DNA from: Henriciella sp.
GTDB taxonomy: Bacteria; Pseudomonadota; Alphaproteobacteria; Caulobacterales; Hyphomonadaceae
Direction: 5' to 3'
NCBI GenBank assembly: GCA_017642885.1
Contig: JAEPOM010000005.1
Location: 1 to 64,000 of the forward strand
Length of the DNA: 64,000 bases
Below the pieces are notes generated by a model that saw nothing but the letters and a program-made list of their open reading frames with translations, was not told the origin of the DNA and did not search any database. Positions within the stretch are counted from its first letter, which is position 1. Each line of letters begins with the position of its first letter. Shown piece after piece: positions 1-64,000 of the stretch. A program made the position numbers and the translations under genes.

Positions 1-612
<612 letters not shown>

Positions 613-620
613 CCCCAACC

Positions 621-651
621 AAATTGCCTCCGGGGTTACCGGGGCGGTTCA
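621..651. repeat. Probable right terminal inverted repeat of the IS
   Basis: On the minus strand this segment starts TGAACCGCCCCGGTAACCCC, with an internal CCCCGG-rich pattern typical of IS3-family ends. The last three bases (649-651) also act as the TGA stop codon of the adjoining RHS reading frame. The partner repeat lies left of the window, so the pairing is inferred. Confidence 0.6.
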
Positions 652-3600
652 CTGCCATACGTTACCTTGGGACGTGTCCTTGAGCTGTAGAACCCGATTT
701 TTCGCGGCATCGTAGTTCAAGTCCACGTAGCGTGAGCCAAGTTTCTTCTGGCGGACATTGTCGAGGCCGTCATACTTGAATGTACCGCTTCCCCAGGAGC
801 CATTTGCCGATGTGAGCCGCCCCCGGGCGTCATATCCAAATGTCCGGTTCTGCCCCGAAACAACATAGTCAGTAATGCTCGTTGCCTTACCACGCGCGTC
901 ATAACCATGACGCAAACTGATCAGCGTACCGCCTGTGCCCTGAACCTTAATGTCATAAGGCTGCAGCCGCGATGTCAGAGTTTGAGAATAGTTTCGGCCA
1001 TTCGAATAGCTCGACGTGTTAACCGCGCCATTGGCATGATAGGTGATCCCGGAAACGAAATTCGTTGATCCATTGCTTAGAACCGTAGGCTCTCCAAATC
1101 CGTTAGGATCAAATTGGAACGTTGGCTGGGTCGCCACACCGCGAGAGACCAGATGCCCGGTGGCATTGTAGTCGTGATCAATGATGTAGCCCCGATTGTC
1201 GAGATAGACCTGTTCCTTGGTCATCATGTCGAGGTCATTGTAAGTGTAGTACCAGTCGATCCCGCCACGCTTGTTGGTTTTCAAATTCCCGTTCGCGTCA
1301 TATGTCTTGGTGATGTCTGCTGTGCCCGATGGGAAATTGACTAGCGTTTGGCGCCCCATATTATCGTAGGAGAACGCTGTGCGACGCGCCGCAGACGGCG
1401 TTGCGCAGTTGGTCCCCGCGGCCTCGCCCCGTGATGACATAGTGAGCTGATTGGCATTGTCATAGCTGAATAGCTCATCGCCAAACTCCGGTGCGCGGTG
1501 GCGGCAGAGACGTAGGCGGCTATCGTACCAGAACTTGCGATCGACATTGACCGAGTATCCGTTGAGGCCGCTCGATTGGTTGAGATTGGTGATATTGCCA
1601 TAGATGTCACGCGTCATCGTTGTGGTCGTGCCGGTGGCGTCGACAATGAGCTTGGCCTCATCTGTGCTGGGCGAACCATAAGCGGCATACGTGGTCGTGG
1701 TTTGAGCGCCTGATGGGTCTGTCACTCTAATTTTGTTGCCGGTGAGATAGGCGGTGGTTGTCGTCGCAAACGGACTGACTGTTTCTGCCGTTTGAGTGAC
1801 CCGCCCGAGACCATCATAGCTCGTATTCGTACCCGCTGTAGGGTTCGACGAGCTCGATGGGAAGGACGTGAACGTCGGGCGGCTCAGTGCATCATAGCTG
1901 GTCTTGGTGTAGCGCGCTGAAGAATGGCCGGTGAGATCGACGGCCTGCACCAGAGTGGGCCGATACATCCCATCATAATTCACGACGCTTCGGCTGTTTC
2001 CGCGGGTGATGGTTTGAGTGATGCCGCTCGACAGATTTGTGTAGCTGATCGAGGTGTCCGCCCAGGACCCAGGTCGGTTCACAGTCGTGAGCCATCCCAT
2101 ATTGTTGTAGGAGTATCCTGTCGTGTAGCCGCGGCCATTGGTGATCGAGGTCACCTGCCCATGATTGTCAACGACTTGAGACGTTGTAGTCGAATCTGGC
2201 CGAGTTATGTTTTGCGGACGCCCGCGTTTATAGTTCGAGAATGTGAAACGGCGATTGAGCCCGTCTTCCGCCCAGGCGAGATTGCCGTCTGAGTTGTAAC
2301 TGTACTCAGCCTTATTAACTCCGTGCAGGTCGTAGAACTGGAGCTGGTTCAGGCCATTGTATTTGTATTCGTCAAACAGTTTGCCATTGCGCGTGATCTT
2401 GCGGGGTAGCCCGATATTCCAGTCGGTGACATCGTTCAGATACGTGTAGACGCCTGTTCTTGAGCCCGACTGCACAGTACTCGACATATTGCTCGTGAGC
2501 ATGCTGCCATAGACGTCATAGGTGCCGGATGCAGTGTAGGTTGTGCCATCTTGTAGCGTGACGGCGGAGCTGACATAGCGACCGCGGTCACGGTTAGAAA
2601 TGTTGGCCGTGTATTGACCGTAGGTGTTACCCGCTGAGCTCCAGTTCGTGACGCGCGGACCAAATGTGTAAGTGTTCGTGATCCGCTGAAGCAGCGTTCC
2701 GCCTGCAGATGACCGAATTTCCTTCTTGGTGAGCAGGCCTTCAGAGTCGCCCTCAACCCGGTTATGATACCACGTGGTCTCAGTTCCGGTTGGATCGACC
2801 ATCTTAGTCCAGCGTTCAGTTCCGCCCGAAGTGTTCCACGCCTGACCGCTCCAGCCCTCATAGGTCCACGTCCAGTCGGAGGCAGGATAACCAGGACCCG
2901 ATAAGGTTTTCTCAGTGACAGACATCGTCTCAAAAAACGGATGATCGTACTGGATCAGAGTCTGGCTCATGCCTGACCCAGTATGCGTCGGCGCACCTGA
3001 GCAGCTACCCCCGATATTTTCCGGATTGTTAGAGTTGTGCTTTTTCCAGTGCACGGTCTCTTTGAGGTCGAAGGCTCCCGTAACTCCACTCGGATGAGTG
3101 ATCGAAACGGTGCCGGTAATAGGGGCGGTCGTGCAATTAGTGCCGGGCTGTGGCTCGAACACCATCGGCCCGGTGCTCAACGACCAGAATTGTCCATTCG
3201 GCAAGTTCACTTTAGAAAGACGACCACCGGTATATTCATAGGTCCATGTGCGGCCATGGGCGGTGACACTGGAAACGCGATCCGTGCCAGAAATGCCATA
3301 GCTCAGATCGATTTGCCGTCCGTCTTTGGCTTTGATACGCGTCAGCCGGCTGCTGCTATCATAGGTGTAATCGACATAGTTGCCGAAGCGATCTTCGACT
3401 TTGGTGGCGTAGAAGATGTAGTGGAAGCGGGTAAGGACAAACTGGCTCCCATTGTCATTCTGGAAGACGTTCTTGAGATCGGTGCCTTGGCGCACCGCAA
3501 ACTTGTTGAACGTATAGACATCCCCGTTTGGAGCGGTGGCTTTGAATCCAGCAACTCCTGCAAGCGTGCCGCTTCCCGGCAGGCAGTCCACAATCCAATT

Positions 3601-4191
3601 GTCGGTCGTGACGAGCTCCTGCCCGCTTTTCCATTGCGATCCCGCAATGTTTCGGAACAAGGGCTTCGCGCCTTGCCCCGGTATGTGCATCTGAAACCCG
3701 TTGGAGAAGCTTGGATACGGGTCTGGATTGGTATTAACATCGTGCGTGAATTTACGCTCATTGTGATCGGAGCCTAGCCCAGGACAGGTATAGCCAGTTC
3801 CAAATGCCGTGAGCGGCACCAGCTCGGTGATCCGCGGGACATCTAGGTCCCAGCTATCAAATCCATGCGTATCGGTGTTCTTGTAGAGCAGCCCCTGGTT
3901 CATGGTTCGCGAAACGGCAACCCGCAGCCCCGAGTTTCCCGGCAGCGATACGTCTGTATGATTGAACGAAAGAGAGCCTGTATCCGGATCGATACTGTCG
4001 CCGAGGAGCGTATCGCCCATGGGCTCAAGGCGTGCCTCTGCGCCAGAGCGGACGTACCATTCTGTATCGAATTCTCGGATGACTTCTACGCCGCTGCCAC
4101 CGCCTCCGGGAGGAGGAAGCTGCGCCTCCGAAGTGAAATTTAGACATAGGGCTAGTGTTAGCACCCGAAGCGCTTTTGATGTCTTGCTCAT
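649..4191 (-). CDS. Exported RHS/YD-repeat protein, 3' end cut off by the IS
   Basis: A 1180-residue protein beginning with a probable signal peptide (residues 1 to about 23, MSKTSKALRVLTLALCLNFT) and a short Pro/Gly linker. It then carries an N-terminal beta-rich region and many tyrosine-aspartate (YD/RHS) repeats such as YDGLGRVTQ, YDNMGRQTL, YDANGNLKT and YDARGRLTS. RHS proteins form a large hollow beta cage that usually encapsulates a toxic or adhesive C-terminal tip. Here the frame stops after GNVWQ, just where the RHS core and its variable tip would normally follow. The stop codon is contributed by the first three bases of the insertion sequence, so the gene is truncated rather than naturally ended. 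A purine-rich AGGTGGGA lies upstream of the ATG. Whether the truncated product is stable or secreted is unknown. Confidence 0.85.
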   Translation of the reverse strand: MSKTSKALRVLTLALCLNFTSEAQLPPPGGGGSGVEVIREFDTEWYVRSGAEARLEPMGDTLLGDSIDPDTGSLSFNHTDVSLPGNSGLRVAVSRTMNQGLLYKNTDTHGFDSWDLDVPRITELVPLTAFGTGYTCPGLGSDHNERKFTHDVNTNPDPYPSFSNGFQMHIPGQGAKPLFRNIAGSQWKSGQELVTTDNWIVDCLPGSGTLAGVAGFKATAPNGDVYTFNKFAVRQGTDLKNVFQNDNGSQFVLTRFHYIFYATKVEDRFGNYVDYTYDSSSRLTRIKAKDGRQIDLSYGISGTDRVSSVTAHGRTWTYEYTGGRLSKVNLPNGQFWSLSTGPMVFEPQPGTNCTTAPITGTVSITHPSGVTGAFDLKETVHWKKHNSNNPENIGGSCSGAPTHTGSGMSQTLIQYDHPFFETMSVTEKTLSGPGYPASDWTWTYEGWSGQAWNTSGGTERWTKMVDPTGTETTWYHNRVEGDSEGLLTKKEIRSSAGGTLLQRITNTYTFGPRVTNWSSAGNTYGQYTANISNRDRGRYVSSAVTLQDGTTYTASGTYDVYGSMLTSNMSSTVQSGSRTGVYTYLNDVTDWNIGLPRKITRNGKLFDEYKYNGLNQLQFYDLHGVNKAEYSYNSDGNLAWAEDGLNRRFTFSNYKRGRPQNITRPDSTTTSQVVDNHGQVTSITNGRGYTTGYSYNNMGWLTTVNRPGSWADTSISYTNLSSGITQTITRGNSRSVVNYDGMYRPTLVQAVDLTGHSSARYTKTSYDALSRPTFTSFPSSSSNPTAGTNTSYDGLGRVTQTAETVSPFATTTTAYLTGNKIRVTDPSGAQTTTTYAAYGSPSTDEAKLIVDATGTTTTMTRDIYGNITNLNQSSGLNGYSVNVDRKFWYDSRLRLCRHRAPEFGDELFSYDNANQLTMSSRGEAAGTNCATPSAARRTAFSYDNMGRQTLVNFPSGTADITKTYDANGNLKTNKRGGIDWYYTYNDLDMMTKEQVYLDNRGYIIDHDYNATGHLVSRGVATQPTFQFDPNGFGEPTVLSNGSTNFVSGITYHANGAVNTSSYSNGRNYSQTLTSRLQPYDIKVQGTGGTLISLRHGYDARGKATSITDYVVSGQNRTFGYDARGRLTSANGSWGSGTFKYDGLDNVRQKKLGSRYVDLNYDAAKNRVLQLKDTSQGNVWQ

Positions 4192-4557
4192 GGACAGATT
4201 CCCACCTGCTTATGCTTTACTACAGACAAACACTTTTTTGAAAAAGCGCAATAGGAACTTTTATTAATATTCCTCGAAACTAAACAAGTTGGTTGGTTCT
4301 GCAGGTGCGTCTTCCTGAGCTCGCTAGGATGGGAATAACGAACTGCCGCGGTTTCGAGCCAAAAATAGATAGGCCCGGTGCGGGTGCTAAATGGGGCATC
4401 GAACTTATTTGCATAGACCGACACTGCTAACGTCTGCTCTGACGCCGGAAGCGGACATTTGCTTCACTCGGCGTCTATTCTGAGAGCAGTAGTCTTTGAC
4501 AATTTAGTCAAAGTTTTTCACGGTCAAACGTGTTCAAACAAAACTATGGGCGATCCA
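4192..4557. other. Gene-free accessory stretch between the RHS gene and an orphan gene
   Basis: About 365 bases without a convincing gene. The first 80 bases are noticeably AT-rich compared with the core regions. It contains one copy of the short repeat described at 4441-4460, and just after it a partly self-complementary stretch (CTGCTCTGACGCCG at about 4434-4447 against the complement of CGGCGTCTATTCTGAGAGCAG at 4469-4489). Short open frames here show no recognisable protein features. Confidence 0.5.
4441..4460 (+). repeat. Short direct repeat, copy 1
   Basis: GACGCCGGAAGCGGACATTT. A 17/20 identical copy lies at 5508-5527, so the two copies bracket the orphan exported gene at 4558-5463. 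GC-rich AAGCGGAC cores of this kind recur in accessory DNA, but I cannot assign it to a named element. Confidence 0.5.
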
Positions 4558-5463
4558 ATGCGAGCTTTAGTAATGTTGTTCGTTTTCACTTCCGTATTTC
4601 TCGGGTCAGCATCGCCGCAATCCGATGAAAGTGGAGAGGTTTGGCCGCTACCATTGATCATCGCGCCAGAAAGCACTGCAGACGTTTCTTATCTTCACAC
4701 AAAGAACAAAAACGGTGAGGTCACGAGCGCAAATGCTGTCGCGGAGCTATCGGTGCATAACGAGCACGACGACGGTTTTATCGCGACATGGAAGATGAAA
4801 AGCATTGCGGTCGGCGACGTACTAATCGATGAGAAAAATCCTCAGGCTGCGAGCTTATACATTGGAATACCGTTTAAGTTCGTCGCTAGTTTTGACGGCG
4901 AACCTGTTCGGATTTTTGACAAAGAGCGCCTCTTGAGCGGCCTTTCGAAGAATCCCGTATTCGAAAATAACGAAGAGGACACGGTTCAAGCCGTCGTAGA
5001 ATTATTCCAGTCGATGAGCGATGAGGGATTGGCCTCCACGTTCGTGAAGGTGCCATATTTTATGTCGATTTGTCAGGCGACATCACTTCCGCCATCGCAG
5101 AAGGTGGAGTCGAGAGGAGAAGTCGCAAGTCCTTTCGGAGAGGGCTCGCTGGTTGGCTTCACTTCGTATGAGCTAACAACTATCGACGACGAAATTGGAG
5201 TTGCTCGAATTGAATACAAATCTGGGTATGATCCCGACAGCATGAAAGAACTCGTAACCGACGTGTTTCAGCGGCTCGCTCCTGACAAAATGCCGACACA
5301 AGAAGAAATTGATCAGGTGAGCATCATTCAAACGACGCAAGCCATATGCGACATCGATCTTGAGACGGGGTGGGTTAGCGAGATGAACCTGACGAATTTG
5401 GTAGAAGCTGATGGCGAGTTCCAATCCGAAGAGTTTCAGATTTCGGTTTCCTGGACTGAGTAA
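4558..5463 (+). CDS. Hypothetical exported protein
   Basis: I do not recognise this family. From the ATG at 4558 the product has 301 residues and a clear signal peptide (MRALVMLFVFTSVFLGSASP). Another ATG at 4546 and an upstream in-frame start at 4459 are possible, but would place the hydrophobic segment inside an unconvincing leader. The mature part is acidic, mostly beta/alpha mixed, with two cysteines (in FMSICQATS and TQAICDID) that could pair in the periplasm. Codon use looks more A/T-rich than in the housekeeping genes to the right, and the gene is flanked by a short imperfect direct repeat and, on the left, by the RHS/IS region. This suggests acquired DNA. No partner gene is evident, and a transcription signal is not obvious. 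Confidence 0.65.
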   Translation: MRALVMLFVFTSVFLGSASPQSDESGEVWPLPLIIAPESTADVSYLHTKNKNGEVTSANAVAELSVHNEHDDGFIATWKMKSIAVGDVLIDEKNPQAASLYIGIPFKFVASFDGEPVRIFDKERLLSGLSKNPVFENNEEDTVQAVVELFQSMSDEGLASTFVKVPYFMSICQATSLPPSQKVESRGEVASPFGEGSLVGFTSYELTTIDDEIGVARIEYKSGYDPDSMKELVTDVFQRLAPDKMPTQEEIDQVSIIQTTQAICDIDLETGWVSEMNLTNLVEADGEFQSEEFQISVSWTE

Positions 5464-5507
5464 AAACGGTTGCGGGTTGGCTCTTGCGAGTTGCTCATGT
5501 CCCCTCC

Positions 5508-5527
5508 GACGCCGAAAGCGGACGTTG
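5508..5527 (+). repeat. Short direct repeat, copy 2
   Basis: GACGCCGAAAGCGGACGTTG, differing from the copy at 4441 by three bases. It sits 45 bases after the stop of the exported orphan gene and marks the right side of the base-composition-shifted stretch. Confidence 0.5.
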
Positions 5528-5633
5528 ATCCTGCGCTCTGAGCTCGCCCCTGATTACCTACTTGCATCTCTCACAAGCAGCCGCGCAATTCAGCGGCTTT
5601 CGCAGCCTCATTTCGGTCGCGGAATTTAGGCAT

Positions 5634-5662
5634 CGTTAACAAAACAGGCCTAGCTGTTAACG
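5634..5662. repeat. Inverted repeat CGTTAACA-13 nt-TGTTAACG upstream of the SPOR gene
   Basis: Two perfect 8-base arms, each containing GTTAAC, separated by 13 bases and ending 26 bases before the SPOR-protein start. It could be an operator or a transcript hairpin. The spacing of the two TTAA cores (17 bases) does not fit the TTAA-N7-TTAA CtrA box of Caulobacterales. Confidence 0.4.
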
Positions 5663-5688
5663 AAACGAAGGATGGCAGGGGTGCTTTT

Positions 5689-6519
5689 ATGAGCCGTGCA
5701 CAGAACGGGCCCGACTATGATTTTGGCCCATATGAAGATGAATATCGAGGTTTCGAGATTCGCGACGAGGATTCCGGGCGCGGCCCGCTGATTCTGATCC
5801 TCGCATTAGGCGTTTTGCTGATCTTTGCGGGCGTGGTTTGGAACACCTATCGCCAGGGCGTTCGTCCTGCCGAGGGCGGTTTGCCGGTCATCGCCTCTGA
5901 TGACGCGCCTTACAAACGCTCTCCGGATGAGCGCGGCGGGCTGGAAGTCGCTGGCCAGGACAAAGGCTATTATGATTCCATGGATGGCCTCGGCGATCCG
6001 GCCATGCAGCAGGCCGCCGCCCGCGATCCGATAGATATCCGTCGACGCGCGACGCCTGCCTTGGAAGGCGGTCCGTTGCCGCCGATCGAAAACAGTGATG
6101 AAGCGCCTGCAACGGATCTTGCTGAAATCAGCGAACCGACGGCTGAACGAGCGGACAGTGATCAGCAGATCAGAATCGCCGCCGTGCAGCCGGTCACGCC
6201 GACGCCCCGGTCTCTGGCGCCTGAGATCAGCGCGCCAACTGTTTCGCGCTTCGCTTCTGGCGGGGCCTATCAGGTTCAGCTCGCCGCACTGCGGAGCGAA
6301 ACGGCCGCTCAAACGGCCTGGACGGGCCTGCAGGATAACGCGCCAGACCTGTTTGCAGGGGCAAAACTCGACATTCAACGCGCAGATCTCGGCGCGCGCG
6401 GCGTGTTTTTCCGCCTTCGAGTGGGCACATTTTCTGATCGCGCCGCTGCAAAAGGGTTTTGCGAAGACGTCAAAGCGGCGGGTAAAGATTGTATGGTTGT
6501 CGCGAAGGCCAGTGGATGA
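5689..6519 (+). CDS. SPOR-domain protein, single-pass inner-membrane protein
   Basis: A 276-residue protein with a short acidic cytoplasmic N-terminus, one membrane helix (about residues 32-50, PLILILALGVLLIFAGVVW) and a long Pro/Ala/acidic periplasmic linker. A C-terminal SPOR domain follows (about 192-276, starting GAYQVQLAALRSE and containing FFRLRVGTFSDRAAA). SPOR domains bind glycan strands lacking stem peptides and direct proteins to division sites. The gene starts a run in which it overlaps nagZ by ATGA, and the SPOR-nagZ-scpA-scpB order is a classic alphaproteobacterial arrangement, tying wall turnover to segregation genes. An inverted repeat with GTTAAC arms lies just upstream. Confidence 0.9.
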   Translation: MSRAQNGPDYDFGPYEDEYRGFEIRDEDSGRGPLILILALGVLLIFAGVVWNTYRQGVRPAEGGLPVIASDDAPYKRSPDERGGLEVAGQDKGYYDSMDGLGDPAMQQAAARDPIDIRRRATPALEGGPLPPIENSDEAPATDLAEISEPTAERADSDQQIRIAAVQPVTPTPRSLAPEISAPTVSRFASGGAYQVQLAALRSETAAQTAWTGLQDNAPDLFAGAKLDIQRADLGARGVFFRLRVGTFSDRAAAKGFCEDVKAAGKDCMVVAKASG

Positions 6520-7559
6520 GCGTATCTGCCTGCATCACCAGCGTTTCGGGCCCGGTTCTCCTTGCGGAGGAACGGGCTTTTTTGCGTGAAGCTGCACCCT
6601 GGGGCGTGATCCTGATGGGGCGGTCTTGCGTGGACAAGGCGCAGGTGCAGACGCTGACGCGCGAAATCCATGAGGCGCTCGGACGGGAAGCCCTGATCTT
6701 CATCGATCAGGAAGGCGGCCGCGTGGCGCGCCTGAAAGCCCCTGAATGGCCAAAATTTCCGGCGGCTGGTGTCTATGGAGAACTGTATTCAAGTGCACCC
6801 GAGGCGGCTGAGGAAGCCTGTTATCTCGGTCATCGTCTGATGGGACAAGAGCTCGCCGAGCTCGGAATCCACGCAGATTGCGCCCCGTGCTGCGATCTGC
6901 GCCAGCTCGACACGCATGACGCTATCGGCGACCGCTCGTTCGGCTTCACTGTGGACGCGGTTGTTTCGCTCACAGAAGCGGCCTTGAAGGGCTTGTCGGA
7001 CGCCGGAGTGGCCGGTGTGGTCAAGCACATGCCAGGGCAGGGGCGCGCGACCATGGACACGCATTATGACCTGCCGTCTGTGGGCGCGGATACGGAGACC
7101 CTGATGCAGGATATGTCCGTTTTCAGTGCAATCTCGGATCAGGTGCCCATGGGAATGACATGCCACGTCATTTTTGAGGCTTTTGACCCACACTTGCCGA
7201 CGACGATCTCTGAAACGGTCATTTCGGAAACAATTCGTAAGCGAATCGGATTTGATGGGCTCCTGATGACGGATGATTTGGGCATGGACGCGCTGGGCGG
7301 GGCGCTGGCAGATCGCGGTGCGAAAGCACTTGCGGCGGGTTGTGATATCCTGCTGCACTGTTCAGGCTTCCTGAAAGAACCGGCAGACATTTTGAACGAG
7401 ATGGAAGCCGTGGCGAGCGCCGCAGGCACGCTTGACGGGCAAGCGCTTCAGCGCGCAAGGGCAGCTGAACAAGCCGTGCAAACGCCGACTGAGTTCGACA
7501 CCGAGCAGGGCTGGGCGAGGTTCAATCACCTGATGTCAGGTGCAGAGGCGAGGGTATAG
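6516..7559 (+). CDS. nagZ: Beta-N-acetylhexosaminidase NagZ (family GH3)
   Basis: A cytoplasmic glycosidase that removes GlcNAc from anhydro-muropeptides during peptidoglycan recycling. The chosen ATG at 6516 overlaps the SPOR stop codon (ATGA) and begins MSVSACITSVSGPVLL, typical of NagZ; an in-frame start at 6489 would only add a leader inside the SPOR gene. The 347-residue length fits the family. GH3 landmarks are visible: FIDQEGGRVARL, the catalytic-loop block KHMPGQGRATMDTHYDLP (about residues 170-187, with the acid/base His in DTH) and the nucleophile block LMTDDLGMDA (about 250-259). The usual PGHG is PGQG here, a conservative-looking deviation. It is followed after 3 bases by scpA. 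Confidence 0.93.
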   Translation: MSVSACITSVSGPVLLAEERAFLREAAPWGVILMGRSCVDKAQVQTLTREIHEALGREALIFIDQEGGRVARLKAPEWPKFPAAGVYGELYSSAPEAAEEACYLGHRLMGQELAELGIHADCAPCCDLRQLDTHDAIGDRSFGFTVDAVVSLTEAALKGLSDAGVAGVVKHMPGQGRATMDTHYDLPSVGADTETLMQDMSVFSAISDQVPMGMTCHVIFEAFDPHLPTTISETVISETIRKRIGFDGLLMTDDLGMDALGGALADRGAKALAAGCDILLHCSGFLKEPADILNEMEAVASAAGTLDGQALQRARAAEQAVQTPTEFDTEQGWARFNHLMSGAEARV

Positions 7560-7562
7560 GCG

Positions 7563-8378
7563 ATGGAACTTGTCTCGAATGATCTTGTAACGATGGACGA
7601 GGATGTCGAGGTCGAAGATATCTTCACCGTGGATGTCTATGGCTATGAAGGGCCGTTGCACCTCTTACTCGACCTGTCTCGCAAGCAAAAAGTCGATCTA
7701 CTGCATGTTTCGATCCTGGAGCTGGCAACGCAATATCTTGGCTTTATTCAGGAAGCTCAGGACAAGCGGATCGACTTGGCAGCCGACTATCTGCTTATGG
7801 CGGCTTGGCTCGCCTATCTGAAATCCCGCCTCCTGCTGCCAAAGCCCAAAAAGGAGGGCGAGGGTGAAGCCTCCGCCGAGGATGATGCTCTCAAGCTGGC
7901 TTTCCGTTTGCGCCGCCTCGATGCGATGCGCGAAGCTGGAGAAGCGCTGATGGATGGTAATGTCCTCGGGCGCGATGTTTTTCTGCGCGGCATGCCGGAA
8001 CAGCCCAAAGTCGTGAAAACCACTGAATATGATACGTCCTTGTATCACCTGATGCAGGCCTTTGGCGGCATCCGGCAACGCAAAGCCAAAGAAGCGCCGC
8101 ACACGATCGAGAACCAGTTTGTCTTGCCGCTGGAAAGCGCACGCGACAATTTGCGATCGCTCAGCCCTAAACTCACCGAATGGGCCAGCCTCGATGATAT
8201 TCGTCGGCAAATGGTCGGCGTTGATCCAGACGTACCGCCAAGATCAGTAACGGCCAGCGTATTCTCCGCGACGCTGGAATTGACCCGGGATGGCGATTTC
8301 GACGTTCGTCAGGATGCGCATTTCGGGCCGCTCTACTTGCGCAATAAAGTACAACCAACACAGGGGATTGCACCATGA
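7563..8378 (+). CDS. scpA: Segregation and condensation protein A
   Basis: The kleisin subunit of the bacterial SMC condensin, which bridges the heads of the SMC dimer and, with ScpB, compacts and segregates the chromosome. The 271-residue product carries the characteristic N-terminal block YEGPLHLLLDLSRKQKVDLL (about residues 24-43) that binds the SMC neck. The adjoining helices (ILELATQYLGFI, LAADYLLMAAWLAYLKSRLLLP) also fit. The C-terminal winged-helix part is less distinctive. An acidic N-terminal extension of about 20 residues precedes the domain. It lies 3 bases after nagZ and overlaps scpB by ATGA, so the two SMC partners are probably translationally coupled. Confidence 0.94.
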   Translation: MELVSNDLVTMDEDVEVEDIFTVDVYGYEGPLHLLLDLSRKQKVDLLHVSILELATQYLGFIQEAQDKRIDLAADYLLMAAWLAYLKSRLLLPKPKKEGEGEASAEDDALKLAFRLRRLDAMREAGEALMDGNVLGRDVFLRGMPEQPKVVKTTEYDTSLYHLMQAFGGIRQRKAKEAPHTIENQFVLPLESARDNLRSLSPKLTEWASLDDIRRQMVGVDPDVPPRSVTASVFSATLELTRDGDFDVRQDAHFGPLYLRNKVQPTQGIAP

Positions 8379-9154
8379 CCAAGCCTGATAGCTCGATCCC
8401 GATTGCAGAAGCCCCAGAGGATATTCGACGCGCCGTGCAACAACTTTCATTCGCCTATAAACGGTCGGCGGAAACGCTGTATGAGGCCGAAGACGAAGCC
8501 ATGGCGGAAGCCGTACGCCGGGCCGAAGCCGTCTTGTTTGCTGCCGGACAGCCTCTGGAAGCCAGTGAGATCGCTGAAATTATGCCGCAGGGCGTGGATG
8601 TGCCAGCTGTCCTGATGACCCTCAAATCGACCTACGCTGAGCGTGGTGTTAACTTGGTCGAAGTGGGCGGTAAATGGCGGTTCCAGACCTCAGACGATCT
8701 CGGCTACTTGTTTGTCGAAGAGCGGCACGAGCAGAAGAAGCTCTCTCAAGCAGCCCTCGAAACACTCGCGATTATCGCTTACGGCCAGCCGGTTACCCGG
8801 GCCGAAATAGAAGCGGTTCGCGGTGTTGCCGTATCGAAAGGCACGATTGACGTTCTGATGGAAGCCGGATGGGTCAAGATCAAAGGCCGCCGTCGTACGC
8901 CAGGGCGCCCCGTCACGCTGGGCACGACCGATAAATTCCTCGAACATTTCGGCTTAGAAAGCCTTGATGTTCTACCGGGTCGCGCAGAGCTCGAGGCCGA
9001 AGGTTTGTTGTCAGATGTGATCCCTGATGGGTTCTATGCTGACGGGACAAGCATGCACAATGACTCTGAGGATATGGGCCCTGAAATCGAACGCGATGAG
9101 GACTCTGACTTCATAACCGATTATATTGGTGAGGACGAAGAAGAGGTTCATTAG
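8375..9154 (+). CDS. scpB: Segregation and condensation protein B
   Basis: ScpB dimerises through winged-helix domains and regulates the SMC-kleisin complex. Recognisable segments are AVLFAAGQPLEASEIAEIMP, the second winged helix with LSQAALETLAIIAYGQPVTR and AEIEAVRGVAVSKGTID, and the end block GRPVTLGTTDKFLEHFGL. The 259 residues include a roughly 45-residue N-terminal extension and a strongly acidic C-terminal tail of about 50 residues (ending DEEEVH). Both lie outside the conserved core and are common in alphaproteobacterial versions. The start overlaps the scpA stop in ATGA. The tat genes follow after 87 bases. Confidence 0.94.
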   Translation: MTKPDSSIPIAEAPEDIRRAVQQLSFAYKRSAETLYEAEDEAMAEAVRRAEAVLFAAGQPLEASEIAEIMPQGVDVPAVLMTLKSTYAERGVNLVEVGGKWRFQTSDDLGYLFVEERHEQKKLSQAALETLAIIAYGQPVTRAEIEAVRGVAVSKGTIDVLMEAGWVKIKGRRRTPGRPVTLGTTDKFLEHFGLESLDVLPGRAELEAEGLLSDVIPDGFYADGTSMHNDSEDMGPEIERDEDSDFITDYIGEDEEEVH

Positions 9155-9241
9155 GCTTTTTGTGCCAGTGAAACCTCTGTCAGACCATTGTAACGGGCGG
9201 GCTGGCGCGTTATCTCAACGCTGTTAACGTGGAGAATCTGG

Positions 9242-9460
9242 ATGTCCCCAAGTATCTGGCAATTGTTGATTGTCGCCGTTGTTGCGCTGCTTCTGTTCGG
9301 TGGCCGCGGGCGTATCTCTTCGATCATGGGTGACCTGGCCAAGGGTATCACGAGCTTCCGGTCGGGCCTGAAAGAGGGCGATGCCGAAGCGAAAGCCGTG
9401 GATAATGAAGACATGGTCAACATCACGCCCGAGACAGAAAAAGCTGAGTCGAAGGACTAA
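9242..9460 (+). CDS. tatA: Twin-arginine translocase subunit TatA
   Basis: A 72-residue single-helix membrane protein that oligomerises to form the passage for folded twin-arginine substrates. It has a short periplasmic N-terminus, a membrane helix (about residues 5-20, [16 protein letters not shown]), the FGGRGRI hinge in place of the more common FGxxKLP, and an amphipathic helix ([21 protein letters not shown]). A charged tail follows. A GGAGA motif precedes the ATG. It begins tatA-tatB-tatC, which follows scpAB as in many alphaproteobacteria. Confidence 0.95.
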
Positions 9461-9493
9461 TCAGCCCGTATTGAACGCGGAAGGCGTACCGAC

Positions 9494-9913
9494 ATGCTGC
9501 CGCAATTCGGATTTAGCGAACTTTTATTTCTGGTCATTATCGCCCTGATCATTCTCGGGCCGAAAGACCTGTCCCTGACCATGCGCAAAATTGGCCAGTT
9601 CGTCGCCCGCGGGCGCTCGATGGCGAATGAGTTTCGCGCCGCGTTTGACGATATTGCTCGGCATGCAGAGCTGGATGACCTGCGCAAAGAAATCGAAGAC
9701 TTGAAGCGTGACAACGCTGTGACGCAAGCGGTCGATGAGCTGAAATCAGTTGAAAAAGACATCAATGAAACCGTCATGCGCGAAGAACGCGCCATGAAGG
9801 AAGAGCTGAACAAGCCAGAGCAATCTGCACCCGAGCCGCCAGCGTCTGCCGAAACCGCTTCTCCGGATCCAAAAGAACCGTCTGCCAAACCGGAAGACAA
9901 GGCGGCGTCATGA
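9494..9913 (+). CDS. tatB: Twin-arginine translocase subunit TatB
   Basis: TatB works with TatC as the receptor for twin-arginine signal peptides. The 139-residue product has an N-terminal membrane helix (about 7-22, FSELLFLVIIALIILG) followed by the conserved GPKDL turn. A long amphipathic/coiled region comes next (RKIGQFVARGRSMANEFRAAFDDIARHAELDDLRKEIEDL), then a Pro/Glu/Ala-rich acidic tail. GGAAGG precedes the ATG. The stop overlaps the tatC start in ATGA, so stoichiometric synthesis of the TatBC receptor is likely. Confidence 0.95.
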   Translation: MLPQFGFSELLFLVIIALIILGPKDLSLTMRKIGQFVARGRSMANEFRAAFDDIARHAELDDLRKEIEDLKRDNAVTQAVDELKSVEKDINETVMREERAMKEELNKPEQSAPEPPASAETASPDPKEPSAKPEDKAAS

Positions 9914-10746
9914 CCAAAAACGACTTACCCGCCGATCAACGTCCAGACGTCCTCCCGGACGATGTAGAAGCGTCCCGCGCGCCTTTGCTCGACCATCTCA
10001 ATGAGTTGCGCTCTCGCTTGATGAAGGCGCTGATTGCCTTCGCGATTGCGACAATTGCCTGCTTCTTTTTCGCCGGCCCGATTTTCAACATCCTGGTCGA
10101 GCCCTTCATGGAAGCGTTCCGAAACTCGGAAATCTCCGAGGACCCGCGTCTGATTTATACAGCGCCTCTCGAGTTCTTCTTCGTGAAACTCAAGATTGCA
10201 TTATTCGCGGGCTTGTTCGTCTCATTCCCGATCATGGCTTGGCAAATCTATGCGTTTGTGGCGCCAGGGCTCTACAAGAATGAGCGCGGTGCGTTCTGGC
10301 CGTTTCTGGTTTCTGCGCCCGCCTTGTTCACTATAGGTGTCTTGTTCGTGTTCTATGTGATGATGCCGCTGGTCATGGCGTTCGCGCTCAGCCAGCAACA
10401 GGCCGGGGGCATGGACGCGGTCCAAATCGAAGCCCAGATCAAAGTGTCAGAATACCTTTCGCTTAGCATCGCGCTGATGACAGCGTTCGGCCTGTCTTTC
10501 CAATTGCCTGTGGTCCTGGCTTTGCTAGGACGTGCGGGCCTGGTCAGCGCCGAAACCCTGCGAAAAGGGCGCAAATACGCGATTGTCGGCATTCTCGCGG
10601 TTGCGGCATTTGCGACGCCTCCAGACTTCATTTCTCAGATCATGCTGACCGTGCCGGTCTACGGCCTGTACGAAATCAGTATCTGGATTGTATCTGTGAT
10701 GGAGCGGAAGGCCGCTGAGGAAGAAGCCGAGTTGAATAAGGCTTAG
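9910..10746 (+). CDS. tatC: Twin-arginine translocase subunit TatC
   Basis: The polytopic core of the Tat receptor, recognising the RR motif of signal peptides. The 278 residues include the cytoplasmic N-terminal block LLDHLNELRSRL with the conserved Glu and Arg, and six membrane helices. The hallmark YTAPLEFFFVKLKIA and the FPIMAWQIYAFVAPGLY-NERG loop are also present. A charged C-terminal tail (MERKAAEEEAELNKA) ends it. The gene overlaps tatB by 4 bases. Its TAG stop is interleaved with the TAA stop of the convergent pentapeptide-repeat gene (10743-10746), leaving no room for a separate terminator. Confidence 0.96.
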   Translation: MTKNDLPADQRPDVLPDDVEASRAPLLDHLNELRSRLMKALIAFAIATIACFFFAGPIFNILVEPFMEAFRNSEISEDPRLIYTAPLEFFFVKLKIALFAGLFVSFPIMAWQIYAFVAPGLYKNERGAFWPFLVSAPALFTIGVLFVFYVMMPLVMAFALSQQQAGGMDAVQIEAQIKVSEYLSLSIALMTAFGLSFQLPVVLALLGRAGLVSAETLRKGRKYAIVGILAVAAFATPPDFISQIMLTVPVYGLYEISIWIVSVMERKAAEEEAELNKA

Positions 10747-11468
10747 GGTTCGCCGCAGTCTGGCAGTTCAAGACCGGAAGGAAGTGCGCTCGCCTCGGAT
10801 CCGCATGCCCCCTCAAAACTGGCTGTCTCAATTCCGATTGAACCTTCAAACACAGCGCCGGCCAGGCGTGCATCTCGAAAACTGACATCCGTCACGTTCG
10901 CGCCGCGCAGATCAACGTTGGTCATGATCGCATTGTCGAAAACAGAGCCGGTGAGGTCAGCTGCCGACAATTCCGCAAGGACCAGATTGGCTGCCGAGAA
11001 ATCAGCACCATGAACCGTTGAGGATTGAAATTGTGCGCCGGTTAGGGTGGCGCCAATGAATTTTCCGCCGCTGATATCCGCGCCGGTCAAAACGATGCCC
11101 GCCATTTTGGAGCCGTTGAAACTTGCGCCTTGCAAGCGCGAGCCGATCAGGATCGCTTCGGAGAAGGAGGCACCGGAAAAATCGCTCAGCCGCAGGTCTG
11201 CACCGACCGCCTGAACGCCGTCGAAATTCGCATCATGGGCTTGGACGTTGCGCAGGTTCGCGGAGGTCAGATCCGCGCCGGGATAGTTCGCCTTGGAAAT
11301 GTTCCAACCCGACATATTGCGGCCGACCAGAGAGCAATCGATACAAGACCCGCTATATGATGGCGCCCAGGCAATGCGGCTAGGCGCTTCCTGAGACATG
11401 GCGGGCAGCGCAATAGATGCAAAAGCGCCAAGCGATGCGACCGTGCGAAGGATGTCCCGTGAGTTCAT
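10743..11468 (-). CDS. Exported pentapeptide-repeat protein
   Basis: From the ATG at 11468 the product has 241 residues and a probable signal peptide (MNSRDILRTVASLGAFASIALPAMSQ). A frame running up to 11531 offers earlier starts, but these put an Arg-rich stretch ahead of the signal. The mature protein consists largely of A(D/N)Lxx-type pentapeptide repeats (for example ADLTSANLRNVQAHDANFDG and ADLTGSVFDNAIMTNVDLRG), which fold into a right-handed square beta-helix. A Cys pair in SGSCIDCS near the mature N-terminus and another pair near the C-terminus (EGACGSEA, LPDCGE) could form disulfides. Function of exported members of this family is generally unknown. It converges on tatC with overlapping stop codons. 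Confidence 0.85.
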   Translation of the reverse strand: MNSRDILRTVASLGAFASIALPAMSQEAPSRIAWAPSYSGSCIDCSLVGRNMSGWNISKANYPGADLTSANLRNVQAHDANFDGVQAVGADLRLSDFSGASFSEAILIGSRLQGASFNGSKMAGIVLTGADISGGKFIGATLTGAQFQSSTVHGADFSAANLVLAELSAADLTGSVFDNAIMTNVDLRGANVTDVSFRDARLAGAVFEGSIGIETASFEGACGSEASALPSGLELPDCGEP

Positions 11469-11610
11469 GACAAAGTGCATACGCGCGCGCGCCCGGATCC
11501 ATAACTGAAATTGTGGTAATGCAGACCGCATTTGCCACGCTGTTGCATTCTGGTCTCACCTAAAAGGGTTAAAAACCGCTTGGCTGACCTTGGATTGCTG
11601 CATTCGCCCG

Positions 11611-13854
11611 CTATTGATCAGAAGCTTCAGCTTTTCCGACCTGCCCGCACGTATCGCACGCCGTCTCATTGTCGACTTCATCAGCGTAGAGCGTGAAGCT
11701 GCCACAATTCTCGCAGGCTTCTGGCAGGTAAGGCGGAGGCGATGACTCCGCCTCGGCTTCTTCGTCCATCGCGTCCTCAGCTCGCTCGGCATCTCGTTCT
11801 TCGCGTTTGCGGTTGAGGATGACGATATTGTCCGGGATCTGTCCGCGAGAATAGCCCCGTGAGATCAGGTGGGCGGCCTCATCCGGCAGTGGCTGGGCGT
11901 GAGACTTCTCAATCCCGTCCTCAAGACCCCTGCCGAGGCCGTCATGCGTCACATCACCGAGTTCTGCGAGATCTTCGCGGGCCAGATAAGACACAGCGAG
12001 CTCCCGGAAAATGTAGTCAAGGATAGACGTCGCGCGAGTGATTTGGTCGTTCCCTGTAACTTCGCCTGCGGGTTCGAAGCGGGTGAACACGAACGCGTCG
12101 ACATATTCTTCCAGGGGCACGCCATATTGCAGGCCGAGCGATACGGCGATCGCGAAATTGTTCATCAGGGAGCGGAACGCAGCCCCTTCCTTGTGCATGT
12201 CGATGAAGATCTCACCGATAGATCCATCGTCAAATTCACCGGTATGCAGATAGACTTTGTGTCCACCGACCGTGGCTTTCTGGATGTAGCCCTTGCGCCG
12301 GTCGGGTAAGCGGGTGCGGGACACTCCGCTCGGAGCCTCGATAAAGGTCTGAGGCGCCGCATCTTCTGCCATCAGGTCTTCGGCGAGGGCTGTAATGTGC
12401 TCCATGCGATCCGCGGTGAGGCGGTCGACCTCGGTATCAAACGCCGGGAGCCAGGCGGAGGTTTCGCTCGCAAGCAAAGCCGCAAGGTCGATTTCTCCCT
12501 GGCCGCCGAGGCCGAGTACGATCGGAACGTCTGCCGTTTTCTGGACCGCTGCGGCGAGGTCGACCAGATCAGCCTTGGTGACGGTCTGACTGATCCCGGC
12601 TTGTTCGAGCGCTGCTCCCGCGAGCTTGTCCGGTCGGCCATCCAATGCGTCTTCAGCTTCAGCGATTTCGCGCTTGGAGAAGCCAATCGTTTTTAACAAA
12701 GCCCGCCCATCGGCATCGAAGGATTCCGGGGCCAGGCGTAAATCATTGGAAATGATGTCGTCCCCCAGCACCCAGCGCGAGAACGCTGCGTTCAAGGGGA
12801 GTCCCTCGCCGAGTGCGCTTTTGACTTTGTCGATGGCTTGGGTGGAGAAGCCGCGTGTTCGCAGGATATCTCCGCTGAAATGCGGCATCAGTTCCAGGTC
12901 TGCGGCTGCGTCTATTTCCGCCAATAGCGAGGGCAGGGCTTCCGGAGCTTTGCGAGCGAGACCGAGCCGCGCCAACAGGTGCAGATTTGGTGCGTCCTCT
13001 TCGATCGCTTCAACCAGGGTGGTCATGGCCGATAGGCCCTGGGAAACCGGTTGGAACCGCGCCAGCGCTTTAGCCGACAGCGGCACCATGGCGATCGAGA
13101 CATCGCGTTTGGATTTGAGCGCGGAGCGCGTAGGCAGACCTAGCAATTCGGCGTGTTTCTTCGTGAAACTGCTGCCCTTTGCAGCAGAGAGGAGCAGCTT
13201 CAGCAACGCCGTGATCGCCGCGCCGCTGTCTGTCGAATAAGGGAGGCCGAGGCCGAGCAGGGCGCCAGAGAGTCCGCAAGGGACGAGCGTAATCCCTGAT
13301 TCGTACTCGTCGCACGCAGCCGCAACCAGATCGTCTAGCACATCGGCTTCGAATCCATCCGGGGTAATGAAACGGGCCATATCCATGGCCAAGGCTGGCG
13401 TTTCCGGATCCGGCAAGTCCGCTTTGGCAATAAAGGTTCCGACGCCGGCCCGGCGGATATCGCTGATTTCCTCCGCGGAGAGATCTCCGTTTGACAGGCA
13501 GGCAGGTGGTGCCGCCGATTCGATTGCGTCATTGCGAAATTTTGTGGCGAGCGCTTCAAACCCTTGGCCTTGCTGCAAAGCTTCCTCGATCAAGGCAAGC
13601 GGTACGCCTCGCGCCACGGCTTCGGCCAATTCGGCGTTTTGTGGGGCGTCGCCTAATCCTTCCAACAATTCGGCCATGGCCAGTTTGCTGGTTCGATTCA
13701 GGCGTTGCGCTGAGGCGGCGGCGCTTGCCTGGTCTTTTGATGTCAGATTCGTGAGTGGTATTGCACAGAGCTCGGACAGCGGCATGACCGCACTGATAAG
13801 TCCTTCCTCCTGTGCTGTTTCCAGCAATTGTGCGTTGCGACTCATTGCAGACAT
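11611..13854 (-). CDS. NrdJ-derived TSCPD-domain protein lacking the first half of the reductase barrel
   Basis: A 747-residue protein. The ATG at 13854 is preceded by GGAGGG at ideal spacing; the longer open frame (to 14652) only reads antisense through the genes upstream. From about residue 170 to the end it follows the order of segments in B12-dependent class II ribonucleotide reductase (NrdJ): [14 protein letters not shown], a paired-helix block ending [26 protein letters not shown], and [17 protein letters not shown]. The very well conserved TSCPD module comes next (about 515-600, [50 protein letters not shown]), then a C-terminal CxxC...CxxC zinc-finger-like tail (CENCG, CDTCG). The N-terminal ATP-cone, the first half of the catalytic barrel and its cysteine chemistry are not recognisable. 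It is therefore probably not a reductase but a repurposed relative, perhaps regulatory or nucleotide-binding; that role is inference. Confidence 0.8.
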
Positions 13855-13980
13855 GAACTGCGCCCTCCAGCCAGAGCGGGCTTGACCTTGCCCGCGACAT
13901 GATGTGTTGCCTGTCCTAACTAGATTCGCGCGCACACACGCGCCATATTGCGGACAAATATCACTGTCAGGACGTGAAAC

Positions 13981-14370
13981 ATGTTCAAGCTCTTTACTTG
14001 GTGGAATGGCATCAGCCCCGGTGGCTGGTTCGATATCAAACGTCGCAGCGTTCATGTCGGCACAGACGACTATGGCAATCGCTATTTCGAAGACCGCAAA
14101 GTGTCGGTCGAAGGTCGCAAGCGTCGCTATGTGATCTATGACGGTCTGGCCGAACCTTCCAAGGTCCCGCCGGAATGGCATGGATGGCTTCACTACACGT
14201 TTGACGAAGCGCCAACCAACGCGCCGCTGAAACGGCAGGACTGGGAAACCGATCATACGCCAAATATGACCGGTACGATGTTCGCTTATCGACCTAAAGG
14301 GACGTTGCGTGAAGGCGGAGAACGCCGTGAAGCCGATGCCGACTACGAGGCCTGGGATCCAAATGCGTGA
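13981..14370 (+). CDS. NADH:ubiquinone oxidoreductase accessory subunit, NDUFA12/B17.2 family
   Basis: A 129-residue homologue of the mitochondrial complex I accessory subunit B17.2, found in complex I of alphaproteobacteria, where it sits on the peripheral arm. Diagnostic segments are [58 protein letters not shown] and the closing YEAWDP. It is encoded away from any nuo cluster in the window, as is usual. The mlaD-family gene overlaps its 3' end by 8 bases and DUF2155 follows, a neighbourhood conserved in alphaproteobacteria. Confidence 0.92.
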
Positions 14371-14860
14371 ATCGATTTTTGAGACTTTGGTCGGGCTCGC
14401 CGTCCTGATCGTTGCTGGCGTTTTCCTCTGGTTCGGTCTGGCACGCGGATCGGATGGCGGACCGACTGGCGAAGTGGTTGAGCTTGGCGCTCGGTTTAGC
14501 AGCGCGGCGACAATTGATCGTGGAACGGATGTCCGCATGGCCGGCGTCAAAATCGGCACGGTGCGGGACGTTGCGCTCGATCGTGATCGTGCAGAAGCGC
14601 TCGTCACGCTGGCGGTTGCTTCGGAGGTCCTTCCACTCGGCGATGGCACCACCGCACGCGTTCAATCGGAAAGCTTGCTCGGCGGGGCCTATATTAATCT
14701 GGAACCGGCTGAAGGCTTTGGTGAAATCATCGCTTGTGAGGCGGAAGAAGAGCTGTTCGGCGAGTCTGGCTGCGGCGAAATCCTGTATGCCCAAGGCTCT
14801 GTAGACCTAATGACACTGTTTGCGTCGTTCGCTGCTGGAAATGGTGGAGGCGAGGAGTGA
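14363..14860 (+). CDS. mlaD: MlaD/MCE-domain protein (lipid-transport periplasmic component)
   Basis: A 165-residue protein with one N-terminal membrane helix (about residues 5-28, [21 protein letters not shown]) and a single MCE domain ([27 protein letters not shown] ... [13 protein letters not shown]). MlaD forms a hexameric ring on the inner membrane that passes phospholipids between the MlaFE transporter and the periplasmic carrier MlaC. The ATG at 14363 lies inside the NDUFA12 gene and is better than the upstream in-frame start at 14309 because the signal/anchor then begins immediately. The permease and ATPase genes are not beside it, but an mlaC-like gene lies 4 kb downstream. It overlaps the next gene by GTGA. 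Confidence 0.88.
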
Positions 14861-15411
14861 TCCGCGCCGCTCTGCTGGGGATCTGCGGCTTAGGTTTGGG
14901 CGCGTTCGCCATTGCTCAAAACGAAACCGAGAGCGAGCCGACGGATCTCGAAGCTCTGCTCTTTGGCGAAGATGGTGCAGAGGTCTCGCCGACGGAAGAT
15001 CGAAACTACCGGCAACATGAAACCGTAACACTGCGAGCACTAGACAAAATCACCGGTCGATCGACAGATTTCGATATGATTGTGGGCGAGCCGAAAGTGT
15101 ATGGATCCCTGCGGGTTGATCTCGACGTATGCTTCCAAACGCCGCCTGAGGAGCCGCCAGAAAGCGCAGCGTTCCTGCGCATCACGTCAGCGACATCGAA
15201 ACAGGTTCAGACCATGGCAGAGCCGCGGGATCTGACCGAAGAAGAGCTGACAGAATCCGAAAGCGAAGATGCTGATATTCGGTTCAGCGGATGGATGTTC
15301 GCATCGTCACCGGGCCTCAGCGCGCTGGAGCATCCGGTCTACGACATCTGGGTGATTGCCTGCAGTGAAGTTGATCCGTCTGTGCTCAACCCGGCTTCGC
15401 CAAACGAATAA
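14857..15411 (+). CDS. DUF2155 periplasmic protein
   Basis: A 184-residue exported protein with a signal peptide (about residues 1-20, [20 protein letters not shown]), an acidic linker and the DUF2155 core. The core begins at VTLRALDKITGRSTDFDM and ends with the DIWVIACSEVDP block, with two cysteines that are likely paired (DVCFQT and VIACSE). The function of the family is unknown, but its location next to NDUFA12 and aat is conserved. The start is a GTG overlapping the mlaD stop. The last 73 bases lie antisense to the 3' end of aat. Confidence 0.88.
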   Translation: MIRAALLGICGLGLGAFAIAQNETESEPTDLEALLFGEDGAEVSPTEDRNYRQHETVTLRALDKITGRSTDFDMIVGEPKVYGSLRVDLDVCFQTPPEEPPESAAFLRITSATSKQVQTMAEPRDLTEEELTESESEDADIRFSGWMFASSPGLSALEHPVYDIWVIACSEVDPSVLNPASPNE

Positions 15412-16004
15412 AAATTCCCCTCAAGCCGAAGCGCAGACCAGAGTCGGTCGCGGAAGTCGTCGCGTGTGATTTCCTCTAATCCAAACTGCTCCAGATGCGG
15501 ATTGTGAAATTGCGCATCGAGAAGACCGTATCCGCCTACGCGCAAGCGGGCGACGAGATGGACGAGGGCGACCTTGGAAGCATCTGTGCGTCGGGAGAAC
15601 ATGCTCTCGCCAAAGAAGGCGCCGCCCAGGGAAACGCCGTAGAGACCGCCAACCAGTTCGCCATCATCGGTCCAGCACTCGACGCTGTGCGCATGACCTT
15701 CGCGATGCAACGCAGAGTATAGGTTCAAAATCGCATCATTGATCCAGGTTGCAGGCCGCGTTGGGTGCGGTTCGGCGCAGGCTTCGATGACGCGATTGAA
15801 CGCCGTATCGGCTGTGACCCGATATGGATTTTTCCGCACCGTCCTACGCAGGCGGGATGGCACATGAAATCCGTCCAGAGGGAGAATGCCGCGAACATCC
15901 GGGTCCATCAGGAACAGCCGCATGTCCTCGCGCGAATCCGCCATTGGGAAGACGCCGCGGCGATAGCAATTCAATAGGTCGGTCGTATCGAAACGCTCTG
16001 ACAT
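15339..16004 (-). CDS. aat: Leucyl/phenylalanyl-tRNA--protein transferase
   Basis: Transfers Leu or Phe to N-terminal Arg/Lys of proteins, creating N-degrons for ClpAP/ClpS. The 221-residue product shows the family signature from the start (LLNCYRRGVFPMADSREDM, FLMDPDVRGILPLDGFHVPSRLRR). It continues with the acyl-transferase core (ETAT-type FNRVIEACAEP, TWINDAILNLYSALHREGHAHSVECW, GGLYGVSLGGAFFGESMFSR, ASKVALVHLVARL). The C-terminal about 24 codons overlap the end of the convergent DUF2155 gene. It is the last gene of a minus-strand run with aroQ, accB and accC upstream. Confidence 0.95.
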   Translation of the reverse strand: MSERFDTTDLLNCYRRGVFPMADSREDMRLFLMDPDVRGILPLDGFHVPSRLRRTVRKNPYRVTADTAFNRVIEACAEPHPTRPATWINDAILNLYSALHREGHAHSVECWTDDGELVGGLYGVSLGGAFFGESMFSRRTDASKVALVHLVARLRVGGYGLLDAQFHNPHLEQFGLEEITRDDFRDRLWSALRLEGNFYSFGEAGLSTDGSTSLQAITQMS

Positions 16005-16013
16005 GCGCCCAGT

Positions 16014-17354
16014 CTATTTCAATCCGAGGAAACGCTCCAGCCAGTGGATATCGTAATTCCCGTCAATCACGTCCTGCGCCTCAACCAGCTTGCGGTGCAG
16101 AGGCAGCGTGGTGTCGACGCCACCGACGACCATTTCGTCCAGCGCGCGTCTTAGACGCATAATGCACTCATTTCGCGTGCGCCCATGCACGATCAGCTTG
16201 GCGATCATGCTGTCATAGTGCGGTGGAATTGAGTATCCGGCATAGACCGCGCTATCCAGACGAACATCAGGGCCGCCTGGCGCGTGGAAATCGGTGATCT
16301 TGCCTGGGGATGGGACGAACGTTTCGTGATGCTCGGCATTGATCCGGCATTCGATGGCATGCCCGACGAGCAAAACATCTTCCTGTGTGAAAGAGAGTTT
16401 CTTGCCATCGGCAACGCGGATCTGCTCGCGGATCAGGTCGATGCCGGTGATCATCTCGGTCACTGGATGCTCGACCTGAATTCGGGTGTTCATCTCGATG
16501 AAGTAAAAATTTCCGTCTTCATAGAGAAATTCCATCGTGCCGGCGCCGCGATATCCCATTTTCTTGACGGCTTTGGCGACGATCGTTCCGATCTCTTCGC
16601 GCTGTGCCTGGTTGAGGGCGGGGGACGGCGCTTCCTCGAACACTTTCTGGTGGCGGCGTTGCAGCGAGCAATCGCGCTCCCAGAGGTGGCAGACATTGCC
16701 ATGTGTGTCGGCAATCAGCTGAATTTCGATATGCCGGGGTTTGCCGAGGTATTTCTCGAGATAAACAGCGTCGTCGCCGAAAGCAGCTTTTGCTTCGGTT
16801 TTGGCCGACTTGATCGCCGTATCGAGGTCTTTTTCCGTCTCGGCGACGCGCATTCCGCGGCCGCCACCGCCAGAAGCCGCTTTGACGAGGACGGGATAGC
16901 CAATCTTTTTGGCGACTTTCTTGCCTTCGCTAAGCGAGGACACGCCGCCTTCAGAACCGGGAACGACCGGCACGCCGGCGTCAATCATGGTCTGTTTTGC
17001 GGAGATCTTGTCACCCATCGTACGGATGTGGTGCGCCGTTGGTCCGATAAAGATCAGGTCATGCGCTTCCACCATTTCGGCGAACTGGGCGTTTTCTGAC
17101 AAGAAGCCGTATCCGGGGTGAATCGCGTCGGCGCCTGTGATCTCTGCGGCGGCGATGATCTGAGATTTTTTCAGATAGCTCTGCGCGCTTGGGGCAGGGC
17201 CGATGCAAACACTTTCGTCGGCAAGACGAACAGCCATGGCGTCGCGGTCTGCTTCGGAGTGCACGGCGACGGTCGCAATGCCCATTTCTTTACAGGCACG
17301 GTGGATGCGCAGCGCGATTTCGCCGCGATTCGCGATGAGAACTTTTTCAATCAT
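16014..17354 (-). CDS. accC: Acetyl-CoA carboxylase, biotin carboxylase subunit
   Basis: ATP-grasp enzyme that carboxylates biotin on BCCP in the first step of fatty-acid synthesis. At 446 residues it has the full subunit length. Visible landmarks are the N-terminal [20 protein letters not shown], the glycine-rich ATP loop ([13 protein letters not shown]), [13 protein letters not shown], the [14 protein letters not shown] catalytic block and the C-terminal domain with [13 protein letters not shown]. It follows accB by 12 bases, so the BCCP and carboxylase subunits are cotranscribed. Confidence 0.97.
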
Positions 17355-17366
17355 CGTTTCGTGTCC

Positions 17367-17846
17367 TTATTCGACGACGATCAGCGGCTCGCCAAACTCA
17401 ACCGGTTGCGCATCGTCGACCAGTATCTCTTTGACGGTGCCCCCGGCCTCAGCGATGACGGGATTAAACGTCTTCATCGCTTCTATGAGCATGAGAGTGT
17501 CGCCTTTTTTGACCTTATCTCCAACGGTGACAAAGACTTTCGCGCCGGGTTCCGGAGACATGTAGACGGTCCCCACCATGGGACTGGTGATCGCATTGGC
17601 GGGCGCGGCAGCGGCCGGGGCGACGGCAGGCGCCGCAGCAGGGGCTGCCGCAGCAACCGGGGCAGGCGCGGCGGCGACGGGCGCGTGAACAACAGCCGGT
17701 GCAACAGGCGCCATAGAAGTGGCTTTGCTGACGCGAATGCGCAGACCTTCATGCTCGACTTCGACTTCACCGAGATCGGCTTCGCGCAAGATAGCAGCGA
17801 GTTCGCGGACCAGACCGGCATCGAGTTTTGACTTGCTTGTGGACAT
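17367..17846 (-). CDS. accB: Acetyl-CoA carboxylase biotin carboxyl carrier protein
   Basis: The 159-residue carrier that shuttles carboxybiotin between AccC and the carboxyltransferase. It has an N-terminal helical segment, a 40-residue Ala/Pro/Val linker (about residues 45-85) and a biotinyl domain (about 86-159). The biotin attachment lysine is Lys125 in IEAMKTFNPV. The linker gives a long low-complexity stretch in the DNA that should not be mistaken for a repeat element. It lies between aroQ and accC, in the common alphaproteobacterial order aroQ-accB-accC. Confidence 0.97.
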   Translation of the reverse strand: MSTSKSKLDAGLVRELAAILREADLGEVEVEHEGLRIRVSKATSMAPVAPAVVHAPVAAAPAPVAAAAPAAAPAVAPAAAAPANAITSPMVGTVYMSPEPGAKVFVTVGDKVKKGDTLMLIEAMKTFNPVIAEAGGTVKEILVDDAQPVEFGEPLIVVE

Positions 17847-17860
17847 TGGGGACGGGCTCC

Positions 17861-18295
17861 TCAGTCTTTTTTCTTATGGAGGATGGCAGTAAGTGCCATC
17901 AAATAACCGGACGCGCCGAAACCTGCAATGCTGGCACTGGCACAAGGGGCAACATAGTTTGTCGACCGAAAGGGTTCGCGGGCCGCGGGGTTGGACAGAT
18001 GCACTTCAACAATCTCGGCATTGCAGGCGCGAAGAGCGTCATGCAGCGCGACAGATGTATGCGTATAGGCGCCAGCGTTTAGAATCACGAAGTCAGCAGA
18101 TTTTGAAGCTTCCTGAACCCAATCAACCAGCTCACCTTCCGAATTGGTTTGACGAAAAGTGATCTCTGCGCCGGGGGCAGCGGTTCTCATTTGCTGTTCG
18201 ATATCGTCCAGCGTTTCGGACCCATAGATCTCCGGCTCGCGCGTGCCGAGCAGGTTGAGATTTGGTCCATTAAGAACATATATCTGTTGCGTCAT
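17861..18295 (-). CDS. aroQ: 3-dehydroquinate dehydratase, type II
   Basis: Catalyses the third step of the shikimate pathway. From the ATG at 18295 the product has 144 residues; a GTG two codons earlier is possible but unneeded. The type II signature is intact: [20 protein letters not shown] with the catalytic Tyr at about residue 24, [29 protein letters not shown], and VEVHLSNP with the catalytic His. It heads the minus-strand run aroQ-accB-accC-aat and is divergent from thiS, with 67 bases between the two starts. Confidence 0.96.
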
Positions 18296-18362
18296 GGTCA
18301 CACGCTCTTGCGGCGGATCGTAAAGCTTGGCAAGCCAAATTTGTGCAGAAGGAACGGGCCCC

Positions 18363-18563
18363 GTGCAGATATTCTTGAATGGTAAAAGTCAGGACGTGGC
18401 GGAAGGCACCACAGTTGAGGCGCTGGTGCTGTCGATGACGGACGATCCGCGCGGGATAGCGATCGAGCGGAACTTGGAAATCGTACCGAAAGCTGAACAT
18501 GGCCAGACCCTGCTTCAAGAGGGAGACCGATTGGAAGTCGTCCAGTTCGTCGGTGGTGGCTGA
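18363..18563 (+). CDS. thiS: Sulfur carrier protein ThiS
   Basis: A 66-residue ubiquitin-fold protein that carries sulfur as a C-terminal thiocarboxylate for thiazole synthesis. The best start is the GTG at 18363 ([20 protein letters not shown]), with AAGGAA 9 bases upstream; this gives the normal ThiS size, while an upstream TTG at 18327 would add 12 residues. The C-terminus GGG supplies the required Gly-Gly end, and [13 protein letters not shown] plus [12 protein letters not shown] are typical. The usual partner thiG does not follow: the next gene is an mlaC homologue after 190 bases. Confidence 0.85.
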
Positions 18564-18689
18564 ACGAACGATCCGCAGGAGTTCAACTCTTTGCTGAATT
18601 TGTCCTCTTTCTGCGGGTAAACTGTTGCGGGAATACAACCATACGGGATCTGCATACCCCCTATGTCGTTTCTTGCCCTAGTTCGTTCA
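18561..18689. repeat. Widely spaced 9-base inverted repeat downstream of thiS
   Basis: TGAACGAAC at 18561-18569 (starting with the thiS stop codon) and its exact complement GTTCGTTCA at 18681-18689. The intervening 111 bases hold no gene. It could be coincidental, the ends of a small relic element, or long-range stem arms in an RNA. Confidence 0.3.
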
Positions 18690-18753
18690 CAATTGAATTC
18701 CCAATTGAGATCCGAAGCGCCCGGAGTGGCGCGAATAATGCAAGGATCCTCCC

Positions 18754-19302
18754 ATGTTGAAGGCACTATTAATCTCAACAGCATTGCTGGCAGCCAGCCC
18801 GTTGGCGACCGCCGGAAGCAATGATTTCAACAGCGCAGAGGCGCTGGTTAGCTCTGCCGCGATTGATATCGCGGAAACCGAAAACACACGCGTTGCGGAC
18901 GCGGTTTTGTCTCACATCGATACGCGGGCAATCGCAAGTTTCACGCTGGGGCGTTACGGACGGACCCTCGCGCCTGCGGAAAAAGCACGTTTCGTCAACG
19001 CGTTTGAAAGCTACCTGCGCCGGCAGATCGAAGCCAATGCGCACCAATTTTCTGGCGTCGCAGTGGATGTGGTGGATTCACAGGCACGTAATGCCCGGGA
19101 CAGCATCATCACAACCAAGGTTCGACGCGACGGCGCTGACATGAAGATTCGCTGGCGTGTGATTGAACGTCACGGAGAATGGTCCGTCGTCGACCTCGAA
19201 GTTGCTGGAATCTGGCTCGCCATCGAACAACGCGCACAAGTCGCCTCGATTCTTGGCCGCCCAGGCGCAAGCATTGACGACGTAATCGCACAATTCGGCT
19301 AA
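18754..19302 (+). CDS. mlaC: MlaC/Ttg2D-family periplasmic phospholipid-binding protein
   Basis: A 182-residue exported protein: signal peptide (MLKALLISTALLAASPLATA) followed by the MlaC fold. Recognisable points are FTLGRYGRTLAPAEKARFVNAFESYLRRQ and the end VDLEVAGIWLAIEQRAQVASIL. MlaC ferries phospholipids between outer-membrane MlaA and inner-membrane MlaD; an MlaD-like protein is encoded at 14363. AAGGA lies 7 bases before the ATG. The family is also annotated as toluene-tolerance protein. Confidence 0.88.
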   Translation: MLKALLISTALLAASPLATAGSNDFNSAEALVSSAAIDIAETENTRVADAVLSHIDTRAIASFTLGRYGRTLAPAEKARFVNAFESYLRRQIEANAHQFSGVAVDVVDSQARNARDSIITTKVRRDGADMKIRWRVIERHGEWSVVDLEVAGIWLAIEQRAQVASILGRPGASIDDVIAQFG

Positions 19303-19341
19303 GGCTTCCCTCGCTGGGACGTTTAGATTAGGCGAACCCGG

Positions 19342-20166
19342 ATGGCCGATTTTTTCGCTCAATATGGCGTACTGATTCTCGCACTTGCAGGGTGTGGGAT
19401 CGTAAGTGGCGTCGCGGCCGGTCTTTTCGGGATTGGCGGCGGCGCCATTATCGTACCGGTTTTGATCATTCTTTTCGAGGGACTCGGCTTTTCGGACAGT
19501 GCCAGTCATGTCGCGATCGCCACCTCGCTCGCGACAATTATCCTGACATCGGCTCGGTCCGTGATGGCGCACCATAAGCGCGGGGCCGTAGACTGGCAGA
19601 TTATCCGAACCTGGGCGCCGTGGATAATGATTGGTGCTTTTGCAGGGCAGCTGGTTGCTGGTCAGATGTCAGCCGCCGCATTGAAAGCGTTCTTTGGTGC
19701 AATGGCTTATCTGCTGGCGGCGCAACTCTTTTTCGGGCGTCCGGGCTGGCGTCTCGCGGACGACATGCCGACGGGACCAGCGCGCGCTGGTTTTGGCACA
19801 GGGGTCGGTGTCCTTTCGGCGCTAATGGGCATTGGCGGTGGAACATTTGGCGTCAGCTTGATGACCGTTTACGGGCGGGCCATCCATCAGGCCGTTGCAA
19901 CCGCAGCCGGGTTCGGAATCGCGATTGGATTGCCGAGCGCCATCACAGCGATATTCGTGGGGTGGGGACAGGAAGGATTGCCGCCATTTTCAATTGGCTA
20001 CGTCAACGTCGCGGCGTTCGCACTGATTTCCGTATTCACGGTGACCATGGCCCCCGTCGGCGCCCGTTTGGCGCACAAGCTTGATGCGAGGCTGTTGAAG
20101 CGACTGTTCGCGATCTTGCTCGCCGTGGTTGCGACCAAGATGCTTTACGACACTATTGTTGGATGA
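19342..20166 (+). CDS. TSUP/TauE-SafE family membrane permease
   Basis: A 274-residue polytopic membrane protein of the sulfite/organosulfonate exporter-like TSUP family. The internal duplication typical of the family is visible: GIVSGVAAGLFGIGGGAIIVPVL in the first half and VGVLSALMGIGGGTFGVSLMT in the second. About eight membrane helices can be drawn. Substrates in this family include sulfite, sulfoacetate, thiosulfate and other small anions; the sequence does not decide which. The last 14 bases overlap the convergent retropepsin-like gene. Confidence 0.88.
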   Translation: MADFFAQYGVLILALAGCGIVSGVAAGLFGIGGGAIIVPVLIILFEGLGFSDSASHVAIATSLATIILTSARSVMAHHKRGAVDWQIIRTWAPWIMIGAFAGQLVAGQMSAAALKAFFGAMAYLLAAQLFFGRPGWRLADDMPTGPARAGFGTGVGVLSALMGIGGGTFGVSLMTVYGRAIHQAVATAAGFGIAIGLPSAITAIFVGWGQEGLPPFSIGYVNVAAFALISVFTVTMAPVGARLAHKLDARLLKRLFAILLAVVATKMLYDTIVG

Positions 20167-20698
20167 TCATTCGGTCGCCGCGGAACTCGTAAGAGTACAG
20201 TTCACGTAAAAACGTCATCCCGAGAAGCGACTGCTCCAGATCCGTGCGCAGCACCATGGCTTCGACATTCTTGACTTTGACCTGACCGATTTGGATCTGA
20301 TCAATGACCACGCTCGCGCCCATCGTTTTGCCACCAGCCGTGCGGATTTCCCAACGATAGTCGAGCTGGTTGGGGCGTAGCCCCATTTTTTGCGCGTCCT
20401 TGTAGGTCAGCGCCACGACGCTGGCGCCGGTATCAACCATGAACTCGACGCTGGTCTTTTTGTTGACCAGGGCCCGGGTCCAGTAATGGCCGTCCGGGCG
20501 ATTGCGGATTGTGGTCTTGCGCCGGGCGGTCGTCGTGGGCTCATCCACGGCTAGAGACGCCACGCTCGGCGCCGTGGTCGCTGCCGACGTTGTTTCGGAT
20601 GACGGATCCGTTTCAAGCTTGGGATCCAGATATAGACCGATGACGGCTGCAACCCCAGCCGCGAGCGCGAACGTCGCTATGATGTTTGACGTTTTCAT
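20153..20698 (-). CDS. Retropepsin-like aspartic protease, clan AA, membrane-anchored
   Basis: A 181-residue protein with one N-terminal membrane helix (about residues 5-24) and a Ser/Thr-rich linker. A single aspartic-protease domain follows, with the active-site motif FMVDTGASVVALTYKDAQKMGL and later VKNVEAMVLRTDLEQSLLGMTFL. As in retroviral proteases, one Asp per chain means it must dimerise to form the catalytic pair. The arrangement fits the bacterial TIGR02281 group. It is coupled to DUF1289 by an ATGA overlap. Confidence 0.88.
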   Translation of the reverse strand: MKTSNIIATFALAAGVAAVIGLYLDPKLETDPSSETTSAATTAPSVASLAVDEPTTTARRKTTIRNRPDGHYWTRALVNKKTSVEFMVDTGASVVALTYKDAQKMGLRPNQLDYRWEIRTAGGKTMGASVVIDQIQIGQVKVKNVEAMVLRTDLEQSLLGMTFLRELYSYEFRGDRMIIQQ

Positions 20699-20901
20699 CC
20701 GGCCACTCCCAGTTTGCCGATCGCTTTTAAGTGTTTCAAACGTTCGGGCAATTGATCCATCACTTCACGGCGGCCTGCATCATCGAATTGCATCCAACCG
20801 CCAATCTCTTTGAGACTGCGCCCGCAACCCAGGCATAGCCCCGTCTGGCCATCCACGGCGCAGACTTTTATGCACGGGCTTTCTATGTTCGGACGGGTCA
20901 T
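20695..20901 (-). CDS. DUF1289 small Cys-rich protein
   Basis: A 68-residue protein with the DUF1289 pattern: IESPCIKVCAVDGQTGLCLGCGRSLKEIGGW, four cysteines arranged as CxxxC...CxxC and likely to bind a metal. A Trp-Met helix and the end block VMDQLPERLKHL follow. The family is widespread in proteobacteria and has no established function. It is the first gene of a two-gene unit with the retropepsin-like protease (ATGA overlap) and is divergent from the CobT-like gene, with 127 bases between them. Confidence 0.9.
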   Translation of the reverse strand: MTRPNIESPCIKVCAVDGQTGLCLGCGRSLKEIGGWMQFDDAGRREVMDQLPERLKHLKAIGKLGVAG

Positions 20902-21028
20902 GGGATCACCTGTAAGCGAAGACTCTCAAAATATACTTGCGACAGTTTCATCAAATTACCAAATCCAGAATTGACTTGCGCATTGAAATGGGGGCGTTTT
21001 ACGCGCGTAAAGCCACTGGGGAATCAGC

Positions 21029-22027
21029 GTGCCAGAAGCCGAAAACATTACAGGTCCGTTTGATGATGTGCGCGAACTCGCGATGCGTCCGAGCACCTTC
21101 GATTCCGAAAGTTCGCAGAAAGTCTACGAAGCGCTGCTCGGTATGGGCCGCGAGGGTGATTTTGGTCGCCTTGGCGACGGCGCCGCATGGCTTGCAGGAT
21201 GGCAGGGGCGATATCCTCCGCGACTGGAAAGTCCAACCCTCGCGATTTTCGCAGGATCGCACGGCATCTCACAGAATGGCGTCACGCTTTCTTCGATCGA
21301 TAGCACGCGCGAAAAAGTGGATGCGCTTAGAGAGGGGCGTGCGCCGCTATCAGCGATCTCGACCCAGGTCGAAGCGAATATTCGTGTGTTCGAACTGGCG
21401 CTGGACAAGCCGACCAACGATATCACAGTCGACGCGGCCATGACGGAGCGAGAATGCGCGGCGACGATTGCGTATGGATTTGAGGCTCTGGAGGGCAAAC
21501 CAGATTTGATTGCACTCGGCGTGATCGGGGCAGGCATCGGGACCGCTGCAGCTGCGGTCGCTTGCGCGCTGTATGGGGGGGCTTCGGACTATTGGGTGCG
21601 ACCTGGGCCTCAGATTCCCTCTGAAATGAACCAGCAGCGCATGGAGATTGTCAATCAGGCCCTGCGCACGCACAGAGGCAACCTCTCCGATCCTCTTGAA
21701 GCACTGCGATGCCTGGGCGGCCGCGAGCTTGCGGCCTGTGTGGGTACAATTATCGCAGCGCGCCAACAGGGGATTCCGGTCCTGATTGATGGATTCGCGA
21801 CAACGATTGCAGCAGGGGTTGTTCACGCGCTCAACCCTCAGGGCATTGAGCATGTCAGAGCCGCGCACGTCACGCGTCGCCCGGCCCACGAAGCGGCGCT
21901 GGAGCGCTTGGGCATGACGCCGATGGCGGAGTTTGAGTTCAATACGGGTGGCGGCATGGGATCGGCGGCAGCGATTGGCCTCCTGAGAACCGCCTGTGCA
22001 CCTTTTTTAGGCCAGCCACAAAAATAA
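21029..22027 (+). CDS. CobT-family phosphoribosyltransferase homologue with altered active site
   Basis: A 332-residue protein, start GTG at 21029, that follows the nicotinate-nucleotide:dimethylbenzimidazole phosphoribosyltransferase fold from end to end. Corresponding segments are FGRLGDGAAWLAG, SHGISQNGVT, IALGVIGAGIGTAAAA, GIPVLIDGFATTIAA and TGGGMGSAAAIGLL. In characterised CobT the general-base Glu lies in a GEG(S/T)GA loop and another conserved Glu in GE(L/M)G. Here these read GGGMGS and GVIGAG, so both glutamates are missing, and the DHG motif is SHG. Identity with CobT is thus structural rather than clearly catalytic. No other cobalamin gene is adjacent. It may be a divergent CobT or a repurposed homologue. 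Confidence 0.75.
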   Translation: MPEAENITGPFDDVRELAMRPSTFDSESSQKVYEALLGMGREGDFGRLGDGAAWLAGWQGRYPPRLESPTLAIFAGSHGISQNGVTLSSIDSTREKVDALREGRAPLSAISTQVEANIRVFELALDKPTNDITVDAAMTERECAATIAYGFEALEGKPDLIALGVIGAGIGTAAAAVACALYGGASDYWVRPGPQIPSEMNQQRMEIVNQALRTHRGNLSDPLEALRCLGGRELAACVGTIIAARQQGIPVLIDGFATTIAAGVVHALNPQGIEHVRAAHVTRRPAHEAALERLGMTPMAEFEFNTGGGMGSAAAIGLLRTACAPFLGQPQK

Positions 22028-22066
22028 AATTTCCCTTCCGCTGCGGTATCTGAGACAAAGTGACGT

Positions 22067-22082
22067 TTACGTTCGCGTTAAC
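22067..22082 (+). promoter_or_regulatory. Possible CtrA-like box TTAC-N7-TTAAC
   Basis: TTAC at 22067-22070 and TTAAC at 22078-22082 with a 7-base spacer, one mismatch from the Caulobacterales CtrA consensus TTAA-N7-TTAA(C). It lies about 70 bases before the acyl-CoA dehydrogenase start. A single near-match of this kind can easily arise by chance. Confidence 0.22.
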
Positions 22083-22150
22083 TTGCTTTTCACGCGCGCG
22101 CGCGGCACTAAGTGGTCAAATATTGCCAAAGAACTCTGGGAAGTCTCGTC

Positions 22151-23347
22151 ATGAATTTAGAATTTTCGCCCGAAGAAGTCGCCTTTCGCGAAGAGGTTCG
22201 CACCTTTATCGAAGAAAACTATCCGGAAGAACTGAAAGGGATCGGGAGCCGCGAAGATCTGAGCCGAGACCAATTCCTAGCCTGGCACAAAGTCCTCGGT
22301 AAAAAAGGCTGGTCAGCACCCGCCTGGCCAGAAAAATACGGCGGCACGGGTTGGACTTCCACCCAGCGCTATATTTGGTCCGAGGAAAATGCCCGGGTTG
22401 ATGCCATGATGCCTCTACCTTTCGGCGTCGCTATGGTCGCGCCGGTGATCTACACTTTTGGCAATGACGAGCAAAAAGCGCGTTACCTCCCCAAAATTCT
22501 GTCGGGTGAAGAGTGGTGGTGTCAGGGTTATTCAGAGCCCGGTGCAGGCTCCGATCTTGCCAGCATCAAAACGACAGCGGTCCGCGATGGGGACCACTAT
22601 GTGATCAATGGTCAGAAGACCTGGACGACGCTGGCCCAGCACGCCGATTGGGGCTTCTTCCTTTGCCGCACAGACCCGGACGCCCCAAAGCGGCAGGAGG
22701 GCATCTCTTTCATTCTCGTCGACATGACGACGCCGGGCATTGAGGTTCGTCCAATCATCACGATTGATGGCGGACACGAGGTCAATGAAGTTTGGTTGAC
22801 CGATGTTCGCGTACCCGTCGAGAACCGCGTCGGGGAAGAGAACCAAGGTTGGACTTACGCTAAATTCCTGCTCGCTCACGAGCGTTCCGGCATCGCTGGC
22901 GTTGCTCGTTCGAAGCGCGGTATTGAGCGTCTGCGCAACATTGCCTCAACTGAGGTGCTCGACGGCGAGCCGCTGATCAATGATGATTCATTCGCTCGCA
23001 AGATCAGCCAGCTTGAGATTGATCTAACGGCGCTCGAATTCACCGAGCTGCGCACTTTGGCGCGTGAGTCTGAAGGCAAGGGTCCAGGGCCTGAAAGCTC
23101 CATTCTCAAGGTCAAAGGGACAGAAATTCAGCAGCGGCTGACAGAATTGACGCTGGAAGCCGTCGGAAATTACGGCGCCCCGGATTATCGCGGTTTCCCT
23201 GAGGATGGCTCGAATGAGTTCCCGATCGGACCGGACTATGCACACCATTCTGCGCCGACCTATTTCAACTTCCGCAAGACCTCGATCTATGGCGGATCGA
23301 ACGAAATTCAGCGCAACATCATCACGAAAATGATCCTGGGCCTGTAA
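22151..23347 (+). CDS. Acyl-CoA dehydrogenase, first subunit of a pair
   Basis: A 398-residue FAD-dependent acyl-CoA dehydrogenase. The ATG at 22151 (MNLEFSPEEVAFREEVRTF) is chosen over an upstream GTG at 22112 because family members begin this way. Visible signatures are WPEKYGGTGWTSTQRYIW, the FAD/substrate block QGYSEPGAGSDLASIKTTA, INGQKTWTTLAQHADW and the C-terminal TSIYGGSNEIQRNIITKMILGL. The next gene, 27 bases on, encodes a second and different acyl-CoA dehydrogenase. Such adjacent pairs are known to form heterotetramers for bulky or branched CoA substrates (steroid side-chain FadE type); that role here is inference. Confidence 0.93.
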   Translation: MNLEFSPEEVAFREEVRTFIEENYPEELKGIGSREDLSRDQFLAWHKVLGKKGWSAPAWPEKYGGTGWTSTQRYIWSEENARVDAMMPLPFGVAMVAPVIYTFGNDEQKARYLPKILSGEEWWCQGYSEPGAGSDLASIKTTAVRDGDHYVINGQKTWTTLAQHADWGFFLCRTDPDAPKRQEGISFILVDMTTPGIEVRPIITIDGGHEVNEVWLTDVRVPVENRVGEENQGWTYAKFLLAHERSGIAGVARSKRGIERLRNIASTEVLDGEPLINDDSFARKISQLEIDLTALEFTELRTLARESEGKGPGPESSILKVKGTEIQQRLTELTLEAVGNYGAPDYRGFPEDGSNEFPIGPDYAHHSAPTYFNFRKTSIYGGSNEIQRNIITKMILGL

Positions 23348-23374
23348 GGTAACCGGGCAACAGGAGGAAGACTT

Positions 23375-24532
23375 ATGGATTTCAACTTCACCGAAGAGCA
23401 AACCATGATCCGCGACAGCCTCGCACGGCTGATCCGGGAGCAGTACGACTTTGAAACCCGTACCAACGTGGTCAATTCTGAAAGCGGCTGGCGACCTGAA
23501 ATGTGGGCGCAGTTCGCTGAGCTTGGCTTGTTCATGGCGCCGTTCAGCGAAGATGATGGCGGCCTCGGCGGCGGCCCACTCGACGCTATGGTCGTGATGG
23601 AAGAATTCGGCAAAGGCCTCGTGGTCGAGCCGTTCGTACCAAGCGTTGTCTGCGGCGGTGGTTTTCTGAAGCACGCTGGGTCAGCGGCGCAGAAAGAAGA
23701 ACACTTGCAGGCCATCATGGGCGGTGCGAGCACATTTGCGTTCGCATATGCCGAACCACGTGGCCGCTACAATCTGGCGGATCTCGAAACCACCGCCAAG
23801 AAAGATGGCGCGGGCTATGTGCTGAACGGACACAAGGCCGTTGTGATCGGTGCGCCATGGGCAGACAAGCTCATTGTCACAGCTCGCACAGGCGGCGATC
23901 GCCGTGATACAGGCGGGATCTCAGTCTTTATCGTCGATAAGGGCGCAGACGGTGTCACAACTCGCGATTATCCAACGGTAGATGGCCGCCGGGCATCTGA
24001 AGTCTATCTCGAGAATGTTTCGGTTGGTGCTGATGCGCTGATCGGCGGAGAAGGCGAGGGCCTACCGCTGATTGAGCAGGTTGTTGATGAAGCCATCGCA
24101 GCGACTTGTGCAGAAGCCGTTGGCGCGATGGGCGTCGCGCATCAGATGACGGTTGAATACTCACGTCAGCGCAAGCAATTCGGTACACCGATTGGCAAAT
24201 TCCAGGTGCTCCAGCATCGCATGGTCGACATGTTCATGGAGCACGAGCAATCAATCTCGATGACCTATATGGCGACCCTGAAGCTGGGCGAGAGTGAAGT
24301 GGACCGTAAGAAGGCTGCCTCTGCGGCCAAGGTGCGGATCGGCCAGTCCGGCCGCTTCGTCGGTCAGGAATCAATCCAGATCCATGGCGGAATGGGCATG
24401 ACGGAAGAATTGGCCGTCGGTCACTATTTCAAGCGCCTGACCATGATCGACTCCGAGTTCGGCAACGTTGATCACCACATGCGTCGCTACACACAGCTGA
24501 GCGCAACCGATCTGAAGGCTGCTGCTGAATAA
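23375..24532 (+). CDS. Acyl-CoA dehydrogenase, second subunit of a pair
   Basis: A 385-residue acyl-CoA dehydrogenase-family protein beginning MDFNFTEEQTMIRDSLARL, preceded by AGGAGGA. It shows FMAPFSEDDGGLGGGPLDAM, AYAEPRGRYNLADLETTA and YSRQRKQFGTPIGKFQVLQHRMVDM. The C-terminal block IQIHGGMGMTEELAVGHYFKRL holds FAD-contacting residues. Together with the preceding gene it probably forms a heteromeric alpha2beta2 enzyme. A strong rho-independent terminator follows 26 bases after the stop, ending the two-gene unit. Confidence 0.92.
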   Translation: MDFNFTEEQTMIRDSLARLIREQYDFETRTNVVNSESGWRPEMWAQFAELGLFMAPFSEDDGGLGGGPLDAMVVMEEFGKGLVVEPFVPSVVCGGGFLKHAGSAAQKEEHLQAIMGGASTFAFAYAEPRGRYNLADLETTAKKDGAGYVLNGHKAVVIGAPWADKLIVTARTGGDRRDTGGISVFIVDKGADGVTTRDYPTVDGRRASEVYLENVSVGADALIGGEGEGLPLIEQVVDEAIAATCAEAVGAMGVAHQMTVEYSRQRKQFGTPIGKFQVLQHRMVDMFMEHEQSISMTYMATLKLGESEVDRKKAASAAKVRIGQSGRFVGQESIQIHGGMGMTEELAVGHYFKRLTMIDSEFGNVDHHMRRYTQLSATDLKAAAE

Positions 24533-24558
24533 GCTTAACCCTCTCGATTTGACAAATG

Positions 24559-24593
24559 GCCCTGCCGCGCAAGACTGTGCGGCAGGGCTTTTT
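24559..24593 (+). terminator. Rho-independent terminator after the acyl-CoA dehydrogenase pair
   Basis: A perfect 10-base stem GCCCTGCCGC / GCGGCAGGGC (24559-24568 and 24579-24588) with a 10-base loop, followed directly by TTTTT. Position and form fit an intrinsic terminator for the upstream plus-strand genes. Confidence 0.88.
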
Positions 24594-24609
24594 CTGTTTG
24601 GAGGATGAG

Positions 24610-25185
24610 ATGTATCGATTGGGATTGAGCGTCGGATTGGGCATTATTCTGGCTGGGTGTGCGGTCGCGCAGGACGCAGCGCCCGCAGCACCGGCGTCGC
24701 CGCCGCCTCCACCGCCGCCATGTGAGGGCGAGGCCTACCATCAATTCGATTTCTGGGTGGGAGACTGGAGTGTCACCGCGACTAACGGACAGTTCGCGGG
24801 AACCAACGCGATTACGCGCGAAGAAGCTGGGTGTCTGTTGCTGGAAACCTGGACATCCGCCGGTGGCACGACCGGGCAGAGCTATAATTACTATAACCCC
24901 GACACGGATAAGTGGCGTCAGGTCTGGGTCAGCGCCGGTGCCTTGATCGATTACGAGGGCGGATTGACAGAAACCGGCTCAATGAAACTGACCGGTACGA
25001 TCACCTATCACGGCACGACTCAATCGGCACCGTTCACGGGCGAGTGGACGCTGAATGAGGACGGGACGGTGACCCAGCATTTTGAGCAGTACAATCCCGA
25101 GACGGACGAATGGGCCACCTGGTTTACCGGGATCTATACCCGCCAGGAACCGGAAGCTCCCGAAGCCGCTAGCGCGCCAGACTAA
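24610..25185 (+). CDS. Lipoprotein of DUF1579-like type
   Basis: A 191-residue protein. Starting at the ATG at 24610 it has a lipoprotein signal peptide with lipobox ILAGC (Cys at residue 17). A start at 24556 lies within the upstream terminator and is unlikely. A Pro-rich spacer (SPPPPPPP) precedes a beta-rich domain with FDFWVGDWSVTA, YNYYNPDTDKWRQVWV and FEQYNPETDEWATWF. This resembles the DUF1579/heme-free lipocalin-like proteins that bind small hydrophobic ligands, an assignment made by pattern only. It is isolated between the terminator and an enoyl-CoA hydratase gene. Confidence 0.7.
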   Translation: MYRLGLSVGLGIILAGCAVAQDAAPAAPASPPPPPPPCEGEAYHQFDFWVGDWSVTATNGQFAGTNAITREEAGCLLLETWTSAGGTTGQSYNYYNPDTDKWRQVWVSAGALIDYEGGLTETGSMKLTGTITYHGTTQSAPFTGEWTLNEDGTVTQHFEQYNPETDEWATWFTGIYTRQEPEAPEAASAPD

Positions 25186-25278
25186 TCCGGCGCGTACAGC
25201 GACTTGCCGCTAGGCAAATGGTGACAGGATACAACGCATCTGCCAAAGCAAGGCACGTCTAATCTGAGGAGTTCGTCC

Positions 25279-26076
25279 ATGTCTGTCATCAAGCTCGAAA
25301 AGCAAGGTCCAATTGCCATTCTCACGCTGAATCGGCCTGATATGATGAACGCGCTCGGTCAGGAGGGAGACGGCGCGGCAGTCGTCTCGGCCTGTGCGGA
25401 AATTGAAGCGGATCCGGATATTCGATGCGCCATTCTAACCGGTGCAGGACGCGCGTTCTCAGCCGGAGGGGACGTGAAAGCCATGCGCGATCGCCAGGGT
25501 GCATTCGCAGGCTCGCCTTACAATGTGCGTGAGGGTTATCGCCGCAATATCCATCAAATCGTGAAGTCGCTCTACAATCTCGAAGTGCCGCTGATTGCCG
25601 CCGTGAATGGGGCGGCGATCGGACTTGGGTGCGATGTGGCGTGCATGGCGGATGTACGGATTTCGTCCGATAAGGCGAAGTTTGGGGTGACCTTCCTGAA
25701 GCTTGGACTGATCCCGGGCGATGGCGGGGCTTGGCTCCTGCCGCGGATTATTGGCGCCAGCCGTGCCGCGGAATTACTATTCACCGGCGACGTGATTGAC
25801 GCAGCCACCGCGCAAGACTGGGGCCTCATTTCAAGAGCGGTACCGGGCGAAACGCTGATGGATGAAGCCATGGCCCTCGCGACACGAATGGCCGCCCAGC
25901 CACCGCAAAGCCTGCGCGTTGCGAAAACGCTGCTGCGACACGGCACCACAGCGAGCTATGAGACGATCATGGAAATGTCAGCCGCGGCGCAGTCGATGAT
26001 GCACCACACTGAGGACCATATCGAAGGCGTCAATGCCATCTTGGAGAAGCGCACGCCGACTTTTGAGGGCAAGTAA
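25279..26076 (+). CDS. Enoyl-CoA hydratase/isomerase family protein
   Basis: A 265-residue crotonase-fold protein. Landmarks are ILTLNRPDMMNALG, the first oxyanion-hole block GAGRAFSAGGDVKAM, and the second oxyanion/catalytic block AAVNGAAIGLGCDVACMADVRI. FLKLGLIPGDGGAWLLPRIIG follows, where one catalytic acid position is Asp/Gly-rich as in several non-hydratase members. It likely acts on acyl-CoA intermediates together with the acyl-CoA dehydrogenases upstream, but the substrate cannot be told. A GAGGA motif precedes the ATG. It converges on the MAPEG gene with two bases between the stops. Confidence 0.92.
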   Translation: MSVIKLEKQGPIAILTLNRPDMMNALGQEGDGAAVVSACAEIEADPDIRCAILTGAGRAFSAGGDVKAMRDRQGAFAGSPYNVREGYRRNIHQIVKSLYNLEVPLIAAVNGAAIGLGCDVACMADVRISSDKAKFGVTFLKLGLIPGDGGAWLLPRIIGASRAAELLFTGDVIDAATAQDWGLISRAVPGETLMDEAMALATRMAAQPPQSLRVAKTLLRHGTTASYETIMEMSAAAQSMMHHTEDHIEGVNAILEKRTPTFEGK

Positions 26077-26078
26077 GC

Positions 26079-26489
26079 CTAAAGCGCTTTGGAAATCACT
26101 AGTCCGGCGAGCAGCAGTCCGCCAAGATAGGTCACAAGGGCACCTATTACCTTGAGTGCATGCGGTTTTTCCAGGGTTTCGCAGATCAGAAACCCGACCG
26201 CGTGCAAGAATCTCGAAACGGTGACTGCAATGATCGTCCACGTGACAAGACCGCCGAGATCTCTGCCTTGATACACAAACCCGACGACCAGGAACAAGCC
26301 AATCAGAAGCGCGGCATACTCGGCCGCGTTTCCGTGCGCGCGCTGCGCCTTGGCCATGGCTGAGGTCGGGTCGAGTGGCGCACCATACGCAATGGTTTTG
26401 CTGGAGCCACGTTGAATGCTCGTCCAGAATGCGAGCAACAAGGTCAGGATGATCAGACTGGCGCAACAGAGTAAAACGACAGAGCTCAT
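26079..26489 (-). CDS. MAPEG-family membrane protein
   Basis: A 136-residue integral membrane protein with four predicted helices. From the ATG at 26489 (MSSVVLLCCASLIILTLLLAFW), preceded by GGGAGG at good spacing, it shows the family hallmark RAHGNAAEYAALLIGLFLV and later SRFLHAVGF. MAPEG proteins include microsomal glutathione transferases and eicosanoid-synthesis enzymes; bacterial members are mostly of unknown substrate. An in-frame start further upstream (26540) lacks a ribosome-binding site. Confidence 0.9.
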   Translation of the reverse strand: MSSVVLLCCASLIILTLLLAFWTSIQRGSSKTIAYGAPLDPTSAMAKAQRAHGNAAEYAALLIGLFLVVGFVYQGRDLGGLVTWTIIAVTVSRFLHAVGFLICETLEKPHALKVIGALVTYLGGLLLAGLVISKAL

Positions 26490-26557
26490 TTGATTAGCCT
26501 CCCAAAAGTATTCCAATCCGTGTAGAGCGCTTCGGACCATCAGAAAAGGACACCGCC

Positions 26558-26944
26558 ATGCCTTCTCCTCGCCAGCTTATCTCAACGGGGTCTCCGTTTG
26601 AGCAGACCATGGGATACTCGCGCGCGGTGGTGCAGGGTGATTGGTGCTTCGTTTCCGGCGTGACCGGTTACGATTACGCGACGATGGAAATGCCCGACGA
26701 TGTTGCCGTTCAAGCACGCTTTTGCTTTGAAACGATCCGCTCTGTGCTGGCTGAAGCCGGTTTCGAGATGGCCGATATTGCGCGGGTTCAATACACGGTC
26801 ACAGATCGCGAGTTAGTGACGCGCGTTCAGCCGGTTCTGGAAAAGTATCTCGGGGGCGTTCGTCCCGCAGCCACGATGGTTATTGCTGGCCTTATTGATG
26901 TTGAGATGAAGATCGAAATCGAAGTCACCGCCTTCCGCGGCTAA
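26558..26944 (+). CDS. RidA/YjgF family protein
   Basis: A 128-residue trimeric-type RidA homologue. RidA hydrolyses reactive enamine/imine intermediates released by PLP enzymes. Family features are SPFEQTMGYSRAVVQGDWCFVSGVTGYD near the N-terminus, QARFCFETIRSVLAEAGFEMADI and the end IDVEMKIEIEVTAFRG with the conserved Glu. The arginine typical of imine-hydrolysing members (RPATM) is present in the GVRPAATMVI segment. AAAAGGA precedes the ATG. The last 20 bases overlap the convergent beta-propeller gene. Confidence 0.92.
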   Translation: MPSPRQLISTGSPFEQTMGYSRAVVQGDWCFVSGVTGYDYATMEMPDDVAVQARFCFETIRSVLAEAGFEMADIARVQYTVTDRELVTRVQPVLEKYLGGVRPAATMVIAGLIDVEMKIEIEVTAFRG

Positions 26945-27962
26945 GCGCTTTGCGGCTCATCAAAGTGGTTTTGCGCCGGCTCATTTCGGCCAGAACCAGT
27001 TCCTTGCGTTTGCGATTGGCGATGAACAGCTTTCCGGGCAAACCATGTCCTGAAATGGCGACTGGGCCCAGGCCCTCGTCGCTTTGGTCTTCGGGACCGA
27101 GCCGATGATACCCGACCTGCTTTAAATCTCGTCCGTTGGATCTTACCAGCGCGATAGCTTCAGAATGCCGATCTGGTGCGATCCATAAATGATCTTCGTC
27201 TAGCGGAAGACAAAAGTACGGGGCCATGCTGATCGGCGGTCGACTGGGCGCGGTTAGCGCAGTGAGCCCGGAAAGAACGGGTGGAAACTGAGACGCATCC
27301 AGACGCTGCAAAATGCCTCCTCCGCGCAGTGATACAATGATATCTTGAGGATCGAACCACGAAACGTTGATGGCCCAGGGGCGACCCGCAGTTGGCAAGG
27401 TCGCCAGTGTTTTCTTTCCTGATTGATCGATGATGGAAATCGAGTCGCTACCATAGTTCGCCACCAGCATATGCTTGCGCTGCCGGTCGAGGCTGACCCC
27501 ACGCGGCCGCTTCCCGACATCCAGCACGTTGACGATGCGGAGCGTTTCTTCGTCGATCACAACGAGAATACCGTCCTCGGAGTCGGGCTTTTGGCATGTC
27601 ACCATTATTCTTTGTTTCGTGGGGTTGTAGCTGCCATTCCAGGCAAGGCTTTGCGGCAGACCTGGAAGGTCGATCCGCTTCACCAAGCCCGTCTGACTGA
27701 TCACGTCCACGGTCGCTGATGCTCTGCAGGCGATATAGGCGGTGTCGCGGCCGCCACCCGTTATTTCGACCGGATCCTCTGCGACCGAGATCGTCGTCGC
27801 GGGTGCCGCTGTGCCGGCTTCAAACAGGAGCACAGAATGGCTCTCTGAAAGGACGCTCGCGATGGTTTGTTTCGGGGACGAGAAAGACAGGGTTTTTACA
27901 TCGACCGGAGTCGCCCCCAAAGGGAGACGTTGCAGGACTTCAATATGATATTCAGGGTCCAC
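26925..27962 (-). CDS. YncE-like beta-propeller protein, cytoplasmic by sequence
   Basis: A 345-residue protein composed of repeated four-stranded blades, recognisable from recurring segments such as GILVVIDEETLRIVNVLDVGKRPRGVSLDRQ and MLVANYGSDSISIIDQSGK. This is the YVTN/YncE type of seven-bladed propeller. There is no signal peptide from the GTG start at 27962 (AGAGGA lies 9-12 bases upstream), unlike many exported YncE proteins. Function is unknown; propellers of this type usually bind ligands or partner proteins. No operon partner is evident. The 3' end overlaps RidA by 20 bases. Confidence 0.75.
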   Translation of the reverse strand: MDPEYHIEVLQRLPLGATPVDVKTLSFSSPKQTIASVLSESHSVLLFEAGTAAPATTISVAEDPVEITGGGRDTAYIACRASATVDVISQTGLVKRIDLPGLPQSLAWNGSYNPTKQRIMVTCQKPDSEDGILVVIDEETLRIVNVLDVGKRPRGVSLDRQRKHMLVANYGSDSISIIDQSGKKTLATLPTAGRPWAINVSWFDPQDIIVSLRGGGILQRLDASQFPPVLSGLTALTAPSRPPISMAPYFCLPLDEDHLWIAPDRHSEAIALVRSNGRDLKQVGYHRLGPEDQSDEGLGPVAISGHGLPGKLFIANRKRKELVLAEMSRRKTTLMSRKALSRGRR

Positions 27963-28192
27963 AGCTTAATCCTCTGTGCCCCTCGGTCTCATGGAAAGCT
28001 CAATTGTCGCTCAGATCTAACAAAAGAAAGATCTCCGGAACTGTAACAGCCACAGCAGAAACGGCCCAGAATGCTGGGCGAAATGAACCGCATTGGCAGT
28101 CCATTGTCATTCTCTGAGGGTCTCAACCGACTTCAGGCACTTTGCTTTCGACCCAAGCGAGCGTACACACCTCGCTCGAAAGGGAGGCGTGG

Positions 28193-29500
28193 ATGCGTGA
28201 CGGCGGCCGGATAGCAGCAGCGATAGAAGTCCTCAGCGACGTCCTGGGACGGCATCAGCCCGTCAAAGTCGCTGCGCGAGATTGGGGAAAACGAGCGCGC
28301 TATGCAGGTTCGAAGGATCGCGCCTGGGTGTCGGGATTGGTCCTGGATTCGCTGCGTAAGCGCAATTCCATCGCGCATGCGATGGGCGACGACACGCCGC
28401 GCGGCCTGGTGCTGGGAGCGCTTAGTTTCGCCTGGAAATGGGATATCCGCCGCATCGATGACGCGATGGATGAACAGCATGCGCCCAGCAAACTCACGCT
28501 AGAAGAACGCGAGCGCCTCGTCATGGCGCCGGACGTTACGGCAGAGCCTCATATTGCCGGTGACTATCCGGAATGGTTGACCCCGCACATGCAGCGCGCG
28601 TTTGGCGAACTTGCAGGGATCGAAGGGCAGGCCATGGCTGTGCGGGCGGACGTCGACTTGCGCGTGAACACGTTGAAAGTAGATGCAGAAAAGGCCGGCG
28701 GTCCGTTGCGGAGCGCAAAGGCCGAGCCGTCACGATTGCTCAAGAATGCCTACCATATCCCAGCGCGAGACCCGTCGCAGCGAGAAGCGAGCCTCGACAA
28801 TATTCCTGCTTATTCAAAAGGTTGGGTCGAGGTGCAGGATGCCGGGTCGCAGATCGCTGCGGCCGCTGCCAATGTTAAACCGGGTGAGCAAGTTCTCGAC
28901 TATTGCGCCGGAGGTGGGGGCAAAACGCTTGCCCTCGCAGCAGCGATGGAAGGGAAGGGCCAGGTTTTTGCCTATGATATCGATGGACGCCGGCTGAGCG
29001 CGATCATTCCGCGGCTGAAGCGTTCGGGCGCCCATAATGTACAGCTGGTGCATCCGAGTGAACCCGAAGCGCTCGAGGCTCTTCTGGGGCAGATGGACTG
29101 CGTTTTCGTCGACGCGCCGTGTACCGGAACCGGGACCTGGCGTCGCCGGCCGGATACGAAATGGCGCGTGAAGCCGAAATCTCTCGAAACCCGGATCGAA
29201 CAGCAGAATGAAGTGCTCGAAAACGCCGCAAAATACGTAAAGCCAGGTGGCCGTTTCTTGTATGCGACGTGCTCGTTCCTGGTCGAGGAAGATGAAGACC
29301 GGGTCGATGCGTTTCTTTCAGCGCACCCGAGCTGGACGCGGGAAGACGCAGTGATGCATGCGGAGCAAAGCGGCTTGCTGACGGAAGACGGCATTGCGGT
29401 CATCAAGGCAGGTCAAGGGCCGTCCGGGAGCGTGCGCCTGACCCCTAGAACCGCAGGAACGGATGGGTTTTTCTTCGCGGTCCTGCGGCATCAGGGTTAA
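28193..29500 (+). CDS. RsmB/NOP2-type RNA cytosine-C5 methyltransferase
   Basis: A 435-residue SAM-dependent RNA methyltransferase; the ATG at 28193 has AGGGAGG ideally placed, so the earlier frame start at 28142 is rejected. An N-terminal NusB-like helical region precedes the Rossmann domain with LDYCAGGGGKTLALAA (SAM loop). The catalytic motif DAPCTGTGTWRRRPDTKW follows, then the second cysteine motif YATCSFLVEEDED. Both cysteines needed for m5C transfer and product release are present. The likely target is 16S rRNA but could be another RNA. In alphaproteobacteria the gene commonly lies near guaB/guaA, as here. Confidence 0.9.
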   Translation: MRDGGRIAAAIEVLSDVLGRHQPVKVAARDWGKRARYAGSKDRAWVSGLVLDSLRKRNSIAHAMGDDTPRGLVLGALSFAWKWDIRRIDDAMDEQHAPSKLTLEERERLVMAPDVTAEPHIAGDYPEWLTPHMQRAFGELAGIEGQAMAVRADVDLRVNTLKVDAEKAGGPLRSAKAEPSRLLKNAYHIPARDPSQREASLDNIPAYSKGWVEVQDAGSQIAAAAANVKPGEQVLDYCAGGGGKTLALAAAMEGKGQVFAYDIDGRRLSAIIPRLKRSGAHNVQLVHPSEPEALEALLGQMDCVFVDAPCTGTGTWRRRPDTKWRVKPKSLETRIEQQNEVLENAAKYVKPGGRFLYATCSFLVEEDEDRVDAFLSAHPSWTREDAVMHAEQSGLLTEDGIAVIKAGQGPSGSVRLTPRTAGTDGFFFAVLRHQG

Positions 29501-29582
29501 TGCGTTTGCCGTAAATTACACTTCCAAGTTTTCCTTACTTTCAACCGAACCTGACATAAGCGACCTCCTATGGAGGACGTTC

Positions 29583-30240
29583 ATGGCAGTGAAGACAGAG
29601 AATGGCGTGACAACACTCACGCCGACGGCTTGGAAGTGGTTCGCAGGGGCCGCCGCCTCATTCTTTCTTGTGCCGGGGTTCGGTTTCATCCTGGCAGTGT
29701 TTTTTTGCTCTGACCGGAGCGGGCGTCCTGCAGAGGTTGGCGCTGACGCACGAAGGGATCACGATCCGAAACTGGTGGTCCGCAAAATCGTATCGTTGGG
29801 ACGATATTGGCGACTTCAGAACGCGCAAAATCAAGTCGGGCGTCATTACCGCAGCAAACATGGTCTCGTTTACGCACGCAAACAAAGAAGGCACCGCGAT
29901 GGGGAAGGCTGCTAAGTTTTTGTCAGGCGGCACCCACTCAATTCCCGCGGTCGGAATGCCGGCAAAACGCCTCGCGCTCCTCATGCAAGCTTACAAGGCG
30001 GGACACGTGCCAGCAGATACGGCCGATCTAGCACTGGCGCCAGTACCGGTGATTCCGGCGAAAGCGGCTGCGCTGCAAACCGCTCTTCCGCGTGTGGCGC
30101 CAGCAACCACCAGCTCATCGCGGGCGAAGCCTCAGCCAAAGCCGAAGACTGCGCCTACAAGGAAGAAAGCGACCCCTCTGGTGCAGGAAGGTGGCGGCCT
30201 GTTCGGTCGTCGTCGATCGAGTTCGCCATTCGGATCCTGA
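29583..30240 (+). pseudogene. Membrane protein with a PH-like domain, reading frame broken at a T7 run
   Basis: The gene starts at the ATG at 29583 (MAVKTENGVTTLTPTAWKWF) and reads through a hydrophobic segment (FAGAAASFFLVPGFGFILAVFF) up to a run of seven T residues at 29700-29706. The remainder of the protein (ALTGAGVLQRLALTHEGITIRNWWSAKSYRWDDIGDF ...) is in the +1 frame and runs to the TGA at 30238-30240. Six T instead of seven would restore one continuous protein of about 218 residues: one or two membrane helices, a PH/GRAM-like beta domain and a Pro/Lys-rich tail ending GRRRSSSPFGS. This may be a true frameshift mutation, a sequencing error in the homopolymer, or slippage during expression. 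Confidence 0.7.
29700..29706 (+). other. T7 homopolymer at the frameshift point
   Basis: Seven consecutive T residues. Reading with one T removed joins VFF to ALTGAG in a single frame with no other change. It is also the kind of tract on which polymerase slippage or sequencing errors occur. Confidence 0.7.
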
Positions 30241-30283
30241 TAGACCCTGTTGAGCCCGAGACGGGACTCAGCTAAAGGGCCGC

Positions 30284-31846
30284 ATGGCTGAGAATAAACA
30301 CGAACGCGCCCTGATTATCGACTTTGGAAGCCAGGTGACGCAGCTCATTGCACGCCGGCTCAGAGAGAGCGGTGTCTATTGCGAAATTCACCCATTCAAC
30401 AAGGTCGATGACGGTTTCCTGGACAGTTACGATCCCCAGGCCATCATCCTCTCAGGCGGCCCTGCTAGCGTGACCTGGGAAGACAGTCCGCGGGTGCCAT
30501 TAGGCGTTTTCAATCGCAAGATCCCCGTGCTCGGCATTTGCTATGGACAGCAGGTGATGATGGAGCAGCTTGGCGGGCGCGTTGAAAGCGGTACCAGTCG
30601 CGAATTCGGGCGCGCTTTTATCGACAAAGTTCTGGATGATCCGATCCTCGAAGGCTTGTCCTTTGATGGCGACGGCGAACAAGTCTGGATGAGCCACGGT
30701 GACCATGTTGCCGAAATGGCGAATGGCTTCTTTGTCATCGCCAAATCGCCCGGTGCACCATATGCGGTGATCGCAGATCCTGAACGCCACTTCTACGGGA
30801 CGCAATTCCATCCGGAAGTCGTTCACACGCCGCACGGCGCGACGATGCTGCGTAACTTCACTCACAAGATCGCGGGCCTCAAGGGCGATTGGACCATGGC
30901 GGCCTATCGCGAAGAAGCGATTGAGAAAATCCGCAATCAAGTTGGCTCTGGGCGAGTCATTTGCGGCCTGTCGGGGGGCGTCGACAGCTCTGTTGCCGCG
31001 GTCCTTATCCACGAAGCGATCGGCAGCCAGCTGACTTGCGTTTATGTCGATCATGGCCTGATGCGAATGAATGAAAGCGAGCAGGTCGTCAGCCTGTTCC
31101 GTGAGCACTACAACATCCCGCTTGTGCATGTGGACGCGTCAGATCTGTTCCTGGGCGAGCTTGAAGGCGTCAGCGATCCCGAACGCAAGCGCAAGATTAT
31201 CGGGAAGCTCTTCATCGATGTGTTTGACGAAGAAGCCAAAAAGATTGGCGGCGCTGATTTCCTCGCACAGGGTACGCTCTATCCGGACGTTATTGAGAGC
31301 GTGAGCGCGATTGGTGGCCCGTCTGTAACCATCAAGAGCCACCACAATGTCGGCGGACTGCCCGAACGCATGAACATGCAACTTGTCGAACCTCTGCGTG
31401 ATTTGTTCAAGGATGAGGTTCGCGCGCTCGGCCGGGAACTTGGCTTACCGGATGCCTTTATCGGGCGTCACCCTTTTCCTGGACCGGGCCTGGCGATCCG
31501 CATTCCTGGGGAAATCACTCGAGACAAAGCTGATACACTCCGTAAAGCCGATGCGATCTATCTGGAGGAACTGCGCAATGCCGACCTCTATGACCAGATC
31601 TGGCAGGCCTTTGCGGTCTTGTTGCCGGTCAATACAGTCGGGGTCATGGGAGATGAGCGGACGTATGAGAACGTCCTTGCCTTACGTGCGGTAACCTCCA
31701 CAGACGGCATGACGGCGGACTATTTTCCATTCGAGCATGATTTCCTCGGACGCGTGGCGACGAGAATCATCAATGAAGTCAAAGGCGTGAATCGTGTAGT
31801 CTATGACGTCACATCCAAGCCACCCGGGACGATTGAGTGGGAATAG
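30284..31846 (+). CDS. guaA: GMP synthase (glutamine-hydrolysing)
   Basis: Converts XMP to GMP using glutamine, the last step of guanine nucleotide synthesis. The 520-residue product has the class I glutaminase domain first ([19 protein letters not shown], nucleophile Cys in [11 protein letters not shown], His/Glu in [12 protein letters not shown]). The ATP-pyrophosphatase domain follows with the PP-loop [14 protein letters not shown], and the dimerisation/XMP-binding C-terminus (KPPGTIEWE) ends it. AAAGGG precedes the ATG. No riboswitch-like leader fits in the 43 bases upstream. Confidence 0.98.
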
Positions 31847-31996
31847 GGCCCGCTGATTTCGTTAATGAAATCAATCCTCAAAACTTAATGACGGAAATTT
31901 AAGCTGCCGCAAACTCCGTACGGGTCGCCGTCTTAGGAGGTTGTTAAGGCCCTGCGCCGATTTTCAGTACGGTTAATATATGGGCCGGCTTTGTTA

Positions 31997-33595
31997 ATGG
32001 GATTGGGCAATATGAGTAGAAAATCGGTGCGCTGGGGCGCAGACATCGGATATCAGTCTTCGATCAAGACTTTCAAAGCGAAAGAGTCTCTCACCAAGCA
32101 CGGATTGCGCGGCAAGCTGTCCGAAGGCGATCTGGGGTTTAGCCGCGGGCGAACACGCAAGATCGCTCAGGAAGATGCTGAGGACGCGGTACCGGCCTCT
32201 GAAGCGATCACCGAAGATCAGTGGAGCGAGCGCGAACAGGAAATTGCTGAACGCGCCGGTGGCGTGCGCCGCAGCCTGGAAACCTGGATGAGCAGCACAG
32301 CTGCAGGCGTCCGTAACTATATCCAGGATTGCACGCCTGCGGACATTCATCCCGACCACTTGCGTGAGGTTATCAAGGCCGAAGAAAATGAGTTCCGTCA
32401 CTATGAAGTCGACGATGCCGATTCCGCGCGCGATCACCATGATGAAACCGTTGTCGAGTTGCAGCACTTCAAGCAACAGCATAGCGACCGTATTGGAAAG
32501 CGGACGCCGGACATCAAGAAGAATGTCGAGCAGACACTCGCCATCCTATTGCTGATCATGATCATTGAAGGGTGCTTCAACGCACTCTTGTTTAAGGACG
32601 CGCAATCGTCTGGCCTGATGGGCGGGATGATGGTGGCGTTCGGGATCAGCGCCGTGAACGTATTGACGGGCGTACTCGCCGGGTTCTTTGGTCTCAGATA
32701 TCTCAATCACCCTGAGAAGGGTTTCAAGATTGCGGGCGGCGTGGTTGCAGGGATCCTGATCATGTTCGGGATCATGCTGAACTTCTTTATTGCCCATTTC
32801 CGTGATGCCGTCGAAGTCAGTCTGCACGCGGCTCAGGACGCAGGCTCGCTGGCCGGCTTCTCGATGTTTGATATTTCGCCCGGCACAGTCGTCGGGAGCA
32901 TGTTCCCAAACATTTTCGGACTGGATTCGCTCGTTGCGATTGGGCTGCTGCTGATCGGTCTGACGATCTTTGGCGTCGCCATTTATGAAGGCTATGACAA
33001 GATCTCAGATCGCTATCCGGGCTATGGCCGCGTCTGGCGTAAGGAACGCCTGGCTTATGAGAAGCGTCAGGCTGTTCGCAACGGCGTCCGCGACGACTTG
33101 TCGGACTATTTCACCCGTTGCCGGTTTTGGTTCGAAACGCAGCATACACGGCATACCGCGGCCAAGCGCGAGATCGAAAAATCTCTCAATATCCTGGAGG
33201 CTAATCGAGACAAGGCCGTTGGTATTGCAGCCAAGGCGGGTGATCAGGAGCGATCGCTCAAGATTGCCTATCGCCAGGCGCATCGCCGGGCACGCAACAA
33301 ATTCCGCGACAAGCTCGGCGAGCAGGCCGCCATTCCGGCCTATTTCGACGAAATCGTCACGCCCAATCTACCGGCCTTCGATCTGACCAAGGAGCGCGAG
33401 CAAGCCAATGCCGCGATCAAATCGATTGAGCAAAACCTTACGGCGCTAAATCTATCTCGTGAGTGGCTTGAAACGCATATTCAATCTGTCCAGAAGGGGC
33501 TGTCTTCCATTCAGAAGCAAGTGAACAAGGAAGTCGCGAAAGTCCGTGAATCCCGCATGGCCAGTCAACACCAGGACGACGCTCGGTCGGCCTGA
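31997..33595 (+). CDS. Uncharacterised four-helix membrane protein with coiled-coil tail
   Basis: I do not recognise the family. The product (532 residues from ATG 31997; ATG 32012 would give 527) has a hydrophilic N-terminal region of about 180 residues, rich in Glu/Asp/His with a DDADSARDHHDETV stretch. Four membrane helices follow (roughly TLAILLLIMIIEG, MVAFGISAVNVLTGVLAGFFG, VVAGILIMFGIMLNFFIAHF, LVAIGLLLIGLTIFGVAIY). Then comes a Lys/Arg/Glu-rich cytoplasmic part of about 190 residues with heptad-like helices, ending in a long coiled coil (SIEQNLTALNLSREWLETHIQSVQ). The next gene begins 14 bases later and is clearly cotranscribed. A 150-base leader precedes it. Confidence 0.75.
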   Translation: MGLGNMSRKSVRWGADIGYQSSIKTFKAKESLTKHGLRGKLSEGDLGFSRGRTRKIAQEDAEDAVPASEAITEDQWSEREQEIAERAGGVRRSLETWMSSTAAGVRNYIQDCTPADIHPDHLREVIKAEENEFRHYEVDDADSARDHHDETVVELQHFKQQHSDRIGKRTPDIKKNVEQTLAILLLIMIIEGCFNALLFKDAQSSGLMGGMMVAFGISAVNVLTGVLAGFFGLRYLNHPEKGFKIAGGVVAGILIMFGIMLNFFIAHFRDAVEVSLHAAQDAGSLAGFSMFDISPGTVVGSMFPNIFGLDSLVAIGLLLIGLTIFGVAIYEGYDKISDRYPGYGRVWRKERLAYEKRQAVRNGVRDDLSDYFTRCRFWFETQHTRHTAAKREIEKSLNILEANRDKAVGIAAKAGDQERSLKIAYRQAHRRARNKFRDKLGEQAAIPAYFDEIVTPNLPAFDLTKEREQANAAIKSIEQNLTALNLSREWLETHIQSVQKGLSSIQKQVNKEVAKVRESRMASQHQDDARSA

Positions 33596-33609
33596 AAGCA
33601 GAGAGATGA

Positions 33610-34386
33610 ATGATGGCTCGTCCTAGAGAAAGAGGTCCCTGGTTCTGGCGCGGCGCAATTGGCGTCATGATGTTCTCGGTGATCGGTTTGTTTTCGGTTG
33701 CGGCGTTCAACTCTGCGCCCGCTCTGGATGAGGAGAGTGCGTGTCGCATGGACCGCAAGGATCCTGCCCACACGATCATTCTCATCGATCAGTCTGACCC
33801 GTTCAGCGAGAATGATCTGGCGTGGGTCGATGAGCTGATAGACAATGAGGCACGCACGCTTCCGCGGTTTGGTCGTCTGAGCGTCATTCTTCCGAACAGC
33901 GCGACGCCGTTTGACCCAACGACGCTATATACTCAGTGCTCTCCGGGTAGTGTAGAGGATGCAAACCCGATCCTTCAGAACCCGCGCATGATTGAAGATA
34001 CATGGCGCGAGCAATTCTATCTTCCATTGACCAATACCGTTGGCGAGACGCTGAACACCACGAGCCAGCCAAGTTCACCGCTTTTCGAAGCGCTCTATGC
34101 CGTGGGCGATCGTGCCGACTTTCAAAGCAATCGCCAAAACCGGCGCTTGGTGATCGTATCGGATCTAATGCAGCATTCGGATGGCTTCTCGTTCTATCGG
34201 GCCGGGGCAGACCTTGCCGCGTATTCAGACGCATCTCTCTCGCAGCAGGTTCCGCAAATGGATGGCGTCAACGTGGTCGCACGGATTGTTCCGCGTCAGC
34301 AGTACGATCTACCGATCGGAGAGGTGAAAGCCTTCTGGCGCGCCTATTTCGACAAAACCGGAGCGAGCTTTGGCTCGACCAATTAA
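33610..34386 (+). CDS. Uncharacterised membrane-anchored protein with vWA-like fold
   Basis: A 258-residue protein with one N-terminal membrane helix (about residues 14-34, WRGAIGVMMFSVIGLFSVAAF) and a periplasmic alpha/beta domain. The pattern of the domain resembles a von Willebrand factor A fold: first strand and metal-loop-like HTIILIDQSDPFS, a central SPLFEALYAVGDRA helix, and LVIVSDLMQHS as the following strand. The DxSxS motif is incomplete (DQSDP), so metal binding is uncertain. It is paired with the membrane/coiled-coil gene before it. Its TAA stop interleaves with the stop of the convergent Cys-rich protein gene (34383-34386). Confidence 0.7.
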   Translation: MMARPRERGPWFWRGAIGVMMFSVIGLFSVAAFNSAPALDEESACRMDRKDPAHTIILIDQSDPFSENDLAWVDELIDNEARTLPRFGRLSVILPNSATPFDPTTLYTQCSPGSVEDANPILQNPRMIEDTWREQFYLPLTNTVGETLNTTSQPSSPLFEALYAVGDRADFQSNRQNRRLVIVSDLMQHSDGFSFYRAGADLAAYSDASLSQQVPQMDGVNVVARIVPRQQYDLPIGEVKAFWRAYFDKTGASFGSTN

Positions 34387-35132
34387 AGCCGCGTGATCGC
34401 ACTCACCGGGGCGTCCAGCAACAAAATGTCGCCAAGCCGCTGCACTTTTCCGGTGATGGAGACTGGGTCAGCCACGTAGGGCAGGAGGTCCTTATTGTGA
34501 CCATACCCGCCAGAGGTCATAATCATCAACGCGGTCTGGTCTTTCCTGTCGCGAACAAAAAAGGCAGGTGGAATGCCGCCCCGAATGCAAAGGCTGGCGC
34601 AGGATTTGTGCGTCTTCCCTTGGGCTGGGCGCATCGCGCCGAACCAGCATTTTGTATCCAGAATCTCGCCATTCAGAGTGACGTCCATCAGCACTTCCGG
34701 TTCCGGAAACGCTAAACCCGTGACGTTGCCGGTGGGATCCTCGCGGATCCAATCCATGCCGTCGATAACCGCAATCATGGCATGCGGTCCTCTTTGAATG
34801 AGAGAGCCTTTGACCACGACAGGTTTCCCTGCCAAGGCCCCAATCTTGGCGCTGACACCGCATTTTCCCTGGCAGCCCAGCAAGGCCGTCCGTTCCGTTC
34901 CGTCTAGGTCGAGCGTGCGCAGCATCCCATAAGGTTCAGACGTGGCGATACCGCGCCATTCACGAACGTCGCCCATGTTCCAGGTGCCGGGACCAACAGG
35001 GCGCTGGCGTGCGGCTACGCCGATGCCGACGGCCGTTGTCCCGGTGATGACGCTAAGGCCCGCCGCCATCATGAATCGACGGTCTATTTGCGGTGTCTTG
35101 GCCCATCCAATGAAGAAGTCATCGTCGCTCAT
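34383..35132 (-). CDS. Membrane-anchored Cys-rich protein of the Rieske cluster
   Basis: A 249-residue protein of unknown family. A single N-terminal membrane helix (about residues 21-41) anchors a soluble domain. The domain has conserved-looking cysteine motifs LLGCQGKCGVS (Cys 87, 91), DTKCWFGAMRPAQGKTHKSC (Cys 162, 178) and ASLCIRGGIPP (Cys 182). These could bind an iron-sulfur cluster, copper or a disulfide; the sequence does not decide. A DRRFMMAAG start resembles but does not match a twin-arginine motif. It is the last gene of a five-gene minus-strand operon, overlapping the Rieske-cytochrome b gene by ATGA, which suggests an electron-transfer or assembly role beside that protein (inference). 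Confidence 0.7.
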   Translation of the reverse strand: MSDDDFFIGWAKTPQIDRRFMMAAGLSVITGTTAVGIGVAARQRPVGPGTWNMGDVREWRGIATSEPYGMLRTLDLDGTERTALLGCQGKCGVSAKIGALAGKPVVVKGSLIQRGPHAMIAVIDGMDWIREDPTGNVTGLAFPEPEVLMDVTLNGEILDTKCWFGAMRPAQGKTHKSCASLCIRGGIPPAFFVRDRKDQTALMIMTSGGYGHNKDLLPYVADPVSITGKVQRLGDILLLDAPVSAITRL

Positions 35133-36175
35133 GATGAGGCTCCTATGTCGCTCGGTGCCTGGGGTGTGCCCGGGGCATTCGGTTTTGGATTGACGTACAC
35201 AACCCCGTCCAGAATTCGGGTCGCATAGGTTGCGATCTTCTCAGTGAATGGAGGCGGAGACTGCCCGTCCTCCATTCGATATTGGAAGCCATGCCAAGGG
35301 CAGGTGATGCAGCCGTCGACGACTTTGCCCTCGCCAAGCGGCCCTCCCTGATGGCGGCAAATATTCGATACCGCGGCAATCCGATCGCCATCCCGGAACA
35401 CTGCAATGGCGTCGCCATCTACCGGTCGGATAATTTTGGCGCGCGAATCTTCAATCTCATCAACCTCGGCAACTCGCAGCCAGCCTTCATGTCCGATGCG
35501 ATCTGACAGGCGCAAGCTCGCAATGCTCGAAATCAGATGCAACGCGACAACCGTCGCGGCCCCGGCGCCCAGGATCAGGAAAAAGATGGGCCGCTTCTCA
35601 AACTGCAGGATACCGAGCGCGATATGTGCGACAAGCAAACCATAGGCAATATAGACGCCCATATGCAGCGCCTTCCAGACGCCCGGTCCCAGATTGGCAT
35701 TCCAGAAATCGTGGCTCGTCGCTGCCATCAGGAACATGATGATCAGCGCGATAAAGCCGAGGACTTCGAACGGGAACCCGGAAATGCTGTCATATTGAGG
35801 GTTCGAAATGAACAGCGAGACGAGTGCGTTGGTATCAGAAAACCCATGATACCAGAGCAGCACCAGTCCGCCATGTACAAGCGCGACCAGGAACGTCGCG
35901 ACGCCAATATGCCGCCGATTGTATAGGAATGGTCTGAACCGGTGGGTAAAGCGCGCTACAGGGCCAATGCACAGAATGAAGCTGAGCATCAAAAAAGCGA
36001 GGGTGCCGGTCGCTCGGATCATCGCCTGGATGGGCGTCAGGCTATTTCCCGGCGGTTGCGTTGCGTAAGTCAGCGCCACAAAGGACGTCAGATAAAGCGC
36101 AATACCGCTAACCATCCAGACGACAAACCGCTTTTTGAAGGGGTTCCACTGAACCATCTTGTAATCGTGGGACAT
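35129..36175 (-). CDS. Ferric-reductase-like cytochrome b fused to a Rieske [2Fe-2S] domain
   Basis: A 348-residue fusion. The first 230 residues form a six-helix ferric-reductase/YedZ-type membrane domain with paired heme-ligand histidines (RRHIGVATFLVALVHGGL and LHMGVYIAYGLLVAHIAL). The C-terminal part is a Rieske-type ferredoxin domain with the complete cluster motif: Cys273-Arg-His275 in CRHQGGPLGEG and Cys292-x2-His295 in CPWHGFQY. The predicted path is electrons between a cytoplasmic or periplasmic donor, the Rieske cluster and two membrane hemes. It overlaps the 249-residue Cys-rich gene downstream by ATGA and the small membrane gene upstream by one base, so the set is translationally linked. 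Confidence 0.88.
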   Translation of the reverse strand: MSHDYKMVQWNPFKKRFVVWMVSGIALYLTSFVALTYATQPPGNSLTPIQAMIRATGTLAFLMLSFILCIGPVARFTHRFRPFLYNRRHIGVATFLVALVHGGLVLLWYHGFSDTNALVSLFISNPQYDSISGFPFEVLGFIALIIMFLMAATSHDFWNANLGPGVWKALHMGVYIAYGLLVAHIALGILQFEKRPIFFLILGAGAATVVALHLISSIASLRLSDRIGHEGWLRVAEVDEIEDSRAKIIRPVDGDAIAVFRDGDRIAAVSNICRHQGGPLGEGKVVDGCITCPWHGFQYRMEDGQSPPPFTEKIATYATRILDGVVYVNPKPNAPGTPQAPSDIGASS

Positions 36176-36324
36176 CAGTTCGCCTCCTCGACCAGTCCAT
36201 CGGGGATGGCTTCATTACCTGGTGTTTCAGGCAAGTCGGCAAAGGCCAACGCAAGAAGCCACATGATCAAAGGTCCAATGATCATCCACATGCCGAAATG
36301 AACGCGTCTATGTGCCCGTTTCAT
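36175..36324 (-). CDS. Small single-pass membrane protein (49 aa) of the Rieske operon
   Basis: A 49-residue protein from the ATG at 36324, which overlaps the preceding gene's stop in ATGA. A longer frame to 36375 would begin inside that gene. It has a basic start (KRAHRRVHFGMWM), one membrane helix (about residues 12-30) and an acidic tail (ending GLVEEAN). The stop shares one base with the start of the Rieske-cytochrome b gene. Its size and tight coupling suggest an accessory subunit of that membrane protein; this is inferred from position only. Confidence 0.65.
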   Translation of the reverse strand: MKRAHRRVHFGMWMIIGPLIMWLLALAFADLPETPGNEAIPDGLVEEAN

Positions 36325-36551
36325 GAGACCGGCGGCTCCTTCTGTGTGAATAGCTTGATCAACATGAGTGGCCACAGACCGGCAATTCCCGGAAGGACCA
36401 ATAGCCTGACGCGGAATGGCAAACCTTTACCCTTGGCAGCCGGATCAATGCGCCCGGCGCCGCCAAACACGTAGATCAACCCGACCAGCAGCCCGATCAG
36501 GGCATATATGCCGAGCGCCAGAACCAGCGTTTCCGCAGCGGCTTCGCTCAT
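36321..36551 (-). CDS. Small two-helix membrane protein (76 aa) of the Rieske operon
   Basis: A 76-residue protein with two hydrophobic segments (TLVLALGIYALIGLLVGLIYVFGG and LLVLPGIAGLWPLMLIKLF) joined by a short charged loop (RIDPAAKGKGLPFRVR). It is coupled by ATGA at both ends, to the Rieske-glutamate-synthase-domain gene upstream and the 49-residue gene downstream. No family assignment. It probably forms part of a membrane complex with the Rieske-cytochrome b protein. Confidence 0.72.
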   Translation of the reverse strand: MSEAAAETLVLALGIYALIGLLVGLIYVFGGAGRIDPAAKGKGLPFRVRLLVLPGIAGLWPLMLIKLFTQKEPPVS

Positions 36552-38164
36552 CGTCCAACTCCCGCATAACTGACCCCAGACAGGTCGGACATCTCTCGGC
36601 TGAATGTAATCAAGTCATCCGCCGCAAACTCGGATAGCTTACTATGTCCGCAGGCGCGCGCCATAACTTTCATAAGATCGGTTGAGGCATCAAAGAAGTT
36701 CTTGAGGCGATGCGCAGACTTTTCGATGACCAGGCGAGACACGAGGTGCGGCTTCTGAGTCGCAATTCCGACCGGGCAGTTATTGGTGTGACAGGCTCGC
36801 ATCGCGATACAGCCAATCGCCTGCATGGCCGCGTTGGAGACTGCAATAGCATCGGCGCCAAGCGCCATGGCTTTGACGAAGTCGCCCGGTGTGCGCAGTC
36901 CGCCAGTTATGACAAGCGAGATGTCCTGCCGTCCGGCTTCATCAAGATGCCGTCGGGCCCGCGCCAGGGCCGGGATGGTCGGAACTGAAATATTATCTCG
37001 GAAAATGGTCGGCGCTGCGCCCGTGCCGCCGCCGCGTCCATCCAGAATGATGTAGTCGACACCAACTTCCAGCGCAGCATCAATGTCTTTCTCGATGTGC
37101 TGAGCTGAGAGCTTGTATCCAATCGGAATGCCGCCCGTTCGGTCGCGCACCTCGTCGGCGAAATCCTTGACCTGGCTGACCTCTGTCCAATCCGGAAAAC
37201 GGGGAGGTGAGATCGCCGCTTCTCCCTCTTTCAGCCCGCGAACAAGGGCGATTTTGCCTTTCACCTTGTTGCCGGGTAGGTGGCCGCCAGTGCCGGTTTT
37301 AGCGCCTTGTCCGCCTTTGAAGTGGAAAGCTTGAACCTTCTCTAACTTGTCCCAGGAAAAGCCGAACCGACCGGACGCAAGCTCGTAGAAATAGCGCGAA
37401 CAGGCTTCTTGCTCTTCCGGCAACATGCCACCTTCGCCAGAGCAAATCCCAGTACCGGCAAGCTCAGCACCGCGAGCGAGCGAGACTTTTGCAGGCTCTG
37501 ACAGAGCGCCGAAGCTCATGTCGGAAACGAAGAGGGGAATATCGAGTTCCAACGGTTTTTGCGCGTTTGGACCGATCACCACTTTGGTTTCGACAGGCTC
37601 ATCGTCCAGCAGGGGCATCTTGTGCAGCTGAGCGGTGATGATCTGAATGTCATCCCATTTGGGAAGGTCCGCGCGCGGCACGCCCATAGAATCTGTGATG
37701 CCGTGATGGCCGACTTTGCTGAGGCCATCGCGAGCATATTGCTGGATCAGACCATTCGTCGGTTCTGGATGCGGCGCGTGGCTCGGATCCTGATACAAGC
37801 CGAGATAGTCATCGCGTTGATAAGGCTGCGGGTTCGCGTGACCCCAGGCATTGATTTCGTCGGCGTCGACCAAAATTTTGCCGTCTTCGATCCAGGTCTG
37901 GAATTTCGGCAAGGCTTCTGAGTTTTCATATTCAGAGACACCGCTATCCAGGCGGTAATCCCAGTTGTGAACACCGCAAATCAGGTTGTCATTATTATCA
38001 ACATGACCGTCAGACATTAACGCACCGCGGTGCAGGCAGCGGCCGTAAAAGACGGAAACCGTGTCATCGAACCGGACGACAACGAGATCGACTTCACCGA
38101 CGATGGCATATTCAGGCTGGCGATCTGTCAGATCATCCCATTTTGCCACAGCAATCTTGTTCAT
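36548..38164 (-). CDS. Rieske domain fused to an FMN/3Fe-4S glutamate-synthase domain
   Basis: A 538-residue fusion from the ATG at 38164. Residues 1 to about 110 are a Rieske-type ferredoxin domain with Cys43-Leu-His45 and Cys63-x2-His66 (CLHRGALM, CGVHNW). After a linker, the remainder is the FMN-binding barrel of glutamate synthase-type proteins. It has VSDMSFGALSEPAKVSLARGA, GEGGMLPEE, KGGQGAKTGTGGHLPGNKV, IILDGRGGGTGAAP and the three-cysteine 3Fe-4S motif CX5CX4C (Cys452, 458, 463; CIAMRACHTNNCPVGIATQ). No glutaminase domain is present, so ammonia or another amine would be the nitrogen donor if it makes glutamate at all. It heads the five-gene operon and is divergent from the Rieske-ThDP gene. 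Confidence 0.88.
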   Translation of the reverse strand: MNKIAVAKWDDLTDRQPEYAIVGEVDLVVVRFDDTVSVFYGRCLHRGALMSDGHVDNNDNLICGVHNWDYRLDSGVSEYENSEALPKFQTWIEDGKILVDADEINAWGHANPQPYQRDDYLGLYQDPSHAPHPEPTNGLIQQYARDGLSKVGHHGITDSMGVPRADLPKWDDIQIITAQLHKMPLLDDEPVETKVVIGPNAQKPLELDIPLFVSDMSFGALSEPAKVSLARGAELAGTGICSGEGGMLPEEQEACSRYFYELASGRFGFSWDKLEKVQAFHFKGGQGAKTGTGGHLPGNKVKGKIALVRGLKEGEAAISPPRFPDWTEVSQVKDFADEVRDRTGGIPIGYKLSAQHIEKDIDAALEVGVDYIILDGRGGGTGAAPTIFRDNISVPTIPALARARRHLDEAGRQDISLVITGGLRTPGDFVKAMALGADAIAVSNAAMQAIGCIAMRACHTNNCPVGIATQKPHLVSRLVIEKSAHRLKNFFDASTDLMKVMARACGHSKLSEFAADDLITFSREMSDLSGVSYAGVGR

Positions 38165-38321
38165 TCGAGAACTCCCCTCTCTCTTCAATTGGTCTCGCCT
38201 CTATCGGGCGCTGTTACGACTGACCAATCACAAGACCCCAAATAAATGTGAACGACTTTTGATATGCCATAGCCTACTGTTTTCTATAGGGCAGCGGAAA
38301 GCAAGCGAGGGGAGAGAAATA
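38165..38321. promoter_or_regulatory. Divergent control region between the two Rieske operons
   Basis: 157 bases separate the starts of the Rieske-glutamate-synthase-domain gene (minus) and the Rieske-ThDP gene (plus). It must hold both promoters; it is more AT-rich near the plus-strand start (AAATAAATGTGAACGACTTT, TTTTCTATAGG). No regulator gene is adjacent, and I cannot assign promoter boxes with confidence. The ribosome-binding site GAGGGGAG just before 38322 is clear. Confidence 0.55.
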
Positions 38322-40316
38322 ATGTCTGAAAACAAGACCACACTGATTTGGCACAAAGTTGCGGAAAGCGATGAAGTGGCTGAGGGCCGGGTCAAATCTG
38401 CGACGGCCGGAACCCAGTCGGTCGCTCTCGTTCATTTCAAAGGTGAATACGCCGCCATGGACAATAGGTGTCCCCACCAGGGCGGTCCCTTGGGCGAAGG
38501 TTCCATCGAGAAAGGCATTGGTGACGAATGCTGGCTGCGGTGCCCCTGGCATGGCTGGGACTTCGATCCACTGACCGGCAAACCACCGGGTGGACACGAG
38601 GATACGGGACAGGAAATGTTCGATGTCGATGTCCGTGATGATGGCGTCTATGTCGGTGTTCCCGCTCTCCCTCCGCGCGAACGGACCATTGCCGATGTGA
38701 TGGTAGAAACCATGACAAATTGGGGCGTGACCAGCGTGTTTGGCATGGTCGGGCACTCCAATCTGGGCCTCGCGGACGCGCTCAGAGTGCAGGAAGCGGA
38801 GGGGAAACTCCGCTACTATGGTATCCGGCACGAGGGCGCTGCAGCCTTCGCTTGTTCCGGATATGGCAAACTCACTGGTCACCCCGCAGCAGCGCTGACA
38901 ATTGCAGGCCCAGGAGCGACAAACCTCCTGACGGGGCTATGGGATGCAAAAGTTGATAGTGCACCCGCGCTCGCGCTGACCGGACAGGTTCAAGATCAGG
39001 TGGTGGGCGTACATGCTTTCCAGGACATAGACCTGGAAGCGGCGTTTGAGGCTGTGGCCGCGTTCTCCGAAACCGTGCACCTCACATCGGATCATGCTTT
39101 GCTGATGACCCAGGCGATAAAGACGTCGATCCTGGAACGGGGGGTGGGGCACTTGGTCTTCCCGGACAATGTCCAGCCAAAACCTGCCGCGGAAGGTGCC
39201 AAAGCTTATGGCCCTGAAGGGCGCATGGCGAATTTGTGCGTGGGGCCACCACCTTCAGCGCTGAAGGAAGCTGCGGACCTGCTGAAAAGCGCTAAACGAC
39301 CGATGATCATCGTCGGATACGGCGCGCTGAACGGTATGGAGAGCGTGATTTCGCTTGCTGAACAACTCGGTGCGCCGATCGCCACCACGTTCAAGGCTAA
39401 GGGACAGATTGGGGACGAGCATCCGCTGGCAGCGGGCGTTATGGGACGCTCAGGAACGCCGATTGCCAGCTGGTTCATGAACGAAGCGGACTTGCTGCTC
39501 GTCTTTGGGTCCAGTTTTTCAGATCATACAGGCATCTATGAAGGGGCGCCGACCATACAGGTCGACACGGACCCAATGCGGCTTGCGAAACGCCATCCTG
39601 TCACCGTTCCAGTCATGGGCGATGTTGGCGTGACCGCAGATCTTCTCAAGGCAGAGATGGATCGAAACGGGGCTGAAGCTCAGGATCTGCGCGGCGAAGT
39701 TGCCGAGCGATGGAAGCTCTGGCGTGCCGAGAAGGAGAGCCGCGTAGGTGAAGATCGCGGCAAAGGCGTCTCTGCCGCAGCTCTGTTTGACGCGCTCACT
39801 CGCGCCGCGCCTGCCGATGCGATCCTGCCGGTGGATGTGGGTAACAACACGTACTCGTTCGGCCGCTATTTTGAGCCGACGGGTCAGCAGCGCGTCCTGA
39901 TGTCGGGTTATCTCGGCTCAATTGGGTTTTCCTTCCCGGCCGCAATGGGCGCGTGGGCGGCGACGCAGGAAGAGGGGCCGTATAAGGGCCGGAAGGTGAT
40001 TTCGGTATCCGGCGATGGCGGCTTCGGTCAATACGCCATGGAGTTCACAACCGCGGTGAAATACGGAATGAACATCACGCACGTCCTGATGAACAATTCC
40101 GAGCTTGGAAAAATCTCCAAAGAGCAGAAAGCCGCAGAATTTGAGGTTTGGCAGACCAGTCTGGTCAATCCGAGCTTTGCCGGTTTCGCCCGCTCCTGCG
40201 GTGGGATGGGAGAGCTTGTAAAGACCCGTGAAGAGCTTGAGGCAGCGCTCGCCAAAGCCATTGCTCATGAAGGCCCAGCATTGATTGAAGTGATTACCGA
40301 TGCGGAGCTTTTGTGA
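38322..40316 (+). CDS. Rieske domain fused to a ThDP-dependent acetolactate-synthase-like enzyme
   Basis: A 664-residue fusion; the ATG at 38322 has GGGGAG upstream, while the open frame extends uselessly to 38061. Residues 1-112 form a Rieske domain with Cys50-Pro-His52 (CPHQGGPLGEG) and Cys74-x2-His77 (CPWHGWDF). From about residue 118 a complete ThDP enzyme of the acetohydroxyacid synthase/pyruvate oxidase superfamily follows. The cofactor-activating Glu is in RHEGAAAFACSGYG (Glu171), the central domain is RPMIIVGYGALNG, and the ThDP-magnesium motif GDG (564-566) is followed 24 residues later by NN (591-592). Electrons from a decarboxylation could pass straight to the Rieske cluster, by analogy with flavin-linked oxidases; that is inference. 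It is coupled to the DUF1622 gene. Confidence 0.88.
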   Translation: MSENKTTLIWHKVAESDEVAEGRVKSATAGTQSVALVHFKGEYAAMDNRCPHQGGPLGEGSIEKGIGDECWLRCPWHGWDFDPLTGKPPGGHEDTGQEMFDVDVRDDGVYVGVPALPPRERTIADVMVETMTNWGVTSVFGMVGHSNLGLADALRVQEAEGKLRYYGIRHEGAAAFACSGYGKLTGHPAAALTIAGPGATNLLTGLWDAKVDSAPALALTGQVQDQVVGVHAFQDIDLEAAFEAVAAFSETVHLTSDHALLMTQAIKTSILERGVGHLVFPDNVQPKPAAEGAKAYGPEGRMANLCVGPPPSALKEAADLLKSAKRPMIIVGYGALNGMESVISLAEQLGAPIATTFKAKGQIGDEHPLAAGVMGRSGTPIASWFMNEADLLLVFGSSFSDHTGIYEGAPTIQVDTDPMRLAKRHPVTVPVMGDVGVTADLLKAEMDRNGAEAQDLRGEVAERWKLWRAEKESRVGEDRGKGVSAAALFDALTRAAPADAILPVDVGNNTYSFGRYFEPTGQQRVLMSGYLGSIGFSFPAAMGAWAATQEEGPYKGRKVISVSGDGGFGQYAMEFTTAVKYGMNITHVLMNNSELGKISKEQKAAEFEVWQTSLVNPSFAGFARSCGGMGELVKTREELEAALAKAIAHEGPALIEVITDAELL

Positions 40317-40750
40317 TGTCTACGTCGGACCCATCGCATGTCATGGACGGAATGACTGGCGGCACCTCGCTCGAGCATTTGCCCTTTGGTCTCGATGAGC
40401 CAGTGGCGCGAACGCTGGAAGGCCTTGCGATCTGTATCGACCTGATTGGCGTGGCGCTGATCTTGTTTGGTTTCTTCGTGGCTCTGTTCCGCCTATTGGC
40501 GGGATTGCGCCACGGAGTCGGGCTTTCAAAGAACCTCGGCAATCTGAACGCCGCGCGAACCATCCTTGGAACTTACATCCTGACCGGGCTGGAGTTCATG
40601 ATCGCGTCTGACATCGTTCATACCGTGATTACGCGTGAGCTCACAGATTTGATCTTCGTTGGTTTGCTGGTTCTCATTCGGACCGCGATCTCATTTTTCC
40701 TGGGACGCGAAATCCACGAGATTGAAGACGAGCACGCAGCTAAAACTTGA
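40316..40750 (+). CDS. DUF1622 membrane protein
   Basis: A 144-residue protein with three predicted membrane helices (about residues 36-60, 78-98 and 110-130). It carries the DUF1622 hallmark ARTILGTYILTGLEFMIASDIVHTVI and the C-terminal FFLGREIHEIE. The ATG at 40316 shares its first base with the stop codon of the Rieske-ThDP gene, so the two proteins are coupled; a GTG at 40313 is an alternative. The family has no known function. The genetic link suggests it might place the ThDP enzyme at the membrane. Confidence 0.85.
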   Translation: MSTSDPSHVMDGMTGGTSLEHLPFGLDEPVARTLEGLAICIDLIGVALILFGFFVALFRLLAGLRHGVGLSKNLGNLNAARTILGTYILTGLEFMIASDIVHTVITRELTDLIFVGLLVLIRTAISFFLGREIHEIEDEHAAKT

Positions 40751-40847
40751 TCGTCTTACGCCGTCGAATACGGCGGTGCTCATTTTTTCCTTCACAAGTC
40801 CCTGCTTCCGCCATTAGAGATAGGGACAGAAGGAAAGGATATATCAT

Positions 40848-41321
40848 TTGACGGATGACATTAAGCGCACAACGCTGTTGGTTCGCGATGGTGATCGGGC
40901 GGCCAACTGGTATGAGCAAGTCTTCGGCATGACGCGCTGGATGGATACGCCTTTCACGTTGTCTGGTGAGCAGCTTGCCGCAGGCAAGAAGGGTGACCAG
41001 ACGCGTCTGATCATCCTGAAGGCCAATCACGACCTTATTGGCATGATTGGCCTGCTCGAATGGCTCGATCCAAAAATGGATGCGCCCGAAGAGCTCCCGA
41101 CAGAGATCAAGTTTGGCGCGCCCGTCTTCGTGGTCGCATCTCAAGATGGCAGAGGCGCGCTGGAACGTGCCCGCGCCCTGGGTAGCCGCATTCACAGCGA
41201 ACCGCGCGAATGGTCTGTGACCGGCGCAGACGGCAAAGTGAAGGATATGATTGGCTGCTCGTTCTGGGATCTCGATGGCTACTTTTTCGAGGTCAACCAG
41301 ATCGTGAAGATCCACGATTGA
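40848..41321 (+). CDS. VOC-superfamily (glyoxalase/dioxygenase fold) protein
   Basis: A 157-residue vicinal-oxygen-chelate protein, start TTG at 40848 with AAGGAAAGGA upstream. The beta-alpha-beta modules are visible: TTLLVRDGDRAANWYEQVFGM at the start and FWDLDGYFFEVNQIVKI at the end, with a metal-ligand-type Glu in the latter. The reaction cannot be told from sequence. It opens a five-gene plus-strand cassette with an oxidoreductase, a second VOC protein, a transporter and a hydrolase, an arrangement suggesting catabolism or modification of an organic compound. Confidence 0.85.
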   Translation: MTDDIKRTTLLVRDGDRAANWYEQVFGMTRWMDTPFTLSGEQLAAGKKGDQTRLIILKANHDLIGMIGLLEWLDPKMDAPEELPTEIKFGAPVFVVASQDGRGALERARALGSRIHSEPREWSVTGADGKVKDMIGCSFWDLDGYFFEVNQIVKIHD

Positions 41322-41327
41322 GTTGGC

Positions 41328-42401
41328 ATGGACGGGTTCGCGCACCTCGCCTCCGGTTTTCAACTCGATGATACGAGGCATCAGAAATGGTGTGTCGCGG
41401 GACGACCGGACGGAAATGTACGAGCCTCTGACTTTGAACTCTCCGATGAGCCAATTGCTGAGCTGAACGAGGGCGAGGTTCTGTTGCAGACGCTCTATCT
41501 CAGCCTCGCGCCAGTCATGCGCGGATATATGAGTGGTCTCTCCTTTGCCGGTGAGGCACCGCTCGAGATCGGTGATGTTATCCATGGCAGGGGCGTCGCG
41601 CAGGTCGTGAAATCGCGACACGCCGACTGGAAAGAGGGGCAGGTGGTGCAAGGCCAACTCGGCTGGCAGACCTATAAGATTTCCTCCATGACGGCGCAGG
41701 AGAAATTCCGTCGTATGCCGCCAAATGGATTGCCGGCGTCGCACGGGCTGGGCGCGCTTGGGATGACGGGCCTGTCGGCCTGGGCCGGATATTTCAATGT
41801 CGGATCACCGCAAAAGGACGACATCGTGCTTGTTTCGGGCGCTGTGGGCGGCGTTGGGTCGCTGGTCATCCAACTGGCCGCAAATGTCAATTTGTGTGAG
41901 ACCATCGGCGTCGCCGGCGGCGCGGAGAAATGCGCCCAGGCGGCTCAGCTCGGCTGTACCGCAACCATTGATTACAAGTCCGAGGATATGCAGTCAGCGC
42001 TCGCTTCGGTGCTGCCGGATGGCTTGGATCTCTATTTCGATAATGTGGGCGGCCCAACGCTGGATGCGGTGCTGGATCATCTGCGTCATCAGGCGCGGAT
42101 CGTCCTTTGCGGGTCGATCAGTGAGTACACACTGGACGAACCTTACCGGTTGCCAGCCTATACACGTCTGCGCCGGACCGATGCCCAAATGCGAGGGTTC
42201 TTTGTCTATAATCATCTGGAAGACTGGGACCGCGCCATGGATGAAATGGCGGGCTGGATTCGAGACGGGCAGCTGAGGCCCGTCGAACAAATTACCGATG
42301 GGTTCGAGCACATGCCGGCAGCGCTGGCAGGACTCTATTGCGGGCAGAATATGGGCAAACAGCTCTGTCGCGTTGGCGGAGAACCGAAGTCATGGATTTA
42401 A
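41328..42401 (+). CDS. NADP-dependent oxidoreductase, zinc-free MDR family
   Basis: A 357-residue medium-chain dehydrogenase/reductase of the leukotriene B4 dehydrogenase/double-bond reductase (PTGR, YncB-like) group. Features are LNEGEVLLQTLYLSLAPVMRGYM, IHGRGVAQVVKS, LGMTGLSAWAGYF and the cofactor loop VSGAVGGVGSLVIQLAA. LYFDNVGGPTLDAVLDHL follows. Such enzymes reduce the double bond of alpha,beta-unsaturated ketones or aldehydes. It starts six bases after the VOC gene with no strong ribosome-binding site, so it may depend on translational coupling. The second VOC gene follows 12 bases after its stop. Confidence 0.92.
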   Translation: MDGFAHLASGFQLDDTRHQKWCVAGRPDGNVRASDFELSDEPIAELNEGEVLLQTLYLSLAPVMRGYMSGLSFAGEAPLEIGDVIHGRGVAQVVKSRHADWKEGQVVQGQLGWQTYKISSMTAQEKFRRMPPNGLPASHGLGALGMTGLSAWAGYFNVGSPQKDDIVLVSGAVGGVGSLVIQLAANVNLCETIGVAGGAEKCAQAAQLGCTATIDYKSEDMQSALASVLPDGLDLYFDNVGGPTLDAVLDHLRHQARIVLCGSISEYTLDEPYRLPAYTRLRRTDAQMRGFFVYNHLEDWDRAMDEMAGWIRDGQLRPVEQITDGFEHMPAALAGLYCGQNMGKQLCRVGGEPKSWI

Positions 42402-42413
42402 GGAAACAGAGCG

Positions 42414-42869
42414 ATGTCTGAGAAACCCTTTGTGCGCTTTCAACGTGGAAACTTCGTTGTTGCCGACCTAGAGCGCGCCCTCAGTTTCTACCGTGATATC
42501 CTCGGGTTTGAGGTCGCCTATCAGCATGGGCACAATCCCGACAGCTACTCCATTCCGGTGTTCAACATTCCAGACGGCGCGACGCTGGGCTTTTGTACGC
42601 TGTCCACGCGCGATCAGGTGCGCGTTATGGCGTTGACCGAGATCAAGGGCGTTGACCTCCCTCCTGTTCTGCCTCCCCGCCGCAGCGCCATCGTGCTGGA
42701 TATGGCTGATCCGGATGCGGTGATGGCTGGCGCCCGCGCGCTCGGACTGACTGTGTATCCGGAAGAGCGGCTGGAAACGAATGATGGCCGTATTGGGCGA
42801 GAGATCGGTATTGTCGATTTCGACGACAATCTGGTGGTCATTTACAAGATTCTGGAGACCGCCACATGA
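42414..42869 (+). CDS. Second VOC-superfamily protein of the cassette
   Basis: A 151-residue glyoxalase/bleomycin-resistance-fold protein: FQRGNFVVADLERALSFYRDILGFEVAYQ at the N-terminus and a matching second module with VLDMADPDAVMAGARALG and IGIVDFDDNLVVIYKI. It differs clearly in sequence from the VOC protein at 40848, so the two are not a recent duplication. It overlaps the MFS transporter gene by ATGA. Confidence 0.87.
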   Translation: MSEKPFVRFQRGNFVVADLERALSFYRDILGFEVAYQHGHNPDSYSIPVFNIPDGATLGFCTLSTRDQVRVMALTEIKGVDLPPVLPPRRSAIVLDMADPDAVMAGARALGLTVYPEERLETNDGRIGREIGIVDFDDNLVVIYKILETAT

Positions 42870-44224
42870 CCGACGCGACACCCAAAGACGCCAAACCGTA
42901 TCCGCCTGCCGACAAAGGTTGGATCCTCGTCATCGCGCTGACCACGGCCTACGTGTTCAGTTACGCTGACCGCAAAATAATTGAGCTCCTGATTGAGCCG
43001 ATCAAGGCCGATCTCAATCTATCGGACGAGCAGATTGGCTGGATCCTCGGACCAGCTTTCTCAATTGTTTATGCGACATCCGGCCTGTTCATCGGCTGGC
43101 TGGTCGACCGGGTGCGTCGCACCTGGTTGGTCGGGATCGGGATTGCATTTTGGTCCGTCGCGACGGCACTGTCCGGGGTGGCGCAGAATTTCTGGCAAAT
43201 GTTCATGGCGCGCATGAGTGTTGGTGCCGGAGAGGCCACATTGAGCCCCGCAGCCTTCTCAATGATTGGCGATAGTTTTCCGCCAGAGGAACGGGGAAAA
43301 CCGATCGCTTTCTACACGATGGCCCTGACAATTGGGGCGGCGGCCGCCAGCTTTCTGGGTGGAGGAATTTTGATCTGGGCCAAGAATACCCAGGCCATCG
43401 ACATTCCGATCATTGGAACACTCGCACCATGGCAAACGGCCTTCTTCATGATTGGTATTCCCGGTCTTCTGGTCGCCGCGTGGTTTTTCTTTTTGGGAGA
43501 ACCCGAGCGGCGGCTGACGACGATCGAAGATGACAGCCTCAAGGGAAACGATATGAGCGACGCGCTCGGTTATGTCGCCCGCCATTGGGGGACGTATCTT
43601 GGTTATGTTTCTTTGATCTGCACCATGACGATCATTGCGTACAGTCAGGGTTATCTTCCTTCGACCTTCAAGCGAGTCTGGGGTTGGGAAACGGAGTATT
43701 ATGCGTTCGTCAACGCCACCGCGATCCTCGCGCTGGGACCGGCGAACATCCTGTTATGGGGCTTCCTGTCAGATCGCTGGACCCAGGCTGGTATGCGCGA
43801 CGCGCCGCTGCGCATTTTGATCGCTGGCTTCCTGATCATGGTGCCGACGGGCGCGATCGCGATGCTGATGCCGTCGGGTTGGACGGCGTACGCGGTGCTT
43901 TGCGTCAATACAATCGGGATCGGGATGGTGTCGTGTATTGGCGTTACCGGCCTCTTGTTGATCACGCCTGCCCAAATCCGCGGCCAAGTCGTGGCGCTCT
44001 ACTATATGGCGATCTCGATGGCCGGGCTCTGGCTCGGACCTCCGACGGTGGGCATCTTGTCGTCTCGTGTCTTTGGCGAGGATAATCTGAATCTCGCCGT
44101 CGGCACGGTACCGATCCTGTTTGGTTTGATCCCATTCCTGCTGATTCCGATCACACGTCGCCTATACATCGCCCAAATGAACCGGCTCGATACGACCACC
44201 GTGTCGGAAGAGGCAAATTCATGA
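42866..44224 (+). CDS. MFS transporter, spinster-like
   Basis: A 452-residue major facilitator with 12 predicted helices. Landmarks are FSYADRKIIELLIEPIKADLNLSDEQIGWILGPAFSIVYA and the A-motif-like GWLVDRVRRTWLVGIG. FMARMSVGAGEATLSPAAFSMIGDSFPPEERGKPIAFY follows, typical of the spinster/sugar-phosphate-permease-like branch common in hydrocarbon- and steroid-degrading alphaproteobacteria. Substrate and direction are not shown by sequence. It is coupled by ATGA to both neighbours, so it is expressed with the VOC protein and the hydrolase. Confidence 0.92.
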   Translation: MTDATPKDAKPYPPADKGWILVIALTTAYVFSYADRKIIELLIEPIKADLNLSDEQIGWILGPAFSIVYATSGLFIGWLVDRVRRTWLVGIGIAFWSVATALSGVAQNFWQMFMARMSVGAGEATLSPAAFSMIGDSFPPEERGKPIAFYTMALTIGAAAASFLGGGILIWAKNTQAIDIPIIGTLAPWQTAFFMIGIPGLLVAAWFFFLGEPERRLTTIEDDSLKGNDMSDALGYVARHWGTYLGYVSLICTMTIIAYSQGYLPSTFKRVWGWETEYYAFVNATAILALGPANILLWGFLSDRWTQAGMRDAPLRILIAGFLIMVPTGAIAMLMPSGWTAYAVLCVNTIGIGMVSCIGVTGLLLITPAQIRGQVVALYYMAISMAGLWLGPPTVGILSSRVFGEDNLNLAVGTVPILFGLIPFLLIPITRRLYIAQMNRLDTTTVSEEANS

Positions 44225-45021
44225 TGATCCGCAAAGGGTATAGCGACGGTCCTGAAGGACAGATTCATTGGCGCATGGCCGGTGCCGCGGCAGCTGGAAA
44301 TGCGCCGGATTTGTATTGCTTCTCGCCAGCCCCCTTCAGCTCGATTGCTTACGAGGCGATCCTCCCAAAACTGGCTAGCGGCCGACGCGTCATCGCACCG
44401 GACTATCCGGGACAGGGTGGGTCTTCCGGCAGGAGCGCAGAGCCAAGCATCGAGCAATACACTCGAAGCATGTGCGCATTGATCGAAACACTTTCCGGCG
44501 AGGAGGCGGTCACGCTGACGGGGTTTCATTCCGGCTGTCTGGTTGCGGTGGAAACGGCTCTCAAACTCGGAAAACGGGTGTCGCAGATCGTCCTCGTTGA
44601 TGTCCCGGCGTTCGACCCGGAAACCCGCGCGAAATATCTCCCCGCGGTCGGGAGTCCATTTGCAGTTTCAGCGGAGCTTTGCGGACTGGAAAAAGCCTGG
44701 GAGCGGGCGGTTGTCTCGCGCCTCGACAGCCAACCTATAGAACGCAGCCTGGAGATGTTTGCCGATCAGGTCGCCAACGGCCAACGCCAGAATGCGACCT
44801 TCCACGCAGCCTTCACCTATGATGTCGAAGCTCGTTTCAAGCGTCTGACCCGGCCGACAACGATTATGGCGACGCAGTCCATGCTTCTTGAGCCCTCTCG
44901 CCGAGCGACGGAGTTGATCGATGGTGCAAAACTGATTGAGCGGTTGGACATTCAAGGCTCCGTTCTGGATCAGAATGCGCCGATAACCGCGAAAGAAATT
45001 CTCGACAGTTTGGACGGCTGA
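44221..45021 (+). CDS. Alpha/beta-hydrolase-fold protein with non-standard nucleophile elbow
   Basis: A 266-residue alpha/beta-hydrolase-fold protein: ILPKLASGRRVIAPDYPGQGGSS (oxyanion and second strand region), then the elbow position LTGFHSGCLVAVE and IVLVDVPAFD. In standard enzymes the elbow is GxSxG; here it reads G-F-H-S-G, placing His at the usual nucleophile site with Ser next to it, as in relatives carrying GHHTG. No clear catalytic His follows near the C-terminus (QGSVLDQNAPITAKEILDSL). It may be a non-hydrolytic family member or use an altered triad. It overlaps the MFS gene by ATGA and its TGA abuts the stop of the P450-peroxidase gene. Confidence 0.82.
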   Translation: MMIRKGYSDGPEGQIHWRMAGAAAAGNAPDLYCFSPAPFSSIAYEAILPKLASGRRVIAPDYPGQGGSSGRSAEPSIEQYTRSMCALIETLSGEEAVTLTGFHSGCLVAVETALKLGKRVSQIVLVDVPAFDPETRAKYLPAVGSPFAVSAELCGLEKAWERAVVSRLDSQPIERSLEMFADQVANGQRQNATFHAAFTYDVEARFKRLTRPTTIMATQSMLLEPSRRATELIDGAKLIERLDIQGSVLDQNAPITAKEILDSLDG

Positions 45022-48000
45022 TCATCCGGCTTGAGACGCGACGAACTCGCTGAAGAAACGCAGCGCAGAACGGCTTGGCATAAAGAAATAGCCGCCGCCT
45101 TTGACGGTCACGAATGACTGCAAGCCTTTCACCTGAATGGGACCTGCGGCGGTTGGAATGGACAGACGGTTTGTTGTTTGTACGGCGTTTCCCGAAATCG
45201 AGTCGTACTCATCTTGGAGGCCATGAAAGCGCGTTCCGTTCAGCCAGGTTTGCTGCACGAACTCGAATTGCCGCTCAAGATTGGCGTTGAGGCACATGAA
45301 CAGAAGGCCTTCTTTTCCGGTCTGTTTGTCTTCATAGGCGCGTGCACGGCGCAGCAGGCGGTGGCGATTGGATAAGGCGATTTGACGATTAGGGCTGACC
45401 GGATCCTGACTGTCGCGAGGATTGGCCCGCCGAACGTGAGCCCCGAACGGGCACTTCAGGCCCTGCGGATCTTCAGTCCCAAACTGGAAGTCATTATCAT
45501 CGACGCTCATGGACATGGACGGCGAGGGGATGTCCTTACGCGGCGACCGAACGATTGACGCCCCGTTTTTCCATCGGCCCATAATTTTGGCGGCGAGCCA
45601 ATCTTCATCGATATAGTCGAGATCATATTCCGCGCGGGCCGTCTCCGCCTGCATTTTCAAATGCGCGTCAAATCCAGCAGTGTCTTGCTCCAGCTGTCGG
45701 ATGACCAGGAAGGATCCGTTCTTTCCGAGGTCTCTCGGCGCTGTATGTGGATCGGTGCCGAAAGCTGGATAGTCGCTCGCCGTTTGATCTGGGATGGACG
45801 GCAATTGCGTGGCACCCGGCGCATGGGCGTTCACCATTGGCGAGGTCGGGAAGTATTCAGTATTGTCGCGGTATCCCAACACGAACTCGCCGGGCTCAAC
45901 GACATGCATGCGGTTGTGCGCGGCGATGCTGCCAGCCTGGCCTCGTATTACCGGCTGAGAGACGCCGTCCACAAATCCAAATGGTTCGCGCATCGGCTTT
46001 TCTTTGATCGGTTTGGTCTCGACTTCAGTGACGATAGAAAACCCGGCGGCTTGGAGGGCCGCGATTTCATCCGCCACGATCGGATTAAGCTTCGCCGTGT
46101 CCTCAGCGTAGATTATGAGCACAGCGTCCGGTTCGCCGTCGCTGCCCCAGCTCCAGTCGTTGTGATTGGTGTCGCCGAGGATCTGTTTACGTCCGGCGCT
46201 GGTCATCCCGCTTCGGAACGCTCCGGGGAGGGAGGCGAAACTGTCGCTGGTTAGCCCTTTGTGCTCGTGATGCAGTTCATGCAGGCGAAGGCGTCTCAAG
46301 CCACTTGGCGAGATCGCGATATTGATGGCCTGCGTCTCTTCCTTGTTGATACGACCGTCAAACGTGGCGCGAGCATGCGTCGGAGAGGATGAGGCTCCGG
46401 ACAGATCTGCCAGCCAGTTAGCGAGCGCTGCGTTCCCAGTGCTTCCTTCGGTCGGGAAGTTTACGGCGACCACGTGCGCTGCTTTGAGATTTCCCATACC
46501 GCGCAGAAGCAGGCTTTGTATCTCTCGAGTTTCCAGCGTGTCGTCGGTGCGCACGCGAGACGTCATGAGTTCGATCAGAGCGCGGTATTCGCTATCGGTC
46601 CGAGCTTTCGCGAGGCCTTCGCAGATCACTGCATTGCGTCTTATGTCGCGCGTCGACAAATCCTTGAACCGCGCAAACCAAAAACGGGACACTTGCTGAT
46701 GGTGCCGAATCCATCGCTTGAACCGGGTCGCATCCTTCGCCCCTTTGAAGAGGAGGTTTTCAGTTTCCGGAAAGCCTTTGCCATTGCTCCAGACGCCGGT
46801 CTGCCCCCACCGGGCCTTCGTTACGAAGTCTTCGAAATAGGATTCTCCGCTGCCATCATAGTTGGAGTAGAACACCATCGTGTGTGACTTGGGCAGCAGG
46901 AACCATCGGGCAAAATGAATGGTGCCAAGATCAAGGACGAAACCGAACCGGAAGCGATAGAGAACCAGCGTTTTGATGAAGTAGAAGCCGATAAACATGG
47001 TGACCCGGCGCAGCCAGCTCGGATTGTCCTTGAGTGGTGTTACGAAGACGATGTGATTTTGCGCATGGTCCGGCTGGTTCTCACGCGTCATGATCTCTTC
47101 GTACTTTTTCAGATCGAGGTCTGTATCTTCCGGTGGTGTTCCTTCTTCGCTGGTTTTCAGAAGCCTCAGGAATAGCCAGCCAAACCCCAGAACCACGGAG
47201 ATCCAGAGGAGCAAACCGAACACAGTCGATAACGCCGCGGCCCAAAGGAGCGATCCTATTGTGTAGAGGCGGGAGAGGTAATCTGGTTGTGGTGTCGCAT
47301 CGATCGCGCCCGCGCCCCAGATGCCGATTGGCGCGACGATCAGATAGAGCAGCAGCGTTGCGAGCGCCCAGCCAATCCTGCTGGTCCCTGAGCCGTCGCC
47401 GAACATCCGTTGCCTCAAGGCATGGGCGGCGTAGAACAAAACGAATGCGAGACTGATATGAGCCGCATTGATCGCCAGATGACCCAGGTCCGACCAATCG
47501 AATTCGCGCGGGATGCCGCCGTTCTGAAAGATGAAATAGCTCAGCCAAACCAGCGCCATGCCGCCAAACACTGTGATCTGAAAACCTCGGTCGCTTGCAT
47601 AGAGACGGAGTGTTTCGCCGAGCGGTAATGTCGGGCGCCGAGACACCGTGGGGGTTTTCTGAATCGGACGAACCAGTCTGGCGCGCTTACCGGGATCGCC
47701 ATCATGCTTCAGCTGTCGACGGATGAAGGTTACCGCCTCGCGCGCTGAGGGATTCCGCCCGCCGAGGTTCTGCAAAAGCGTATCCAGATGGTCGCGTGCA
47801 TCCTGTGCGAGCCGTTTTTCCGACTCGATTTGTGGAGCAGATTGCTCCGGCAGGCCGTTAAAGTTGAGCCCCATTGTTTTGTTCTTGGGATCCGGCCACG
47901 GCGTGATTTTCAGCTGGTAATTGTGGCTTAGCAGGCGGGCTTTGATTTTGTCTGGATCGGCGGTATTCAAACCGAGCGCGGTCATCATGATCTTATGGAA

Positions 48001-49722
48001 CAGATCATTGCTCCAAAGACCATCAACAAACGCCGCAATCGCGTCCTCGGCGTCGCCGTCAGCATTGATTTCGATGAGTAAGTTGGCGGGTACATTCCGC
48101 GCTTCGTCTGAAATAGCGCTCATGTGAGCGAAGTGAATGTGAGGCTGCGCCATCAAAACGCGCCGCACATTTTCGTTCGCTGGATTGCCGAGTTCATCGA
48201 GCCAGCGATTGATCCTCGCGGCGTCATCGGGTCTTTCGAGGGGAAGGCAAATAGTCAGCATCGAATGACGTCGCAGACCCGCTCGCGGTTTGAAAGTCAT
48301 CTTCATGTGGACCGGGAAGGGGCCGGTTCGCTCCATCCTCCCAGCATGACCCCGCGCGGGTTTGAGGTCCTCGCATACGAGCAAATGCTTGAAGGCCTGG
48401 GTGATCATGACCCGGAAGATCTGTTCGCCGATGCAATAGTGCAGAAAACCCGCGCCGCCGAATGACAGGTCGTCTTTTGACAGCTCCCGGGTTTCGTCAA
48501 ATCGCTTGATCCCGCCGCCAAACTTTCGCCCGTCAAACATGGCGGAGAAGGACGCTGCCAGAATAGTGGCGCCGACGGGGATCTTGTCGACGCGACTATT
48601 GCGCGGCGCATTTGCATCGTTCGGGGCGCTCTCAATAACGTAGCGGGGCAAGCCTGGCAGGATAGGCGGTTTGAACCGCATCGCCTCAAGCAGAATGCGC
48701 TCCAAAGTTCCGTCATCGCCTGACCGGGCGGCATCCTTGGCCCGCCGCATAACCGCCGGTCTGTTCAAAAGTACTTCCAGGATTCCACCACCGCCTCCGG
48801 CACCCGTCGGGACGAAGCCAACTGCCAGACCTATGATCATCCCGCGAATATCTTCGTCGCTTGGGCCGATTTCAGGGTCCGCAAGTTGCTGCGCGACAAG
48901 CCTGCCGATGACTGTATCGGTCATCCAGTCGCAATAGGCCTTCCCATGTTGCTGAACCGCGGCAGACGGAGACTGCAAACAGAGCTTCGCCTGCTTGATC
49001 GCGGTATTGGTTACCGGGTGGATGCGTTTCGCGCCGGCCATGGCGAGATTTCGCGTGTCCTCAGCGCCCTTATAGTCGGCAAAAAGGAGCGCGCTCAAAG
49101 ACATCAGCCAGCGTGCAAAAGCGTTTGGGTCTTCCGGCTCCAATCCGTAGTGGTGACAGCACGTCTCTACGGCAATGCGATTGAGATAGTCTTCTATGAC
49201 ATCAAACTCGCCGGCGGCGGATTGGATGAGTTGGTCTGCCGTTGCGGAGGCTTTGGGCGATACGAACTTGTCCAGATCGCCAGGTTGAAAGGCCGCAGGC
49301 TGTCCGGCCATGCCGCGCATGACGCAGTCAAACTGCCGATCGTATTCGCCGCCGCGCCCCATTCCGAGCAAGAACCCTGCGCCGCCTGTCAGCGCATCCA
49401 TCTCTGGTCCATACGGCGCCTCGAACCTCGCATCATTCTCGCGGATATACGCGACGTCTTCATAGCGCGTGACGAAGTAAATTCCGTTCAGTTTCAAGAC
49501 CGGAAAACAGGTCCTGAGGAACGCGTAGAGCCATCTTTGCTGAAAAACACTCGCGATGAGGCGTCCAAAAAATGACTTTGATTTCAATTTCGAGAAGTCG
49601 AATTCCGTGTCATCCACGGCGCGTCTATCATCGGGCTTTCCCGCTTCATCGCGTTCCAGCTGGTTGATGCGGTCATAATACTTCGGTTCGGCCACACGAC
49701 ACTCCACAACCACTTCAGACAC
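45022..49722 (-). CDS. Cytochrome P450 - membrane region - DyP-type peroxidase fusion
   Basis: A single 1566-residue reading frame. Residues 1 to about 475 are a P450 domain with ExxR at Glu346-Arg349 (LLEAMRFKPP) and the heme loop FGGAGFLHYCIG (Cys430). A linker domain (about 480-700) and four hydrophobic stretches (about 714-732, 748-767, 784-806, 820-853) follow. The rest is a large DyP-type peroxidase: an N-terminal region with TMVFYSNYDGSGESYFEDFV, the GXXDG motif GFVDG (1249-1253), LVIRQLEQD and the probable proximal His1429 in CPFGAHVRRANPR. So two heme enzymes flank a membrane segment. The I-helix position that normally reads AGxDT reads GFVPT, so ordinary oxygen activation is doubtful. 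The GTG at 49722 lacks a ribosome-binding site; GTG 49695 has GGAG upstream. Confidence 0.85.
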   Translation of the reverse strand: MSEVVVECRVAEPKYYDRINQLERDEAGKPDDRRAVDDTEFDFSKLKSKSFFGRLIASVFQQRWLYAFLRTCFPVLKLNGIYFVTRYEDVAYIRENDARFEAPYGPEMDALTGGAGFLLGMGRGGEYDRQFDCVMRGMAGQPAAFQPGDLDKFVSPKASATADQLIQSAAGEFDVIEDYLNRIAVETCCHHYGLEPEDPNAFARWLMSLSALLFADYKGAEDTRNLAMAGAKRIHPVTNTAIKQAKLCLQSPSAAVQQHGKAYCDWMTDTVIGRLVAQQLADPEIGPSDEDIRGMIIGLAVGFVPTGAGGGGGILEVLLNRPAVMRRAKDAARSGDDGTLERILLEAMRFKPPILPGLPRYVIESAPNDANAPRNSRVDKIPVGATILAASFSAMFDGRKFGGGIKRFDETRELSKDDLSFGGAGFLHYCIGEQIFRVMITQAFKHLLVCEDLKPARGHAGRMERTGPFPVHMKMTFKPRAGLRRHSMLTICLPLERPDDAARINRWLDELGNPANENVRRVLMAQPHIHFAHMSAISDEARNVPANLLIEINADGDAEDAIAAFVDGLWSNDLFHKIMMTALGLNTADPDKIKARLLSHNYQLKITPWPDPKNKTMGLNFNGLPEQSAPQIESEKRLAQDARDHLDTLLQNLGGRNPSAREAVTFIRRQLKHDGDPGKRARLVRPIQKTPTVSRRPTLPLGETLRLYASDRGFQITVFGGMALVWLSYFIFQNGGIPREFDWSDLGHLAINAAHISLAFVLFYAAHALRQRMFGDGSGTSRIGWALATLLLYLIVAPIGIWGAGAIDATPQPDYLSRLYTIGSLLWAAALSTVFGLLLWISVVLGFGWLFLRLLKTSEEGTPPEDTDLDLKKYEEIMTRENQPDHAQNHIVFVTPLKDNPSWLRRVTMFIGFYFIKTLVLYRFRFGFVLDLGTIHFARWFLLPKSHTMVFYSNYDGSGESYFEDFVTKARWGQTGVWSNGKGFPETENLLFKGAKDATRFKRWIRHHQQVSRFWFARFKDLSTRDIRRNAVICEGLAKARTDSEYRALIELMTSRVRTDDTLETREIQSLLLRGMGNLKAAHVVAVNFPTEGSTGNAALANWLADLSGASSSPTHARATFDGRINKEETQAINIAISPSGLRRLRLHELHHEHKGLTSDSFASLPGAFRSGMTSAGRKQILGDTNHNDWSWGSDGEPDAVLIIYAEDTAKLNPIVADEIAALQAAGFSIVTEVETKPIKEKPMREPFGFVDGVSQPVIRGQAGSIAAHNRMHVVEPGEFVLGYRDNTEYFPTSPMVNAHAPGATQLPSIPDQTASDYPAFGTDPHTAPRDLGKNGSFLVIRQLEQDTAGFDAHLKMQAETARAEYDLDYIDEDWLAAKIMGRWKNGASIVRSPRKDIPSPSMSMSVDDNDFQFGTEDPQGLKCPFGAHVRRANPRDSQDPVSPNRQIALSNRHRLLRRARAYEDKQTGKEGLLFMCLNANLERQFEFVQQTWLNGTRFHGLQDEYDSISGNAVQTTNRLSIPTAAGPIQVKGLQSFVTVKGGGYFFMPSRSALRFFSEFVASQAG

Positions 49723-49765
49723 ACGCTAGCGAACGGATCCGTTCTGGACCGTGACCGAGGTCACT

Positions 49766-51583
49766 CTACACCGCAGCGTTCGGGCGGTTTTCCGTTCCGA
49801 GATCGAGGTCTAACGCTCGCGCTTTCGCAAGGCTGTCCTCGAAAAATCGGTTCCACTTTTTGTCCTGGAACGGAAGCCACTCGATATAAGGCATTTCGAA
49901 AAAGTCGGGGCGCCGGATAAGCAGCGCATCAAGCGCCTGCGCGGCGCGCTTTTCCTTCCCGGATTGAACGAGGGCTGTAATCTCGGTCATCCGCGCGTGC
50001 CAATAGGATTGCCGGAGGTCCAGCGATTGCCGCGCAAGTGAAATCGCCCGCTCATAGTCACCGCTCATGCAGTGCGAGCAGGCTAGTTCGCCGACCGTCA
50101 CGAACAAATAGTAGTCATGAGGATTGAGTTGAATGGCGGCATCCAGGCTTGCGATCGCTCTGTCTGGTTGGCCCATAAGCATATGACAGCTGCCGACCTG
50201 CGAGTGCGCGTGTGCGTGGCTCGGATTCAAGGCGAGAGACTGTTGGAAATGGCCAAGGGCTTGTTCTGGGTTTCCTTGCAAAATCTCCGCCGCGCCAATC
50301 AGGAAATGACCGCGACTGTCATGTGGTTTGGACGCCATTGCGCGTTCTGCAAGCGCCTGGAACTGTTCGACGTTTTGCTTGGGTTTGCGCTGTGTCCAGC
50401 AATCCAGCCAATGCCAGAAACTAAGTTGGATTAGAGCCTCGGAATGTTCCGGGTCTTGGTCGACCGCAGCTTCGAGCATTTCGCGCGCGAGCTCGGAATC
50501 CTTGTGGGTCAGCTTGTTGAGATGCCAACGTCCGCGCCAGACCAAGTCAGAGATATTCGAACGGCTAAGACGACTGGCTCGCGCTCTTACGGTTTCTGCC
50601 TGTTCTAGTTGGCCTTCCAGCGTGCCGGCAACAATATCAGAGACTTCTTCGAGCGCCGCGATGACTTCATCCGGTTCGAGCAAGTAGCTGTCTGACCAGA
50701 GAATTTGGCTCGTGGATCCATCAAATAGGCGAACAGAGATCCGAAATTGTGGTCCGTGATCTGCGAATTCTCCCGTGACAAAATAGCGTGCCCCCAGGCG
50801 GGTGGCGGCGCGATGATGGGGTTCGCGCGCGGCGGCCAACGCGAAACTGGAATTGCGGTCAATCACCGGAACCTGCCGCATATGCGATAGAGCCACGATG
50901 AGATTGTCACTAAATCCTTCTGGAATGTGGCTGTGTTGCAAACTGTGAGACGAATTGTTGAGCGGGAAGATCGCGATTGCCGAGCGGCCGCCAAAACCAG
51001 AGACGGGCGCGGCCATGTCGATCTCAAACGGGTCGCTCATTTGCACAGCCCCGTCAGCCCCCGGTACTTGGAGTTCAAGGGCTTCGATCGGGCGCGGAAT
51101 GTTCTTGAACCGCATCACGCCGAGGCTGGACATGGGCGGACGATCGTCCGGTGGCAGCGTGTCCCGGACGGCGTCAGAGATCAGCATGCCACCGGACGGC
51201 GCGATTTCCTGTAGGCGCACCGCGATATTCACGACGTCGCCATGCAGGTTGTCGTCGTCGATAATCGCCTCGCCGCAGTGAATACCGGCGCGCAACCAGA
51301 TCTGAAGCTCGAGAGGGTGCTCTGAATTATGCATCCTCAACTCGTGCTGAGTTTCGAGCCCCGCTTGCACGGCGTCAAATTCACGCTCGAATTCGACCAA
51401 AAAACCGTCTCCGGCACGAGAGAAAAGGCGGCCTCGATAGCGATCTGCGCTCTCTCGCAGCGCCTGTTCGCAAAACCGGATTGCCTGGACCGTTGCGTCC
51501 GGGTCGAGCGCCATCATGCGGCTATAGCCGACCATATCGGTCGATAGCACCGTAACTGTGCGTCTCTCAAACGGTTCACGCAT
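49766..51583 (-). CDS. Class III adenylate/guanylate cyclase with TPR domain
   Basis: A 605-residue protein. The catalytic domain (about residues 5-180) has the metal-binding STDMVGYSRMM, GDGFLVEFEREFDAV and the substrate/transition-state block LHGDVVNIAVRLQEIAPSGGMLIS. A TolB-like segment follows (AIFPLNNSSHSLQHSHIPEGFSDNLIVALS ... YFVTGEFADHG), then TPR repeats (GNPEQALGHFQQSLALNPSHAHAH, GQPDRAIASLDAAIQLNPHDYY). There is no membrane helix. The ATG at 51583 (MREPFERRTVTVLSTDMVGYSR), with AAGG upstream, is preferred to a TTG at 51640. It probably makes cAMP in response to an intracellular protein or ligand; it lies upstream of, and on the same strand as, the P450-peroxidase gene, 43 bases apart. 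Confidence 0.9.
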   Translation of the reverse strand: MREPFERRTVTVLSTDMVGYSRMMALDPDATVQAIRFCEQALRESADRYRGRLFSRAGDGFLVEFEREFDAVQAGLETQHELRMHNSEHPLELQIWLRAGIHCGEAIIDDDNLHGDVVNIAVRLQEIAPSGGMLISDAVRDTLPPDDRPPMSSLGVMRFKNIPRPIEALELQVPGADGAVQMSDPFEIDMAAPVSGFGGRSAIAIFPLNNSSHSLQHSHIPEGFSDNLIVALSHMRQVPVIDRNSSFALAAAREPHHRAATRLGARYFVTGEFADHGPQFRISVRLFDGSTSQILWSDSYLLEPDEVIAALEEVSDIVAGTLEGQLEQAETVRARASRLSRSNISDLVWRGRWHLNKLTHKDSELAREMLEAAVDQDPEHSEALIQLSFWHWLDCWTQRKPKQNVEQFQALAERAMASKPHDSRGHFLIGAAEILQGNPEQALGHFQQSLALNPSHAHAHSQVGSCHMLMGQPDRAIASLDAAIQLNPHDYYLFVTVGELACSHCMSGDYERAISLARQSLDLRQSYWHARMTEITALVQSGKEKRAAQALDALLIRRPDFFEMPYIEWLPFQDKKWNRFFEDSLAKARALDLDLGTENRPNAAV

Positions 51584-51735
51584 TCTGATCCGGACCTTCT
51601 CTCCAGGATCTGTTTTGGCAATCACAACGTCTAATGCCAAGTTTTATTGTTGTTTTTCTTCGCTTGTTTTTGGAGTGCGCGATGTCGAACCATTCCGTTC
51701 CGTGAGGAAAGTACCGGCACCACGATGGACGTGGA

Positions 51736-53538
51736 TCAGGCTTTCCGCGGAATTAGTAGGAAATGCCTGATCAACCGCCAGAGGCCGTAAACCAGGACCA
51801 GCACGAAAAGACCGAACACGATCAGCATCCAGCCATAGCGCTTCATCAGTTTTGCGCGCGTATTGGCCTCTATCTGCACGAGAGAGTCATACCCATCCGG
51901 CATTTCCAGGACGCCAACCCGTTCGGCATAGGCCTGATAGTCGGCGAGCAGTTCGGCCTTCTTCTCCGGCAATTCACCTGACAGATCGCGCGTTTCGCCT
52001 GGATCATCCACCATATTGTAGAGTCGCCAGGTCGCGTCTCCCGTCGGCGGCATGTGGCGGGTGATTTTGAAGTCGCCTTTGTAAAGCGCGGAGTTGCCGG
52101 ATACTTCCATGCCGATGGGCTCATCGCTTTCGTAAACGCGATCTTGTGCGCCCGTGAGGACTGGTTTCAGGCTTCGTCCAGTCATCGCGTCTGTGGATCC
52201 GGGAGAGGCATCAGCCTCGATCAGGTCCAGCAAAGTCGGAGCAACGTCGCTGACGAGACTCATGGCCTCGATGCGTTGAACGGGAATGCCGGGCCCGGAG
52301 ATGATCAAAGGCGCGCGGATGCCGCCCTCCGACATATAGAATTTGTATAAGGCTCCTGGTGATGCAGCGGCGTTTGCCCATTCCGGACCAATGAAGCCCC
52401 AACTGCCGCGCTCGCCGACACCCTCAAGATCCACGTGATAGCCGTTGAGCCCCATCCAGAAGGCAAGGCGCGAGTCATTATCCCCGCGATTATGCTCCGG
52501 GCCATTGTCTGACGTGATCACGAAGATGGTATTCTCAAACTGCCTGGTCTCTCGCAGATGATCGATCAGACGCCCGATATGAACGTCCATTGCCTCCAGC
52601 ATTCCCGCATTGACCTGCATACGTCGTGCGTAGACGGCGCGGTCTTCGTCGGTAAGATCGTCCCAGTCTCTTGATCCCTCGGGCATCGGTGCCAGCGCAG
52701 CGCCTTGCGGGATGAGGCCGAGCGCCATGGCTTTTTGGTGGCGCGCTTCTCGCAGCGCGTGCCAGCCCTGATCGTAAACCCCGTTATAGTTTTCTGTGAA
52801 CTCAGGCGGGGCCTGCACCGGTATATGAATGGCCTGAAACCCCAGAAACGCGTAAAACGGCGCGTCTGCGTTTGCCGCGTCGAGGTATGAGATCATCTTG
52901 TCGACGATAAACTCAGACGAGTAGAAATCATCCGGTAGAGCCGCGACTTTGCCATCCTCAAACCAGGGGGCGTCGTGGTAGAATGGCATGTAGGACTTGT
53001 CTTCCCAATTGTCCGCGCCGGACGCGTCCAACGCGAAAGAGCGGTCAAATCCGTGATCTGACGGCAGATCTCCTTTGCCGCTGCCCATATGCCACTTGCC
53101 CGTCATGAAGGTTTGATAGCCTTCCGGTTTCAGGCGTTCAGCAAGGGTCAGGACGCCTGGTTCCAGCGACATGGAATAGCCGGGTTGATCAATGTGCGCG
53201 TCAGGAAGCACCTCTGGAATCGTCGCAATCCCGGTCAGGTGATTATCCATCCCGGTCAGCAACATTGCGCGCGACGGCGAACACAGCGGCGAAGTCCGGT
53301 ACTGCGTGAACATGGCACCACGAGCGGCAAGGGTGTCGATATTGGGCGTGAGCGCTTCCCCGCCATAGGCCCCGAAGTCCATTAAGGCGGCGTCGTCGAC
53401 CAGCATGATTACGATATTTGGGGGCGCGTCGATGAGGGCGTCAACATTGGCGGGATCATTCGCCTGCGCGACGCTGGGAGTCTTGACGCTCTGAACGAGC
53501 GCGATGAGCAATAGGGAGGCGATCAGTCGATGGAGCAT
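51736..53538 (-). CDS. Type I sulfatase, exported and membrane-anchored
   Basis: A 600-residue arylsulfatase-type enzyme with an N-terminal signal peptide (about residues 1-25) and a C-terminal membrane helix (about 575-595, WMLIVFGLFVLVLVYGLWRLI). The catalytic domain is thus probably held in the periplasm. The sulfatase signature SPLCSPSRAMLLTG contains Cys86, which must be converted to formylglycine, with Arg90; NIVIMLVDDAALMDFGAYGG and TSDNGPEHNRGD carry calcium ligands, and MTGKWHMG supplies the Lys-His pair. Substrate is unknown (sulfate esters of aryl, sterol or sugar type). No maturase gene is adjacent. It stands alone, with the terminator at 53604 separating it from the next gene upstream on the strand. 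Confidence 0.93.
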   Translation of the reverse strand: MLHRLIASLLLIALVQSVKTPSVAQANDPANVDALIDAPPNIVIMLVDDAALMDFGAYGGEALTPNIDTLAARGAMFTQYRTSPLCSPSRAMLLTGMDNHLTGIATIPEVLPDAHIDQPGYSMSLEPGVLTLAERLKPEGYQTFMTGKWHMGSGKGDLPSDHGFDRSFALDASGADNWEDKSYMPFYHDAPWFEDGKVAALPDDFYSSEFIVDKMISYLDAANADAPFYAFLGFQAIHIPVQAPPEFTENYNGVYDQGWHALREARHQKAMALGLIPQGAALAPMPEGSRDWDDLTDEDRAVYARRMQVNAGMLEAMDVHIGRLIDHLRETRQFENTIFVITSDNGPEHNRGDNDSRLAFWMGLNGYHVDLEGVGERGSWGFIGPEWANAAASPGALYKFYMSEGGIRAPLIISGPGIPVQRIEAMSLVSDVAPTLLDLIEADASPGSTDAMTGRSLKPVLTGAQDRVYESDEPIGMEVSGNSALYKGDFKITRHMPPTGDATWRLYNMVDDPGETRDLSGELPEKKAELLADYQAYAERVGVLEMPDGYDSLVQIEANTRAKLMKRYGWMLIVFGLFVLVLVYGLWRLIRHFLLIPRKA

Positions 53539-53603
53539 TTCTCAGCTCTATTAACGGCAGTTTGAATGTCAATTGTGTCCCCGGGTCGATCGAGACACCC
53601 AGA

Positions 53604-53633
53604 CAAAAAAAGACCGGAGCAGGGCTCCGGTCT
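53604..53633 (-). terminator. Rho-independent terminator after the fatty-acid hydroxylase-family gene
   Basis: On the minus strand a perfect 10-base stem AGACCGGAGC / GCTCCGGTCT (53624-53633 and 53611-53620) with a 3-base loop is followed by a run of seven T. It lies 28 bases downstream of the stop of the gene at 53661-54500. Confidence 0.9.
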
Positions 53634-53660
53634 GTCTGAGTTTCCGAGAGACGGTTTTGC

Positions 53661-54500
53661 TTATTCAGCCGGCACCATCTGAGGCCGTTTCTTTGCCGCG
53701 CGACGGTCCGCCTTGATCGCCTGGGCGCGCGCTTCCTGTTCGTCGAGGCGTTCCAGATAATTCGGGTGCTCGGTTCCCATCCAGCGATCCCACCAGGTGA
53801 AGTAGAAGCCGAAATTGCCGGTGCCGCGCTCGTGATGCATGTCATGATGCGTAACGGTGGTAAGCCACCCGAGGACGGGCAAGCGCGCCCAGCTGCGAGG
53901 GAAGACCTCATAGCCGCAATGCGCCAGGGCATTTTTGAAGATCATGATTGTGAGAACGATGTAGAGCGCCAGGTTGTGGGTCGGGATCAGCATCAGCGCG
54001 AGCGGCACGTACATGTATTCGATCACGGCTTCTCCGGCAGCGAAATTGTAGGCCGTGAACGGCGTCGGACTGTGCGAGCGGTGATGCTGCATATGGGTCC
54101 GCTTGTAGAGCCTTGCGGTGTGCATCGCGCGGTGCGTCCAGTAGAAATAGGCATCGTGCAGGACAATCAGAAGCGGGATGGAGACCCAGAACCAGAGCAT
54201 GCCATGCTCGGCAAAGTCGTCATACTTCTGGAACAAGCCAATGTCCGCGGCTTCGAAGATGAAAATGTCCATGGCGACGAACACGCAGACGGTTTTGAAG
54301 GAGTGCTTCAGCTCCATCTGGATCTGCTTGGTGCGCGGTGTGGCTGTGCGAATTTTGCGGGTCTCGATGAAGCGGTGAAGCACAATCCAGAGAACAAAGA
54401 ACGTTACGAGCGTCCCCATAGCGTAGCGCGTTGATTCAAACTGAATCCCCCCCAGGATGCGAGGCCCCAGATAGTCGGTGAAGAAAGGGATGAGTTCCAT
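53661..54500 (-). CDS. Fatty-acid hydroxylase/sterol desaturase family membrane di-iron enzyme
   Basis: A 279-residue integral membrane protein with the histidine boxes of the family: HDAYFYWTHRAMH (HxxxH), HMQHHRSH (HxxHH), and HHDMHHERGTGNFGFYFTWWDRWMGTEH at the end. Together they bind a non-heme di-iron centre. The family hydroxylates or desaturates sterols, fatty acids, carotenoids and alkylglycerols; the substrate here is open. GAGGA precedes the ATG. It is transcribed in the same direction as the AraC-type regulator gene just upstream (107 bases between them), which is a plausible regulator. A strong terminator follows. Confidence 0.92.
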   Translation of the reverse strand: MELIPFFTDYLGPRILGGIQFESTRYAMGTLVTFFVLWIVLHRFIETRKIRTATPRTKQIQMELKHSFKTVCVFVAMDIFIFEAADIGLFQKYDDFAEHGMLWFWVSIPLLIVLHDAYFYWTHRAMHTARLYKRTHMQHHRSHSPTPFTAYNFAAGEAVIEYMYVPLALMLIPTHNLALYIVLTIMIFKNALAHCGYEVFPRSWARLPVLGWLTTVTHHDMHHERGTGNFGFYFTWWDRWMGTEHPNYLERLDEQEARAQAIKADRRAAKKRPQMVPAE

Positions 54501-54607
54501 TTTTGATTATCCTCGTCTGTCGATGAGAACAATCGAGCACAGACCGCGCAGACCTGGCTCCGCATCCGCGAAAATGGGCGTTCAATTTCAAAAATGAGGA
54601 TGTTTTT

Positions 54608-55678
54608 CTAAGATTGCGCGGCTTTTGCCAGCGCTTCACTTCGGAACTGGCTAGGTGTGGTGCCTTCTTCCGATTTGAACGCGCGATTGAATGTGGCGAG
54701 CGAGGCATAACCGACATCCATGGCAATCGTGAGGATGGGCGTGCGGGCTTGTTCGGGGTCTGCGAGCGCCGTCTTTGCTTCGGTCAGGCGATATTGATTG
54801 AGGAAGGCCGCGAAATTGCGATAGCCGAGGCCCTTATTGATCAACGCCCGGAGTTGATGCTCCGGCACGTTCAGCTTCGCAGCAAGGTCACCGATGCCTA
54901 GTCCGTGTTCGTGATAGAGTTTGTCTTCTTCCATGCTTGCAACCAAGCGCGCATGAGTGGCTTGGTCTTTGGGATCGACCTTAGCCTGCGACGTCATCTG
55001 CGGGGCAGTGCGCTCAAACAGGAGGGTCTCCGGGAGCAGCTTCAAAAACCACAGGGCGCCGATGAGAATCATCGCAAACGAAACTATGGATCGAGCAGTT
55101 GTGAACCAATCCGGATCATCATTGTCGAAGGTCAGACCATAGTGCAGCGTTTCGCCGGTCATGATGATGAGGGCTGTGGCTCCCAATCCAAGGATGAACC
55201 AAAGGCGGGTCTTGCGGCGCGCTTCGATCAGATCGTCTTTTCGCCCGGTCCAAGCTGTCCAAAATAAATGCGCGAGAAAGGAAAAACCAAGCAGGCGATT
55301 GGCGGCGATCGATGCGAAAGTTACGAGCTGAATGTTTAAGTAAATGGAAGACTGGATTAGCAAAACGAACACGGTAGTGGCAGCGAGAGCAGCCCAATGA
55401 ATCCGGCGCATCTTGAAATCGTCCTGGAAGAGCGACAGGGCGAACAGCCAAAGCAGAATGATATTGGGGATGTGAATGATCCAGGCGATCGCGACCACCA
55501 CGAATGGTGCGCCATACCATTCGGGCATAGTGTTGAAGAGCATGGCGGCAAGACAAATGCACATCGCGCCAGCCAATCGCCCTTGAAGCAAATGCCGCGC
55601 ATCGCGCAAGGCGATCACCGCAACGAGCAAAAGGATCGTTATCCCCGAAAACCGAAACGCAGCGTCCAGTAAAAGCAT
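54608..55678 (-). CDS. AraC-family regulator with N-terminal membrane domain
   Basis: A 356-residue protein. The first 230 residues contain about six to seven membrane helices (for example ITILLLVAVIALRDA, GAPFVVVAIAWIIHIPNIILLWLFAL and FWFILGL-type segments). The C-terminal 100 residues are an AraC-type double helix-turn-helix (LGIGDLAAKLNVPEHQLRALINKGLGYRNFAAFLNQYRLTEAK ... TIAMDVGYASLATFNRAFKSEEGTTPSQFR). Such regulators sense lipids or membrane state directly and bind DNA while membrane-attached. The neighbouring fatty-acid hydroxylase-family gene on the same strand is the obvious candidate target. It is divergent from proS (116 bases). Confidence 0.92.
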   Translation of the reverse strand: MLLLDAAFRFSGITILLLVAVIALRDARHLLQGRLAGAMCICLAAMLFNTMPEWYGAPFVVVAIAWIIHIPNIILLWLFALSLFQDDFKMRRIHWAALAATTVFVLLIQSSIYLNIQLVTFASIAANRLLGFSFLAHLFWTAWTGRKDDLIEARRKTRLWFILGLGATALIIMTGETLHYGLTFDNDDPDWFTTARSIVSFAMILIGALWFLKLLPETLLFERTAPQMTSQAKVDPKDQATHARLVASMEEDKLYHEHGLGIGDLAAKLNVPEHQLRALINKGLGYRNFAAFLNQYRLTEAKTALADPEQARTPILTIAMDVGYASLATFNRAFKSEEGTTPSQFRSEALAKAAQS

Positions 55679-55794
55679 GCGCTAAGCCATGCCCGCATTC
55701 GCGCTGGCGTCAAGCGCCGCACTTGCCCCTAGCCAAGTCAGACAGTTCTGCATAACAGGTTGAAAAGCTTCAAACCGAACAAAAAGATACGCCG

Positions 55795-57120
55795 ATGCGC
55801 CTCTCCCGATACTTTATCCCCGTTTCCAAAGACGTACCCGCTGACGCAACGATCGCGAGCCACAAACTGATGCTGCGGACCGGTATGGTTCGTCAGAATG
55901 GGGCTGGGATCTATTCCTGGCTGCCGCTCGGTTTCCGGGTGCTCAAGAAGATTGAACAGATTGTCCGCGAAGAAATGGACCGGGCCGGGGCGATTGAGAT
56001 GTTGATGCCGACGCTGCAGCAGGCCGACCTCTGGCGGGAATCTGGTCGGTATGACGATTACGGCGGGGAGATGCTGCGCATTACCGATCGCCATGATCGC
56101 GACATGCTCTACGGGCCGACAAATGAGGAGATGATCACGGACATCTTCCGCTCATTCGTGAAGAGCTACAAACAATTGCCGATCAATCTCTATCACCAGC
56201 AATGGAAATTCAGAGACGAGATCCGGCCGCGCTTCGGGATCATGCGGGGGCGTGAGTTCCTGATGAAAGACGCTTATAGCTTCGATCTTTCGGAGGCGGA
56301 CGCGCGTGTCTCCTATCAGAAAATGTTCGCTGCCTACCTCAACACATTTGACCGGATGGGCATTACCGCCATTCCGATGCAGGCCGATCCCGGCCCCATT
56401 GGCGGCGACCTAAGCCACGAATTTCTGATCCTCGCCGAGAGCGGTGAGAGCGAAGTCTACTGCGACAAGGCCGTCCTGGATGTGCCAGCGCCCGGCGCAG
56501 ATTTCGATTTCCAGGATTTGGACGCGCTTGACGCCGAAATGACCAAACGGACGCAATATTATGCTGCGACCGATGAGAAGCATGACGAGGCGGCGTTCAA
56601 TGCGATCCCCGCCGACCGTCAAGTGAAAGCACGAGGCATCGAGGTTGGCCACATCTTCTATTTCGGGACCAAGTATTCAGAGCCTATGAAGGCCGATGTC
56701 CAGACCAAGGATGGCGGACTGGTGACGATCCATGGCGGGTCGTACGGCGTGGGTGTCTCTCGCTGTGTCGGCGCGATTATCGAAGCCAGCCATGACGAGA
56801 ACGGCATCATTTGGCCCGATGAAGTTGCTCCATTCGGTGCTGGGATCATTTCAATGAAGCCCGATGATGCGGACGTCGCTACGGTTGCTGACGAGGCCTA
56901 CGCCAAGCTCACGCAGGCCGGCAAGGATCCGCTCTATGATGAGACTGCAGATCGTGCCGGTCCGAAGTTTGCCCGCATGGAACTGATTGGTCTGCCCTGG
57001 CAGCTGACGGTTGGACCGCGCGGCGTAAAGTCCGGAACAGTGGAACTGAAACGCCGAGCTACCGGCGAGAAGGAAGATCTGTCGCTCGAATCTGCGATCA
57101 ACAAGGTGATGGGTGGATAA
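55795..57120 (+). CDS. proS: Prolyl-tRNA synthetase, short alphaproteobacterial type
   Basis: Class II aminoacyl-tRNA synthetase charging tRNA-Pro. At 441 residues it is the short form lacking the editing insertion seen in the roughly 570-residue E. coli enzyme; this form is usual in alphaproteobacteria. Class II motifs are clear: motif 2 [46 protein letters not shown], and motif 3 in [17 protein letters not shown]. An anticodon-binding domain occupies the C-terminus. It is followed 48 bases later by the lipoprotein-release permease gene. Confidence 0.97.
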
Positions 57121-57168
57121 TTTGCCTGCTCCACGATTTTTCCACATTCTTTGCCTAGCGATCGACAT

Positions 57169-58440
57169 ATGAGCAGAGCTACTCCTTTCGGTCAGGTCGA
57201 ACGCACGCTTGCATGGCGTTATTTGAGAGCAACCCGCGCCAATGGCGGCGTGTCCGTTGTCTCGATTGTCTCCTTCATCGGAATCCTGCTGGCCGTGATG
57301 GCCTTGATTGTGATCATGTCCGTGATGAGCGGGTTTCGGGCGACGCTGTTGGACGCGATGCTTGGCGGGCAGGGGCATGTCTTTGTGTTTACGCAAGACG
57401 AACCGGAGCAAGAGATTGATGACCTGGCGCTTCGCCTTGAAGGTTTGCCGGAAGTTGATCAGGCCATGCCGATCATTGAGCAGCAAGTGCTGGCAACCAC
57501 AGATCGGCGCCAGAGCGGCGCGATTGTACGCGGCGTGCGGACGCAAGATCTCGACAATCTTCCTTTCCTGGAAGGCGGCGCCGTCGCGGCGGCTGCAGCC
57601 GGATTTAGCGAGGGCAAGAATGGCGGTGATGTGATCATGGTTGGTCGGTTTCTCGCCGCCGATCTGGGGCTCTACCCAGGCGACAAGGTCACGCTGATCA
57701 CGCCTGACGGCATAAAAGGCCCTTTCGGGGTCACCCCGCGCCGCAAGGTGTATACCGTCGGCAGCTTCTTCCAGACAGGGAGCGTTGAACTCGATCAACT
57801 CTACATCCTGATGCCGATTGAACAGGCGCAGCTCTTCTTTGGGCGGAAGGACGTCTACGACAAAATTGATCTGCGCCTCCCAGATCCGATGCTGACCGAG
57901 GATGCTGAATCCGCGGTGCAGGAGGCATTGGAGTACCGGCTGCCAACGCAAAGCTGGAAGGTCCAGCGAGAAGCCTATTTCAGCGCTCTAAACACAGAGC
58001 GATCGATGATGATGATCATCATGTTGATCCTGATCATGATCACCTCGCTCAACATTATCACCGGCGTCGTCATGCTGGTGAAGAACAAGACCAGTGACAT
58101 CGCGATCCTTCGGACCGTCGGCACATCGCGCGGCTCGATTATGCGCGTATTCCTGATGATTGGCGCGTTGCTAGGACTGACAGGTGCATTGATTGGGGCA
58201 GCGCTCGGCGTTGTTCTTGTGATGAACATTAATGTCGTGATCGACGGGATCGGGGCGGTCCTGCAGCGCGATCTGTTCCCGCCAACGGTCTACGGCCTTG
58301 ATGGCCTTCCGGCTGTGCTCGATTGGGCAGAAGTGTCGTTTGTGACGTTCTGGGCCATGGGCATGTCTATGCTCGTGACGATCTGGCCTGCCTGGTCTGC
58401 GGCGCGGCTCGATCCGGTCGAAGCGTTGAGGTTCGAATAA
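57169..58440 (+). CDS. Lipoprotein-releasing ABC transporter permease LolC/LolE
   Basis: A 423-residue membrane protein with one N-terminal helix, a large periplasmic MacB-like domain and three C-terminal helices. It is the single LolC/E-type (LolF) permease that extracts lipoproteins from the inner membrane for transfer to LolA. Key features are WRYLRATRANGGVSVVSIVSFIGILLAVMALIVIMSVMSGF, MMIIMLILIMITSLNIITGVVMLVKNKTSDIAILRTVGTS and the ending WPAWSAARLDPVEALRFE. The ATG at 57169 is preferred to the TTG at 57151. It overlaps lolD by one base (TAATG), a standard coupling. Confidence 0.94.
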   Translation: MSRATPFGQVERTLAWRYLRATRANGGVSVVSIVSFIGILLAVMALIVIMSVMSGFRATLLDAMLGGQGHVFVFTQDEPEQEIDDLALRLEGLPEVDQAMPIIEQQVLATTDRRQSGAIVRGVRTQDLDNLPFLEGGAVAAAAAGFSEGKNGGDVIMVGRFLAADLGLYPGDKVTLITPDGIKGPFGVTPRRKVYTVGSFFQTGSVELDQLYILMPIEQAQLFFGRKDVYDKIDLRLPDPMLTEDAESAVQEALEYRLPTQSWKVQREAYFSALNTERSMMMIIMLILIMITSLNIITGVVMLVKNKTSDIAILRTVGTSRGSIMRVFLMIGALLGLTGALIGAALGVVLVMNINVVIDGIGAVLQRDLFPPTVYGLDGLPAVLDWAEVSFVTFWAMGMSMLVTIWPAWSAARLDPVEALRFE

Positions 58441-59120
58441 TGGTCCCCGTACTCGAACTTCGCGACATCGTCCGGCAATACAAATCAGAAGCCGGGACGC
58501 TCAACGTCCTTCAAGGCGCGAGCTTACAGCTGAATCCGGGCGAGCTGGTTGGCCTGGTCGGTCCATCCGGCTCCGGAAAGTCGACTCTGCTGCACACAGC
58601 CGGGCTTCTGGAGAAGCCTGAAGGCGGACAAGTATTTCTGGAGGGCGAAGATTGCGTCGCGCTCGGAGATTCCGGCCGCACGCGCCTGCGCCGGGAAAAA
58701 CTAGGTTTTGTGTACCAGTTCCACCATCTGCTGCCGGAGTTTAGCGCGCGCGACAATGTTGCGATGCCGCTTATGGTCGGCGGTATGAAACGGGGCGAGG
58801 CGCGAAAGAAAGCCGACACCTTGCTCGCGGAAATGGGCCTCACGGAACGCGCCAAGCACCAGCCGGGGCAAATGTCTGGCGGGGAGCAACAACGCGTCGC
58901 CATCGCCCGTGCCCTGGTCAATGACCCGCGTCTCATGATTGCCGACGAGCCGACCGGCAATCTGGACCCGGCAACCACAGATCGTGTGTTCCAAAGCCTG
59001 ATCCGGATGGCGCGAAACGAAGGTGCGGCCGTTCTTGTCGCAACGCACAATATGGCGCTAACGCAACACATGGACCGCGTGCTGACTCTGAGGGATGGGA
59101 TACTCACAGATTTTGCGTGA
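58440..59120 (+). CDS. lolD: Lipoprotein-releasing system ATP-binding protein LolD
   Basis: A 226-residue ABC ATPase that powers lipoprotein release. Walker A is GPSGSGKST, the signature is MSGGEQQRVAIARAL, Walker B is RLMIADEPTGNLD, and the switch His is in VLVATHNMAL. The Q-loop YQFHHLLPEFSARDNVAMPLM is characteristic of LolD. The ATG shares its first base with the permease stop codon. The open frame extends to 58323 but only antisense-free within the permease gene, so the coupled ATG is chosen. Confidence 0.95.
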   Translation: MVPVLELRDIVRQYKSEAGTLNVLQGASLQLNPGELVGLVGPSGSGKSTLLHTAGLLEKPEGGQVFLEGEDCVALGDSGRTRLRREKLGFVYQFHHLLPEFSARDNVAMPLMVGGMKRGEARKKADTLLAEMGLTERAKHQPGQMSGGEQQRVAIARALVNDPRLMIADEPTGNLDPATTDRVFQSLIRMARNEGAAVLVATHNMALTQHMDRVLTLRDGILTDFA

Positions 59121-59264
59121 GTTCCGCTTATGTTCCAACTGAAAATCTGCTAACTAAATCGCCGTTGGGAGTGCACGGTTAGCTCCTTGTTGCAGGAACC
59201 GGTTCGTGCCTCGCAGAATCGCGCCAGTGTCGTCGTGCGCAGTGCATCAGCAGAAGGATTATCC

Positions 59265-62200
59265 GTGGGACAGACACCTTTTATCCACCTCGCTGTGCGC
59301 ACATCCTTCTCGCTGCTGGAAAGCATGATCGGCACCAAGGGACTGACCAAATGGTGCGTCGACCAAGGCATGCCCGCGGTCGCAATCACTGATCGAAATA
59401 ATATGTTCGGTGCGCTGGAGCTCTCGGAGAGCCTCGCCGGCGCGGGTGTTCAACCCATTATGGCGGTTTGTTTCGATGTCACCGACGGCGCGCATCAGGA
59501 AACCGTCACGCGCTTGTCGATCTATGCTCAGAACGAGATCGGGTATGAGCGGTTAATGGCGCTGTCCTCCTTTGCCTATCTCGATGCTGAAGATGGCGTG
59601 CCGCGGATCCACAAACGCTATCTGGAAGAAAAGACGGACGGTCTCATCGTCCTGACCGGAGGGGCTGAGGGCGAAGTCGCACGCCATTTGCTGCGAGATA
59701 AGACCGAGGACGCAAAGCAGGCGCTGCAGACTCTGGCGGATCAGTTTCCCGGACGCTGCTATGTTGAGATCACGCGGCACGGCTCCGTCGAAGAGATACA
59801 GACCGAACCAGGGCTTCTCGCGCTTGCCTATGAACTGAATCTCCCCATTGTCGCGACGCATGATGCCCGGTTCATGAAAGCCAGCGATGCAGGCGCGCAT
59901 GATGCGATGATGTGCATCGCGAACGGTGCTTATCTGGGCCAGGAAGACCGCCCTCAAGTTGAGCCGCAACAATACCTCAAAACCGAAGCGGAAATGCGCG
60001 AGCTTTTTGCGGACCTTCCCGAGGCGATTGATACGACGGCCGAAATCGCTAGGCGGTGCGGTGTTCGGTCGGTGAAGCGCAGCCCAATCCTGCCGAATTT
60101 CGGAGACGGCTCGAGGTCTGAGATCGAAGAGCTAAAACTGCAAGCCAAAGCAGGCCTCGAAGCCCGTCTGAGCGAAGCGCCAAAACTCTATGCGACCCGT
60201 GAGACCTATTTTGAACGGTTGGATTATGAGCTCGGCATCATCGAAGGCATGGGCTTTCCCGGCTACTTTCTGATCGTTGCCGACTTTATCAAATGGTCGA
60301 AGGAACAGGGCATTCCGGTCGGTCCCGGACGAGGGTCTGGCGCAGGGTCCTTGGTGGCGTGGGTGTTGACGATTACCGACCTCGACCCACTCCGTTTCGA
60401 TCTGCTGTTCGAGCGGTTCCTCAATCCCGAGCGGGTTTCCATGCCCGACTTCGATATCGATTTCTGCCAGGAGCGCCGCGGCGAAGTGATCCGCTATGTT
60501 CGCGACAAATACGGCGCGGAGTCGGTTGCGATGATCATCACGTTCGGGACGCTGCAGGCGAAAGCTGTTGTGCGCGATGTCGGCCGGGTGATGCAGATGC
60601 CCTACGGCCAGGTTGATCGACTGGCCAAACTGATCCCGTTCAATCCGGCAAAACCACCCAAGCTCTTCGAAGCGATTGAGGACGAGCCAAAATTTGATGA
60701 GGAAATCAGCCGCGATCCGCGCGTGCAAGAATTGCTCGATACCGCGCTCGCGCTGGAGGGCATGTACCGAAATGCCGGGACACACGCTGCGGGGGTGGTC
60801 ATTGGTGATCGTCCTCTGACGGAACTGGTGCCGCTTTACAATGACCCGCGCGGCGACCTGCCGGCCACGCAGTTCAATATGAAATGGGCGGAGTCCGCGG
60901 GGCTCGTTAAGTTTGACTTCCTCGGTTTGAAGACGCTGACGGTGATCGACCGCGCGCTCAAATTTATTCGCCGGGATGGACAGGATGTCGGGCCAGAGTG
61001 GTTCAGCCTGGATGATCAAGCGACATACGAGCTGATGGCCTCTGGTGAAACGCTGGGCGTGTTCCAGCTCGAAGGGCAGGGCATGCGCGACACTCTGCGC
61101 AAAGTCCGTCCAGGTAATCTGGAAGACGTCATCGCGATCATCTCACTCTATCGCCCAGGTCCGATGGACAATATTCCAGTCTACGTGGCGGGTAAGGATG
61201 ATCCGGAAACGATCAAATATCAGCATCCCGATCTCGAGCCGATCCTTCAAGCGACGTACGGTGTCCCTGTCTATCAGGAGCAGGTGATGCGGATGGCGCA
61301 GGAGATCGCAGGATACTCGCTCGGCGAAGCCGACTTGCTTCGCCGCGCCATGGGTAAGAAAAAGCTCGAGGAAATGGTCGCGCAGCGCCAACGCTTCCTG
61401 GAGGGAGCGAAGGAGCTGAAAGGGATCGAAGCCCCGCTAGCGAACGACATCTTTGATACGATGGAAAAGTTTGCGGGTTATGGCTTCAATAAATCACATG
61501 CCGCTGCGTACGCGTTGATCGGTTATCACACAGCCTATTTGAAGCGACACTTCCCTGTGGCGTTCCTGGCAGCGTCGATGAGCCTTGATCTGCACAATAC
61601 CGACAAGCTTGCCGCCTTTTTCCAGGAATCGCGACGCTTGAAGATCCCGATCATCGCGCCGAACGTAAATGAATCGACGGCTGATTTTGATGTTCGCGGC
61701 GACTCAATCGTTTACGCGCTCGGGGCTTTGAAGGGCGTGGGGCCAGAGGCGATGAAGCATCTCGTCCTGGAGCGCGAGAAGAGCGGGCAGTATCAATGCC
61801 TGCATGATCTCGCCGAACGGGTCGATCCGAAGGACATCAACAAAAAATGTTTCGAGCAGCTCTCCAAAGCGGGGGCCTTCGATCAATTGGAACCCAATCG
61901 GGCCAGGGCTCTGAAGTCGGCTCCGATGCTCGCCTCAGCATGTGCGGCATCTGCGGAAGACCGCGCCGGTGGGCAGGGCGGGCTGTTTGGAGAAGCAGAG
62001 CCGGCAATGCGTACGGATTTACCCAAAGCGGCCGCGTGGAACATGCAGGAAAAGCTGGACCAGGAATTTGCGGCGATCGGTTTCTATTTTTCCGGTCACC
62101 CGCTGGACGATATCATCGACAGTCTCGAAGATGGACGCATCACCTATGCGATGAATATTGAGGAATCGGCAGTTGATGGCCGTCCGATGGAGCTGATCGG

Positions 62201-62684
62201 TGTTGTCCGGCGCCGTGTCGAAAAACCGGCGCGCAATGGCGGTAAGTTTGCGTTCTTGACCCTGTCTGACCCCACCGGTGAGGTGGAGTTGATGGTGATG
62301 CCGGAATTGCTGGCCGACGTCCGTGACCAGCTGGAGCCTGGATCAGCTGTTGTGATCCTGACGGAGGTCCGCCGCCGAGATGATGAAATCCGATTGTCTG
62401 CGCGCCGCGTTCAGGCGATCGAACAGGCCCGGATCGCCAAGAAAGCACCCGCCCTTTCCGTTAAAATGGAAAAAGGCGCCGATATGACAGGCCTGGCATC
62501 GATCGCCGCGCGCCTGCGGGGTGTGGCCGGGCAAGACCGCGGCGAAATCTTCATCCGAATGCCAATCGATGATGGCCGCGTTGTCACCTTGCGACTGCCG
62601 GATACCTACCCAACGGGGATCGAAGCTTTGCGGGCGCTCAAAACCGCCCCTGGCGTTGCCCGCGTCGACCACGAGGCCGCCTGA
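59265..62684 (+). CDS. dnaE: DNA polymerase III alpha subunit
   Basis: The replicative polymerase catalytic subunit. The GTG at 59265 ([21 protein letters not shown]) has AAGGA 8 bases upstream; the open frame to 59187 would add 26 unlikely residues. The 1139-residue product has the PHP domain first ([38 protein letters not shown]). The C-family polymerase core follows with [25 protein letters not shown] and the catalytic aspartates in [15 protein letters not shown] (about residues 393-407). [14 protein letters not shown]-type segments come next, then fingers, a helix-hairpin-helix ([27 protein letters not shown]) and a C-terminal OB fold ([31 protein letters not shown]). A stand-alone gene after lolD. 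Confidence 0.97.
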
Positions 62685-62708
62685 TTGGTTGCAATCTGAG
62701 CTGTACGG

Positions 62709-62736
62709 TTGCACCTCGCGGAAATTCATGTATAGA
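62709..62736 (+). promoter_or_regulatory. Probable sigma-70 type promoter of rpsB-tsf
   Basis: TTGCAC (62709-62714) and TATAGA (62731-62736) separated by 16 bases, about 97 bases before the rpsB start. The resulting leader of about 90 bases contains GC-rich self-complementary stretches (for example CCGGTGTCGGCC and GCCGGTCAACCGG) that could take part in autoregulation by S2, which is known in other bacteria. Boxes were picked by eye. Confidence 0.5.
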
Positions 62737-62833
62737 CCCGCCCGTTAACCCCCGATGCGTGGTCCTTCCGGTGTCGGCCCTCTAGTGAGGTTCGATAGGG
62801 AGCATGCCGGTCAACCGGATAAGGAAAATTAAG

Positions 62834-63709
62834 ATGGCTTTGCCTGAATTCACAATGCGTGAACTGCTCGAGTCTGGCGTTCACTTTGGTCACCAAACTC
62901 ACCGCTGGAATCCCAAGATGAAGCAATTCATCTATGGCGCGCGTTCCGGCATTCACATTATGAACCTGTCGACGACTGTTCCACTGCTTCACCAAGCACT
63001 GGTTAAAGTCCGCGACACCGTCGCCAAAGGTGGCCGGGTGCTGTTCGTCGGCACCAAGCGTCAGGCCTCTCAGCCGGTTGCTGAAGCTGCACAGCGTTGT
63101 GCACAGTATTACATGAACCACCGTTGGCTCGGTGGCACGCTGACCAACTGGTCTACCGTATCAAATTCAATTAAGCGCCTGCGCGAGCTGGAAGAGCTTC
63201 TTGGTGATAAAGAGACTTCGGGTCTGACCAAGAAAGAGCTCCTCAACCTCGAGCGCGACCGTGAGAAGCTGGACAAGGCGCTTGGCGGGATCGCCAATAT
63301 GGGCGGCCTCCCAGACCTGATCTTTGTCATCGACACGAACAAAGAAGCGATTGCGATCAAGGAAGCTCGCAAACTCGGCATTCCAGTAGTTGCCGTCGTT
63401 GATACCAATTGCGACCCGGACGACGCTGATTTCCCATTCCCGGGCAATGACGATGCAGCGCGAGCGATTTCGCTTTATTGTAACCTCGTTGCTGACGCAG
63501 TGCTCGACGGTCTTGCAGAATCTTCTGCTGGTCTCGGCATTGACCTCGGCGAAGCGGAAGACATTGAGGCAATGGTTGAGCTCGACGTTGCAGCTGCGGA
63601 TGCCGCCGAAGAGGCCGCTACCGAAGAAGCTGCTGCGGAAGCGCCAGCCGAAGACGCTGCGGCAGAAACACCGGCCGAAGACGCGACTGAAGACAAGACT
63701 GAAGCTTAA
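62834..63709 (+). CDS. rpsB: 30S ribosomal protein S2
   Basis: A 291-residue S2. The ATG at 62834 begins [29 protein letters not shown] and has AAGGA upstream; an in-frame ATG at 62804 would add a basic leader not seen in S2. Conserved blocks include [11 protein letters not shown]-type [43 protein letters not shown] and [32 protein letters not shown]. The last 40 residues form an Ala/Glu-rich acidic extension (ending EDKTEA) beyond the conserved fold, common in alphaproteobacteria. It is followed by tsf after 32 bases, the universal rpsB-tsf pair. Confidence 0.98.
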
Positions 63710-63741
63710 CCCCTACAGGTTTAAACAGAAGGAAGACCAGG

Positions 63742-64000
63742 ATGGCTCAAATCACTGCTGCCCTCGTCAAGGATCTGCGTGACAAGACTGGCGCAGGCAT
63801 GATGGATGCAAAGAAGGCGCTCGTCGAGAATGACGGAAACGTAGAAGCTGCAGTCGATTGGCTGCGCGCAAAAGGCTTGTCCAAAGCGGCGAAGAAGTCA
63901 GGCCGCACTGCGGCTGACGGGCTTGTTGCTGCGATCGTTTCGGAGGATGGCAAGACCGGTGCTGTGGTCGAACTCAACGCTGAAACCGATTTCGTGGCGC
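63742..64000 (+). CDS. tsf: Elongation factor Ts (3' partial)
   Basis: The start of the guanine nucleotide exchange factor for EF-Tu; 86 codons are visible before the window ends. Beginning [21 protein letters not shown], it shows the N-terminal UBA-like domain ([26 protein letters not shown]) and the first part of the core with [11 protein letters not shown], which contains the TDFV motif that contacts EF-Tu. GGAAGA lies upstream of the ATG. It is cotranscribed with rpsB. Confidence 0.97.

Follow-up and report, generated by a model that had tools for sequence, protein, structure and literature searches.

The window (the whole stretch of 64,000 nucleotides that was analysed) is from the marine bacterium Henriciella and encodes three Rieske fusion proteins, whose genes belong to two tightly coupled strings that diverge from each other. 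The fusion partners, unrelated to one another, are a Ferric_reduct cytochrome (CytR; 35129..36175, minus strand), an FMN/3Fe-4S glutamate-synthase-domain protein (GltS-R; 36548..38164, minus strand) and a pyruvate-oxidase-like ThDP enzyme (ThDP-R; 38322..40316, plus strand). The minus-strand string also contains CysP (34383..35132), which has an N-terminal membrane helix and predicted periplasmic domains, and two small membrane proteins, one of 49 aa with a single helix (36175..36324) and one of 76 aa with two helices (36321..36551); its gene joints are ATGA, ATGA, TGATG and ATGA. On the plus strand ThDP-R is joined by TGATG to a DUF1622 membrane protein (40316..40750). The likely starts are the ATG codons at 38164 for GltS-R, 38322 for ThDP-R, 40316 for DUF1622 and 36324 for the 49-aa protein. 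Upon re-checking, the coordinates, strands and ATGA/TGATG overlaps of the initial annotation were all correct, as was its coupling of the ThDP gene to DUF1622.

In the gap that separates the divergent genes GltS-R and ThDP-R (38165..38321), the alignment of six related loci shows a conserved block, CCAATCAC; no promoter-like site was found there using a sigma-70 scan. A possible intrinsic terminator with an 8-bp stem and a T-rich tail was located 3' of DUF1622 (40759..40778, plus strand) by pattern scan. This candidate is weak, since 8 terminator-like sites were found in the region against 6.9 expected.

The Pfam Rieske model (PF00355, gathering cut-off 20.3 bits) matched ThDP-R with 62.7, CytR with 59.0 and GltS-R with 48.0 bits, which bears out the three complete Rieske motifs initially read from the sequence; the Ferric_reduct, Glu_synthase, TPP_enzyme and DUF1622 domains named with them were also matched. 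The ligands C-x-H...C-x2-H were intact in all homologues passing the length cut, namely 43/43 for CytR, 60/60 for ThDP-R and 86/86 for GltS-R (42, 59 and 85 distinct sequences), so the motif is not there by chance. Since the three domains of the window are mutually only 18–29% identical, a recent common origin is not indicated and recent duplication was rejected. The Rieske tree was restricted to the three families, and no further Rieske proteins were found in the same genome by the motif used.

Following its N-terminal Rieske domain, ThDP-R is a complete ThDP enzyme, with TPP_enzyme N, M and C domains that all scored above their gathering cut-offs. The catalytic Glu and the GDG...N sequence, which we take to be the catalytic and cofactor motifs of ThDP enzymes, were present in 60/60 homologues. 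The protein was aligned to residues 3–530 of the 572 of PoxB, leaving the C-terminal ~40 residues of PoxB without a counterpart; in PoxB this tail contacts lipid and quinone. The position of one PoxB Phe, presumably a flavin-contacting residue, is occupied by Lys in the alignment. Scores against the NCBIfam pyruvate oxidase/PoxB equivalogs were 385.7 (cut-off 742) and 290.9 (cut-off 792).

GltS-R (538 aa) combines an N-terminal Rieske domain with a Glu_synthase domain (306 bits), and FMN_dh was matched as well. The 3Fe-4S cysteines C452, C458 and C463 were conserved in 86/86 homologues. The protein aligns to the large chains of glutamate synthases, and the solved relatives found were glutamate synthases; no glutamine amidotransferase domain was found using Pfam, and the NCBIfam GltB equivalog was matched with 137 bits (cut-off 1047). 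Close homologues in four genomes (L097, L121, L122, L123) carry two CDGSH [2Fe-2S] motifs instead of the Rieske domain. In PMC3174974, tandem CDGSH fused to the FMN-binding domain of glutamate synthase is classed as type 5 CISD; Pfam gave no CDGSH match in GltS-R of the window, which places it outside that type. The Rieske and CDGSH forms were separated on the tree with 0.996 support. The four CDGSH-GltS genomes gave no match to CytR or ThDP-R, against CytR in 8/9 Rieske-GltS genomes (p 0.007 for CytR). This swap of CDGSH and Rieske among GltS homologues, with its contrast in partners, is new here.

CytR is a Ferric_reduct cytochrome b (54.4 bits, cut-off 28) with six hydrophobic segments and a C-terminal Rieske domain. 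Its His pairs H89/H101 and H171/H184, with all four His kept in 43/43 homologues, are predicted here from sequence and are presumably the haem-ligand pairs of Ferric_reduct cytochromes. The Rieske part of the structural model matched Rieske ferredoxins with TM-scores by target of 0.8–0.9, and the domain is placed in the cytosol on account of the basic loop 75–90 and the six hydrophobic segments. Among NCBIfam models the membrane part scored highest with MsrQ, at 45.3 bits (cut-off 130), and membership of MsrPQ was rejected on this score. In two genomes of one genus (G319 and G485), CytR occurs without a CysP match and is directly followed by a fourth Rieske fusion, which is a Rieske-FMN_red flavoprotein in G319 and, by eye, the same in G485. 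This fusion after CytR is new here.

In the AlphaFold2 model of CysP (pLDDT 81.8) the single N-terminal membrane helix leads into two OB-like barrels predicted to be periplasmic, for which a fold search of the PDB returned weak and partial OB-fold matches. An alignment of 22 sequences showed the invariant site K-C-x2-G-x-M-x-P...H-K-x-C-A-x2-C. Searches of Pfam to E 0.1 and of NCBIfam to E 0.01 gave no match for CysP or either of the two small proteins. Among the first 80 loci CysP shares the locus of CytR in 35 of 36 cases, the contig of the 36th ending inside CytR, and among later loci in 24 of 26; with two absences, it was rejected as an invariable companion of CytR. The two tiny membrane proteins of the initial annotation are both present, and they are now read as halves of one split protein, as 10 other loci each have a single longer protein to which both align together. 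Of this undivided protein, found in other lineages, the 76-aa protein corresponds to the N-terminal and the 49-aa protein to the C-terminal half, and a similar split pair lies upstream of CytR on three Rhizobium plasmids (71 + 54 aa in WSM1689). DUF1622 (65.2 bits in Pfam), initially counted with the set, is present in just 4/80 loci and was rejected as a general part of it.

Co-occurrence was scored in a class sample of 385 alphaproteobacterial genomes and in a sample of 105 genomes of the organism's own family. The class sample contained CytR in 18 genomes, Rieske-GltS in 9 and ThDP-R in 15; CytR and GltS-R occurred together in 8, GltS-R and ThDP-R in 7, CytR and ThDP-R in 7, and all three in 7. 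Fisher p values, with kinship ignored, were 3e-11, 9e-10 and 7e-7 for these pairs and, also ignoring kinship, 3e-7, 8e-6 and 6e-4 after removal of the genome itself and two same-genus repeats. In the family sample CytR was found in 12/12 and ThDP-R in 11/12 of the GltS-R genomes, 10 of these 12 belonging to one genus. The genes thus recur together elsewhere (class, 8/9 and 7/9 of GltS-R genomes), the point on which the initial annotation had made its proposal of one system depend. That proposal stands as regards co-occurrence, for two of the three genes in haloarchaea as well, and falls as regards an obligate set, each module being found without the others. CytR was alone in 8 family genomes, with one decayed remnant besides; Rieske-GltS was absent from 10/18 CytR genomes of the class; and 8/15 ThDP-R genomes had neither other gene, G449 among them having a contig-cut GltS. 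The three genes lie on three separate contigs in G123 and G330 (one genus), so the link there is not one of tight clustering. CytR shared the locus of GltS-R in 36/80 cases, ThDP-R and GltS-R stood without CytR nearby in 26/80 (some on short contigs), and GltS-R had neither partner nearby in 12 of the 58 loci with flanks of 4.5 kb or more to both sides. GltS-R was also present on 3/4 haloarchaeal plasmids with ThDP-R; CytR gave no match at E 1e-40 on these plasmids, to which that search was confined. Many hosts are marine or halophilic, judged by name. Also recurrent are genes for DUF5996, for a Na+/H+ exchanger, and for an ECF sigma factor together with the matching anti-sigma factor. In the open-access literature, most subscription papers and all bioRxiv preprints being outside the scope, neither the set nor a fusion of Rieske with GltS or with a ThDP enzyme was found described. 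Homarine degradation, a candidate for the identity of the cluster, was dropped after the literature on homarine with Rieske or operon yielded nothing relevant.

The recurrence of the parts in distant microbes suggests a common electron-exchange system. Our leading reading, held with a probability of roughly 0.45, is that these are redox modules with a ferredoxin-type Rieske [2Fe-2S] domain as common electron port, ThDP-R being the donor, GltS-R the cytosolic acceptor and CytR the transmembrane path. The Rieske domains are most likely interchangeable ports, which would be loaded with their clusters and pass electrons from one Rieske domain to another. ThDP-R would decarboxylate and oxidise a 2-oxo acid, pyruvate or similar, and its Rieske domain would be the electron exit, replacing the lipid- and quinone-contacting tail of PoxB. 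The Rieske domain of GltS-R would take up electrons and pass them to the FMN/3Fe-4S centre, where they would drive a reduction like that of glutamate synthase, with 2-oxoglutarate and ammonia or an amine as probable substrates. CytR would be a transmembrane wire with two haems, a cytochrome of the NOX/FRE/MsrQ kind whose cytosolic flavin domain is replaced by Rieske; electrons would reach it via the Rieske domains, joining the same cytosolic pool to the far side of the membrane and usually to CysP. The genes would probably be expressed under salt or oxidant stress. A more specific version, which we regard as distinctly unlikely, is an NAD(P)H-independent glutamate synthase run by 2-oxo-acid decarboxylation. 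Electrons would flow from ThDP-R to GltS-R (2-oxo acid + 2-oxoglutarate + NH3 -> carboxylic acid + CO2 + glutamate), CytR-CysP would be an outlet across the membrane for overflow or repair, and the system would be common to marine alphaproteobacteria and haloarchaea. The GltS enzyme family would then pick its partner network through its [2Fe-2S] port, Rieske or CDGSH.

The direction of flow could be the reverse, with GltS-R as an amino-acid or amine dehydrogenase that, together with ThDP-R, feeds the membrane cytochrome as a small respiratory branch. The sharing of loci with CytR (36/80) and the relationship of Glu_synthase-domain enzymes to FMN-dependent dehydrogenases, seen in the FMN_dh match, agree with this, but the pairs of ThDP-R and GltS-R lacking a nearby CytR (the three haloarchaeal plasmids and the 26/80 loci, some on short contigs) fit a donor and an acceptor better than two donors, and the solved relatives are glutamate synthases; we consider the reversal unlikely. 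It is somewhat unlikely that CytR-CysP forms a stress-repair branch, countering oxidants in the periplasm (reactive chlorine, for instance) as an inside-out reductase that resembles MsrPQ, while ThDP-R and GltS-R belong separately to the same stress regulon and are not its redox partners. MsrQ is the best match of the CytR membrane part, although below cut-off; zf-HC2 anti-sigma genes accompany ECF sigma genes beside some GltS-R genes; a sigma factor, DUF1109/NrsF and a member of the chlorite dismutase family come after CytR-CysP on a Rhizobium plasmid; and a merA-type reductase, DsrE, rhodanese and peroxiredoxin are neighbors across four haloarchaeal records. However, the ECF gene is present in just 9/70 loci with room and the sigma-factor context in one of three Rhizobium plasmids, no MsrP-type domain was found in CysP because it matches no known family, and the Rieske-FMN_red partner of CytR is left unexplained.

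The genes might instead form an osmotic or ionic island, in which GltS-R makes glutamate as counter-ion to K+, an antiporter adjusts ions, Rieske replaces the ferredoxin input and linkage stems from gene sharing in salt habitats. A CPA-type exchanger lies directly upstream of GltS-R in 29/76 loci with room (one representative tested in Pfam), Halorarius has a Na+/H+ antiporter between ThDP-R and GltS-R and also a K+ channel gene, OpgC genes lie near CytR on Rhizobium plasmids, and the marine or halophilic names of many hosts are in keeping with it. As this reading leaves the co-occurrence of CytR and the CDGSH/Rieske contrast unexplained, and no exchanger match was found in the genome of the window (a search run without a positive control), we think it improbable. 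That the genes travel together with no function in common, as their patchy distribution and the differing chromosomal sites of the complete set in relatives (the window and L117) might indicate, is very unlikely: co-occurrence is kept where the genes are unlinked (G123, G330), two of them co-occur across domains of life, the ATGA/TGATG coupling is tight, and at the window's own site L113, a relative without the two enzymes, has just a truncated CytR and a broken CysP left.

The leading reading, of modules sharing a Rieske port, offers a testable case of one electron-transfer plug on several co-occurring enzymes, and of the same enzyme with another plug, CDGSH, where CytR and ThDP-R gave no match. 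If true, it would give a physiological role to short glutamate-synthase-domain proteins and their published CDGSH relatives, and link the oxidation of 2-oxo acids to nitrogen assimilation and to the membrane without pyridine nucleotides.

Among known systems, the ThDP part has its closest solved relatives in E. coli PoxB and the pyruvate oxidases, which have the same complete ThDP domains, whereas ThDP-R falls below their equivalog cut-offs, lacks the C-terminal tail and has Rieske added N-terminally. CytR has the Ferric_reduct domain, six hydrophobic segments and two His pairs in common with MsrQ/YedZ and NOX/FRE; it carries Rieske where NOX/FRE have a C-terminal FAD/NAD(P)H domain, and its usual partner is CysP where that of MsrQ is MsrP. 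Its Rieske domain resembles in fold and ligands CarAc and the other Rieske ferredoxins that belong to ring-hydroxylating dioxygenases, but is fused to a membrane cytochrome, and no terminal oxygenase was found among the genes of the cluster. GltB and Fd-GltS have the FMN/3Fe-4S synthase domain and the three cysteines of GltS-R, which differs by the missing glutamine amidotransferase domain and the added Rieske domain. Type 5 CISD has the same C-terminal enzyme, 67–69% identical to GltS-R of the window in the aligned part, and its [2Fe-2S] domain is at the same N-terminal position; the port is CDGSH (3Cys-1His) in the one and Rieske (2Cys-2His) in the other.

In the window, two gene strings run divergently from a 157-bp intergenic region. 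On the minus strand, GltS-R (36548-38164; Pfam Rieske and Glu_synthase) was followed by two small membrane proteins (36321-36551 and 36175-36324), the cytochrome b fusion CytR (35129-36175; Pfam Ferric_reduct and Rieske) and CysP (34383-35132), a predicted membrane-anchored periplasmic protein; CysP and both small proteins were without Pfam or NCBIfam matches. The junctions, from GltS-R to CysP, were ATGA, ATGA, TGATG and ATGA. On the plus strand, ThDP-R (38322-40316; Pfam Rieske and three TPP domains) was joined through TGATG to DUF1622 (40316-40750; Pfam). Coordinates, overlaps and Pfam matches for all three fusions bore out the layout and the three Rieske fusions of the initial annotation, and every domain it had named was matched (Rieske three times, Ferric_reduct, Glu_synthase, TPP domains, DUF1622). 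The closest named GltS-R relatives among the matches listed were Hyphomonadaceae and Henriciella MAGs (91-93%). Within the divergent intergenic region (38165-38321) the block CCAATCAC, a possible regulator site, was invariant across 6 aligned regions. The plus strand at 40848-45021 encodes two glyoxalase-fold proteins, a zinc-type dehydrogenase, an MFS transporter and an alpha/beta hydrolase, with partial conservation in relatives (L114, L115). Two genes adjoining the cluster at 31991-34386 (534 and 258 aa), also beside it in Henriciella-like loci, gave no convincing Pfam match.

A GltS-R search of genome contigs yielded at least 581 confirmed places. Using full-length criteria, the best 80 of these, which were the closest to the query and not a random sample, carried all three fusions in 27 loci, GltS-R with ThDP-R in 26, GltS-R with CytR in 9 and GltS-R alone in 18; for the 58 that had 4.5 kb or more of flank on each side the corresponding counts were 24, 16, 6 and 12. 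CysP shared the locus with CytR in 35 of 36 cases among the best 80, the 36th contig stopping inside CytR. Among 105 genomes of the own family, CytR was found in 21 (including truncated G167), GltS-R in 12 (including partial matches in G175, at a contig end and without ThDP-R, and in G176) and ThDP-R in 14 (including G165 with two internal TGA, G173 at a contig end and G176 in two pieces). CytR was present in 12 and ThDP-R in 11 of the 12 GltS-R genomes, 10 of which belong to one genus. A class sample of 385 genomes drawn evenly contained CytR in 18, Rieske-bearing GltS in 9 and ThDP-R in 15; CytR accompanied 8 of the 9, ThDP-R 7, and all three were present in 7; the ninth genome (G074), the one without CytR, is 67% complete. 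G449, left out of the 9 as its GltS was cut by a contig end (the remaining linker resembles the Rieske form by eye), had ThDP-R and no CytR match. A first draw of 152 genomes, partly common to the 385, gave the same picture. Fisher values for co-occurrence treated genomes without phylogeny correction, and the genome samples overlapped the 80 loci (L009=G172, L010=G168, L011=G169, L012=G143, L016=G229, L021=G355). The three genes lay on different contigs in G123 and G330 (one genus; G330 fragmented, with 10% contamination) and were spread over about 66 kb in G009 and G143. The set is real and conserved, and its recurrence elsewhere was confirmed; no description of it was found in the open-access literature searched. 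The proposal of one redox system held in part: the fusions co-occur in the own family and the class sample, but the modules are separable, and the set is more aptly seen as a group of interchangeable modules linked by Rieske domains than as a single obligate machine.

Eight genomes of the own family had CytR but neither GltS-R nor ThDP-R; in all six of these that were read, CysP followed CytR. At the site that the cluster occupies in the window (guaA and two neighbours), all that the relative G167 retained was a truncated CytR and a CysP that is broken (L113 5134-6480), with no GltS-R or ThDP-R match. G179 carried the whole set at another site (L117). The distribution is patchy. In Ruegeria arenilitoris (L049 11714-12897) GltS-R was intact, and CysP and ThDP-R seem to be fragments only. 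CysP was matched in 24 of a further 26 CytR loci; in L130 and L135 (G319 and G485, one genus), both without a CysP match, a protein of ~370 aa stood directly after CytR. The L130 protein (6257-7384) matched Pfam Rieske (57.6 bits) and FMN_red (42.7 bits), and the L135 translation (3359-4474) resembles this fusion by eye, so CytR also adjoins another Rieske-fused flavoprotein.

In four genomes of the class sample (G022, G305, G314, G390) the GltS match to the query started after the Rieske domain. These GltS genes (L097, L121, L122 and L123), close homologues of GltS-R, had two CDGSH stretches (Pfam) in place of Rieske, a form described as type 5 CISD (PMC3174974; see also PMC5859297), and a Vibrio plasmid copy had two CDGSH motifs too. 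CDGSH and Rieske forms were split in an enzyme-domain tree of 91 sequences (support 0.996). Neither CytR nor ThDP-R was matched in the 4 CDGSH genomes of the class sample; for CytR, 0/4 versus 8/9 Rieske genomes gave p = 0.007 in a small sample. The simplest reading of these sequences is that the N-terminal [2Fe-2S] domain may be an exchangeable electron port, the Rieske form accompanying Rieske partners in this small sample.

ThDP-R (61%) was found on four haloarchaeal megaplasmids (L137, L138, L139, L140), with GltS-R (60%) on three, all with intact Rieske motifs. Both were on the Salinirubellus plasmid, flanked a sodium:proton antiporter on that of Halorarius and lay 17 kb apart on that of Halorubrum; the Haloferax plasmid had ThDP-R without GltS-R. 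Neighbours included merA-type, DsrE, rhodanese, glutaredoxin-like and antiporter genes. At about 60% identity, this is an apparent transfer between domains of life. A fifth plasmid with a ThDP-R match was mycobacterial. The sole plasmid matches to CytR were on 5 Rhizobium plasmids, and none, at E 1e-40, was on the haloarchaeal ThDP-R plasmids. On three of the Rhizobium plasmids (L141, L142, L144) CytR-CysP lay near an acetolactate-synthase-like ThDP gene (about 543 aa), the Rieske motif being absent in the one tested; one of the three also had sigma factor, DUF1109/NrsF and chlorite dismutase genes nearby. L100, of another lineage, had a similar ThDP gene and a CoA-transferase gene near CytR.

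Of the 76 loci with room for it, 29 had a Na+/H+ exchanger immediately upstream of GltS-R (one representative Pfam-tested). An ECF sigma gene, often alongside a zf-HC2 anti-sigma gene, was present in 9 of 70 loci. DUF5996-type genes and DUF1622 occurred in 9 and 4 of 80 loci, respectively. The gene context suggests a link with stress, either salt/ion or oxidant, but varies among lineages. An aminotransferase-like ORF (by eye) lay directly 3' of GltS-R in genome G074 (L098 3277-4461).

In CytR, 6 hydrophobic segments and a highly basic loop (residues 75-90) were seen. It also has two His pairs (89/101 and 171/184), which we take to be haem ligands after the NOX/FRE/MsrQ cytochromes. Both His pairs, like the four Rieske ligands, were intact in 43 of 43 length-filtered homologues (42 distinct). 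The best PDB matches of its AlphaFold2 model (pLDDT 79.9) were of the Rieske part to dioxygenase Rieske ferredoxins (CarAc; TM-score by target 0.8-0.9), which are of the low-potential kind; the membrane part had no structural match among the 50 PDB matches listed. CysP was modelled (pLDDT 81.8) as a single N-terminal helix and two OB-like barrels with weak PDB matches, and its invariant K-C...H-K-x-C-A-x2-C (22 aligned) suggests a candidate metal or redox site. Placed one after the other, the two small membrane proteins aligned with a single longer protein encoded at 10 other loci; a similar split pair was seen on the Rhizobium plasmids.

ThDP-R would be the electron donor, because oxidative decarboxylation, as established for pyruvate oxidases, yields low-potential electrons. 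The acceptor in the cytosol would be GltS-R, and a route through the membrane may be provided by CytR, in most cases together with CysP. Near Rieske potentials, the reaction of GltS could proceed in either direction.

The ThDP-R alignment to E. coli PoxB covered PoxB residues 3-530 of 572; ThDP-R lacks the PoxB C-terminal tail and has its Rieske domain at the N-terminus. GltS-R keeps the FMN/3Fe-4S region of glutamate synthase, with its three cysteines intact in 86 of 86 homologues, but lacks the amidotransferase domain. CytR shares the layout of the NOX/FRE/MsrQ cytochromes, with a Rieske domain in the position of the FAD/NAD(P)H domain of NOX and FRE.
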